Positions 1-64,000 of a stretch of DNA of 64,000 nucleotides are shown here, piece by piece. The stretch covers positions 2,356,001-2,420,000 of the forward strand of contig OU612073.1 in the NCBI GenBank assembly GCA_914767715.1, read 5' to 3'. Positions within the stretch are counted from its first letter, which is position 1, and each line of letters begins with the position of its first letter. Origin of the DNA: Membranipora membranacea. Taxonomy: Eukaryota; Bryozoa; Gymnolaemata; Cheilostomatida; Membraniporidae. The translations under genes and the position numbers were made by a program. Under the pieces are notes generated by a model. The model had not been told where the DNA came from, did no database searches, and saw nothing but the letters and a program-made list of their open reading frames with translations.

Positions 1-736
1 GCTGAAGACAGGCGCTCTAAACAACTGTGCTAACTCTTCTTCCGCCTTCAGTTTACTGTAAAGTTAAAAAGACCGAAAAGATTGAAACTTGTATTGTTAC
101 AGACACTTGGAGAGCCCACCTTTACTAGGGATGACTTGGGTAGTTTAAAGAACTTGTGTCTCACTAAATGATACCGGTATTATACCCTGCGTGTCAAATA
201 TTCAGTGAAATGTCGTTGCTTTTAACTATTTGTTATTTGTACACTTTTTAGAAGATTTCTTCATGTGCCGGGAGCCAGGTATTCTGAGTCAGGCCTGAGA
301 ACCAAGACACGTATTAAGCAATATTACAAGATGGATTATAGGGGAGGGTAACTCCAAATTGTAATCATTAAGAAGTGAAGTGAGGAAGAGCAGCCTCATA
401 ACCCTGGCTAGTACTATTAGTAGTAACTATGGGGAGTAACGCCTGGCTAGTAACAAATATTATCAGTGTGATGTAACGATGAGTTAGAGACTGAAGGTGA
501 AAGACAAGGCTGCATACATAGAGGACTCTCTCATCACAATCATAATCCAGTATTCAGTCATTAGAGGGTTTGTCACTGAATTCTGCAGGGGATACTGAGT
601 CATAAACAAATTTGTAAAACTGTCATTCAGGGAAATGAGCATCATTTTTTTTCACACACAAGTCAATGGTTTACACCAAATGCCACTACAAATGCTCTTA
701 AAAACTGTGCACTAATATGAAAACGTTGATGAATAC

Positions 737-1082
737 CCTATAGGAGTTAAGTTTTCGCGGCATTTAGGATTCGCTTTTCGCGTTTTTGCCTAAGTAGCGA
801 AATTTTATGATAGCGGAAGTTACTTCCTAGCAATAAACACCACTCAGTTTCATAAACAATGTACAATTATACAGGAATACACCTTACCCACACATGCAAA
901 GCAGTGTGGTGTAGTGGTCTAAACGTCTGCCTTGCAATCAGATGGAGGGCTATGCCCTGGGTTCGAATCCCAGCTTGGACATTTCGCTAGTAAGCCTACT
1001 AGCGAAAATGAGTGTATCTTGAATTAAACTCACTCACCATAATAGCGAAATTAATCTCTAGCTAAATTAAACTCCTATAGGG
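737..1082. mobile_element. 346-bp MITE with TA target duplication
   Basis: The element starts CCCTATAGGAGTTAAGTTT and ends with the near-perfect inverse AAATTAAACTCCTATAGGG. It is flanked by TA at 735-736 and 1083-1084. A TA duplication is typical of the Tc1/mariner superfamily and some other MITEs. The second duplication unit lacks it: around 3270-3290 the flanks are joined directly (GATCAATAAACGCTTT against GATGAATA...TAGACACTTT), which is an empty-site control inside the window. It is too short to code for a transposase and must have been moved in trans. Confidence 0.8.
904..981 (+). other. tRNA-like sequence (A and B boxes) inside the MITE
   Basis: A tRNA-like block has an A-box-like segment (TGGTGTAGTGGTCTAAACG), an anticodon-loop-like CTTGCAA, an extended variable region and a perfect T-arm (CTGGG TTCGAAT CCCAG) containing a B box. 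The acceptor ends do not pair and the anticodon stem has a mismatch next to the loop. A functional tRNA is therefore unlikely. A tRNA-derived SINE head or pseudo-tRNA captured by the MITE is the better reading. Confidence 0.55.
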
Positions 1083-4000
1083 TAGACACTTTAATAAAAA
1101 TCGAAGCTTATCATTAGAGAAATACAGTTAGTTAGTTGTATTTTGTGCCGGCTTCCATCCGATTTAGGACTCAGACTGCAACATTATCAAGCATTCAATT
1201 TGTTCCTTCCTGATTGATAGTGTAATGCCACAAATTTTCTAACTATTTGTCACTCACTTTGAATATTGTGTGAGAGCAGAGTCTGCTCGATGGATTCGAT
1301 TTGATCACCTCATTGATATTGCTGGATAAGAGGACTGCTATAATATTGAGTACATTAGGAGCACATCGTAGAGGTTATACAGTACAGCTCCTGTAATATA
1401 AAACACATCTAGGCATACACAAATAGCTGAGTGCTCCTTTATTAGAATATCATGACAAAGTTTGTTGGTTAAACAAGATGGGTTATGGTGACACTTTCAT
1501 TTGAAAACTCAATTCCCTCGGAGCAGCCCTTGAGAAATACAACAGATTGATTATATAGATAATGAGCTATCACATATTCAACTTTTGATCGTAACATATA
1601 TCTGAAGTGTTACGGGCAGCGCACAAGAAACTGTTGCGGCAATTTTAGGTCTGCATCATTTAAGGCAGGATAGCAAGAATTTCTTGGAACTCCAATGGAT
1701 TGCACTGCCTTTTGTCAATTTCTAGCCAGCAGATGTTTTATAGACATGCCACCAAAATAGAAAGAGCACAGTTTCATCCCATATTGTCGCAGGGGGAGCG
1801 TTAACTCAGAGGTCTGGTAAAGTAAAATTTGGAGTAATCAACTCTCTGATCAGAGAGGTGATAACTCCTAAGTATAGTTGGTACTGAGACATTTAAATCT
1901 CATCTCTGCAGTAGTATATTATAATATAGTCATGGTCAATCAAAGATACACAGACACAAGTCAGTACTGCCTGAGTTATGTAATCCAGTAAGGCTTGTGC
2001 TGCAGGTAGGATGGGGGGGGGAGATGCACCACCCACAGTCTTAGGTTCTGTCAGAATCACTTGCTGATAATTGACGTTAGGCTCTGCTTATTTCATGAAT
2101 TGCTTCAGTTTACTGTAAAGTTAAAAAAAGGCGGAAAATATTTAGATTTGGATTGTCACAGAGACTTGGATTGTTCTACTAAGGTTTTGCTCGGGTTGAC
2201 TAAAGAACTAGTGTGCCACTAAATGGCCTTTACTTTATTCTACTGCTACACACCGATATTATACTCTGCATGGCCAATATTCGGTCAAATGTCGGTGCCA
2301 TCCAAGCATATCATTTATTTAATCTACCGATAAAATAGAAAATCTGCATTGCGGATCACTATAGTAATTGTTGTATTAAATATTTCAGTCATTTTCAGCA
2401 GATTCTACATGACCTGGAGAGACATGTACTCTGAGTCTGGCCTGAGAGCTAGGACACGTATTGAGCATCATAATCTACCCGGGTACAAGATGGATTACAG
2501 GGAATGGTAACTCCAAATTGAGATAATTTAAGAAGTGAAGCGGTGAACCCGTAACTCTAGCTAGTAGTAGTAACTATGGGGAGGAAAGCCTGACTAGACT
2601 AACATTATCAGGATATATTGGAGGACAAACAGACCCAAAAATCGGTTGAGATCATATGTACTTATACATCTTGATAGCCCTGAAGATAACAAATGAGTTA
2701 TACTGATAGTCTGCCTAAGTATCTTTACATGATAATTATCATGAAGCTGATGAGAATTAGAAGATATAATCATTAATTGTAATGTTAACCTCTAACCTGA
2801 GTGTGTTATACTGTGAGAAGATGGAGTTAAGGGAAGGTACAGTCTCTGTTTCTTCATATACAGAATTAGATAGACTTGGTTGCAGTTAATCATATCTGTA
2901 TTATCTGATATCAATGGCTCCACCAGCTACACAGTCTACTGACATGGAGAGAGAGAATGTAAAATAGTAATTCTCTAGAAACATGATATTATAATGTCTC
3001 TGTTACTATCATTTTTGGTTGGTGTAAGTGAAGTGTAGTGAAATAGGCATATAATTATTAATTAAGACTGATAGTAAAAGAGAATGACAAGTCTGCATGC
3101 ATAGAGGACACTCTCGTCACAATCAAACAGTAACTAGTGGGTGATTTTTCTGAATTATGAAGGAGACACTGAATTAAAAACAGATTCATTAAATTGCCGG
3201 AGAAACATGAGTCAATGGTGACATACCAAATGACACTGGAAATGCCCTTATAGTGATCGCTTAGTATGAAGATATGGATCAATAAACGCTTTAATACAAA
3301 TTGTAGCTTATCATAAGAAGCACAATCAGTTATACTTTGGGTCAGTTTTTATCTGATTTTAGATTTGGCGCTGGCTGACAGACCTAAAACTCAGGTGAGT
3401 TATCATAGAAATATTAAAATTGGATGTCATACAGTATAATTGAAATGATGAACAAAGTAAAAAGGACCACCAGGAATAAGTCTTAGCGCTGAGACGGCTG
3501 TATAAACATAATAACTAAACATGTTATCTTGTAGTCATTCTCTGAGTAAAGTAATTCCTGAGGCTAAGGGCTTTTGATCAGAGGTGTTTTCTTGAGCTTT
3601 ATTTTAGCTGATACAATATATAACTGTTAGTCTAACTTCTCAGACGGCTTCATTATCAAGCATTCAATACGTTCCTTCCTAATTGCTTACTATTTGTTAC
3701 CCACTTTGAATATTGTGTGAGATCAGAGTGCGCTCAATGAATTTGATTTGATCACCTCACAGATCAAGTTAGATGAGGACTGCTAATGTTGATTTCATCA
3801 AGAGCACAGGATAGAGGTACTACAGTACAACTCCTGTAATATGAAACACATCTTGTCATGCATGGATAGCTGAGTGCTCTGTATTAGAATGTCATAGGCA
3901 AGTTTGCTGGATTACGTTAGCTAACCAAGCAAGATGTGTTATCTTGTGTTATAGTAACATGAAAACATAACCCCCCCCACGGGGAGCAGCCATTGAGAAA

Positions 4001-5331
4001 AACAACAGTGAGCTTATATAGATTATGAGCTATCACACATTTAACTTCTAATCCTGACATACATTCGAAGTGTGACTGCCTGCATGCAAAAAACTGTTGT
4101 GGCTATTTGTTTCTGCGTCATTTAAAGTAGGATAGCAAGAATTTCTTGGGATTCAAATGTTTCACATTGGCTTTTGTCAAATTCAGCAAATATTTTACAT
4201 CAAGATAAAAGTTTCATTCTCATACTGTGGTCGGGGGATTCAGTAATTCAGGTGTTTGGAAAAAATAATTTAGGGTAATCAGCTTTCTGATGAGGGAGCT
4301 AATAACTCCTAAGTATAGTTCATTCTGTGACAGTTAAATCTCATCTATGTTTCCAAAACATTTTTATCATATAAGGACAAAAAATATGCTGATAACTCAA
4401 ACACTGTTTACACAAACCCCTCCTCTGTCATGGTCTGGTTGTATATATTAGTCAAGATATATCGTGCTGAGCAAAGTTAACGGCATAATCTATAGTTAAT
4501 GTCAGAGCATCAGTCATGCTTGGATCTCATTTCATACCCTCTCTCACAGTGTGTACTATCTATGCTTCACCTTATTATGATTATGATTATTATTATGATC
4601 AGAGTTTACGACATACATGAGTGTACAGTGTACTGTAAACATACTACACTAACACAAAGGTACAAGGATAGAAAGATATAGAGAGATCATTTATATCGGT
4701 ACACTGCTTGTTGTTATATCGCTGATTCATTTATTGTCAGGGCTGAAGAGGGAAGATGAGGTTTTAGGGATGCCTGTATTCTTTTTTTTTTGGTATTTCC
4801 TATATTTGTTGCTAGCTGCTTTCGAACTATCTATCATATCTAAAAGTTCACTTACCAAACAGGCAAGAGAGCAAGGCTAGGCCGACCTAGTGTCCGACTA
4901 AATCAGCTGAAGTTTTAGTGAGTCTGCGGTATCTCAGTCAATCTTTCATCTCAAGCTTGATGATGTCATCAGTCTCTGGTATAACCGTATCTGGTTTTCA
5001 GCACTCATCATTCACCTGACTTTAATAAGTAGATAAAACTATAAAACAGTCATCACCTACTTCATCTTAGAAGAAACAGGACAGAAGCCTGACTGACTGA
5101 CATAGTATCATATATATTATGTGTCTAGTAAGCGTTCCTGTTCTACTGCATGACTATGGAGTCGACTGAACTTAGGCTATCTTAGGTATTTGTCGATAAT
5201 TAAAGAGCGGACAGTTCATAAATAACAATTAATAATTGCCATAATCAGATTGACAACCATTTGAATCTCACTTCAGTGATGGCATGTGATAATATTCCAC
5301 TGACTGTTGTTCTGACATACTATGAGCTTAC
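1083..5331. other. No gene recognised
   Basis: Apart from the tandem duplication I see no exon with matched splice sites and no protein similarity. The open frames are short and begin or end arbitrarily. A C-run lies near 3971-3979 and a G-run near 2013-2021. Confidence 0.5.
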
Positions 5332-5503
5332 CTGAGTGGATGGTTGGTTAGTAGACGGGCATCTGATGAGAATGTCTGATTAGTAGAGTCGGCGTCTGGT
5401 GATATTATTCCTCTCACCATCTCATTATTAGTAGCTAAACATCTCTTTATGTCTGCGTAACACCTGTGGGTATTAGCAGCAGTCTTCATTTGAGGGTTCT
5501 GTT
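5332..5503 (-). CDS. Candidate internal exon of an unknown gene
   Basis: On the minus strand a 172-nt stretch is bounded by a good acceptor (TTTTAACAG followed by AACAGAACCC) and a strong donor (CACTCAG followed by GTAAGC). It is open in one frame that contains the segment PDADSTNQTFSSDARLL. I recognise no domain and cannot find partner exons with certainty. It might equally be a non-coding RNA exon or chance. Confidence 0.3.
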
Positions 5504-8500
5504 CTGTTAAAATAAAACAAAGCATGCCTTAACCACCGTAAACAAGAGTACGAACCGTATGAATATAGACAGGACATTCTCATTTGTAGATCGGGATGAG
5601 GATATCGGGGACTGTATTTATTGGAACAAAACAGGTCTGAGAAAAACAACTACTGATATTTTCCCATCATCCACTGTTAAAGTACTTCATGGCTGCCACT
5701 GATGATGGGAGACATCATATCCTTTTCAAATGTTGATCAAAAGCTTCAGAGAGTGCGTAAGTTTAAAAGGATAATTACCATGTACCACTGAATATTGCAT
5801 ACTTACTAACTTGCTACGTGTAGATATATCACCATCTTCTTTGTACAAGCTATCAGCACTATGACAAAACCGTCTCTCCATTTAACATTCCAGTAGGTCA
5901 ACACTGGGTCATAGGTCAGTACCCGCTGCCATCTTAACCAGCTACTGCGGATCCTACCAGGTGGTAGGTTGTGCCTTAGCTTAGCTCAGCTGATGATGGA
6001 GCTATTTTGATAGAACTAAGTCCTGCAATGAGGAATCAAGCGATGCCCATAGTTGGTCTGTGGGGAGTCAAGTAGTTGCTGATGTCAGTCGCGACTTCTC
6101 CATAGCGCATGGTTCGGAATATTCCGAGTCTGCAAAACTCTCTCATTGTGGGTAGGTAATGTTTTCAACAAGAATATCATGTATTCTCAGAAGATTGGCA
6201 TAGTTTGAAATAGAATATCAGACACCCTCAAAATTTACATCGTAATATGTAATGCCCACATCAGGGTATGCCTACAATAAAAATACTTGCCTATACATAA
6301 TATATGTGTAGCCTGTTAATGAGTTGCTCATCAGGGGATACCACCTTCTACACAAACAATAAAACTTGTCATTCAATGCAGGGAGATTGAAGAGGAGAAT
6401 TCGGCTTTTTAGTACATATCTATAATATGAGTAGAATCACTTAAATGTATTATGCACCAATAGTCCCTCTTCTGCATGTTTTTCATAACTTATCATGATT
6501 ATTATTAAGACATCGGCGGTACTCCTGACTGGCACATGTTGACGACTGGAACGATTATGGACTGACGATTATGCCATGTTGCTGAAACCTTCAACAGAAG
6601 TTAGCGACTACACAGCAAGTAGCAAGTAAGTAAGTAGGTACCAACTGCCCATACAGTTTTCAGTAAATGCATGAAGCCTACATCATTGATTGTCTCAAAC
6701 AACACTCTCACTTCCCAGAGAATTTCATGGGATTGCATGAGAAACAATGACAGTTATGTAACAGCTGGCTGACCAATTAGTCTTAATAGCTATATATTAT
6801 GTTTGATTACTCATTGCTTGGGCTGGGACTGGAAATAAATTTATTCTGTGATCTTGGAATTTGCCAAAAACATCAAAAATCAATTACTCTTTGGAATTGT
6901 GTATTGCAATGAGCTGTTTTTGGTTCCCTCTTCCACCTTTAACCAAGCTGCTAAATCTCACCAAGGTAAACTCTTTAATTGTAGTTATACAAGCTTTTTT
7001 AAAAATTTATTACTTGCTTCTTTTGCAAGAAATTATTCAAACAGGAAATGATATTAAATGAACATACTTGAACCACCCTTTTCCTTTAGAAGAATCTCAT
7101 TGGCCAATTCATTCATTTCAAGCACATGATTGGCTTTATACCAGTTTCCGGTTAGCCACTGTGGGGAATCCCAATTAACCAAATTATCTTGAAGCTGAAT
7201 TTCTCAACAGAACTCATCATCCATCAGAAGTAGCATAGCCCTGTAGAAACAATATCATTCTTTTAAAGTGTTTAACTAAGGAATAAGATACTTTTTGTTG
7301 GTCTTACTCTTTGGTTTAACTCATTGGCTTCACTCCCTGGTTAATTCAAGGAATAAAACTCTTACACTCCTAACTTGGACTTACTGACAGACCTACTTGG
7401 CTTCTAAATATCTGGTTATGATTATTTACATCTCAGCCTTATTTTAGACGGATCTAAACCTTAGCATAATGTTAGTTGAACCACCATTCATTGCATGCAA
7501 TTACATATCAGTTATAGATATCAGATGTCAAAGATACTGCTTATTTGTCACAGTTAAGGGCTGCACAAGAAATTTATGCTGTTCTGAATGGGCACTAAAA
7601 ACAGTTGCTGTCGACAGATGATGTAAGATGTGTGGCAGGTGCTGTTTATGACATGTCTAACAGCACTCAAGGAATATGCAGCGGTTTTGTGGGTGCGGTA
7701 GGGTGCTGTAAGGTATGTCCCATACAGCACCTGTCACAAACCTACGGAGTGTTGGATTAGACTGAGTACCTAAAATATGTCTTCACACGCAACATGGGCT
7801 GCACCAACAAAAAAGTTTCTATGATTTTTTTATAAAACTGGCTACTGTCCATACAGAACTGTAATTTCTCTTCAATGACGACTATGGGAGCGTAGACAAA
7901 CTTTATAGATTATGCTCACACATATGTACAGATATTTGTACATAAGTGTATGCATGTGGGTATACCAATAAGCACATTTGTGAATGCAATATTTGGACAC
8001 ATATGCACATACAGGCGAGTGCATCTCTGAGGAGTCTCCAACCTTAAAACTACTTCAAAATTATATTGTCTCAGTCCTTAGGATTAACCCAACCATAACC
8101 ATCACATCACACATTCCATATACAGACGGACTTACATAATGCTGTCTTGTATTTCCATCTGTGAATATATAACGTCATGAATATAGCTATAATATTAAAT
8201 GTCTGATTGTTAAGTTGTTGTCATCACCTACAAAAATTGAAAAAGGGTCAAGCTGCGGTAGAATCACTTGGCGTTACTTTGAGAGATTATTTTCACCATT
8301 AGAGAAGTGCACAGCTCTAATACAATCTGTTACAAAATGTTGATAGCATTGTCTAGCTGCTAGAGCTGCACCAATAAACATGTCACTCTGCAGTCTAGAT
8401 GAGGTAAAGGATCTAGACTATAAATGGACAACTTCAGTCTATACTGATAGTTTGCGAGATTGTTTGGAGATTTGTTAGGTATTGGCGTGGTTTGTTCTCT

Positions 8501-10342
8501 CTGCTGTTTTTACATCAGATAAATTTTTTTCACCACAGCTTGCCACTCAATGCATATCGGTTTATCCAACATTTCACTTTTTACAGGCTGTCAATCGTAT
8601 CAAGAGCTAGTTGATGTTCCTCGACTCTTGATAATAATCAGTCACTGAGAAGGAATATCCACTACTAATGGGAAGCAATTCAAAAGGGTATTTTATCATC
8701 ATGATTATCAACCTCACCTATGATATCACTGATGAAGCCGCACTGCTTCTTGGCTTACTGTTTAGTCATAGCTGTTTTCTTGAAGGATAGGTCTTGGTTA
8801 CTGCACCGATATTTAGTTCTTAGATTGAAAAAAATATTTGGATCCAAATATTTAGAAATATTTTGCTGCAATGGAACGCACTATTGCTTAACCTGGAACT
8901 AAGGGAGCTTGATGGAAAGCACTGCGGCTGTCGCAGTAATGCTGAGATAGTCTTTTCCTTGACAATGCTAATAATGATAACAGGATTAACTGATAAGGAA
9001 ATGTAACATTTAGGAGAGCCTGACAAACCTGATGAGGGCTTCAATCTGGTTTGCACCCGGTGAGGGGGGGGAGGGGAAATCCCATGTTGATCATTTTTCT
9101 CTAATGGAACAAGACAATATAATTTAATATGCTGCTTTTAGAAATAGAGGAGTTGTCTTCCAGTAAGGTTTGTTGAGATAACTTCGATGACTGTGTGTTC
9201 ATTTCCTTTGACCTTGATACACTCATAGCTAATATGTCTTTGAAAGCTTAATGGTCACAACTCACAATTAAAACTGGATAAAATCAGTAGCTAATTCACT
9301 GCCAGCCAAGGAAAACTTTTCTTTTTGTAGTATTGTCGCAATACATACAAATATTACAATACAAATTTCTGTCTATCTATCAGGATATCATTATTTAGCA
9401 GCCTTGGCCTTGTTATTTAGCCAACGGCAAAAGGAAAGATAAACGGTTGTTTTATCATGGGAAAAGAAAATATAACATTATTCCACATGGATGTATTTAA
9501 TCATATATTCTGATGTATTTTGTGTAAGCCGAGAGAGATTAAATGTATAATGTGACATGAATCATTACCATATAATGATATGATATCTGTGATGTGAAAA
9601 TTGATACTGTTGGGTACGCCAAACTTTGGATACAAAACATCTCATGTCAAGTGGATATTATCCAGAGTAAAAAACAAATAAAATAACATTACAACCAGAA
9701 AACTAATTGAGTAAAGTCATTAGCTAGAGAATGAGAAAAATAAAAAACTATGTGTATCAACACCTGATTACTTACTGCGGGTCACTTCTAAAAAATGAGA
9801 AATACGAGTGAAGTTAGAGGACAAAATACATAAAGTTCAAACCCTCAGGTACGGATACGAATTATAATACATGGAATTGGTACTAATGGAGCCATAAGCA
9901 ACAGTGCTTCAATATAAAACTACACTTTACGAACCAACGCTTTTCATTAATATATACCAGGTCTATCAATCCAATATAATTAATAGTTATCTTCTCACTG
10001 AGTAAAGGAAGACAAATCAAAAACAAACAAAACAAACAAGTAAAAGTAAAATAGCCTGACAAAGTTCAAATGTCTCTCTATATAAACTATTATATAATGT
10101 TATATTTATAGTATATCGATAAAAATCAGGGGAGAGTTATGTACAGATATAACAGATTCTGATCATTAGAGGCCGTTAGAGGCCCACAATAGGTTCTTAG
10201 AGAGGGAGGGTCAGCTTTCACTAGTTTTATATCAGTCTACACGGATATATTCACTATCGGTGGGCTCCTCCTCACTAGCCCTTGCTCAACATAATAGTTT
10301 AGTCCTCTCAAATTGGCAGTCAGGCGATCTGAGTACTTACTA
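5504..10342. other. Intergenic, nothing recognised beyond an inverted repeat
   Basis: AT-rich DNA with scattered short open frames and no convincing splice pairs or domains. It contains the inverted repeat at 7631-7738, reported separately, and a G-run near 9063. Confidence 0.5.
7631..7738. repeat. Inverted repeat with 36-bp imperfect arms
   Basis: The left arm (7631-7666, containing GCAGGTGCTGTTTATGACAT) and the right arm (7703-7738, containing ATGTCCCATACAGCACCTG) are inverse copies with a few mismatches around a 36-bp spacer. They could fold into a long hairpin. This may be a small foldback element. I could not define a target-site duplication. Confidence 0.6.
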
Positions 10343-13300
10343 TCAGTTTGTAATCTTTACTACTTTCCAGTTTACAAACATCCGAGAGCTTTCATCACTG
10401 CCTTCAGTTCTCTCCTCCAGTGTACCTGAGTAAACAGACAAGGTGTATATATGATTGGGTGCAACACAAAAACAAAATAGTAAGTACAACTATTTTATAG
10501 CGCCCTCAGCTATCAGAGTTTACTATGACTACATAAGGTCGGTTTGATGTCAATATTCTGGATTAGGTCTATCACTTAAATTCTTATGACCTTGTCACTG
10601 AATATTGTGGGTAAATATGCACATTTATGATTCACTACAAAATCTGTTCACACCATAGGCTTCTGATGTACATCCAGTAACTGTTAACTGCAGCATGTTA
10701 TATATCCATCTTATCAAATTGTTTTGTTTTGTTCTCATTCTTTTGCTCAACATACATACCAGGAAGCCAGGAGATTGTAGATACTGAAGGATTAGGAGAT
10801 CTGACATCAGTAGTAAGATTATCTGGATGTTCTCCTTGTTTTCTCATATCTATCCCTGGTTCCAGGTAGAGTACTTTAGTACCCATATTATTAGTCATCC
10901 TCGGTGTCTGAGTTCCACGAGCCTTATTCTCTCTTGCAGTGTAAGTCCTCACTGCTTCCTGCACCTAAAAAACCAATCGATAACACGCCATTCAATAGTA
11001 AGTAGAGAGAACATAAACTGAAAACATCCATAGGAAACGAGATAATTTATTGTAATGATTATCATAATGGAACCGAGTCAAATTAACTGGACCAAATAAT
11101 GGAATCGAATATCATTTCCGGAGGCTTTTCTTCCTGTTTTTCATCAATGTTTGCATTGGATAAATCAGCAGTCTGTCACCACTTACCATATTTCCCAGAG
11201 ACTGGAGGTGATGCTGATGAGCATACTTGTAGAAGGTGATAACTAGAGCTCTTAGGAATGGAGATCCTATGTCATCTCTACCAGCGACAAAACCTGTAAA
11301 AGGTGAGTTGAATCATCAAATACTTGATTCGATAAGTTGTGAAAGTTATAGTTTCATACCTCATATATATTTGTCAGGTGTAACAAACCTGAATTTGTTT
11401 TTGACCAGTAAGATTATTTGCTGGCACTATGTAGGTTAAATGGTTGGGATTAACATTTTGTTTAGTTTAGAAAAAACCGGAATCAGTCTGCTGAATAGCA
11501 CAAATATAAGTCTTGGCTGTCGAAGATTTTGAGGTGACTGAATAATTCATTCTGTTTTCTATATAATATTATATTTCCTAGAAACAGAGAAGTCTGGGAT
11601 GGTACCTACTGTCAAAGCTAGACTGCATGATGAAGAGATCTGCTAGTGAGCTGTCCTCAGGCTGATCATCCACATAGGAAGCTCCAGATGGTTGGTTATC
11701 AGTTACAGAGTTCTCTGGTGATACCCTCACTACTGCTGGTACCTGATAAGTAGTTGTGCTGAGATCCAGCATCGTGTCTCTCTTATCTATAATCAGTCAA
11801 AACATTGTACTTAGTTATGAGCCGCTGGAGATGATAAAATCCCTATTTAACTAAGTTAGGAAGCCTTATGTGAGACGAGACAACTTCAACTTGTTGGAAC
11901 TTGGACAACTACAAAATTTGTACTACTTACCTCCGGCGCAGGCTTGTATTATAATAAGTTTAGGTTTTCCCTTCATAGCCGGGAAGTTTCTAGCAGATAA
12001 TAGCTGATAGATATCAGTCAGCCTGATGTGTTCACCATCAGACCCTTGGACACTCCCTTCAGCACCATGACCAGTTATAACCAACACAAACATTCCTAGA
12101 TCTTCATGGACTGATCGGCCTGTCTGGTCTACCAGCTGAGTTTCCCTGTGAATGGTCTTTATGATATTCTTCAAAATCATAGGAATGGAATAGAATATGA
12201 AGGGGGATCATAATGGGATAAGAGACAGCCATTTTTGGTAACATCAACACCTCAATCATAATCGGATATCCACCACATGCTCACACTGATTTACAGCCGG
12301 GAGAATAACTATTGGACATTGTACAAATATGGCCAAATCGAGCAAAATAGAGCAATCTTAACGGGCATGTATTACCTGTGAAGTGTAGCTTTTATACTCT
12401 CCATTCACAACAAACCCAAAATTCTCCAGCATATTCCTCATGTTATCATGGTCTATGTCAGCACCCTTCCTCCAGTCTATTATTTGGCCGTGATTATCTT
12501 TGACCTCATGTTTATTAGATAATATGAGAGCTCGGCCTCTAGTCTCAGTCATCGCATACATTGTCTAAAATAAAATCAAATGTGGTTAATAAACATGAGC
12601 ACAGCACTGTGGGGGTTACTGAAACCCATGGTTTGTTTGAATCACAACATCAAGGTAGACATCGGGCACAGAGAGCGATTCAATAACACACAGCAATCGT
12701 AATAACAACGCCTAAATAAGCTCAAAATAGTTAGTAGATATAGGTGCCCTTGGTCTGTTTGAACCACCACAGCATTTGGCACAGAGCTAGAATTGTGATA
12801 ACAATGCCTCAATTCAAAATAGTAAGTAAAGATAGATGTCCTAGGTTTATTTCTAACCTCAATAAAACTCACCATGTTTTTTGGAGTAGTTGACTGTGAC
12901 ACACAAACTTCCAGTTGCAGATTGATGCCTGCAAGTTGTGATGTCATCAGCTCAATAATATTACGTACAGCTACATTCGGTACTTGCAGGCTAGTCATGT
13001 AATTTCTAACTTTGCGTTTATCTGCATCCGTCAGTGAGAAACCTACAGTGAGAAACTACAAGTTATTTTGATTGACGTATGAGTTACTTTTGATATCTTG
13101 GATAGATTTGTGGCTTTCCTTCGATCATAATTTGGCATGTATTTTTCGTTCCCCTCCTCTTGCCCCCGGTTTTTGTCCACCCATCAGAGTATCACACAAT
13201 GTCAGCTGTCCAGAATTAAACTTACATGGGAATCTTAGAGGCCTCGGTACTTGGAGTTGTCCACCATTAGTTTGATCGTTACAGCAGGGCACAGGGTCAG

Positions 13301-16300
13301 CATTAGAGAGGAATGTGGTCAGCTGATGAGAGAGAGGTACATCTTTGTTAGTGTGTCTCAGAGGAGAATACCAATCTGGATCTACTTCTGTCTCAGGCCC
13401 ACACTCTTGTAGATACAGACAGTGAGCACAGTAGAACTCACAGATAGGTCGAGCTGCGACCCAGATAGACAGCAGGTGGTTGATAAGTGAGTCTGTGATG
13501 CTGATCAGCCGCTTCCATGAGGAATCTAACTCCTCCACAGGTGTATCCACCTGAACAGTGACTCTGCGATCAGCACTGCTGTGTCTTACACTGCTAACAG
13601 TGTTACCATGATGTACCATAGCTCCACTCCGAGCTGTTCTGATACGATTTCCGGAGTCAGTGAAGGGGGACAGATATACACAGGTTAGCAGGTAGTATGC
13701 ATATGAGGGAGGGGATAGGCCAAGAAACTTGATATCTACTCTAAGTTGTAGAAGTTTGTTGTCCGCAGGAATAAGGTCCAGTGAGTCAGTGGAGAAGTAA
13801 GGGATGATGAATGTATTTCTTGGTGTTTTGTGAATTGGACCACATAAGAGATGGAATGCCTTGAGTAATGGCAACGCCACCTCATATGGAAAGTTATGTT
13901 GTGAATACAAACTCGATAGAACAGCCTCATCAACAACACCACTTTGCAACAGCTGACCAACAAGTTTCTCATACTTCACTTTAGGAATCATCTCATTTCC
14001 TACAGCTATGAAGTTTGGTTGGGCTGCCAGTCTAGACTCCCATCGATCTCTCAATCTGTGATGAAACAAAAGGGCGATGGCATCAGTGACGGCAGTAAGT
14101 CTGTGGAAAACATATCCCCTCAGACTATCCTCATGTTCAAACCGTAGCACCGTCAGATTTGCGTCACCTGGGAATTTCTTTGTGACTTCAGTGAGAAGAA
14201 TGAAGGGCACATCACTGTTCTGATCAAAGAAGAGAAGCAGTAACTCCCAAAGTTTTGGGATTATTGTGAAGAACGGTTCAGCTCTGATCTGAAGGGTCTG
14301 CAATATCTGAAGAATAATCTCCTTACTGTTATCACTGCTATCTAACTCAAATATATTCTGTGGAGGAAAGATTTCTGATGATGACGAGAAGAGGGCAATA
14401 CTACAGAACTCAGATTGGCCTTTAGTAAATCTCTTCTCCTCCTCTATCATATCCCTGATTAGAGAAGTCAGAGTACCTAGCAGCTCAATCTTTCTGGTGT
14501 CAAAAACAGAAACATCAGAGAATTTGTCTTTATGGGTGAGGACAAGAAGAGGAGGGCCTAGACGAGGACATGACACATATAAATGTGACATGTAGTCCAG
14601 GACTAGTATCCTCACCGCTTCTTTTGGGCCACCTGATGACAACAACTCCTCAAACTGCTCCATATTGACAACAATGACTGGAATATAATTACTTCGTATT
14701 ACCATATGATAGGAAATATGGTAAATACGGTCACCTCCAAAATCAAATACTTTCAACTGTGACTCTCCAACTGTGATCTCAGCCATTCTGAAAACCTCAG
14801 TAGTGTCATCCTCAATCCCTTCTCTGTTACGATATGTGAGACTTCTTTCCTTTGTTTTCAAACTATTAATGAGACTAGTTTTACCTGCCATTCTGTTACC
14901 GATCACTGCTGCAGATACTATAGGGAGCTTTACACCACCGTGCTGTTCGAGATCTGTGTAGTATTTTCTTATAGCCTGCAGGCCCTGCTCACAGACTGCA
15001 TAGGGAGGAGATGTCAGAGCTCCACAGCCAAGACATTCCAGGTTCTCTAGAGCAGGTAGAAGAAGAAGACGAGAGTCTAATGATTGGAGGTTTCTGTTAG
15101 AGTTGAGGTACAATGTCTTGAGCTTCTTCAGTTGTATAATAACTGGTGGGAGGGATGTGAAGTTATTAAGTCCTATATTTATGGTCTCCAGGTTCGAGAG
15201 ATTTGACAACCTGAAATAATAATTGTATGAGCTATAAGAATTTAGATAAAATACAGACGTCTATTCTCAATATCAGTCTACAGCTCTTTTGGCACCATTG
15301 CCTGAAATAATTGTAAAGCATCAAAGGGCAGATGATAGTGTTGCTCAAGTATCACAAATATAGACATGACATAAATTTAATTCAACACTGTGTTAATTAC
15401 ATCATGCATCATTGGGTGATTATATCTGGTAGGTCGTAACTTGTCTCCCTCCGCTCAATATCTCACCCCATCCTAACAACTCCTCACCAATGAGTGAAAT
15501 TATGATTAATTTGTATTTATAATGGCTATGTGCGGCTTCAGTACGTTTGCGTACAAATCCCAAAATAATCATTCGTGGCCGACATCAATGATTCTTTTTG
15601 AAAGTTGGTGTAATCGCACATAGGCAACTTAAAGTAGACTGCCCTGTTCATATTTTATTATTTTATTATGTGTGATAGTTTGGCAACTTTTTGAATAGGC
15701 AAAAATTGACATCTTAGGTCAGATTCGCAGCCTCTTTGTGTTTTTGGGAAATTCTCACAATTCCTCAAAAGAGGTTTGTCTGAAGAGAATCATATTGTCT
15801 TTGAAAGGGTGAAAGAAAACGTCATGGCCAACATAGTCTCGCTTCTCAAGTCTTATATGGGCTCATTTAATGAGACAGCAAGATGGCGCTGATGGCTACT
15901 ACCTCCACTACTATCGACTTCCTCAACATGGAAGCTCTACACCTAATTTTATCATCCTACCAAAAGCTTCATAGGCGTACCAGGACAAAAGGTTCTTTTA
16001 CAGATGCGATTTCCACCATGTTGAAAATGATCAGATGTCAATCAGCTGTTCTCAGCTCATCTCTACATTTTAGGTATGCAGTTGACTCTGCAGGCATTTT
16101 CTATCTACTTTGCTTGTTGACAGTTGAGGGACTTCAATTGAAATTGAACCCAAAGGTTTTTTATTATGGGAACTCAACTCTTTAGGAAAAAAATCTGAAT
16201 TAAATCTCATGTAAGAGCAAGATGGCTCTGAATGTCGCCAACCAATGCTTTGAAAATATACAGCGAAGAGGCAAAAAATTGGTTTCCGAAAAAAAGACTT

Positions 16301-19300
16301 CCACATTTTCCAAAAACACGGATTTGATGACGACAATTAAAAAACTATGGTAAACACGTCAAACATCACTACTGTATCATATATATATTTTGGGTCTACA
16401 TTATTTGAAAATGCTACTTGTAGTATAGACAAATCGGAAAATAATTTTTCACTTAATGTTTGCTCCTGAAACGTACAAAATATATTTTAAGACATCGAGA
16501 ATTCGTCTTCATCGTGTGAAATCCTAAAATTTTGGAAAACAGAAATTTGCGTTACGTGTGTACTGTGTACTGAAGTGGAAAATTTTCTCGAAAAAGCGAA
16601 TTTTTTAGAGGGAAAACAATTATTAGTTGTCTTCTTCTTGTACAGGAAGAAACCAGTCTCTCAACTTACTTATATCATAATTATTCTTAATGGACAACTG
16701 TCGAATTCCTATTGGCTGAGGGATGGGAGCTTTCACCATTCCAGTCAGTTGCATGTTAATGCACTGATCTTTCTGAATTTGGGTAACTTGAAATTTGAGG
16801 ATGGCTTTAAAAGACTAACGGAAACATACATACTTATATCAGTCATTAATAAAGGATACACACATATACCTGGTACTCATATCAGTATATCGAATATCTA
16901 TATAATTAATAAATATGATGGTGGCGTTTAAAAAACCTGTTGGAAATATATATATATATATATATATAATATAGATAAAATGATATATATATATGTAAGG
17001 ATGACATCAGATGTGAATAGACAAATTCATATCATCATCATTAATATGTCATCATGTTAAGAATGTGCCAAGATTCATGACTGATTGTGCTGTCATCGAA
17101 ATTAATTGATTGAATATTCATTTGCTCGCTGTATCCTGATTACATTTTGTTACCATCATATGAACTGCTGTATTACTATTGGTTTAGATATTTTATGTCT
17201 CATATATATATATAAGTTTTACTATCAAATAAACCAGTTAATAAGTTGCAACGAAGTAGCGTAGTACTTCTAAATGATCACAAATACCCACCACAACTTG
17301 TAAGGACAGCGCACCCTTACATCTGGTGACAGAACTGGGATTTGAAAGTTAAGACAATGGATCCTGGAAATCGCAACGAATATGACGGTGGCGAGGAGGT
17401 CAACCGCAATGAAAAAGACGGTGGCGAGGAGGTCGACCGCAATGAATATGACGGTGGCGAGGAGGTCAACCGCAATGAAAAAGACGGTGGCGAGGAGGTC
17501 GACCGCAACGAAAAAGACGGTGGCGAGGAGGTCGACCGCAACAAAAAAGACGGTGGCGAGGAGGTCAACCGCAACGAAAAAGACGGTGGCGAGGAGGTCG
17601 ACCGCAATGAAAAAGACGGTGGCGAGGAGGTCGACCGCAATGAAAAAGACGGTGGCGAGGAGGTCGACCGCAATGAAAAAGACGGTGGCGAGCAGGTCGA
17701 CCGCAACCTCGAGAACGAGGAAGAGGAGCCAGTAGACGAGGCTCTGCAACAAATAAATGATGGCTTGGGAGCTATCAGGCAGGATATGCAAGCCCAGGAG
17801 GAAGCGTGGAAAGAGGACCTTGTGCAGTTTACAATGACATTTGCTGCTCAACAAAAACAGCTAATGGAACAGGTCACTGAGCAGGTGACCAAGCAAATTG
17901 AGGAGATGGGGAAACAGATGATGACAAAAATGGCGAATGAGAGATCATGGACGACAATGGGACAGATGGCTACAGCACCAGTAATAAACACAAACATGAG
18001 GACACAGACACAGCTGAATGTTGAACAAACACCAAGCCCAGGTAAGAGTTATCCATCAGCAAGCAGTAATTCAAATAATTCAGGAAAGAAAGATTGGGTA
18101 AAGTTTGATCTCAAATTTACTGCCAAATCCATTCAGCAACAATCAGGTGAAAATGTGAAAACCAGTCAACATGGTAATATTAGAGATCATAATCAATGTA
18201 GAGAGCACGCCCGTGGTAGAGGCAGAGGCAGAGGAGGTCGTGGTACACACACTATGGCCAATTCTCAGGTCCCTCAGGAGCCTCCAGATCCAGGAATTAA
18301 TCAACCATCTGAAAATACAAATAATAGGCATTATGAGGAGTTTGACAATCGCATATTTGACACATGTGCCATTGATGTGATTGATGACATTGACTATGAC
18401 AATAGGAATGTGACCACTGAATTTTCAAATGACACACCACAGTATGTGTCAAAGAAAACAATGACTGGGACAAAAATTTCCAAATATAGACTAACATCTG
18501 GACTTGTTTTTATCATCTTAGCTATTTGTATGACCCTACTAGGTTTTGTCGGTAACGTGAATGTAACAACACCAATGATATGCAAAACTGATCATCCGGT
18601 TGCTAAATTCAGACTGCCAAAACTATCAGGTTGTGATCTCAAACGTGGCCACATGGACTTGCATGCATCAATAGACCAGAATGTGACTTTGTTCAAACCG
18701 AATCTGATTCAATATAAATCCAAGGCATATCACTGTAACATACTTAGAACTGACATCACAACACATGCAGGATTTTTTGGTGAGTATAGGAATAGGACGA
18801 CTACACACACAAATGAACTCGTGACAATGGAAACTTGCAAAAACATGGTACAATTTAAAAGGGCACCTTTTGGTGACATGACTGAAGTAGGTGGAATATA
18901 CCAAACTCAAATTGCAACTGATTTTAAATATCACACAGGATTTAAGTGCTGCACTGACTATGACTTTTCATCTAAGAATGATTTTCTCTATGAATCTGTG
19001 GTAATTATCAGACATGGCAAAGATGAGGACATGCAGAGCCCGGTGGGTAGCACAGCTCACTGTGACTACCATTCATGTTTTTGTAATTTGTTTGATGAAT
19101 CAGGACTGTTATGGACACAAAATGAAAAAGAAAAATGTCTCTATTTACCGCATATATTCTATCAAGGAAAACTACTGCAGAGGACTTGGCTATCAAATGA
19201 CGGGGAATTGGCCTTGACTTTTGCAAACCCAAAGAGTATTCAGCAAAACGAGGACTGTGGCGGGTTTGTAGACATAACTGACCAGGGTGTCGCAGTTAAA

Positions 19301-22300
19301 GTTGGTGACCTAACTAACACAAGGGAGAAACGACAGATAGAGGGGACCGTTTTAGCGACTGAATTGAATTCTAGACTACAGGCAATTGGAATACATGTTT
19401 CACAGAATTTTAACAAGATGTTTCACACAACATTTAGGCTAACTTGTCAAAATATGATGAAGATGGCGAATCTTTTACTTGTATCACTTGATGAACATCC
19501 TATTCTGTCTGCGAGACATCTGTTGAATAATTCATACATTTATGCACAGAAACCACATGATTTCATAACCATCTATCCTTGTCAGCCAGTGGACCACTAT
19601 GAGATTATCTCTTCACCAGAACAATGCACGAAACGAATTCCAATGGCTGTTTCATTAGGTGTCACCAACAGGACTATGTGGTTAAACCCTCATGACAACA
19701 ATCTGCATGACACTCCAAGCCTCATTGACTTTGCATTAAATCAGGAGATTCCAATGGTAATTGGTGGAGATTTATTCTTCTATGCATACATATTTATGGG
19801 ACTGCCAGGAGGGCCAGTGGCATTGACAAGCTGAATACGATAGCGCTTGATTTTTCTGATTTGGGAAACAATATTGGTCAACCTGTCATACATAAACTAC
19901 TATTATATGATTGGCATTTATTTAGAGGAAAATTTACATTGAATGACTTGACAGGTGCCATGCAATATCAACATACATACTTGGGAATCTAATAGGCATT
20001 ACAGACAATAATAATGCAAACAAAAACCCCCTTGAGGAAATGCATGATTCCTTGAAGGTTGCATGGGCATTGGCAAGGGATAACTTGGAATGTGCGCAAA
20101 CTAACTATAAATACTACCATGATCTTAATACTAACGGACATCAATATAAGGTTGGGGATGTGGTTTACGTGAAGGTTCCCCATATGGCAGTTGGCAATAT
20201 TAAGAAATTTTCTTCTTCATATCAAAGGCCTTATCTGATTGTTATGTTAAATGGATTAAATGCTGATGTTAGGGCACTAGGCACAACTGGTTTGCCAGTG
20301 GGCACTCAGTTCACTACCCACCTGGTGCGTTTGAAGAAAGCTAAGGCACCTTTGACATCTGATTTTGCTCCTGCCAGCTATGTATCTGTAAATAGGAAAC
20401 CTGCAACTAATCCTGCTGTGGCCGTTCCAGCTTCGAACTCCGCTACACCAGCTCAGAATGATTCTACTAAGACAAGTTCACATGGCTATAATCTACGAAC
20501 TAGGAATAACTAATCCCTTCGCACATACACTTATGACAGCTTATGACAGCTTATGCAATTATTATTCTATTTATAAATGTATCTGACTTAATAATAACCG
20601 CTATAAACTAACTGCTTCATCGCTATGGCATGGGCATATACAATAACATTGGTGATGTCTGGCTGAATGATGTGTTATTCAATTGACATGTAATTGTGCC
20701 CAAAAACTATTACCCACAATTAATACTCAAAATTATCACACGAGCTTATTACAAAAAAAAATAACTTAAAATAAAAGGACAGAGAATTGGTATCTAAGGC
20801 GAAATTGGTCCCACCTGAATATTTTGAGTGCGTTTTGAGTTGTTGTGCACTCTTTTGGCTGGCCACTTGGATTGAGCAGTCTCTCTTCTGTGGATCTGGA
20901 TTCTTGACGCTCTATGGAGGAGTGGTATGGCGTATCCTGGACTGGAAAGTTGCTTGGATGGAAACATTGCACACTGTGGACATGCAAAACAGTGCTGCCT
21001 GGATTTGGAATCTTCACACTCTATGGACGAGTGGTATGGCGGGACCTGGACTGGAAAATTGCTTGGATGGAGACATCGCACACTGTGGACATGGAAAACA
21101 GTGCTGCATGGATCTGGAATCTTTCTTCTGACCTCACCAAGTTCAAAGAGATGGTCGTATATAGGATAAAGAAGCCAGGGGAGTTTGGCGCCTCCTACTA
21201 CTGGTCTGCCGAAGACTTCCATCTCTGGTGTGTGTCACAGCTCTTGATTGTCAAGATGGGCTGTACCTGTGTGCATTCAGCACCTGGATTTCCGATGGAG
21301 TGAAGGATGAATCGGCATGGGTAGTGGAATGTGAAGGACATAGTAATGGATGGTCTGAGTGATGAAACCCTCTAGTATGACTGGATTGGAGAAGAGATGG
21401 AGTGGAATAATAACCCTTAGGTTAAGTTTAAAGATATGACATATTGACATTGAAACTTGAGAGGGGAGGGATGCATTCTATTGATAGACAACCATAAAAA
21501 CAAAAAGAAATTGCATTCCTCGTGTATTTAGTGGCATGAATCACCTTCATAATTAAATGATCTATAAAATTTTAATATCTTTATATCGGATACAACCAAT
21601 GCATAACATAATATTCTTTACATTGAACATTTACATGTAGATTAGCTGATTAATATTTTTAATGAATACATTTTATTACTTTCAGAGACAGAATAGTCCT
21701 TCGGACTTTCTTGAGTAAAACCAGACTAGTGCGACTGATCCCTATGATGGTAACCGAAAGTAATCCAGTATACACAGCGGAAGCGTTAAACCCTGAGTTG
21801 AAAAGGCAGTACAATTTTAGTGAAGTATGGCACAAACAATGAAGTCTACCCAACCTAATAACCTTCATTACACAACTAAGACAAGTCATGTTCTCCTACA
21901 GTAAAAGAGGACAACTCCTGATACATCAACAGAATGCACCAGAGATGAACACTGAAGGCTGATTAAGAACCAACAACATCACATCAACTATCAGCAGCCT
22001 CATCAACAACCAACATACCAAGAAATCCCCAACAACACCAAACAACAACAAAGAACAATCTAAGCTGAGAGATAAACCTACAAGAACCAAAACTCCCCCC
22101 CCCCCTTACCTGACCACAATAGATCTTCACCAACTGCATCATCGACTACCAACTACTCAACAATTCCAGAAGCTAACGTTACCACAAGATACAACAAACT
22201 CTATCGGCTTCGCCTGAGAGGGGAGGTGTAAGGATGACATCAGATGTGAATAGACAAATTCATATCATCATCATTAATATGTCATCATGTTAAGAATGTG

Positions 22301-25300
22301 CCAAGATTCATGACTGATTGTGCTGTCATCGAAATTAATTGATTGAATATTCATTTGCTCGCTGTATCCTGATTACATTTTGTTACCATCATATGAACTG
22401 CTGTATTACTATTGGTTTAGATATTTTATGTCTCATATATATATATAAGTTTTACTATCAAATAAACCAGTTAATAAGTTGCAACGAAGTAGCGTAGTAC
22501 TTCTAAATGATCACAAATACCCACCACAACTTGTAAGGACAGCGCACCCTTACATATATATATATATATTCCTATCAGTCATAATATACAGAACACACAC
22601 ACATACCTGGTACTTATCTCAGTGAGCCCACAATTATACAGACGCAGCACAGTCAGCTCAGTCAGCTCACACAGAGCATCAGGTACAGATCTGAGTGCTG
22701 GGTTATTACTGAGGTCCAGGATCTGTAACTTAGTCAGCTGTGATATCCTGTATTATATATAATATGAGTCAGATATAATTACTTGTGCTGGAGGATTAAT
22801 ATTATACAGCAAGATATTTCTCAAACAATATATTAAATTTTCTTCATTTCGCATGAATATGATCAAAGTATATCATAATATCTCATATTAAATCTGAATA
22901 TCTATATAATTAATAAATATAAAATTATTCTCTGGCTACATGAGTGCAAAGATGAATTTACGATACTGATATCAGTCATAATATACAGAATACACACACA
23001 TACCTGGTACCTATCTCAGTGAGACCACAATTATGCAGAAGCAGCACAGTCAGCTCAGTCAGCTCACACAGACCATCAGGTACAGATCTGAGTGCTGGGT
23101 TATTACTGAGGTACAGGGTCTGTAACTTAGTCAGCTGTGATATCCTGTATTATATATAATATGAGTCAGATATAATTACTTGTGCTGGAGGATTAATATT
23201 ATACAGCAAGATATTTCTTAAACAATATATTAAATTTTCTTCATTTCGCATGAATATGATCAAAGTATATCATAATATCTCATATTAAATCTGAATATCT
23301 ATATAATTAATAAATATAGAATTATTCTCTGGCTACATGAGTGCAAAGTTGAATTTACGATACTGATATCAGTCATAATATACAGAACACACACACATAC
23401 CTGGTACTGATATCAGTGAGCACACATTGAGACAGATACAGCTTAGTCAGCTCAGTCAGCTCACACAGACCATCAGGTACAGATCTGAGTGGGTTATCAG
23501 TGAGGTCCAGGTACTGTAACTTAGTCAGCTGTGATATCCTGTATTATATATAATATGAGTCAGATATAATTACTTGTGCTGGAGGATTAATATTATACAG
23601 CAAGATATTTCTTAAACAATATATTAAATTTTCTTCATTTCGCATGAATATGATCAAAGTATATCATAATATCTCATATCAAATCTGAATATCTATATAA
23701 TTAATAAATATAGAATTATTCTCTGGCTACATGAGTGCAAAGATGAATTTACGATACTGATATCAGTCATAATATACAGAACACACACACATACCTGGTA
23801 CTGATATCAGTGAGCCCACAGTTCCTCAGATCCAGCTCAGTCAGCTCAGTCAGCTCACACAGAGCATCAGGTACAGATCTGAGTGCAGTGTTATTACTGA
23901 GGTACAGGCTCTGTAACTTAGTCAGCTGTGATATCCTGTATTATATAAAATATGAGTCAGAAACAGTATCTTGTGCTGGAGGATTTAAGTTATCATGCAT
24001 TTTTAAATGATAAATCCAATTTTCCTCATTGCACATAAACATCATCAAACTATATCATAAATCTCATATCAAATCCGAATATCTATATAATTAATAAATA
24101 TAGACTTATTCTCTGGCTACATGAGTGCAAAGATGAGATTGTACAGCACATGTTGTTTAAAATTTTATATATTAGTACATATAGAACATGGCCAAGTTCA
24201 ATACACAAGTTTAAATACTTTAATTACTAATTCCTTGATGGTATGCAGTAAAGTTTTTTGTTAAGTTCCAAGATTAAATCTAATCATATATTTTCAATTT
24301 GCCTATGTATGTTATTTGTGGTGTATACTGGCCACCAATAATAAAAATGGGCGATGCAAGAGTAGCCGGTGTCACATAGAAGGCTGCGGATAGATTGTTT
24401 CATGTAAGGTTTTCTCATTTCAATTCCCATCAAAAGAATGGAACAAAACGACATCAAATAAGACTTAATTCAAGCTTGCTGTTGGATAAGAATATTTTGC
24501 TAATGCTTTAGTAAGTGTGAGTAAGCGGGCTGTGCGACAAGGATAGAGATAATAGGAGCCTTGCCCGGGTCATATCACTGATAAATAACTCAGAAATTTA
24601 GCATAATAGTATCATGTGTACTCTACTTACCTCTGCCATTCAAATGTGCCCTGCCTGAGAGAGTCTGTATTTATACTCTCCAGTTTGAGCTTTAGGAGAT
24701 GAGGAGCTATAACTGGTAACCAGGAGGGGATACTCATCAGACGAAAGATACAGAGATGAGTGATAGAGTTATCTCCCTTCTCTAACTCTATCTCCTCTAC
24801 TGTCATCACTCTGTAGTCTGTGTACCCTAAGTGAAGTATCCCCTCTATCTCCTCCTCTCCTGAGTGTCTGTACCAGACTCTGTACTTCTCTATAATGTGA
24901 TTATAATATAGATAAACAACAACCAAACAACCTGTGAGAATAGGAATGCAACAAAATTATGAGTTGTCTGACCTTACATGCCAATGTCTATTGCTTTTAA
25001 AAACCGTCAGCAGGGAGAACTATCCTTGCTTTTAGCTGTTGCAACAGTTTCTGTTTCCTAACATTAGGATAAGGTCCCTCATTTCAGAGATTGAAATATT
25101 GTCATGAAAGCGGAACAGTTCTGAGCTATTTTCAGTTACTGAAGAGGTTCACTGCTATAACTGTAAACAGGATTAATGATGCCCTTTGCTTACAACAATG
25201 AGTAAGATAATTCCCTCTGTAAACAGGAAATACAGTCATACCATCATTATCAGTGTTATCCCCTCTCTCATCAGCAGAGTTATCCCCTCTCTCATCATCA

Positions 25301-26232
25301 AAGTTATCCCCACTCTCACCGAAATTTGATTCGGAGTTATCTACAATCTCAGCTGGTATGTTGACCTCCTCCTGGTATATCTCTTCAGTGATGTCATTTC
25401 CACTACAAGTTACACAGTCTCCCTGATCTGATAGAAATACATCTGTGTTAGCTGCTGAATTTATGCATCACAAATCATGAGTGTAATATTACAGTTTGTT
25501 TTTAGTTTGACAACGTTAATCAACTCCGCCTCCCCCGTGGGTTTCATCATAGACAATGATAGTGAAGAAATTTGACGATTGATATGAGTCTCAGCAAGTT
25601 TTGCGCTGAAAAACATGTCCTGTAAATAATGATCAACCACGCATCTCTGTATAAAGGCAAACTGCTAATGGAAATACCCATCCGGGGCCAACTGGCCATC
25701 CTTTTCACCTTGTATCGATTTCAGCATGTCACCATAACAAAGCCATCTGGTTGCAAATATTGTAGCCGGATGGCCTAGCAGCAATTTGTATTATAAACCC
25801 ATCCGCATGGCTGTTTGGCAACTGCTGGTTGCCCAATACCAACTAGAAAGGGCATTCATCAGCCTACTGATGCCGTATACCCATCCGTATCTGTCTTTAT
25901 CCCAGTAAACTATTCTGGATGGTTTCCCCCTATAAAAACCCATCTGGCAACTGCTGGTTGCCAAGTTGTCATCATGCAGCTGACAAATAGACCGGTTGGT
26001 ACTTTGGAAACCATTTGATTTCCAATATAGCTAAAGAAACTTTCACTCAGCAATTTCCAAGGCTAATTGGTGCAAAATAACCTACTGAAATGGCAAAAGA
26101 TAAATTAGATTGTCGAACAATTTCATCCTTACCGTCAGAAACTGACTGTCCATCACCTTTAGCTGAGGGAGGAGGATCATTCCCTTTTGAGGAAGGCTCA
26201 GCTTTTCTGAACCATGAAAGGCAACTTCCCAT
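10343..26232 (-). CDS. Copy A: LRR-Roc-COR-caspase fusion protein, 15 exons
   Basis: Exons in transcript order: 26232-26133, 25454-25242, 24889-24631, 23935-23795, 23538-23401, 23144-23004, 22747-22607, 15210-13226, 13042-12873, 12564-12376, 12168-11931, 11786-11610, 11293-11187, 10964-10760, 10425-10343. All junctions are GT-AG and the phases agree, giving about 1428 residues. Order: N-terminal MGSCLSWF (a myristoylation-type Gly2/Ser6 motif with a palmitoylatable Cys), acidic spacer (about 34-104), conserved exon (105-190), LRRs (191-378), Roc GTPase with P-loop near 482-490, COR, linker, caspase p20 (His near 1193, Cys near 1236 in QACAG) and p10. In known families Roc-COR is a dimerising GTPase and caspases are Asp-specific proteases. 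A membrane-attached sensor coupled to a protease is inference. The seventh intron carries an LTR retrotransposon. The first and last exons are the least certain. Confidence 0.8.
10760..12564 (-). CDS. Copy A caspase exons (p20 and p10)
   Basis: Five exons form a complete caspase-type (C14) protease. Exon 12564-12376 carries TETRGRALILSN and WRKGADIDHDNM, matching the p20 start. Exon 12168-11931 carries FVLVITGHGAEG (catalytic His) and KLIIIQACAG (catalytic Cys). Exon 11786-11610 is the inter-subunit linker, contains several Asp residues and ends SSLADLFIMQSSFDS. Exon 11293-11187 carries VAGRDDIGSPFLRALV, which corresponds to the SWR..GSWF region of p10. Exon 10964-10760 carries TPRMTNN and KVLYLEPG, which resembles the usual p10 end. 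All catalytic positions I can judge are present, so activity is plausible. The p10 Arg sits in a non-canonical AGR context. Confidence 0.85.
13226..15210 (-). CDS. Copy A Roc-COR exon (exon 8)
   Basis: This 1985-nt exon begins after acceptor TTATTTCAG, where AG from the last LRR exon plus G makes an Arg codon, and ends at donor CCAT/GTAAGT. It starts with further LRR sequence (SNLSNLETI, LPPVIIQLKKLKTL). The Roc G motifs follow: P-loop GNRMAGKTS, DDTTEV as a possible switch I, DFGGDR as the G3 motif, and THKDK as G4. The COR-like part follows (for example IIPKLWELLLLFF, LRGYVFHRLTAV, RDRWESRLAAQP). The nearest families I know are Roco proteins and MFHAS1. No kinase domain follows; the caspase exons take that place. 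Confidence 0.85.
15211..16993. other. Intron between LRR and Roc exons of copy A, 3' part
   Basis: This part of the intron is nearly identical to copy B 36801-38550. A frame at 15883-16185 (plus) is broken by a stop in copy B, so it is not conserved coding. It contains an inverted pair TATGTGCG/CGCACATA (near 15528 and 15616). I assign no function. Confidence 0.55.
16994..17321 (+). repeat. 5' LTR
   Basis: 328 bp with TG...CA-type ends. By eye it matches the 3' LTR at every base, which points to very recent insertion. It contains a TATATATATATAAG stretch near 17202-17215 that could act as a TATA element, and AATAAA at about 17227. Confidence 0.9.
17324..17341 (+). promoter_or_regulatory. Putative primer-binding site
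   Basis: TGGTGACAGAACTGGGA begins 2 bp inside the 5' LTR boundary. A TGG start is expected for a site complementary to a tRNA 3' CCA end. I cannot assign the tRNA from the sequence alone. Confidence 0.6.
17357..19834 (+). CDS. Retrotransposon Gag-like/Env-like fusion ORF
   Basis: The first ATG is at 17357 (MDPGNRNEYDGG), giving about 825 residues. Ten 11-residue acidic repeats of the type DRNEKDGGEEV come first, then a predicted coiled coil (about residues 125-190), a Ser/Asn-rich stretch and an RG-rich box (about 285-296) likely to bind nucleic acid. A hydrophobic segment follows at about 381-400, then a Cys-rich ectodomain with several N-glycosylation sequons and a basic REKR site near 656, like a furin cleavage site in an envelope protein. 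The N-terminal half is Gag-like only by position and composition: there is no CCHC knuckle. No C-terminal membrane anchor is visible. A second frame stays open just after the stop (to about 19991), which suggests a frameshifted end. Envelope assignment is inference. Confidence 0.6.
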   Translation: MDPGNRNEYDGGEEVNRNEKDGGEEVDRNEYDGGEEVNRNEKDGGEEVDRNEKDGGEEVDRNKKDGGEEVNRNEKDGGEEVDRNEKDGGEEVDRNEKDGGEEVDRNEKDGGEQVDRNLENEEEEPVDEALQQINDGLGAIRQDMQAQEEAWKEDLVQFTMTFAAQQKQLMEQVTEQVTKQIEEMGKQMMTKMANERSWTTMGQMATAPVINTNMRTQTQLNVEQTPSPGKSYPSASSNSNNSGKKDWVKFDLKFTAKSIQQQSGENVKTSQHGNIRDHNQCREHARGRGRGRGGRGTHTMANSQVPQEPPDPGINQPSENTNNRHYEEFDNRIFDTCAIDVIDDIDYDNRNVTTEFSNDTPQYVSKKTMTGTKISKYRLTSGLVFIILAICMTLLGFVGNVNVTTPMICKTDHPVAKFRLPKLSGCDLKRGHMDLHASIDQNVTLFKPNLIQYKSKAYHCNILRTDITTHAGFFGEYRNRTTTHTNELVTMETCKNMVQFKRAPFGDMTEVGGIYQTQIATDFKYHTGFKCCTDYDFSSKNDFLYESVVIIRHGKDEDMQSPVGSTAHCDYHSCFCNLFDESGLLWTQNEKEKCLYLPHIFYQGKLLQRTWLSNDGELALTFANPKSIQQNEDCGGFVDITDQGVAVKVGDLTNTREKRQIEGTVLATELNSRLQAIGIHVSQNFNKMFHTTFRLTCQNMMKMANLLLVSLDEHPILSARHLLNNSYIYAQKPHDFITIYPCQPVDHYEIISSPEQCTKRIPMAVSLGVTNRTMWLNPHDNNLHDTPSLIDFALNQEIPMVIGGDLFFYAYIFMGLPGGPVALTS
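17369..17698 (+). repeat. 33-bp coding minisatellite, 10 units
   Basis: Ten nearly identical 33-bp units (core GACGGTGGCGAGGAGGTC) encode the 11-residue acidic repeats at the start of the Gag-like ORF. Neighbouring units differ by a few substitutions (EYD/EKD, NRN/DRN). The unit lacks stops in several frames, so long shadow frames appear on both strands. Confidence 0.9.
19947..20513 (+). CDS. Integrase C-terminal remnant (GPY/F-like)
   Basis: The frame is open from 19947, with an ATG at 20040 giving 157 residues. It contains WALARDNLECAQTNYKYYHD, then YKVGDVVYVKVP, KKFSSSYQRPYLIV and THLVRLKKAKAP. This pattern is typical of the end of a Ty3/gypsy integrase, where a helix is followed by an SH3-like fold and a GPY/F motif (here RPY). 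The zinc-binding and D,D-35-E catalytic parts are missing. The tail is Pro/Ala/Asn-rich and ends GYNLRTRNN. It lies 3' of the Env-like ORF, the reverse of the usual order. It is probably not functional as an integrase. Confidence 0.7.
   Translation, partial: LDRCHAISTYILGNLIGITDNNNANKNPLEEMHDSLKVAWALARDNLECAQTNYKYYHDLNTNGHQYKVGDVVYVKVPHMAVGNIKKFSSSYQRPYLIVMLNGLNADVRALGTTGLPVGTQFTTHLVRLKKAKAPLTSDFAPASYVSVNRKPATNPAVAVPASNSATPAQNDSTKTSSHGYNLRTRNN
20889..21125 (+). repeat. Imperfect ~105-bp tandem duplication in the element's 3' non-coding part
   Basis: Two units containing CTCTATGGA..AGTGGTATGG, CTGGACTGGAAA..TTGCTTGG and CACACTGTGGACATG lie back to back, with a partial third at the 5' side. 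The surrounding 20514-22226 has no convincing coding content and may hold RNA-level signals of the non-autonomous element. A C-run is at about 22095-22105. Confidence 0.7.
22216..22226 (+). promoter_or_regulatory. Polypurine tract
   Basis: GAGAGGGGAGG lies immediately before the TG of the right LTR, the position expected for the plus-strand primer of an LTR retrotransposon. Confidence 0.8.
22227..22554 (+). repeat. 3' LTR
   Basis: 328 bp, apparently identical to the 5' LTR, ending CTTACA and followed by TATATATA of the target microsatellite. Confidence 0.9.
22607..23935 (-). repeat. Copy A LRR exon cassette array (4 units)
   Basis: Four exons (23935-23795, 23538-23401, 23144-23004, 22747-22607) of 141, 138, 141 and 141 nt each encode two LRRs of the form ISQLTKLQ.L.LS.N..LRSVPD.LCELTELT.L.L..CGLT.IST. 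Each starts after ACAG and ends with AG/GTATGTG, with the same phase. Exon plus intron forms a tandem unit of 394-397 bp whose intron sequence is almost the same in every unit. Unequal exchange could therefore add or remove LRRs without breaking the frame. Confidence 0.85.
24631..26232 (-). CDS. Copy A N-terminal exons 1-3
   Basis: Exon 1 (26232-26133) starts MGSCLSWFRKAEPSSKG: Gly2 and Ser6 fit N-myristoylation and Cys4 could be palmitoylated, so membrane attachment is likely. Exon 2 (25454-25242) is acidic, with short repeats of the DNSDDER type and an Ile/Tyr-rich start (DVFLSDQGD). Exon 3 (24889-24631) carries EKYRVWYRHSGEEE and IPSWLPVIAPHLLKLKL, which reads like a divergent LRR cap. The phases link the three exons to the LRR cassette. 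Confidence 0.7.
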
Positions 26233-29200
26233 ACCTGTTTCCTATAATAGAATAAGTGAAAACTTCTGCATCCAAATGTCGTCAGACAGCTTACGTATAC
26301 AATAGGGACCCTGATATGTTTTAATCAATCTGACAGAAAAGTCATTGAATTCTATAACTCCACTGACCGTAAAAAGTAAAATGTTTTTGTCATCTTGTTT
26401 TGCTTCCTGACCAATTTCGGTACATGGTTGAGTGTTCTTAATTCAGTTTAAGTGTAACTGGGAGATGGAACAAAATATATATAACATTGTTTAAAGCCCT
26501 ATATGACAGGATGCAAACCATGCGTTCTACTATCTAAGGGTACTAAATTGAGGTACATGTTATATTATCCACTATCTGAGTTTTAAGACTGCAACCTCAG
26601 TGTTCGGAGAGAAGGAAACATGAGCTCAGTCTCACTCATAGCTGTAACGACCAAGAGTTTTGTTGCCAAGGATAGATTTTAAGAGGCGGGACTTTAGGTG
26701 ACAGTGCCAAAATAGTTTTATTGAGTATAAGTAACAGAGTGATGACATTGTGGAATTAACTAAGAAAATACGAAGTCAAGCCAGCTGTTAAATTATGTCA
26801 TCAGCGTTTATAGTTCTGTTTGTCACTGGAATCTCTATTACCTCCTCCTTTACCTCACTTAACTCAAATATGATGATAATATAATAGGAGAGTGATCAGC
26901 GAACCGAATGCCTTCACAGTAAAATTTATCTTGATCATCTGTTTACCCCCCTCGATAAATATACTGAAAAGCCATCAAGTTCCAAAGCTGTGGGAGAAGC
27001 AGAATTTTCCTCCAGAAATTTTAACCCCTCTATGGAAGACCACTGCCAATTTCCTATAATGTTGCAGCGTTACTATGTGGCAAACCGTGTTGGTTGTCCG
27101 CATTGCAACCAGCGGCTACTTGTGCCGCATCAGGATGGGTTTGTATTACAACACCTCTATCCAACATGTTTACCAGACTTGTTTAAGAGTACTCAGCAAA
27201 AAGAGGGTGAATAAATAAAGGTACTTACTGATTATAGTAGAGTTGAGCAACCACTTCAAATCCAGGTTCAACCGATAATAGAAGGCTCGTCCAATGATAC
27301 CGGGTCCCAGTTAGTGACTAACATCTTCCACAGTTCTTAGAGTAAAAAACCTCACACAGGAGTATCTACAAGTAGTGAGGTCTGGGCTCTGAATTGTGAG
27401 AAACTTTAGCCACAGCTAAGCAGCAGGGTAAAGCTGCAGTCCGTATGCTGCGACTGCATACATAAGGTTCTGTGAGTTACCAGGACAGGATCTTTAATCT
27501 GAAATTTCTTGTAGTAGCTTAGTTTTCCACCATTATTTTATGCTTTGATACTTGAGGCAGAGATGACCTAGATTCAGTGAGCAGATTCTTTGAAATCAGG
27601 CTGTGCAATGAATCCAAATAACTATAATATGACAGGCAGTACATCTCATGACAGCCAGTGTCACTCATGCATGAATATACAGGGAAATAAAACAGTGATA
27701 TAATTATGCTGACATGATCTCATATTTGATGTTTATGAAAATAACACCTTAGTTGCCAAATAGTTTTGCCTGTGTTCCGCAGGCAATACTGTAGTCATAG
27801 ATAGAAAGGTTAGGAGTTACTATAAAAGTCCTCCACTACTCTGATATTTGCATGAGGGTGTACAGGCTGTAAATAAATCTAAGAAGTTCCTTGTTTGGAA
27901 TGAAAACTTTCCTAATTCTATCAGAATGAAACAGTCGCAGCGTCAGACCCTACCCTGGCCGAAAAACACAAGCTGTACCCTAAAACAATTGGATTGAAAT
28001 TGCTGATTAATCTGGAATTATTTCAACAGTAAGTCGATAAAAATAGATTTATGAGTAAATGGTTAAATGAGTTCCGTAGATAGATATTCTGAACCCTTAA
28101 ATGGTCTAATAATTACATGAGATTACATGGTCTTTCATCATAAAAGAATGGTGTGTGGTTGCTAGCGAGAATTGAAGTAGAGATAAAACTACCATATGAA
28201 AAATAACTGAGTGGTGAAATCGCCTAGAAAAGGATATAAAGGGTTGTTGTGATCAAGTCTCACAGATGCCGAATGGTACAACTTAATGCTCGGATAATAT
28301 CACCAAATCACAGCCAGGGTACACGCAAACACCAGAATCAGCTGCAAGCCGTTATTCACACCTATTATTCCTCAGTCAGAGTGATAAGGCAGCCGTCGAG
28401 CGACCATATTACAATTAGCAGTATGAGGTGGCTTAGTTGGATAGAGCGCCGTTCCTTGCTTTGAGATGTGGCGTGTGATATAACAACTTGATTTTAATCG
28501 ACCATTCTTTCAAAAGTCCAGTCCATAAATGGAACGGCCAACAACTATAAAACAATAAACCTAGACTGCGGAATCCGTAATAATATTTTAGACCATAGAA
28601 CAGCTAACTATAACCCAAATGCCAGAGGTGTTGTTCCTGATATCCAGGAGATCATATCGGCGTAACGTCATATGGCCAAATTCACTTGGCCATAAAAAAG
28701 CAGAAGCTCATTTATTTTAGGGCTGGCTTCCTAACAAACTATAGAGTGCCTCAACCCTGCTGTAATGTCATGCTTGACAAGAAAGCTCAGCTAGTAACAG
28801 TGGTAGGTGATTAATTGTTACCAGCAAAATGTCAGGATGCCTCAAAAGCGTCAACTGTATTCATCAACTGGTCACAGTTGAAACTAAAGCTATCACTGTT
28901 CTTCAATCCCTCTATACAAATGATTATGGTAGTGATATACAATCAACCATGCTGTAAAACCACCAGCATGGATCCATCAATTATAAGTAGTACAATGACC
29001 ACGAAAATGACAAGTGATGATTATCTATTAAAAAATTAATTTCTACATTGACCTAAATACAAACCAAAAAGCTTATGCAAAATGAATCAATCAATTGTCA
29101 GCATAAATCAACATGATATCTCACCTCACCCTAATAACTCATAGCCATGTATCCTAGCGCAATATGACCACAATATGGTGTATAGACTGAAGGTTGCAAA

Positions 29201-31059
29201 ATAGCTGGAAATCAGTCTATCGGTTAAATGCAAAGTATTATTGCAAATCATAGGTTGGGTCTAAAAGAAATTCCCCTTTGTAACATGCATAGATGATGAG
29301 TTTGTGGCGTCTAGCTGTGCATGATTCAAGCTCAGAAAACTCCTATAAAAGGCAAAGGGACAACCAGATAGCCAGTAACAGGCTAGTGTGAAGACTGCCT
29401 GGCTTAGGTTTTCCTCCCCTACTGTGCGACCCAAACCGGAGGGCGGAGCAGCGTGCCAAACCACAGGACCTGCCATTCCAAAAGGCAAAGAAGCCACCTT
29501 CCATCTCAATAGGTACCTGTTGCATAGTTCTATACCACTACACAACAAGGACATTGCACTTCTAAATTGTTGTTGGTTTAAATTGGATTCAGTTCAGTTG
29601 ACCGCGTATGATAACTGTGCGATTTTGAGAATTGTTCTAGTATTTCAGGGCTATCAGCTTTTAAAATTAATTTTAATTTGAATAATTGCATGATATTACT
29701 GCACAGATTAAGGATGTGAAGGTTCCCTGGCTCTTGGAGCATAAACTGAGCCTGAATTTAACCAACATGTCTTCTCCAAATCTTTGGTCTGTCTTTTGCA
29801 ATACTTAATTGGCCCTCCCCTTCCTCTTTTTATCTTTTGTTTCAAACAAGATAAGGGGAGTGAGTTTGCATATATGTCAGGCGTCAGCGTTAACGCTTAT
29901 TCATCTCTGTTGCAAGAGGCTACCTGGGCGAGCGAGGTAGACTGAGGATAATGTTGACTACATTTTTTTTTACAGTAGATAAGGATAAAGATGATGTTAT
30001 ATTCTACTGTAGAGTATCGACGAATACTGATATAGAATCTACTCTATTATCTAGATATCTCTGTGAGGTATATGTAGAGATTAGATAAGAAGCGCAGTCT
30101 CTACACAATCAAGTCTTCTAGCTCAACCAAACTTGTGTCTTGTGGGGCTCATTAGCCTCTGAAGGATTGTATTAGCTCATAAGTGATGAAATCGGATGGT
30201 GATGCAAGGGAAATTGGTCAATGTATTGGTTCAGTTATGCCAGTTTCATTCAAAGACAAATCATACAAATGGTAGCTCTGAAATCAGTTGTTAGTTTGTG
30301 TGGAACGATCGGGTGGAAATAACTCTTATCCTATATTTAAAAAACTATACCGTTATCGTGTATCATGGTCAGGTTGTCAGGTTGTCAATCATAAAGTAAA
30401 TTGGGTAGACATAATAGGCTTAATTAGTAGAATATAAAACCAATCAGTGACGAAGTATTTAGAAAATTTATCACAGTCACAAAACTGATAACTCTCTTAA
30501 TGATCAGAATAAATGAAAGGAAAATAAGTAATGTTGAGTCAGACATGATAATATAACTGCTAATAATTGTATCACACTTCTTAGGATTGATTTGGACCTC
30601 TTCAATGTCTGTCTGGCGGTTCATCAACGTATCATGAATTGAAGTATTCAACAAACACTAAATAACCACTCCAAGTCACCAGTGGTTTGACATTTAATTT
30701 GAGAACTGTAGTTGTCCTCTTTCTTGCACTGAGGAGATAACTTCTTGCATAGTGAAATATAAAAATATTTCGTATAAGATTATCCTGATTGATCAAATTC
30801 AAAATTCTCAGAAATAACATTGCGAAATGCAGCTGCACACGAGGCGTACGTTTTACACTTAGAAACATACCATTAATATCAAATATTAAAAATGTCAACA
30901 TCCTATGGATAATCCCGAAGTCCTCCAAATGTTACTAATTTACTGATTGATTGATTTAAACAGTATCACTTATAAAATGTGAGAGATAAGAATAAGTATC
31001 ACACAGTTGGTCTCACTTTTACTCTCCTGATAATTTTTTTGTGCTGAGTTAAAAAAAAC
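26233..31059. other. Upstream of copy A and spacer to copy B
   Basis: About 26233-29960 matches the region upstream of copy B (42578-44712). Two segments present here are missing in copy B: about 26940-27823 and about 28208-29452. The promoter of copy A should lie just above 26232; I see no clear TATA box. A GC-richer stretch at about 29400-29500 belongs to the copy-specific DNA. From about 29968 to 31059 I see nothing recognisable. Confidence 0.5.
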
Positions 31060-34000
31060 TCATGTCCTGTCTATTCTCCATTTTCTGATATCCTGTGAGG
31101 TTGTAGCTCCTCCTCCTCCTCCTCCACGTGTTGTCACCACATCATCTGTGAAAAGACAAGAAAATGTATCAGTGAATTTAGAATTTTAATTCCAATTTAA
31201 CGCATTATTTATTTATGGTCCATTTTAAAATACCATGTTATTGGCGCAGCACTACTAGCCCATAAAAGTGTTACTCTTATCTGGTTCTGTATTTTTACAG
31301 AACAAGTTTCTTTCCTCTGTGAACGTAGAGGAATACGGGAAGCTGTGTATCAAGGCCTCTCGATACTCGACGTTTACAAGGATTGACCCTGTCACCACAG
31401 AGGGAACAAACTTGTTCTAGTATTTATATGAATGACTGATATATGACAGATAACATGTGTGAGTGCTGATTACTATACAGGGTCAAGGATTGATATAGGG
31501 CTGGGATAGTGGTTTAATATTTAGTTTAAATCTATTTGACTGAATGAAGATTTCTGCACTGGTGTGTAAAATAGACTACCCAAACAAACATTGATCCACT
31601 TTTATATATTTCATCTGTTGATTCAAACTAATATTCACCACAATGGGACTGTATAAATTTGGAGTTATCTATAATTCATACCGTCGAGCCAGGAGATTGT
31701 AGTCTGTGGAGGATTACGATCTCTGACATCAGTAGTAACATTAGCTGGATGCTCTCCTAGATGTCTCATATCTATCCCTGGTTCTAGGTAGAGTGGTCTG
31801 TCACACATAGTACTGGTTATCTTAGGCATCTGAGCAACATACGCCTTTTCTCTGTCCTGAGGTGATACCATCTGCCTGAGTTCATCAGTTCTCTGCACGC
31901 TGCTCTTACTGACAGCTTTCTGGACCTGGTGAGACAAAAAAAAAACTTCAAAGATGCAATACCAAATTACCGTGTTTGTAATAACATCCAGGTCATGGCA
32001 GTGGCCACAACCATCAAAGTGTTGGTTTGATTTATTCTCATCGATACTTATACTCGTTGTACCTTACTCATATTATTACTTGAATTTGGATTCATTCTTA
32101 GATGCACCGGCATATGATAGGCCACTAATGAGATTGAAATTAGCATAAATCAACGACAATGAGGGCAGGCAAATCCAATATATGATTATCTCCACATCAT
32201 CAGACAAGCTCCCTGATTAGATTATTTAACCAGTCTGATATCTCAGACTAAATAACCATTTACTGTCACCTAGAGTTGATACACGTATATATATATATGA
32301 AATAAACTTACCTTATTTACTGAAAAGCAGAAATAATATACATCTTTATGAAACAAACTCACCATGTTCCCCAGAGTAAGCAGGTGATGTTGGTGAGCAT
32401 ACTGTAGAATGTCACAACCACAGCTCTGATGAATTGAGACCCCGAATCTGTCGATCTTATTGACACAAATGCTGAAGAAGAAATGTTCAATGAGTGAACA
32501 TAACAAATAAAAACTGACTTGAATACTGGTTGAATGTGATAATATAAGTTTGGAATCAGATAAAGAAATTTTTACAAGAAAAACAAGAGAACAATTTGAT
32601 ATCAAAATGGTTTAGTTCTGGAGATATTTCATACAAACTTCAAATGTTTATGATGTGCAATCTGCAAACTCATCACTTTATATTTTGTTGAGTTTTCCCA
32701 TCTATACTGTGGAAAATAGGCTCAGTAGGTACTTACTATCAAAGCTGGCTTGCATGACAAACAGATTAGCTACAGATATATCACTGGGATCTGAGTCTAC
32801 ATGTCCATAATCTACTGTCTGTGATGTCACTTCCTGTCTGTTATCTGGCTGATCAACAGCTGTGTTGTTTACCGAGTCTGTCATCATCTCTCTGTTAACT
32901 GCAAATCAAAAAATCATCGCAAGATATGACTAAAATAATGCTGAGAGACTGTTGGTACAAAACATCTAATAGCTCGAAACTTCTGTTTATAGGATGCGAA
33001 TTGTTGATAATGTAATTTTGAGCTCAGATAGAAACGCTAACTGTTCTTTCTACATGTCATAATGTTTCTATTCTCATGGATGTACTTACCTCCCGCACAG
33101 GCCTGTATTATTAGAAGTTTTAGTTTTCCTCTCATAGCCGGGAAGTTTTTAGCAGATAATAACTGATAGATATCAGTAAGTTTGATGTGTTTGTGATCAG
33201 ATCCGATAACAGTTCCTTCAGCACCATGACTAGTTATAACCAGTACAAACATTCCTAGATCTTTGTATACCGACTGGCCTGTCTGATCTACCAGCTGAGT
33301 CTCTCTGTGAATTTCTGTCACTATATCCTTTATAGACAAACATGTCCTCACTTTATTTATAAAATAAAGTTATTGATTATTTTATAAATATAGTGAGGAA
33401 ATTGAACAGGCTTCTTCAATGATATTGTCAGGCTCTGTTAATTGGATGAAAGCTCAATCATTCTGAATTGTCGGATATTAGGTCCAATTTACATTCACAA
33501 TTCCCAAATGAGACGATATTAGAACATCAGTGTAACAGGTTGTATTTAATGCGTTACCTCTGAAGTGTAGTTTTTATACTCTCCGTTTACAACAAACCCA
33601 AAGTTCTCCAGCATTTTCTTCATATTCTCATGATCAATGTCAGCACCCTTTCTCCAGACTTGTTGACCTCGTTGATCAGTGTACTCATACTTATTAGATA
33701 GTATGAGAGCTCGACCTCTTGTCTTAGTCATCTTATATCTCATCTAAAATAGGGTAGGGCATATCATGTCTTGAGATTAGTCGGTAAACACAAATCAAAA
33801 CCGTATGTTGTTTTGAGCTAGAACTCAATATTTCAAACCTATTTCAACTTATAGGATCTTTGTTTGGTTTATTTATTCAGATTTGTCGTAAGAAAAGATA
33901 TCGTATTCAAAAGATATTCGTGGAGTCGTCTGCTTTCTCAGCGAGCAACCACAACACCTAAACATAACTCTTGTTTATACTCATATCTTCTCTGTAAAGC

Positions 34001-37000
34001 TCTGAGCAGGATAAATGTTTCTGAGCAATTACTTTTTTTTCGTTAGCAAGTAAAATTCAGATATAGTCTCACTTAGGCTGTGATGTGTCTATAGCCGAAT
34101 AAGGAGAACTTACCGTTACCCGTGAGATAGTTGACTGCGAGTCACTGAGGACCAGTGGTAAGTCGATTATTGGAGGTTGTGATGTCATCAGCTCTATGAT
34201 CTCATCTACAGCTTCCTCATTATTCTGTATATCATTTCTGACATTCTCTCCACCAGCTGCTACTGCTCTGTGTGTCTCTTCAGGTTGTATAGCTGTGGGG
34301 AGACAATTTAATTTAATTGTGAGTGAATCTGGCCAATTAAATAGAGAATAAAGAAGTCTGAGAAAAAATTTATAGATATATAACTCAAGAAGTCAATGAT
34401 GATATTTAGGATAATAATGATATTACAATCTTGTTATTGAAGGATAATTTAGATTGGCTGTACAGACCCAGACGAGCTGTTGAGTCCGGTGGCTGGAGAG
34501 TGGAGATATAAGCGCTGACTTTATCTTTATCTGCCCCTGTCAACGATAAACCTGTTGGAGAGAAGAATAAATAATTTTATGTTGCTGACCGAATAAATAA
34601 AAAGGATCAAGCTTAAATAGATGATCAAAGGAAGTAGTTATGTAACATTAAAACACACTCAAGTACCATGAAAAGAATTGATCAAAATATTTTAATTGAA
34701 TGGCTGAAAGTATTCGAAAATAAATTTACTGAAAGAAAGGACATGTACAAGAAATAAGATTTGTGTGGGATCTGCTCACACTTACACGGAAATCTTAGAG
34801 GCCTCGGTACTTTGAGTTGTCCAAGATTAGTTTGGTCGTTACAGCAGCTCACAGGGTCAGCGTTAGAAAGGAGTGTGCTCAGCTGATGAGAAAGAGGTAG
34901 ATCTTTGTTAGTGTGTCTCAGAGGAGAATACCAATCTGGATCTTCTTCTGTCTCAGGCTCAGACTCGTGTAGATACAGACAGTGAGCACAGTAGAACTCA
35001 CAGATAGGTCGAGCTGCGACCCAGATAGACAGCAGGTGCTTTATGAGCGAGTCTGTGATGCCAATCAGTTGCTTCCATGAAGAATCTAATTCCTCCACAG
35101 GTGTATCTACCTGTACAGTGACTCTGCGATTAGCACTGCTGTGTACTACACGGCTTAAAGTGTTACCATGGTGTACCATAGCACCGTTACGAGCTGTTCT
35201 GATACGGAGACCGGGGTCAGTGAAGGGGGTCAGATATACACAGGTTAGCAGGTAGTATGCGTACGAGGGAGGTGATAGGCCAAGAAAGTTAATATCCACT
35301 CTAAGTTGTAGAAGCTTATTGTCAGTAGGAATAAGGTCCAGGGCATCAGTGGAGAAGTAAGGGATGATGAATGTATTCCTTGGTGATTTATGAACTGGAC
35401 CACATAAGAGATGGAAAGCCTTAAGCAGTGGCAAAGCCACCTCATATGGAAAGTTTGTTTGACAGAACAAGTTCAATAGAACAGCCTCATCAACAACTCC
35501 ACTCTGCAACAGACGATCAACAAGTTTTGTGTATCTCTTTTTTGAGATCATCTCATTTCCCACAGATATAATGCTGGGTTGGGCTGCCAGTCTAGACTCC
35601 CACCGATCTCTAAATTTGTGATGAAACAGGAGAGCGATTGCGTCGGTGACGGCAGTAAGTCTATGGAAAACATATCCCCTCAGACTATCCTCATGTTCAA
35701 ACCACAGAACTCGACCAACATTGTGCATATAACGGAGCACAGTAAGATTTGCATCTCCTGGAAACATTTTTGTGACTTCGGTCAGAAGAATGAAGGGCAC
35801 ATCACTCATCTGATCAAAGAAGAGAAGAAGCAACTCCCAAAGTTTTGGGATTATTGTGAAGAATGGTTCAGCTCTGATCTGTAGGGTCTGCAGTATCTGG
35901 AGGATAACCTCCTTACTGTTATCACTGCTATCTAACTCAAATATATTCTGTGAAGGAAAGATTTCTGATGAAGATGAAAAGAGGGCAATACTACAGAACT
36001 CAGAGGGACCTTTAGTAAATCTCTTCTCTTCCTCTATCATATCCCTGATTAGAGTAGTCAGAGTACGTAGCAGCTCTTTCTTTCTGGTTTCAAAGCTAGA
36101 CACATCAGAGAATTTGTCTTTATGGGTGAGGACAAGAAGGGGATGGCCTAGAAGAGGACATGACACATATAGATGTGACATGTAGTCCAGGACTAGTATC
36201 CTCACCGCTTTTTTTGGGCCACCTGATGACAACAACTCCTCAAACTGCTCCATATTGACAACAACGACTGGAATATAATTACTTCGTATTACCATATGAT
36301 ATGAAATATGGTAAATACGGTCACCTCCAAAATCAAATACTTTCAACTGTGACTCTCCAACTGTGATCTCATCCACTTTGAAAACCTCAGTAGTGTCATC
36401 CTCAATTCCTTCTCTGTTACGATATGTCAGACTTCTTTCCTTTGTTTTCAAACTATTAATGAGACTAGTTTTACCTGCCATTCTGTTACCGATCACTGCT
36501 GCAGATACTATAGGGAGCTTTACACCACCGTGCTGTTTGAGATCTGTGTAGTATTTTCTTATAGCCTGCAGGCCCTGCTCACAGACTGCGTAGGGAGGAG
36601 ATGTCAGAGCTTCACAGAGCCCACAGTCCAGCTTCTCTAGAGCAGGTAGAAGAAGAAGACGAGAGTCTAATGATTGGAGTTTTCTGTTACCCCAGAGGTC
36701 CAATGTCTTGAGCTTCTTCAGTTGTATAATAACTGGTGGGAGAGATGTGAAGCTATTAGCTCCTTTTTTTATGGTCTCCAGGTTCGAGAGATTTGACAAC
36801 CTGAAATCATAATTGTATGAGCTATAAGAATTTAGATAAAATACAGACATCTATTCTCAATATCAGTCTACAGCTCTTTTGGCACCATTGCCTAAAATAA
36901 TTGTAAAGCATCAAAGGGCAGATGATAGTGTTGCTCAAGTATCACAAATATAGACATGACATAAATTTGTGTTAATTGCATCATGCATCATTGGGTGTTT

Positions 37001-40000
37001 ATATCTGGTAGGTCGTAACTTGTCTCCCTCCGCTCAATATCTCACCCCATCCCAACAACTCCTCACCAATGAGTGAATTTATGATTAATTTGTATTTATA
37101 ATGGCTATGTGCGGCTTCAGTACGTTTGTGTACAAATCCCAAAATAATCATTCATGGCCGACATCAATGATTTTTTTTTAAAGTTTGTGTAATCGCACAT
37201 AGGCAACTTAAAGTAGACTGCCCTGTTCATATTTTATTATTTTATTATGTGTGATAGTTTGGCAACTTTTTGAATAGGCAAAAATTGACATCTTAGGTCA
37301 GATTCGCAGCCTCTTTGTGTTTTTGGGAAATTCTCACAATTCCTCGAAAGAGGCTTGTCTGAAGAGAATCATATTGTCTTTGAAAGGGTGAAAGAAAACC
37401 TCATGGCCAACATAGTCTCGCTTCTCAAGTCTTATATGGGCTCATTTAATGAGATAGCAAGATGGCGCTGATGGCTACTACCTCCACTACTATCGACATC
37501 CTCAACATGGAAGCTCTACACCTAATTTTATCATCCTACCAAAAGCTTCATAGGCGTACCAGGGCAAAAGGTTCTTTTACAGATGCGATTTCCACCATGT
37601 TGAAAATGATCAGATGCTAATCAGCTGTTCTCAGCTCATCTCTACATATTAGGTACGCAGTTGACTCTGCAGGCATTTTCTATCTACTTCGCTTGTTGAC
37701 AGTTGAGGGACTTCAAATGAAATTGAACCGAAACATTTTTCATTATGGGAACTCAACACTTTAGGAAAAAAATCTGAATTAAATCTCATGTAAGAGCAAG
37801 ATGGCTCTGAATGTCGCCAACCAATGCTTTGAATATATACAGCGAAGAGGCAAAAAATTCATTTCAGAAAAAAGACTTCCACATTTTCCAAAAAGCCGGA
37901 TTTGATGACGACAATTAAAAAACTATGGTAAACACGTCAAACATCACTACTGTATCATATGTATATTTTGGGTCTACAATATTTGAAAATGTTACTTGTA
38001 GTATAGACAATTCGGAAAATAATTTTTCACTTAATATTTGCTCCTGAAACGTACAAAATATATTTAAAGACATCGAAAATTCGTCTTCATCGTGTGAAAT
38101 CCTAAAATTTTGGAAAACAGAAATTTGCTTTACGTGTGTACTGTGTACTGAAGGGGAAAATTTTCTCGAAAAAGCGAATTTTTTAGAGGGAAAATAATTA
38201 TTAGTTGTCTTCTTCTTGTACAGGAAAAAACCAATCTTTAAACTTACTTATATCATAATTATTCTTAATGGACAACTGTCGTATTCCTATTGGCTGAGGG
38301 ATGGGAGCTTTCACCATTCCAGTCAGTTGCATGTTAATGCACTGATCTTTCTGAATTTGGGTAACTTGAAATTTGAGGATGGCTTTAAAAGACCAGCGGA
38401 AAAATACATACATATATCAGTCATATAAAGAATACACACATATACCTGGTACTTATATCAGTATATCGAATATCTATATAATTAACAAATATGATGATGG
38501 TGTTTGAAAAACCTGTTGGAAATATTTATATATATATATAATATAGATAAAATGATATATATATATATATATATATTTCTATCAGTCATAATATACAGAA
38601 CACACACACATACCTGGTACTTATCTCAGTGAGCCCACAACTAGACAGATACAGCCCAGTCAGCTCAGTCAGCTCACACAGACCATCAGGTACAGATCTG
38701 AGTGGGTTATGACTGAGGTCCAGGATCTGTAGCTTAGTCAGCTGTGATATCCTGTATTATAAATAATATGAGTCAGATATAATTAATTGTGCTGGAGGAT
38801 TAATATTATACAGCAAGATATTTCTCAAACAATATATTAAATTTTCTTCATTTCGCATGAATATGATCAAAGTATATCATAATATCTCATATTAAATCTG
38901 AATATCTATATAATTAATAAATATAGAATTATTCTCCTGCTACATGAGTGCAAAGATGAACTTACGATACTGATATCAGTCATAATATACAGAATACGCA
39001 CACATACCTGGTACTGATATCAGTGAGACCACATTTATACAGATGCAGCCCAGTCAGCTCAGTCAGCTCATACAGACCATCAGGTACAGAGCTGAGTGCT
39101 CGGTTATTACTGAGGTCCAGGGTCTGTAACTTAGTCAGCTGTGATATCCTGTATTATATATAATATGAGTCAGATATAATTACTTGTGCTGGAGGATTAA
39201 TATTATACAGCAAGATATTTCTCAAACAATATATTAAATTTTCTTCATTTCGCATGAATATGATCAAAGTATATCATAATATCTCATATTAAATCCGAAT
39301 ATCTATATAATTAATAAATATAGAATTATTCTCTGGCTACATGGGAACAAAGATGAATTTACGATACTGATATCAGTCACATACAGAATACACACACATA
39401 CCTGGTACTTATCTCAGTGAGCCCACAGTTACACAGAATCAGCACAGTAAGCTCAGTCAGCTCAGTCAGCTCACACAGACCATCAGGTACAGATCTGAGT
39501 GCTGGGTTTTTACTGAGGACCAGGATCTGTAGCTTAGTCAGCTGTGATATCCTGTATATATAATATGAGTCAGAAATAATAACTTGTGCTGGAGGATTTA
39601 TGTTATCATACATTCTTAAATGATAAATCAAATTTACTTCACTCCGCATGAATATGATCAAAGTATATCATAATATCTCATATTAAATCTGAATATCTAT
39701 ATAATTAATAAATATAGAATTATTCTCTGGCTACATGAGTGCAAAGATGAATTTACGATACTGATATCAGTCACATACAGAATACACACACATACCTGGT
39801 ACTTATCTCAGTGAGCCCACAGTTACACAGATTCAGCACAGTAAGCTCAGTCAGCTCATACAGACCATCAGGTACAGATCTGAGGGCTGGGTTATAACTG
39901 AGGTCCAGGGTCTGCAACTTAGTCAGCTGTAATATCCTGTATTATATAAAATATGAGTCAGAAACAGTATCTTGTGCTGGAGGATTTATGTCATCATACA

Positions 40001-42577
40001 TTTTTAAATGATAAATCCAATTTTCCTCATTCCACATAAACATCATCAAACTATATCATAAATCTCATATTAAATCCGAATATCTATATAATTAATAAAT
40101 AGAGAATTATTCTCTGGCTACATGAGTGCAAAGATGAGATCGTACAGCACATGTTGTTTAAAATTTTATATATTAGTACATATAGAACATGGCCAAGTTC
40201 AATACACAAGTTTAAATACTTTAATTACTAAATTCCTTGATGGTATGCAGTAAAGTTTTTTGTTAAATCTGATCATATATTTTCAATTTGCCTATGTATG
40301 TTATTTGTGGTGTATACTGGCCACCAATAATAAAAATGGGCGATGCAAGAGTAGCCGGTGTCACATAGAAGGCTGCGGATAGATTGTTTCATGTAAGGTT
40401 TTCTCATTTTTAATTCCCATCAAAAGAATGGAACAAAACGACATCAAATAAGACTTAATTCAAGCTTGCTGTTGGATAAGAATATTTTGCTAATGCTTTA
40501 GTAAGTGTGAGTAAGCGGGCTGTGAGACAAGGATAGAGATAATAGGAGCCTCGCCCGGGTCATATCACTGATAAATAACTCAGAAATTTAGCATAATAGT
40601 ATCATGTGTACTCTACTTACTTCTGCCATTCAAATGTGCCCTGCCTGGGAGAGTATGTATTTATATCTGGCAGTTTGAGCTGTAGGAGATGAGGAGCTAT
40701 AACTGGTAACCAGGAGGGGAAACTCTTCAGACCAGAGATACTGAGATGAGTGATAGAGTTATCTCCCTTCTCTAACTCTATCTCCTCTACTGTCATCCTT
40801 CTGAAGTCTGTGTACGGTATGTAAGGTATCCTCTCTATCTCCTCCTCTCCTGAGTGTCTGTACCAGACTCTGTACTTCTCTATAATGTGATTATAATATA
40901 GATAAATATAATAAGGCATTAAAGATCATAAATATTATAATTATATTGGTCTTTGTGTACTCATAATACTTATATGGGAATGTAAGATAACAGTTAGATA
41001 AATTGTTGTCAACCATACTATAGACTTTAGAATGAAATACAGGTGCAGGTTGGGCGGTGTGGTTTTAGTTGTCTGATCTTAGGTGCAGAATATGTTACAT
41101 TTGAGGCGCAGTCGAGTTGATAAAACACACCAAATAACCTGTGAGAATAGGAATGCAACAACATTATGAGTTGTCTGACCTTACATGCCAATGTCTATTG
41201 CTCATAAAAACCGTCAGCAGGGAGAATTATCCTTGCTTTTAGCTATTGCAACCATTTCTGTTTCCTAACATAAGGAAAAGGTCTCATCATTTAAATATTG
41301 TCATAACAGCGGAACGGTTCTGAGCTATTTGCAGTTACTGGAGAGGATCACTGCTATAACAGTAAGCGGGGGCAATGACGCCCATTGCTTACACCAATGA
41401 GTAAGACAATCCCCACTGTAGCATGAAATACGTCCTTACCATCATCATCAGAATGATCCCCTCTCACATCATCAAAGTTATCCCAACTCTGATTATCAGA
41501 GTTATCCACTCTCTCATCATCAGAGTTATCCCAACCCTCATCATCAGAGTTATCCCCACTCTCATCATCAGAGTTATCCTCTCTCTCATCATCAGAGTTA
41601 TCCAAACTCACATCAGCAGAGTTATCCTCTCTCTCACCAAAATTTGATTCAGATTCATCTACAATTTCAGCTTGTGCGATGACCTCATCCTGGTATATCT
41701 CCGCAGTGATGTCATTTCCACTACAAGTTATACGGTCTCCCTGATCTGATAGAAATACATTTGTGTTACCAGCTGAATTTGTACATCACAATATTACAGC
41801 TTACATACTTCACGAATAATTATGTGTGTAATATTACAGATTATCAGTCTGACGAGGTTAATCAACTCCCCCTCCCCTCTGGATTTCATTATAGACAATG
41901 ATAGTGGACTTATCTGATGATTGATATGGGTTTCAGCAAGTTTTTGTGCTATAAAATGTGTCCGGTAAATAATGATCAACCACACACATCTGCATAAGGG
42001 CAAACTGCTTATGGAAATACCCATCCGGGGCCAACTGGCCATCCTTTTCACCTTGTATCAATTTCAGCAGGTCTCTGTAATGAAGTCATCTGGTTGCAAA
42101 TATTGTAGCCGCATGACCTAACAGCAATAGTTTGTATTATAAAACCATCCGAATGGCTGTTTGGCGACCGTCTGTCGCCAAATACCCACCTTTATCAGCC
42201 GACTGTTGCCGTTTACCCATCCGTATCTGTTTTTTATCACAGTAAACTATTCTGGATGTTTTTCCCCCTGTAAAAACCCAACTCGATGTCTCTCTGCTGG
42301 TTGGCAAATTGCCATCCTCCAACTGACAAAGAGACCGGTTGGTACTTTGGCAACCACTTGAGTTCCAATATAGCTAAAGAAACTTTCACTCAACAGTTTC
42401 CGAGGCTAATTGGTGCAAAAATAACCCTGCTGAAATGGCATAAGATAAATTGGATTGTCAAACAATTTCATCCTTACCGTCAGAAACTGACTGTCCATCA
42501 CCTTTAGCTGTGGGAGGAGGATCATTCCCTTTTGAGGAAGGCTCGGCTTTTCTGATACATGAAAGATAACTTCCCAT
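31060..42577 (-). CDS. Copy B: LRR-Roc-COR-caspase fusion, frameshifted in p10
   Basis: Exons in transcript order: 42577-42478, 41772-41440, 40879-40621, 39936-39796, 39551-39402, 39148-39008, 38751-38614, 36800-34786, 34551-34468, 34292-34114, 33743-33558, 33327-33090, 32898-32737, 32471-32363, 31925-31682, 31145-31060. It has the same domain plan as copy A: MGSYLSCIRKAEP start, acidic spacer, four LRR exons, Roc-COR, caspase with SHGAEG and QACAG. Differences are a longer acidic repeat array, a 10-residue insertion in COR (MHNVGRVLW region), the linker split over two exons, and a different last exon. In exon 32471-32363 one base is missing relative to copy A (TTCTACAGTATG against TTCTACAAGTATG). 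This shifts the frame and leads to a stop in the next exon. It may be a decaying copy, a truncated p10 or a sequencing error. Confidence 0.75.
31682..33743 (-). CDS. Copy B caspase exons
   Basis: p20: exon 33743-33558 (KTRGRALILSNKYE, WRKGADIDHENM) and exon 33327-33090 (FVLVITSHGAEG, LLIIQACAG) keep the catalytic His and Cys. Linker: exon 32898-32737, with many Asp residues. p10: exon 32471-32363 encodes FVSIRSTDSGSQFIRAVVV, then runs out of frame at the missing base near 32403. Exon 31925-31682 would encode the usual p10 end (PKITSTM..PLYLEPG) if in frame. The linker and flanking introns differ greatly from copy A. Confidence 0.75.
34786..36800 (-). CDS. Copy B Roc-COR exon
   Basis: A 2015-nt exon, 30 nt longer than in copy A. 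It has the same acceptor phase and a donor CCGT/GTAAGT. The Roc motifs are unchanged: GNRMAGKTS P-loop, DFGGDR and THKDK. Most differences from copy A are scattered substitutions; the LRR-like start differs (IKKGANSFTSLPPV against INIGLNNFTSLPPV). Nothing here suggests loss of GTP binding. Confidence 0.85.
36801..38613. other. Copy B intron with the empty retrotransposon site
   Basis: This intron parallels the copy A intron. At about 38551-38575 it reads AAATGATATATATATA and onward straight into TTTCTATCAGTCATAAT, exactly where copy A holds the LTR element. No other feature is recognised. Confidence 0.7.
38614..39936 (-). repeat. Copy B LRR exon cassette array (4 units)
   Basis: Exons 39936-39796 (141 nt), 39551-39402 (150 nt, with one extra LTE triplet), 39148-39008 (141 nt) and 38751-38614 (138 nt, one residue shorter) recur with an exact 394-bp spacing. 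Introns are almost identical between units and to those in copy A. The predicted solvent-exposed positions vary (for example VLNLCNCG, GLHLYKCG, GLYLSSCG). Confidence 0.85.
41440..41772 (-). CDS. Copy B acidic repeat exon (exon 2)
   Basis: A 333-nt exon. After a start shared with copy A (VFLSDQGD, then GNDIT.EIYQ), about nine to ten 24-bp units encode DNSDDERE-like octapeptides. Copy A has only about three to four. The tract is highly acidic, likely disordered, and probably a flexible spacer between the membrane anchor and the LRR region. Confidence 0.8.
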
Positions 42578-42880
42578 ACCTGTTTCCTATAATTGAATAA
42601 GTGGAAACTTCTGCATCCAAACGTCATCAGACAGTTTACATATATAATAGGGACCCAGATATGTTTTAATCAATCTGACAGAAAAGTCATTGAATTATAT
42701 AACTCCACTGACCGTAAAAAGTAAAATGTTTTTATCATCTTGTTTTGCTTCCTGACCAATTTTGGTACATGGTTGAGTGTTCTTAATACAGTTTAAGAGT
42801 AACTGGGAGATGGAACAAAATATATATAACATTGTTTAAAGCCCTATGAGACAGGATGCAAACCATACGTTCTACTACGC

Positions 42881-43395
42881 CATGGGTGCCCAACCTATGG
42901 CTCGTGAGCCACCTCGGCTCATTTTGGCTTTTTGGGTGGCTCATTTTAATATTTGCAAATTTCACGCGCCTTTCGGCGCGAATTTCATGCATTCAATTCG
43001 TGCATGTACAATGTACATTAAATGTATGTATAGTGTATACAAGTTCATTGTACTGGGTGCCTGCTTTGTATATATGTGTGTAGAGTTGTCTTCTTGCAGA
43101 CTTGCCAACCTAAATTTTCCAAACTGCTTATAAAAATTTGCAAAATGCTTAAAATGCTTACAAAACTCCAGGGTGCCTCATATGACCAGAAATTGCCTCA
43201 AAAATTTTCGCGCTACGAGCATTATCTCACACAATGACTTTGCTTTGGTAATTTTGCCAGCACTTATACATGAATGAATATGATATATATCACTGACTGT
43301 TTCCATGTTGTCTACACGTGACGCGGCGTGGTCAGCTCATTTGGTGTGATTGATTTTTTAAATGGCTCATGTGAGAGAAAGATTGGGCACCCCTG
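42881..43395. mobile_element. hAT-like MITE, 515 bp
   Basis: Flanked by a perfect 8-bp duplication TACTACGC (42873-42880 and 43396-43403). Ends are CATGGGTGCCCAA and, inverted, CAGGGGTGCCCAA, the classic hAT terminal form. Absent from the equivalent place upstream of copy A (about 26530). It has no transposase-length frame, so it is non-autonomous. It lies upstream of copy B exon 1, about 300 bp from the start codon, where it could affect expression. Confidence 0.85.
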
Positions 43396-44711
43396 TACTA
43401 CGCACTAAATTGAGGTACATGATATATTATCAACCATCTGAGTTATAAGACTGCAATCTCAGAGTTCGGAGAGAAAGAAACGTGAGCTCAGTCTCACTCA
43501 GAGATGTAACGGACCGAGAGTTTTGTTGCCAAGGATAGATTTTAAGAGGCGGGACTTTAGGTGGCAGTGCCAAAATAGTTTTATTGACTATAAGTAACAG
43601 AGTGATGACATTTTGGAATTAACTAAGAAAATACGAAGTCAAGCCAGCTGTTAAATTATGTGATCAGCGTTTATAGTTGTGTTTGTCACTGGAATCTCTA
43701 TAACCTCCTGCTTTACCTATCTCCTGATTCACTTTACTCAAATATGATGATAATATAATAGGTGAGTGATCAGCGAACCGAATGCCTTCACAGTAAAATT
43801 AATCTTGATCATCAAAGTCCTCCACTACTCTGATATTTGCATGAGGGTGTACAGGCTGTAAATAAATCTAAGAAGTTCTTTGTTCGGAATGAAAACTTTT
43901 CTAATTCTATCAGAATGAAACAGTTGCAGCGTCAGACCCTACCCTGGCCGAAGAACACAAGCTGTACCCTAAAACAATTGGATTGAAATTGCTGATTAAT
44001 CTGGAATTATTTCGACAGTAAGTCGATAAAAATTGATTTATGAGTAAATGGGTAAATGAGTTCCGTAGATAGATATTCTGTACCCTTAAATGGTCTAATA
44101 ATTACATGAGATTACATGGTCTTTCATCATAAAAGAATGGTGTGTGGTTGCTAGCGAGAATTCAAGTAGAGATAAAACTACCATATGAAAAATAACGTGC
44201 CAAACCACAGGACCTGCCATGCCAAAAGGCAGAGAAGCCACCTTCCATCTCAATAGGTACCTGTTGTATAGTTCTATACCACTACACAATAAGGACCTCG
44301 CACCCCTAAATTGTTGTTGGTTTTAATTGGATTCAGTTTAGTTGACCGCATATGATAACTGTGCGATTTTGAGAATTGTTCTAGTATTTCAGGGCTATCA
44401 GTTTTTTAAAATAATTTTAATTTGAATCATTGCATGATATTACTGCACAGATTAAGGGTGTGAAGGTTCCCTGGCTCTTGGAGCATAAACTGAGCCTGAA
44501 TTTAACCAACATGTCTTCTCCAAATCTTTGGTCTGTCTTCTGCAATACTTAATTGGCCCTCCCCTCCCTCTTTTATCTTTTGTTTCAAACAAGATAAGGG
44601 GAGTGAGTTTGCATATATGTCAGGCGTCAGCGTTACCGCATATTCATCTCTGTTGCAAAATGCTACCTGGGCGAGCGTAGGTAGACTGAGGATAATATTG
44701 TCTACATTTTT

Positions 44712-44758
44712 TTCTACTATCTAAGGGTACTAAATTGAGGTACATGTTATATTATCCA
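44712..44758. repeat. Displaced copy of copy A upstream sequence
   Basis: A block of about 47 bp starting TTCTACTATCTAAGGG matches 26525-26571 base for base, although the copy B counterpart of that site (42871, interrupted by the hAT-like element) is elsewhere. It sits exactly where homology to the end of the copy A duplication unit stops, so it marks a rearrangement junction. Confidence 0.7.
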
Positions 44759-45904
44759 TCATGGGGCAAACAGTATGACTGATAAAGAAGAGATAACAAC
44801 GTTACAACCTTCTTTATAGCACTCCTAAACATAGACAAACTTACTAAGGACTAATATCTCACCGTCTAGAATTACTCTAGAATCAATGTCACCTATAAAT
44901 GATTTTCAGACACAAATAGACCACTACACAGAGCAAGAGTTTAAATAGCTAAATTAAGGGTATAACATAAAGTAACCCAAATCGAGCTGAACTAAAATCT
45001 AAATGTTATTTCATCATCTAGGTAGGGTAATTGATGTAAGTGTTCTAATGGCCTGTTACCACTAGAACGTAGCCGTTAGACCTCCATGTAGCGACCAGTT
45101 TTGTTCAGTGAATTTTTGACCTGTTGTCTCCTGACCACTGCTACAGTTTTATGCCCGGTTGGCTATGTCACATCCAGACATGATTGTATCAGTCATTTAC
45201 TTGCTCAAACTTACTTATTGGTATCAGTTCGCGACATCAATATGGCTTTGATATAGATATACATGCTGTTTCAATCCTGGCTGATTGGATTTGTCACAAA
45301 TATGATGAGTGGTTTGAATTGAACCCATCCACTTCTATGTTGCAAATCACCCTAAGACAGTTAATTCTAGCTAGAGCTCTAATATGCTATATAGTTTGAA
45401 GGTGACTTAATATTAGCTAGCACCAGTTTTCTGTAGCAAAGGTTGGTGTTCATATTATGTAAAGTATCGGGCGAATGGAAGTTGGCCATAACTTTCACTT
45501 TTTGATTCTGCGTATAAAGCCAGACTTTTCCTCCTGCAAAAACTTAACTTTGCTATGGTAGGCAACCACTGATTGCCCATTTAATAACTGGATCCCTATG
45601 TGGCAGGCAGCACAACCAGCCCTTAAAAGCGTTCGGGATGGCGATCGCGGCCGTAGGCGGTCGTTAAGGGGTGGATGGGAAGCTAGGAAACTCCGTTTTT
45701 TGCAATTTATTACTTTTTTAACTTTAGCACCTGTTAACAGCACTTTTGCCTCATCTCACAGAGTTCTAACCCAAGATCTGTGCATTGCTAGCCGAAGCTC
45801 AGAAGAAAGGATTGCTCCAAGTGAATACTCAGGGCATATAAGGTAATTTTGTGAACCCGAGTTATCTCCACATCTCGAAAAGGCCAAAATTCATATAAAT
45901 TATA
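44759..45904. other. Non-coding, nothing recognised
   Basis: Unique AT-rich DNA with a GC-rich patch at about 45595-45690 (contains GCGATCGCGGCCG). I see no supported exon. Confidence 0.45.
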
Positions 45905-47240
45905 AAGCGAAAAACTTCTTTTGTGGCTGGCATAAAAAGTTATCAAGCTACAGACCTCAAATTTTCAGGACACACTCACAAACTGTGTATTTCTTTGCCC
46001 CCCATGAAAGTGGAATAATTGCATACATAAGCCGGCAGCAGGGCAGCAATTTATATCATTTTTTAACCGTTTTCCGTAAAGCTTTCGATATGTTGGTAGA
46101 TATTTTCCTTGTTTACTAAAGAAAATAACCACTATGTTCCTCAGAAGATGAGCAATCCAATGATATAAAAATTTGTGGTGTCAGACCATTTGAAGCCATG
46201 CTGCTGCTCAAAAGAAAATGTGCTTCTACATTATTTTATTGATTTGCGATGATTTAGCTGTGCACAAATATGCTGATTGTGTGTGTATTCATCATCAGTA
46301 ATGTAATGTAATTATTGTAATACAGAATTCATGCTCCACTAAATTTAAGGCAGACACTCTTATTTTGATACAACATGTCTGTGTAGCTCAGTGGATAATT
46401 CTCTATTTCGTCAACGCATAGCTCTGGGTTCGAGTTGGTGCCAAATTTTTTATACTCTCAATATGGCTATAAATGATAATGATTGTAAAGAGGAAGCCTT
46501 TTTTGTTGCAAACAAAATAAGTTGTCGAGCTACAGACCTCAGATTTTCAGATCATACTCAAAAAATGCCCGCCATGAAAATGGAGTAGTTGCATACATAT
46601 GCTGGCAGCAGGGCAGCAATTTTATTATTTTCAAACTGTTTTCACTAAAGCTCTCGAAATGTTGGAAGATGTTTACCTTTTTTACTAAAAAAATTAACAC
46701 TATGTTCCTCGGGAGATGAGCAATCCAATGATATAAAAATTTGTGCTGTCAGACCTTTAGAAGTTATGCTGCTGCTCAAAAGATAATTTGGCTACACATT
46801 GTTTTACTGATTTGTGATGCTTTAGAAAAAGCTTCTTTTGTAGCTGGCATAAGAAAATATTGAGCTACAGACCTCAGATTTTCAGGACACACTCACAAAC
46901 TGTGTATTTCTTTGCCCCCCATGAAAGTGGAATAATTTTATACATAAGCCGGCAGCAGGGCAGCAATTAATATAATTTTTTAACTGTTTTCCATAAAGCT
47001 TTCGATATGTTAATAGATATTTTCCTTGTTTACTAAAGAAAGTAACCACTGTGTTCCTCAGAAGATGAGCAATCCAATGATTGTGGTGTCAGACCATTCG
47101 AAGCCATGCTGCTGCTAAAAAGAAAATGTGCCTACACATTATTTTACTGATTTGTGATGCTTTAGAGAAAGCTTCTTTTGTAGCTGGCATAATAAGCAAT
47201 TATTGAGCTAAAGACCTCGGATTTTCATCAGGTCATACAC
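45905..47240. repeat. Three to four imperfect tandem units of ~330-590 bp
   Basis: Blocks starting with GCTGGCATAA and GAGCTACAGACCTCAGATTTTCA recur near 45925, 46505, 46840 and 47185. Between them lie ATGAAAGTGGAATAATT, CGGCAGCAGGGCAGCAAT and GAGCAATCCAATGAT. The first gap is longer because it holds a tRNA-like segment. Confidence 0.75.
46377..46445 (+). other. tRNA-like segment (SINE head candidate)
   Basis: GTGTAGCTCAGTGGATAA looks like a tRNA D-arm/A box and GGGTTCGAGTT like a B box about 35 bp later. The stems are incomplete, so a tRNA-derived repeat is more likely than a tRNA gene. Confidence 0.45.
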
Positions 47241-47842
47241 TGAGTTTCATGCCCCATATATCATTACCCAACCAGCAACATTATTGTATAATTAACCCTG
47301 CCTGCCAAATAAACTACATTCATTATTGCTATTGTATTGTTATAGTATAATCCTTTACAGTTCTAGCCCAGTTCTAGTCAATATTATATAATTGGATTGA
47401 CATCGTATTCAATGAGTTTGTATCTATCTGACCAGGCAAGTTAGCTGCTACAATGAAAGCATTCCATTCGAATTGTCCTCCTCACAAATTTTTGTAAGCA
47501 CAACTCTTAGTATTGAGTATGATGAGCCCACAAAATACCTATGTTCAACTCTTCTGTGTTGTACTGTAGGCCTACCCTAAGCTATATCTTGTGCAATCTG
47601 AGAATGTAGGCAGCAACTGCATAAATAGAATACATCAGCTAAATTATGCTAGCAGAATGATCACAAAACTTTGCTACTAATAAAAAAGTACAACATCGCT
47701 CACCAGTTGAGAGAGGATCTACTTTGTATTAATCGCCCTACATGCCTAAGTGGAGAAAAGTGATATGCGAATGAGGCCATATTCTCCACAGAACTACCGA
47801 AAATATGCTGACTGATGCTAGAAACAGTGGTGTATATTAGCA

Positions 47843-47933
47843 CTCATATTAGCTCAGTGTGTAGAGCGTCTGCCTAATAATCACTGTTAATAAGATTGTT
47901 GTGGGTTCGAATCCCTTCGGGGTCAGTTTTTTT
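47843..47933 (+). other. tRNA-like segment followed by T-run
   Basis: TTAGCTCAGTGTGTAGAGCG (A box), an AAT-type anticodon-like loop, a long variable stretch and GGGTTCGAATCCC (B box/T-arm), followed by TTTTTTTT, a typical RNA polymerase III terminator. The acceptor ends do not pair, so I read it as a SINE head or pseudo-tRNA. Confidence 0.5.
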
Positions 47934-48275
47934 TCAAATGGGTGCTTTATAACTGGAGCATTTTTACCGTAATCTTCTACTGCTATTGAGTTGTTTTCTG
48001 AAAGTACCCAACAGCTCAGTGAGCTATTGAAATACCTCTCTGCTTGCACTATTTTGCTACCGATATGCAAAAATTTCCGTGGTGGGAGGGCGATTAAGCG
48101 CCCCTCCCACACCCTCCCCGCCACGCCTACGCCGTGTGGATCGGGCTATGCCCGATCATTATGCTCATCTCTAAAAAGTCAGTGAGTGAAATTTTTAGAA
48201 TATACGCCCCTGGCTAGAAAACATACTTGGTGTCAAAGCATGCAGTATTAATACTGATTATTGGCATAGTCTTAA

Positions 48276-51200
48276 TCTACGCTCCTTGGGATTTTTGAGA
48301 TTGAATGGCTCTGAGCAAGGGTTTAGCTCTGAATGCTATGGTATGTGGGTAAAATGAGGCAAAGGTAAATCTATTGTAAACCTGGTATACATTCATTACC
48401 TGTCTACAAAGGAGCTCTTGATGTTAAACTTTATCATTCCCAGCCATCTCAGTTATATGGTGTACAGGGGGTAGGTACGAAAAACCGAACCACGAACTCA
48501 CGAACTACGAACCCTCTAAAAACCGAACTCAGGATTATCCTCTCCTGCTTAAATCAATTTGCTCAAAGTTTAAATTGTCAGTGGCCAATGAAATGTCATG
48601 TTTTTGATAAGTGACCAATAATATAACAGATATCAAACTCTGACTTTTAATAGAGTTCATTGCATCCTAACTAGGTGCACAAGCTCAAGGTCACTTGATG
48701 AAAAATTGTGGAGAGCAAGATGGCACAGTTTGGTACACACCAAGTAGATGTCAAATTAGTCATGATGAATCAAAATGAACTTTTGCATTGGAGAGAGGAT
48801 TGGGTTGACTATATATTCCTACAAGTTTGAAAATGATGGAAGTATGTGGAGCTACTACAGAAGGCTGTAATGGAGGACACACCTCACTTATTTATTAGAA
48901 ATGGTCACAGTTTAGTAAATTGGAGCCCCTTTGACTCGTCACAGGAGGAGCAGAAGGCTGCCTTCTGAATCATCACATCTCAACAGAGTTAACAAGTATG
49001 TACTATGGGTGTTGGCCTATCTTGAAATATTGTTTGAAAGTTCATGGCTGTTCTTTGGTTTCAAACAAAGCATGATGAGGGGGAAAGTAGGACCTCTAAT
49101 ATACATTATATAAAAAATTGAGCTCATTTACTATATAACTATAACTGTTAGGTCTTACATACAGCATTTCATGCTACTCTAAGAGATATCAGATCAGTGT
49201 TGCCTCTCTGAAATTTACATTAGCTTGATCATCTATGAAATGATTCTATGAAAGTGGTTAGGCAAATACTATATTAACTGCATATTGCAATGAATAACTA
49301 ACATAAGAAATCTTGTGTTTGTAGATAAGATATCCATGTGGGCACTTACTCATTACAACTTCAGCTATTGATTTCTCAGACTCGTACCACAGAATACCAA
49401 AAAATGCCTGTTTTTCTTATTTTTATCCGATGGTCAGACTAACATGCTGTACTATAGCTGTGTAACGAAGTCGGGTTCAAGCTCTGGTGGCCCAGACTAA
49501 ACTGATAATGATAACATCCTAGTCTTCTGCAACAGCCTCGTGTAAAACAACTACATTGCAAGATGGGTCAGGTATGTACCAAAATTAATTGGTTTATTAT
49601 TCATTTTAACCCAGCCGAGCATGATTGATAGATGTAATGCGGTGTGAGCTTCACCAGTCACCATCTAGCCATAAAAAAGCAAATAAAATTAACCGGCAAT
49701 GACGAAACGGGGAGCTTGCCTCATGCTGCCCTAAAGCTATGAGTAGAGCGCAGTGAGCAAAAAGTGAGTTATAAATTTTAACTGATAATAACATGACATA
49801 TAATATCAAACACTTCTCTTTGAATTTGAATGTGATATTTTCTGGTTTTTTTAGTTACGCAGTACCAGAAGACACAGCACAATCCTCGTGATAGCTGGTC
49901 TGCAACAGTTATGGCTTGATAGTTAGCTTACTGTCATTAACAACATACATTGCCACTGGATAGGAACTGCTTTATGTCCCCAATGGTCTACCATCACATG
50001 TGTATTCATAGCCATGAATGCTCACACTTCAGTATTAGTCCGCCTGAGCCATTACTATTCTCTCAGGCCTTTTGTCTGCCTCTCATTTTGCTGCTATTTC
50101 AGGCACCATAATATACAAATAAGTTCATTGAATACACGTATAACACCATCAACAGTCTCTTCTCTGAACCATTACCTTTATTTGAATGCGCATATAATAT
50201 GTTATCTGCTTGGATCACCTTATCACTCAAACAGTGCAATGATCACATAAACAGAGTATTTGCAAGCATCATTTAGTAAGTAAAAGGATCACTGCGTGCA
50301 TTTGTGCGTAATCACTCAGTTTTCCAGGATCAGTCGCACCACCATGGTAATAATCACTAAGTTTGAACTTGGTGGCTCCCAGCTCTCCGGAACCTCTGTC
50401 TCAATCTGGAAATCGTTCAAGCCATGATCTAGCCTGGCGTCTTTTCTAGAACAAAATCCCCTTCTTTGTTCAGTCGGGGACAAACTCCCTGCTCCCCTCC
50501 CTATTCCCTTCCCACTCTCCCTGCTCCTATGTCCCAAACTCTCTGCTGGGATTGGAGTTGTCCTCTATCATTTGCCAAAGTGCAAGAGAGGATAACTGTT
50601 CATCAAAGTGTTGACATTTTGTTACGAAGATCATCATTGGATGAAATTATGTTATCAGACACATTGAAGGTTCGGTTTTTTAAAGGTTCGTAGTTCGTGA
50701 GTTCGTGGTTCGGTTTTTCGTACCTACCGGGTGTACAGGAGGCAATTGTGGCATTTTTCTCTCTCACTCTTGGATGGTAGTTCCCTAGCAGGTGTTGGCA
50801 CTAGTACAGATAGTATTTAAATGTTAGGCTAGTGACAAGACAACAACGTTTACAGTAATACATTTTAAGCTGTCAGCTTGTGTGCCACAAGCAGGGAGGT
50901 TAGCCTTTAACAGGCATAATGACTTAATTACCTCAATATTCCTTGTCAAAACTTTTAATTATCGAATTAATTGTCGCTGGTAGTTAATCCTACACACACA
51001 TTCCATTGCACTTGTAACAAGTCATCATGACACACTTGTGGAATTAGAGAGACAGGATGTCATCGTAAGCTGACCTAACTTCCTGTCTTTTGCCGCTGAT
51101 AATGAATGCGGTGAGTTTTTAATTTTGCGAATGTACATGTTTACAATGATGGTTGTTTTGGTGAAAGTACAATCATGATCATTCTTTGACAGAAGAGTGA

Positions 51201-52567
51201 GGGGGCGGGAAGTTTTAACCTTTTATGAAAAATACTAGATGGTTGACCAAATTCCATTTGTATATTTTCATCAAATTATTTCACCAAACTCTGCTTCCAA
51301 GCTCATCATAGTACAGAGTAACTATGCCAAAAATGAGATTGCTTGGCAAAAAAATCTCTTGCGCCCTTATTATCCGGTGTTTCATTGATTTTCCTCTGCT
51401 ACTTGGTCAACTACAAGAGCTGAGCTCGATACAACAGTGGTTGTATCTGGCTCAGCTCTTAATAATCTGCTGCTAGCTCATTACGATAATCTGTGTGTTT
51501 ACCCAAAGGGTTAACCATTTTTAAATCTACTGGTACCTTTTAAGTTCTGTGCAGGTTGCCTATGAATGCCAATGTCAACAAAATTAACATTCTGACTGGC
51601 TTATCTTAATTATGACTTCATGGGTAAACAACTTGGATAACAACAATACATCCAATTATGCTTGAACTCAGCTGCTTGGCTAAGATGTTGATGTCAAGTA
51701 AAAGGTAAACAATTGGCAAATAGACACTGAGAATCTTGTTCAATTCAATAAGCTAATCCCATTGAAAGTGATCAGGCAGATTAAAATTACTTTGTAGCCA
51801 TTGAATGCATGCATTGAAAAGTTTGGTATGTTGAAAGTTCTTTCAACCTAAAGGTTTATCAATGAATATCAAGACTGATTTCACCAACCTACTCCAGATT
51901 AATACAAATTTCAACTTAAAAGGTTTAATTTTTTTAGCAATTAATTTTAAATCAATTGCATGTAATTGAGTGAAACAACATCGATGCATCAGTTCCATGT
52001 GGTCTACCAAATACATTTCCTAGAAGTTTCGACCATTACGACAGGATTTCCACAATGCAGCTATAGTCTGGAGTTCCAATCAAGGAGTACTTTTACTCCT
52101 TGTTCCAATCATTTCAACAAATTCCTGCCAAAAGAATACCCACACTGATATTTATTCTGTTATATATGAGACCGGTAGCTTAGACAGGCGGCTGGGTTGC
52201 CAGATTAGGGGCTTGTAGGGCCATTACATCAGTTAAGATTTAGAGCGATAAATAATTGCCTGGACAGTCTTGTAGCAGATAATCTTTCAAAGCTATCAGC
52301 TTAATATTATCGCCTGCATTGATATATTTAGAATTTACAGTGACCATCAGACATTCCGTACAAACGAGTTCTATTGTGTCATTGAACTATAGGTCTGTTT
52401 GATCAAGAAGTAACAGGGGAAGCTGTTACTCCTTGGTTTGATTTACCCTTGCTTCTCTCTACCCACATTCCATAAAATTCAGAGCTTGCGCTCCATGCCC
52501 AGAACATCTTCATCCAACAAACAGCTAATGAAAGCCATCCACGCTAAAAAATCCCAAGGAGCGTAGA
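48276..52567. mobile_element. TTAA-flanked DNA transposon, 4.29 kb, with nested insert
   Basis: Ends are TCTACGCTCCTTGGGATTTT and its exact inverse, flanked by TTAA at 48272-48275 and 52568-52571. Similarity between the ends extends further inward (ATGGCT, GCTCTGAAT, ATGTGGGTA blocks). A TTAA target is typical of piggyBac-like elements. Without the nested element it would be about 2.0 kb. I see no transposase, so it is probably non-autonomous. Confidence 0.75.
48468..50730. mobile_element. Nested DNA transposon with ~60-bp inverted ends, 2.26 kb
   Basis: The left end (GGTAGGTACGAAAAACCGAA, then ACGAACTCACGAACTACGAAC) and its inverse at 50670-50728 are almost perfect over about 55-60 bp. The best duplication is GTGTACAG (48460-48467 and 50731-50738), an 8-bp size as in hAT elements. 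Only short open frames lie inside. Insertion into the TTAA-flanked element dates it as the younger of the two. Confidence 0.8.
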
Positions 52568-55500
52568 TTAACCCTTAGTGTGTCATCTATATAATCCCTC
52601 TGGTTAGCTATTCTTGTTGAAATTCATAAAAATGATAAGGGGTTGTAAAAATTGATATATCTTAAAATCTAGAGGGTGTAGAAGGAAAGTTTAAATAAAC
52701 TTCTTCTAAACAAGATTCCTGATCTATCTATATAACTTTTAACCACCCAGCAATAACTGAAATGATTGATGAGGTGTTGAAACACACAAAAAAGTGTACA
52801 ACTAGACTTATTTTGTATATATCTGAACACAAATACTCTCACACCGGTCTTACAGAATCATAATTTGTACCACTGGACAGGGAATTTTGTTTAGATGAGA
52901 AATAAAAAAATAACTTACTCTTTACGAGCAATGATACTACCATGGTGATGATTATAGCAAGGAGGGTTCAATATTAGCAAAGTTTATGCAAGCAGTGCCA
53001 TCGTACTATAATCCTCTATCAATTGGTAAGCTGCTTTGTACTAATTTCTAAAAATTATTAAACTGCCTTGTACTAACTACTAACCAGGATAGTAGTCTTG
53101 GACCTCACTAAGTAAAAAATGTGTACTAGCAGCACCGATTCCCACCTAACTGCAACCCTCTATGAGCCATAAGAAGCTTAACACAGGGATAAACCGACTT
53201 GTAAATTTGCCTGCCATTGCTAAACACAATGCCTGAGAAACCATTCTGTGATCAATGAAGAGGGAGTTCATTGCTGTGATCAAACCTCAATATGTATGTG
53301 TGCGCTATACAAATGACACTTCTTGTTTCGGACATACAGAGGTAGACCGACCCTCTCACCAACCTCAACCGGACTCACCCACACAGTTCAGTGACAACTG
53401 ACAACCAAATGTATCATGTAATGATATATGACAAGATGTAAGATCAGTGCATCAACATGAACCTAGTGCTCAGCCTATTTGTCGAGTGATGAACCTTTTG
53501 ATCATGTTTTGGAAATGAATTGAAAGCTGTTTATTTTAAAAAACAAGTCGTACTCATTGTACTCTTAAATATAACTGATATACATGTTAATCCACAGTAG
53601 GAATACCTGCATTGAACTAAAGTTCACTGATACCTGAATAGGATGCAAAGCATTGGAATGAAAAATTATGAATAATCGACGAGGTGAGAACAATAAACTG
53701 TCCAAAAAAAAAATTGAATCAGTAGAAAATACTAAAAAGTTTAGATGTTATGCTTGCATATGTTAACCCACAAAACATTGGCATTCACAATCAACAACCC
53801 TAGAAGGCCTCCTGCGATTGTCAACAGGATTATAAAATACCATTAGGCGCAAGAAATGCCCTAAAGTCAATTGATATATCAATACAAATGTGAACACTGA
53901 ACAGCTTGAAACTTTGATAAAATGAGAGCATGTGCCCATCCCTATCAATTATCATATGGGGAAAGTTTATGTGGCACTACTTTTTGATCTATCGATTCAA
54001 CAGTGTGCAGTGACAACATAGTGCTGCGCAGATATAAGAGTGTGACTTTTGTGACAGTTCACTATCGGAGGAGGTGCTTATGGTGCATATTTGATGTGTC
54101 ATGACTGGTGTCCGCTCTATACCACCATGAGTCTCAATTATAGTCTGAAAAGAAGAAAAATGTATATCAATCACCGTGTCATACTTTCAGAGCGATTGTG
54201 GCTAAATTAGGGGGAGGGTGTCAACGTGTCGCTGGCTAAAGTATCCTCAATTTGATATATTTGGTATATTCGATATTTACCGCAACCCATCACCAAAAAA
54301 AACTATATATAATACGCGTCTAAGTGATGTAGCAACAATCATGAATCAGAGGATTACATTGTTTGACATAATAATTTTGCTGGTGACTCCCAAAATATTG
54401 ATAGATAAGCATTGGTGATCATTCAAGCCCATACATACCTTGGGTGGGGGGGGGGGGGGGGGGTATTTGTCCCTGGTGTCTTCACAACTTCAGTTCCAAG
54501 TGTAACAAAGAGAGCATCAGCAGAGTGTGCTTCTTTGAAGCTGGAGTTATTGGTGGTGGGTGACAAGGTGTGAGAAAACTGCTGAGTATGATGCTCTGTC
54601 GTATATCTTCTGAGTCACTGTCCCCATTCTACGTTCACTCCTCCAAATAGTAAAACTGTAAAAAATAATCTTGTATGTAGAAATTTCATGATGTGAAGTC
54701 AGAAAAACGGTAAGATTGTTGTAGAAAAAAATTATGTGCGGAGTTTGGGACACCATATATGAGTATATCTGTGAGAAATGACCTCCTGACAGCTATCTAT
54801 TGTATGCCGTCTATAGAATATGATGAAGCTATGACTGTCCACTAAACTCCGAATTGAGATGTATGTAGGCCCACGCGGCCACATCAAAACAGCACTTTTT
54901 GAAGTACCATACTATCACAAAAGACAAAAGTATGCAAAGCGAAAGCAGATATAATATATATAAGCTCAGTGTCAGGCCCAAGGTGAAACAACATTAGCAA
55001 ATGCTCACTCCGATGGTTTGTTCAAAAGCTTCAGGTGTCATACAATAACCCCCCCCCCCCCCCTAATTCCCTTCTAACAGAGGCACTGTTGAAGTTTAGA
55101 TCAGAGTACACAATATGACGCAAAAATCATGGCTCAGAATAATTCATTTTAGCAATCAGGAGTGGGGAAACTTTTCAATATGGAGTAGCGTTGGTTGGGT
55201 GGTTGGCGATCAATAATGATAAGTTGGTTGGATGAAGACATATTTCTTCTTTCTTTGATCCAGAACCATTACAAGTTCTGTGATAAATGCCTACATTTCA
55301 AGTTCCTCCAATTTTACTGGTGACACCAGAAGCGAATCCAAATGCAGAAAAATTGGATAAAACGATAGGGATAATGACATAACATACACTGTGACATTGC
55401 ATTGACTAGATTGGAAAGCAAGCACTATGTGCTCGACATCTACTTGACTCTTTGTTAGGTTATTTACTGAGCATGGTGACAAAAAGTAAAACATTCTCTA

Positions 55501-56921
55501 CCTCAAGAAAAATTTTAATCTAATTTGCATATATTTGGAGCTGCTCCCCCTCCCGCCATCAACACAAGACAACATCGTTTTACTTGGATTTTACTAGGAT
55601 TGGAGCAACCGGAAATGCAGGGGTGAAAATATTTTAATTGACATACAACTTATATTATAATCATGTGGGAATTTGCCAACAGCATTTACAGCCATGCTTT
55701 TTTTATTGTTATTCAGCAGACTGTTAGTACTGCAATGGTTGTCTGCACTTAGTTTTTGTAATAGAGGTGAACTCCGAAGGCACTTGGGTGCCTTTCTCAA
55801 GAATTGGATGTGACAACCCTGTCACAACCATCCAATGAGCTCTTTAAAACCCAAGTATCTTAAAACGTTGAACGTGAGGTCACCCACTGGAAGTTAATGT
55901 CAAGTGACGGAGTTGAGAAAATGTTGGCTAGCCATAATTTTATTACTTCAAGCCATTTTCTCGAAATGCAAACTTTTCCTATTGAACTAACATTACTCCA
56001 CTAGAGTAATCCCATCATTGAAAGTGGGGTCCAATGGTATTGAAGTAACTCACGGTTTAATCTTCTGGCAATTTCTGGCGGGAAGCCATGGTTTATTAGC
56101 TACTGAATACCACCAAATCATCTTCTGATCTAAAACCACATATTATATATATATACGGGTGTGAATATTGAGTTCTTTGAGATATTCATATATCACTCTA
56201 AATACAATAGGACGATAAACTTGATCTTACATAATATTCAGGATAGTTGTCTAAAGATGATTTGCAGTAAATTACTCCTCTAGCGGAGTAGGGAGTCTAT
56301 ATGAAGAAATGAGAGCAAATGTTAGCTTACTTTAAATGTAGCTATTTGTGAATTTTCCCTGCTGCAAATACTTAACTCTCTTAGGGTATACACAATGTTA
56401 CATTGACTGCCAGCAACTCACATTTCGGCACATATTATATAACATATTGACTATGGACCAATTGTTTCCCCTGAAACAGCTGAGGTCGGCTCAACAAATA
56501 TGAATGGCTGAGGATGAATTTTTTTCGCAATTCTTAGTTTTGGATTTTTTTACCAGATGTATTATTACTGATGAAAACCGTGTAAGCCCTCTTTCTTTCA
56601 CCCTATCTAGATATGAAGTTAGGGCACTGAGATCATTGCATTTGGAGCCGGATTCTAACATTTTAACAAATTACAAATAACACAACACTTAAAATCCAAA
56701 ATCACAATCTGATCGCTCACCAGGTGAGTGAGCAATACCTGCTAGGGGTCTCACTTTCAAATCGTTCAGTCAATGATTGAACTATATACATTCTGAGCGA
56801 GCGATTTGGGAGTGATTTTGTCTAATTGAAAGACCAAGTGGGCAATAATTTCGAGTGATGCGATAGTGATAAATTGCTTTAGTAAAGTATCGCTCTTTCT
56901 AATTGAAAGACACCCCTGATT
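52568..56921. other. Non-coding; homopolymer runs, uncertain exons
   Basis: Contains an 18-G run (54446-54463) and a 15-C run (55049-55063). Minus-strand frames at 54144-53989 (after acceptor TTTTCAG) and near 54620-54440 (ending at a CAAG/GTATG donor) could be exons, but phases do not connect to one another. I do not call them genes. Confidence 0.4.
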
Positions 56922-57055
56922 GGCAAACTACTGAAGGCTACTAGTAGTGATAATAACTAACAGTTACTAGCTAGACTTCTTAGTTAGTCTACTCATTCTT
57001 CACGACTGAGTAGTAGAGTACTACTCTACTACTCAGTCGTGAAGAATGAGTAGAC
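56922..57055. repeat. Dispersed repeat copy 1 with perfect palindrome
   Basis: 56922-57020 matches 60108-60216 (shared CTACTAGTAGTGATA and TAACAGTTACTAGCTAGACT). Its end is a perfect 69-bp palindrome, 56987-57055: 34-bp arms starting GTCTACTCATTCTTCACGAC around a single central base. The copy at 60 kb has only the left half. Confidence 0.85.
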
Positions 57056-57640
57056 TTACAGAGTAGTGTGAGAGTAGCTTACCACTTTATCTGATGAATA
57101 CTTGTTCTTCCTACACTAACTGCCTTCAAGTTGTTTGACGCGGTAGTCAAATGTCAATAGGTGCCAACATCCTGCTAATCCAATGCCTCAGGTACGTTCT
57201 AAAATGTAAGGTACAGTAATCAAAATCAAGCAGATATAATGTTCATAAAAAGTTCCATAGAGGAGTAAAGTATTCATAGGAGGAAATTTTTCTTCATTTT
57301 GCGCAGGCTTGAAAAAGCTAACTTCAAGAGTAGCAAACATACGCCCACCCTTTTTTTCTTTTTATGGACTTCAACCTTCACTAGCCAAAATTTAATGCTA
57401 GCTTACATTAAGTCATCTCAAGAATAGCTAAACTAAACTTTAGCTAATACTTACTCCCAAGGCTATACGTTTAGTTGACTATAAATTAGAAACAAGTTTT
57501 ATGCTGTTTAATTTTTTTTAGGGCCTGTGACCTAGAATTACCCACACACCAACATATGTTGGGAAGTTAAATGCCCCATGATAACCACAATCGAACAATT
57601 GACAATACTTTAAGAGACAGATTTCATTATCATTTCATTC

Positions 57641-57746
57641 ACCCCCCCCCCTTCATTCACCTGCAATCTACCTTATCAAACCAATTAGTTAACCACTAAT
57701 TAGGTTGATAAGGTAGATAGCAGGTGAAGGGAGGGAGGGAGGGGGG
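57641..57746. repeat. Imperfect inverted repeat between C-run and G-run
   Basis: Arms 57651-57689 and 57695-57731 (CACCTGC..ATCTACCTTATCAA and its inverse) surround a 5-bp loop. A C-run lies outside the left arm and a G-rich tract outside the right, so the complementarity may extend further. Confidence 0.7.
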
Positions 57747-57906
57747 TCTTTCAATGAGTATGAGATATGGTTACCAATAAGGCTACCGATGGTATCCTTG
57801 ATTTGGACAATCAAATACAAATGATCACTGCGTCAGGGTAGCGAAGAGTATATCATGACCCATCATGAATCATAATAATGTAACTATTTGACACTCAGAC
57901 ACTCAC

Positions 57907-58011
57907 TCGGTACATCAAGATTTCTCAGGACAGAATTCAAACCACCAAAGGTTCTGATGCGTAACTCTGCCATTATCATGCCATACTGAATCAGTCTTTC
58001 TCCTGTATTCT
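57907..58011 (-). CDS. Candidate exon, unknown gene
   Basis: 105 nt between acceptor TTTGTTGCAG and donor CCGA/GTGAGT, open in one frame that reads IQYGMIMAELRIRTFGGLN. No domain recognised. Phase does not join directly to the exon at 58939-58803, so another exon would have to lie between. Confidence 0.3.
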
Positions 58012-58802
58012 CTGCAACAAATATTTAGTTGATGATGTGATAAAGTATGAATATAATACATTCCAATGTCCTAAGTACATTATTTGCATTCAAATTATTT
58101 GCAGTCTTATAACAAGGCTTTGCTGCTACAAGGTTCATCCCTGGACCCTTCAATTTTCTCTGCATTGAGAGCCTGATTCTAGCATGTTGCCAAATTACAA
58201 ATAACACAACACTTAAAGACCTGGTTAAATCTACAATCCCTATGATGGAAACAGATTTGCCAGCCGTTGGTGAAGAAGTTTGTGAAATTTTATATCTGGT
58301 GTCTTGGAATGGAATCACTCGATCTATAGGTTTGATCAGCACATAACGCCAGCAAATTTGTAACTTAAATGATCATTCAAGATAATGAGCTGTGGCAAGG
58401 AGGGTGGAATATAGGGAAGAGGTGACTTGATATTGCGAGATGGAATGAGTTGTTCCCTCCATGAAAAAAAGAGCACAACTCTGATAGTCACTGAACTCCT
58501 AATTACACTAACTGGCTGGCTTCAATGAAAAATTCTTGCTGAGGCCTGCCAGTTTTCAAGCAGTTTTTACCAAATTTATGCCATGATACTTCAACGATTA
58601 CACCGACGCAATTATCATCAGTTAGCCTACACATATCACCTGACATTTATATCATTATATTACTAACGATGCTCGATGCAAGTGTAACAGTGGAGATATC
58701 GATGCTTATAACCCCAGCCATCTCAAGCCTTTCTGGGTCAGTTCCCTGCTGCAACTTAATCAAATTTTACAACCGAAATTGAAAATTTGATTGTCTGCTT
58801 AC

Positions 58803-58939
58803 CTGTTTGAATTGAGTAAGCTGAACGACTATTGATACTACGAGTTGTATCACATCTGCTATAAACCACCCAAACACTCTCTTCTTCATTGTACTGTTCT
58901 CAGTACTATTCTGCGGTCTGTGTTGCTTTACAATGTAGA
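58803..58939 (-). CDS. Candidate exon, unknown gene, hydrophobic segment
   Basis: 137 nt between acceptor TTTGTATTTTAG and strong donor AAACAG/GTAAGC. The open frame contains VFGWFIADVIQLVVSIVVQL, a possible membrane helix, after two NST sequons. No family recognised. Confidence 0.3.
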
Positions 58940-61900
58940 CTAAAATACAAAAAAATCTGCAATCAAAAGGAGTCATTTCTTGTATCTAGGCCTATCTACT
59001 TTTTTCCCAAATTAACAAGACGAATAATTAAACCAGAGTTATACTCTAGAGAGCTAGTACCGCTACAACACTTGAATACACCATTCTATTGATGAAGATT
59101 TACATTTGAGAAACTTTTGCAATTGTGTGGAAGCTGGCAATGGTCTAGTTTCTCTCAGTAACCAATTTCTCTACTCTCCAACTACAGACCACTATAACCA
59201 ATGGTTGTCAGTGGTTGACCTTGAATTAAGGCGAAGTACATGCTTGCAACTCAAAGAGCCCACACATGTAATATTATATGCAATCCGCCCCCCTCCCCGA
59301 TCACTGCTTATTATAATGAAATGACCACTGTGACGCAGTTGAGACTCTGTACAGCCAACAAATCATTTGAATTCAATACCATTGGCAAAAGGCAAGGTCT
59401 GCACTGGTTTCCTTCCTCTGGTGATCGGGGTTGGTATATTCCTTATTACATTATAGACCAGGGAATATTTCAATTAGCATGAGCTGTGCTTTGTAAACCA
59501 AAAGATCATTACAACTTAAATGCTCAATATCCTCGCTCCTTAGATAAATTTGTTCGCAAATAGCTCACACAAGAGTGAGCATAGTTCAATTGATTAGTGG
59601 CCAATTCTCGAACGAAGCTAAAAGCAGGTCTCGCCTACTAAGCTAGATGATGATGTACCACTTGGTCTTATATGCGCATGCTTGATCAGTAAATAAAGTG
59701 TATACTAATATGTATATAGTTTTGCTGTTTGTATTTAAGGGTGACCCCACCAGTCTCAGACAGTTGGGAATGGTTGACATAAAGCAATAATGATCCGTCA
59801 GTTGCGCCGAGGCAAAGCCTATGCACACACTTTATACAAATACAAGACCCAGCCTACATAGGCTGTAGTGTAGTTGTAGTAAAGAGAGGGGGCATTTCCA
59901 TACAATGTAAAGTATGTAGGCCTACATGTAGCCATAGTAGATTAGCAATAACAGTTCTAGACAATTAGTTGCACGAGAGTTGCCCACCTAAACATGCCAC
60001 CACCAACAAACAACATGTATGAGTCTTCCCCCCCCCTCTTACAACTCTTAGGAGTCCTTCTCCTTGCTTGATATTACACTGCACATGTACATTGGACTGG
60101 TACCATTGGTAAACTACAGAAAGCTACTAGTAGTGATAGTAACTAACAGTTACTAGCTAGACTTCTTAGTTAGTCTACTCATTTTTCACTCACAACTGAG
60201 TAGTAGAATAGTAGTGTACCAAATATAAATAACATTTATTTACCTGACTGAGAGCTACAACAAATTGATTCAATCAAGTCCATTCACAGCTGTTCTAATT
60301 TCATTCTTCTTCTTCTTGTGAAGCTGAGTTGGCTCATCATCTCTTCATCGTGGTCTTATGTGTCTGTGAAGTAACTGATTGGTGCCACTGAGTCTGACTG
60401 CTGTTCAGAAAGTTGACTACTAGCAATATCGATAGCTAACTCAGTGTTCCCCAACACAGATGTTGTAATCAGTATGAAGTTATTGAACAGGCCAATAAGA
60501 AAAAAGTAAGATGTAATGGGCCAATCATATCAAAGCCTGTGAAAATTCGAAGAGAGAGGGCAACTCTTCATTTTGGAAGGGTTTAACGTGAGAGGGCAAC
60601 TCCGAACCAGTTACCTTATTACCCTGGAGTATTATTGTCTTTTCTCAACAATTTTGCTAATTTTTCTGATTTGCCGCTGCATGTTACTCCTTGCTAATAA
60701 CTCTCTGCTGCACCTCTCCTTACATTCTGACCATGAGTGATTCTCTCCAACACGAGGTAAATATAACTCCAATTGCTTCTGGGAAATTGAGGTTTTAATT
60801 TAGAAATCAAACTAATTAACTTGGATTGGACTGCGCAGACATTACTTACTTACTTACTTACTTCAATCAATCAATGACAGCAGGGAGAATGACAGTGACA
60901 GCTAGTGACAATCAAAACAAATGGTCTGCTCTGCTGGTGTTGACAGTATATATTAATAAATTGTAATGACAAATGACAATATTTCCATGCCCTCTCTGTT
61001 TGACATATTAAGTGTACATACATACATACATACATACATACATACATACATACATACATACATACATACATACATACATACATACATACATACATACATA
61101 CATACATACATACATACATACATACATACATACATACATACATACATACATACATACATACATACATACATACATACATACATACATACATACATACATA
61201 CATACATACATACATACATACATACATACATACATACTTGACATGTTGTTTGTCTACTTTTTTTTCTAATCTGCATTGAATGTACATGGCCTGATAGTTT
61301 AGGTCTATGTGATTATGATGATCAGAATGGTTGGTGACTGATTTGTCTCGGCAACCTGAGCTACCATTTCAATAGAAGACACAGCATGGAGGATCCATAG
61401 TGCTCAAATATTATTCATTAGAGAAATGGTATGTAACTACTTTATCAAGATACATATAAATTTGATGTCAGTTGCTAGAATGACAATCTATTGACCCGGG
61501 ATAAAGTGAAGATGTCAGACATTCTATGGATGCATGTGAGCCAAGTCACGCATATACAGTCCAGCTAGTTAGTTTAGGCCTGTTAGCCTGAGCTGAGGGT
61601 TCCTTTTTAATTTGGTTCTAGTTTGAACAGTTGTATATTGAGCCAGCCATTAAAACATCAACATTTTATAAGGCAATTTTAATGATTGGGGAACCAACAA
61701 TAGTTTATTAGTAGGTTTATAGCTTCTTCACATTTTGTCAAGATAATGGCAGATTTTTTCTCACCTGTTAGGCTTTTGTGGCAGGTGTATAGAATATCAT
61801 TTTATTAGATTACATGCTCCATGCAAGCAAAATAATTTTATATTACTATAATTTAAAAAAAATTGGCAATGCTCAAAACAGAGAACATATCTACACAGTG

Positions 61901-62212
61901 CCCAGCCGGCAAGGTTTAGCCAGCAACCTTCTGTAGAGGTTGCCAATGGGCAGCTTTATTGTGGGCCAATATCCTCTGACATCACCTGTCTTTGATAGGT
62001 ATGCCAGAGGGAGCCAGATATCCCAATTTCCCAGCAACAGATATAATTGGTTGTAGATGTTTCTGCTTTTATACTCTATTTTCTTGCCATTTGCGGTTGC
62101 AGAAATAACCTTTCTGGACTGACAACACATAGCCAACACTCAAATATTAATGTATTTACCATCTATTAGTATGGCTCCAGCATGAGAACAGTTTACTCCC
62201 CATTGTTTTCGA
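58940..62212. other. Non-coding, simple repeats only
   Basis: Holds the second copy of the dispersed repeat (60108-60216), the (TACA)n tract, and a short frame at 60733-60756 (MSDSLQHE before GTAAAT) that might be a first exon but has no support. Nothing else is recognised. Confidence 0.45.
61015..61237. repeat. (TACA)n microsatellite, ~56 units
   Basis: A pure 4-bp repeat over about 223 bp. Its length in this assembly is probably approximate. The translations on both strands are artefacts of the repeat. Confidence 0.95.
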
Positions 62213-63678
62213 CAGGGCTCTCAACCACTCAGGTTTAGCCCGAGTTACTCAGATTTTTGGTTTAACTCAGGCTACTCAGGGGATTTGAGAATGTAAGCTA
62301 AAAACTCAGATTTTGCTCGTTGGCAGAGATGAATAATATATAAATAATGCTAAATGTTGCCTTACAATAATTTATGCCTTATTATTAATGAATGATCAGG
62401 TATTAGATTCTAGTTGTGATAAGCTATGTAAATAATACTGCACTGCCTAAACTAATAATACCAAAGATTATAAATACTCTCACTGCGCTGCCTATTCAAG
62501 TCATTTATGTGAAATCGATATGGCTAAATTCCAATTTGCATTTGAGAATGCTTTTAAAATTTAGCTTGTAACGAACTTGACATGATTGAATGAATCTAGT
62601 CTCTAATTTGAATACACTAATAATAATAAATTCTATTTATGAAACGCTTAATAAAATTGTTTAAAAACAATGGTTTCTAAGCGTTATAGAATATCGACAC
62701 TTTACACCCAGACCCCCACTGAGATGAATAATAAAGATAACATCAAACTTTTGCATGAGAATAATGTGTGGTATTTGTTGTAGGTATTTCATTTCATTTG
62801 TGATAAGCTATGGTCTTATTGAACTGCCAATCCCAGTGATTTGCGAAATAGATTATTATGTCTAAATAGAAGTTTAGACATGCTAAAAAAGTGATTTTGC
62901 AGGTGAACCGGATAAATCCAGGCAATGATTTCAATAGCATCAAATTACATTGATTATGGCTTTCTACCCTGGCGCCTCGACTCGTCAGCCTTTAAATCAA
63001 TATTTCTACAACCATCATATTTTAACATCATGGGGATACATTTTCGCCTGTGGCGACGGCCTTGGTTAGTCCATATGAATTGGTTCATCTGGATCAAATC
63101 TAAAATTGTTTACGATTTTATGTTTACAAGTAATGCTCTAGGTTTTTATTGATTTACTTGCTATCACAAACATGAAATGTTGCGAGAAAAGGAAGCATAT
63201 ACTTTGTCAATAAAGGAGCTTGTTGCTAGAGTATGGAACTTGCATTTGAGGGCATCGCTCTAAAAAAATTGTGTTCGATGTGATGCTCATCAGCAAAACA
63301 GCACAATAATATCAAGGTCGCCTACGTCAAGCCTCAAATTCTTGGCAACATTAAAAACTTTCCTTAGTAATTTCTTGTCTATGGTACATATGCTCATATG
63401 CAAAACAGGCAGACAGTACATCAAGAGGGAAACCTTTGAACATCATGAAAGCTAATGGCTTTGAACTTAGATGCAACATAATTTTAACAACATACATTCT
63501 TTGACTTGCTTTGCCAGCTATTCTTTGCACATAATCTTCAAATATCAGGGAATATTGTGCCATCTCAGGCGTACCCTCAGCTGTTTATGCTCAGGGTGTT
63601 TTACACCTTTAAAATACCACTATATGACATGCTAATATCAAAACTCAGGATTCGAATCATCCCAGGTTGAGAGCCCTG
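62213..63678. mobile_element. hAT-like element, 1.47 kb
   Basis: Ends CAGGGCTCTCAACC and its exact inverse. Flanks GTTTTCGA (62205-62212) and GGTTTCGA (63679-63686) form an 8-bp duplication with one mismatch. No frame longer than 75 residues lies inside, so it is a non-autonomous or decayed hAT element. Confidence 0.8.
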
Positions 63679-64000
63679 GGTTTCGATGGTACAAATTTAC
63701 TGCAGTACCAATCCTAGAGGTCTAGGCTGAGTGTAAAAATGGTTGTCACGGTTAGGTCGATGTAATTTGCTGACCAATGTAGCATTTGTCTCCCCTAGCG
63801 AAGTGCTTGTTTTTGAGAATGCTTTACATCCAGACACCAAGTAATCAAATAAGACATGAGCATCCTCAATTAATTCCTGTAAACCAGTATCACATCCAAG
63901 AAATTTGAAATAGGCAAATAATACAATATGTCACATACCATTGTATGTGACATATTGTTGGTTATTTGTTAGGTCATCTCTATGATTATATAACTTAATT

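Follow-up and report, generated by a model that had tools for sequence, protein, structure and literature searches.

A putative single-chain LRR-Roc-COR-caspase gene family in the bryozoan Membranipora membranacea

In Membranipora membranacea, a gene was found that is predicted to join, in this order and on one chain, an MGSCLS start, LRRs, a Roc-COR module and a complete caspase. We consider it probable that this gene encodes a single-chain sensor-protease belonging to a large, fast-evolving receptor family and working by the mechanism proposed below. The gene (copy 1) runs on the minus strand from 26232 to 10343 of the window, the stretch of 64,000 nucleotides that was analysed (C9:2356001-2420000), and it was compared with a tandem paralogue in the same window (copy 2) and with relatives found by searching the own assembly (339 Mb, 18 contigs). 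Sensing in animal cell death is usually drawn as a separate sensor, adaptor and caspase linked by death folds. If our reading is true, an animal family that fuses a Roco switch directly to a caspase would be an alternative to such death-fold-joined sensing, the attached caspase would give a direct readout of Roc-COR switching, a question that is open for LRRK2-type proteins, and a diversified class of invertebrate immune receptors would have been missed by searches for NACHT, TIR and other classical domains. Its main interest lies in the family, less in the one gene, and the architecture has a bacterial precedent.

Gene model, domains and tandem copy

The model of copy 1 comprises 15 exons encoding 1,441 amino acids in phase and with zero internal stops, and AG and GT are present at every internal exon border. 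It was built with a gene finder written for this analysis and seeded with the ATG at 26232 that the first-pass annotation had chosen, so that the start is not independent; from this ATG the finder arrived unaided at the stop at 10343. Its scores are partly circular, because the codon table was trained on the exons of copy 1 itself. An unmasked run, which gave 23 exons, some of them inside an LTR-type element and antisense to the frames of that element, was dropped, and with the element masked the finder returned 16 exons. Two borders of the 15-exon model were set by hand. The Roc-COR region was left as a single exon because its frame is open, without stops across nine aligned family members, and has conserved Roc residues inside; the finder's split at 14734-14678, and its counterpart in copy 2, was not adopted. 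The linker acceptor was set at 13042 because the longer linker stretch matches in relatives, and the acceptor preferred by the finder, 12928, was set aside. The N-terminal borders, those of the linker and those of exon 15 are the weakest.

Exon 1 (26133-26232; all exons are on the minus strand) starts with MGSCLS. The N-myristoylation consensus is an N-terminal MGxxxS/T, and the MGS[CY]LS start fits it as a sequence pattern, in line with the lipidation motif noted in the first-pass annotation. Used as a query, the 33 residues of this exon gave 13 matches in the genome, all in the C9 cluster and two of them the window copies themselves, so the search recovered C9-cluster members, exon 1 of other subfamilies not being found with this query. 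The MGS[CY]LS start and the donor are kept in all 13 matches (crude pN/pS 0.46), a Cys lies within residues 2-8 in 12 of the 13, and 12 are followed, 4-11 kb further downstream, by a listed same-strand Roc-COR exon. A donor-like CAG/GTATGG overlaps the modelled ATG and is preceded by an AG, and this ATG is a candidate start codon. Exon 2 (25242-25451) is an acidic, probably disordered linker with GDN/DER repeats, whose counterpart in the tandem copy lies at 41770-41534, and exon 3 (24631-24931) is a pre-LRR segment that differs between the copies by one synonymous and 22 non-synonymous changes. By gene model and Pfam, exons 4 to 7 (23795-23935, 23401-23538, 23004-23144 and 22607-22747) each hold one LRR pair in phase 2, and the unsplit exon 8 (13226-15210) carries the last LRRs, Roc with GNRMAGKTS, DFGG and THKD, and a putative COR.

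In the copy 1 protein, hmmscan matched LRR_4 (5e-31), Roc (9.2e-7; 29.6 bits at a cut-off of 27) and Peptidase_C14 (3.1e-30, profile positions 1-233 of 233). The first-pass annotation had proposed checking Roc, COR and Peptidase_C14 profiles, of which Roc and Peptidase_C14 were found and COR-A was not listed for copy 1; Pfam COR-A was matched in five of nine aligned family members (best 3.6e-9), and for the corresponding part of copy 1 homology to COR is indicated only through the nine-member alignment. Roc itself was matched in nine of nine aligned members, among which DxGG and THxD are invariant, and the P-loop GxxxxGKTS is present at 30 of 30 loci. In a PDB profile search, the best stretches shown span LRR and Roc, not COR, with LRRK1 and LRRK2 among the solved relatives, and an AlphaFold2 model built from two sequences (both window copies) had a pLDDT of 31.

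Behind the COR-caspase linker of exon 9 (12873-13042), the caspase begins in exon 10 (12376-12564) with the first part of p20 (YxM...RGRALI; RKGADID), and exon 11 (11931-12168) holds the p20 part with the catalytic HG and QACAG, both exons being placed by the model and by family loci. Exon 12 (11610-11786) contains the p20/p10 linker with several Asp residues (YVDD, PEDSSLAD) and the start of p10, exon 13 (11187-11293) continues p10 (GRDDIGSPFLRAL), and exon 14 (10760-10964), placed by the model, contains the p10 end and a tail reading YLEPGIDMR..GEHP..TTDVR. Exon 15 (10343-10425), the last exon with the stop, comes from the finder model alone and is the weakest part.

The nearest solved relatives of this caspase are caspase-2, caspase-9 and CED-3. 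Its GHG and QACAG align with the catalytic motifs of caspase-2, and its p10, weak when taken alone (E 0.014), aligns with caspase-9, its Arg opposite FVSWRD. RxGx[DE]xD was found in 26 of 27 p20a loci, and we take its Arg and the p10 Arg to be the S1 arginines, the residues of Asp specificity. Among the top-scoring p20b loci (the best 30 of 150), which are biased to close relatives because they score best, HG and Q[AT]C were present in 30 of 30, a match to exon 12 in 30 of 30 (frequently to its last part alone) and a match to exon 13 at most 1.5 kb away in 28 of 30. Copy 1 is thus predicted to encode a complete p20 plus p10 caspase, and its catalytic His and Cys motifs had been read correctly from the start. 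The absence of a death-fold domain, also claimed earlier, agrees with Pfam, where E values of up to 1 were allowed and the full copy 1 model still had no CARD, DED or death domain listed, a search in which HMMER filters drop most matches above 0.1 and a very divergent death fold could escape. The single-chain LRR-Roc-COR-caspase layout that the first-pass annotation had proposed is upheld by the phase-consistent 15-exon model, by hmmscan and by family loci with p20 downstream.

Copy 2 (31680-42577, minus strand) has the same exon order, with Roc-COR at 36800-34786 and p20 at 33743-33558 plus 33327-33090, and its p10 frame is off by one base near 32403. In copy 1, a recent LTR-type element (16994-22555, ORFs on the plus strand) lies in the intron between exons 7 and 8, outside the protein; its end repeats are identical at 329 of 329 positions, it was inserted at an AT-repeat site, and the insertion site is empty in copy 2, near 38569. 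This element in the 22606-15211 intron, the tandem copy, the diversification of the LRRs and the exchange of halves described below had not featured in the first-pass finding. Copy 1 is also without 10 COR residues (a 30-nt gap) that copy 2 has. A motif search found this COR segment in 25 of the 30 top p20b loci; of the five others, L028, L036 and L038 hold it in other letters, L009 is copy 1 and the fifth is L014.

Either window copy may be failing. For copy 1, the intronic element together with the loss of the 10 COR residues gives reason to think so, and the identical element ends, the position of that intron upstream of Roc-COR and the p10 frame difference in the tandem copy add to the case that copy 1 is a decaying member, the family being functional and the window gene without a working protein. 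We regard this as a serious possibility, albeit one that we doubt: the element sits within an intron and the exons have otherwise open frames; in its linker and caspase exons, copy 1 shares 96-100% identity with the sister locus L010/L043, which looks intact over the stretches compared; and recent lesions reveal little about past function. The sensor-protease reading is developed below as a reading of the family of which copy 1 is a member.

LRR diversification, proposed mechanism and known systems

Selection between the two window copies was estimated by the Nei-Gojobori method with our own script. COR (w 0.17, 0.12-0.26) and the caspase (p20 w 0.21, 0.13-0.36) are under purifying selection between these copies; Roc has w 0.43 (0.18-0.98), p10b is weakly constrained (w 0.56, 0.27-1.09), and dS is saturated in the p20/p10 linker. 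For the LRR exons, w is 1.72 (0.89-5.39) and does not exceed 1 significantly, and the w of 6.1 in the pre-LRR exon 3 (CI 1.74-8.47) rests on its one synonymous difference. In all pairs of eight LRR exons, pN/pS was 4.36 at the solvent-exposed LxxLxLxxN positions versus 0.49 in other columns, and at least three residues occurred in 7 of 10 exposed columns versus 1 of 36 others (Fisher p 1.7e-5), the exposed positions, taken from the textbook LRR repeat, having been fixed after inspection of the alignment and the exon pairs not being independent. The exposed LRR positions thus appear to diversify. LRR exons 4-7 lie within a 397-bp tandem array (22573-24136), a ready substrate for altering the LRR repeat number.

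Initiator caspases are activated by proximity, and we propose a comparable scheme for the present family. Judging from the MGS[CY]LS motif, an N-terminal lipid tether would hold the protein at the membrane, and the concave LRR face, given the apparent selection on the LRRs, would bind a variable ligand. Going by domain identity, ligand binding would then alter which nucleotide Roc-COR carries or how it oligomerises; for Roc-COR proteins, a switch controlling the dimer state is discussed in PMC4104024. This change would pair two C-terminal caspase domains, whose intact motifs are compatible with proximity activation as in initiator caspases; the paired caspases may cleave themselves in the Asp-containing p20/p10 linker, and the active protease would set off cell death or a defence response. 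A death-fold adaptor would be unnecessary in this scheme, because sensor and enzyme are on one chain. Dozens of related genes in the own genome suggest an immune arsenal with sensing and killing in one molecule.

The output could instead be limited proteolysis or signalling, with a cytokine-like, pore-forming or transcription substrate and with protease-dead members as regulators. Such members may exist, since at L040, which lies behind one of the 58 paired Roc-COR matches described below, both catalytic motifs are lost and a second caspase-like stretch lies upstream, which suggests regulatory members; both motifs are nevertheless retained in all 30 of the top-scoring loci (best 30 of 150), and we think this kind of output unlikely. 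The diversity of the LRRs might also have a role in allorecognition or in recognising symbionts instead of in pathogen defence; this we consider somewhat more unlikely still, although it predicts the same signature of tandem-array LRR exons with a diversifying surface. Compared with known proteins, the preferred sensor-protease has partial counterparts on both of its sides. LRRK1, LRRK2, DAPK1 and MFHAS1 have the LRR and/or the Roc-COR core in common with copy 1; their C-terminus is a kinase, a death domain or nothing, not a caspase. Like caspase-2, caspase-9 and CED-3, copy 1 has p20/p10 by sequence, HG with QACxG, and RxGxDxD; unlike in initiator caspases, no CARD, DED or death domain is listed, and Roc-COR stands in the place of the prodomain.

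The first-pass annotation knew of no animal Roco-caspase. No animal LRR-Roc-COR-caspase was found among the full-text literature matches listed, an absence that is weak since the coverage excludes preprints and the majority of subscription papers; the layout as such does have a precedent, because in bacterial LRR-AP-GTPase(Roc)-COR conflict proteins a caspase is among at least 24 C-terminal domains, according to Kaur et al. 2021 (PMC8195603). The bacterial proteins have in common with the present family the order LRR, Roc, COR and effector, fast-evolving LRRs and the occurrence of paralogues in one genome, and by analogy the two, sharing this layout, plausibly work alike. Unlike the bacterial proteins, the family described here consists of intron-containing animal genes with tandem-array LRR exons and a first exon starting with MGS[CY]LS, and dozens of them carry the same effector, a caspase that among solved structures is closest to caspase-2/9 and CED-3. 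Because the caspase looks animal-type, we infer that a fusion independent of the bacterial one is to be favoured. A wider reading, in which the animal has a repertoire of well over a hundred receptor-proteases, each with hypervariable LRRs, a Roc-COR switch and an executing caspase and with halves exchanged between loci, would make this an equivalent of the inflammasome that needs no adaptor, consists of a single molecule and arose independently of the bacterial version; this we put forward tentatively, as falling a little short of an even balance.

Other expansions of related genes have been described. According to PMC11378527, brown algal LRR-ROCO genes are expanded candidate immune receptors with tandem phase-2 LRR exons and positive selection on the concave face, and the present genes resemble them in the expansion of LRR-Roc-COR, in the tandem phase-2 LRR exons and in the selection on the LRR surface. 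The brown algal LRR exon is 72 bp long and encodes one LRR, versus 138-150 bp and, by eye, two LRRs here. The peptidase at the C-terminus of brown algal group 3 is of a different type (IPR009003), and 'caspase' is absent from the main text of that paper. Trichoplax likewise has an animal ROCO expansion, with the apoptosis-type domains CARD and death (PMC4104024). The Trichoplax ROCOs thus carry adaptor domains, 'caspase' occurring once in that paper, within 'caspase recruitment domain', whereas here the protease itself is fused.

The family in the assembly and its Roc-COR/caspase junction

With 67 of 267 Roc-COR candidates and 150 of 233 p20b candidates scored, the Roc-COR exon gave 68 scored matches with 34-100% identity, in clusters on C9, C11, C1 and C10 and elsewhere, and the p20b exon gave at least 150. 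The 68 matches stand for at most 66 genes, because two genes are each in two pieces (L029/L037; C5:24266190/24266730). A p20b match on the same strand lies at most 8 kb downstream of 58 of the 68, in 56 cases within 2.3 kb, and within the same 8 kb the numbers of p20b matches downstream on the opposite strand and anywhere upstream were 0 and 0. The first-pass annotation, which described copy 1 by itself, has to be corrected in that copy 1 is no lone case: 57 different p20b matches account for the 58 pairs, so that at least 57 distinct p20 exons stand behind a Roc-COR exon in the own genome; four further p20b matches pair with COR-A matches. Among the matches listed, 89 of the 150 p20b matches are unpaired, and one of these, L072, whose upstream sequence was inspected, has a 694-aa LRR-Roc-COR frame upstream. 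Conversely, 10 of the 68 Roc-COR matches have no p20b within 8 kb among the matches listed: four on C3, which may carry another tail, C9:642229, C9:609505 (partial), C2:816473 with a p20a exon at 1.26 kb, C5:28216728 with a same-strand p20b at 9.7 kb, outside the 8-kb rule, and two matches that represent parts of a single C5 gene containing stops.

The COR exon ends in a splice donor GT, the codon position of which is identical in 27 of 27 complete COR alignments (43-100% identity; 30 loci examined). A same-strand p20 exon lies at most 1.5 kb downstream in 27 of those 30 Roc-COR loci, the three others being L024 and L035, which have linker matches alone, and L029, a piece of a gene counted elsewhere. 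Matches to the linker exon, many of them weak, were found at 22 of 23 C9 loci among L009-L038 and at 0 of 7 loci on other contigs. By eye, 9 of 27 p20a loci (L027, L028, L030-L034, L036 and L038) lack an ATG in the interval from the acceptor to the Y-x-M Tyr, and coding sequence must therefore enter them from upstream. Because of the 58/68 pairing and the same-codon donor in the 27 complete loci, the Roc-COR/caspase junction is taken as a family trait: predicted fusion is the rule among the scored family members, and the evidence that Roc-COR and caspase form one gene, not two neighbours, is strong but indirect. Bacterial contamination is ruled out by the introns, by the caspase, which is closest to animal ones among solved structures, and by the Wnt exons in the own assembly (47 matches, best E 8.7e-57; 0 of 14 control genomes), Wnt not being known outside animals.

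The two halves of the gene differ in how they align between the window copies. As far as the COR exon reaches, exons and introns alike can be aligned over nearly their whole length at 85-93%, the exceptions being the LTR element and a single gap. Past this exon, the alignment is reduced to four stretches at exons (72-84%), and the caspase-part introns have become unalignable. In a comparison of 19 loci, a group sharing one caspase type is rejected by the Roc-COR data (AU p 5e-94), and a group with near-identical Roc-COR is rejected by the p20a data (AU p 0.003), the groups having been defined post hoc from identities and the caspase type A group not being a supported clade. The p20a tree, built on 183 alignment columns, is poorly resolved, with 11 of 16 inner branches open. 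Receptor and caspase halves thus appear to have discordant histories. That they are two adjacent genes, duplicated as a pair and translated separately, would accord with this discordance, with a dS between the window copies of 0.09 in Roc and 0.38 in COR versus 0.68 in p20, as expected for adjacent units exchanged by recombination, and with some p20 exons starting with or near an ATG, but it is very improbable in view of the in-phase donor at the same codon, the linker matches in between at nearly all C9 loci, the nine p20a loci without an ATG before the Tyr and a strand and order that do not vary among the 58 paired matches. For the single fused gene that we prefer, the simplest reading of the discordance would be recombination or gene conversion with its border at the COR-caspase intron.

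Tail following the caspase

The LRR-Roc-COR-caspase family possesses a conserved tail C-terminal to p10, the small caspase part, which is located at window positions 10964-10760 and is also present at the family loci L042-L064, among which its motif (YLEPGIDMR..GEHP..TTDVR..NP..TISWL) varies. This tail is not known to have a counterpart among described caspases.

Family members with possibly different layouts

At L040, a Roco-caspase relative on contig C10 of the same genome, both catalytic motifs of the caspase are gone, with STG in place of HG and QSVEG in place of QACAG. A second stretch of this locus also resembles a caspase (27% identity, E 2.8e-4), and the two stretches are located at L040:1662-1934 and L040:3425-3697. 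L040 is a possible regulator, either built-in or in trans. Elsewhere in this assembly, a family first exon (C9:2133555) and a p20 exon (C9:2130759) lie approximately 2.6 kb apart, with no Roc-COR between them among the matches listed; this locus is perhaps a shortened family member without the Roc-COR switch. Four Roc-COR exons (C3:19205955, 20245622, 20438033 and 27993044) have no p20b, the catalytic caspase exon, within 8 kb among the matches listed, and may be joined to another C-terminal domain instead of a caspase.

Repetitive elements in the window

Identical 329-bp ends delimit an LTR-type element at 16994-22555. One + strand frame within it, at 17330-19834, which includes a 33-bp tandem repeat (17372-17706), weakly matches the Monjiviricetes fusion glycoprotein in Pfam (E 1.4e-4, under the family cut-off). 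At 61015-61237, a perfect TACA repeat of 55.8 copies gives rise to a long but spurious open frame.
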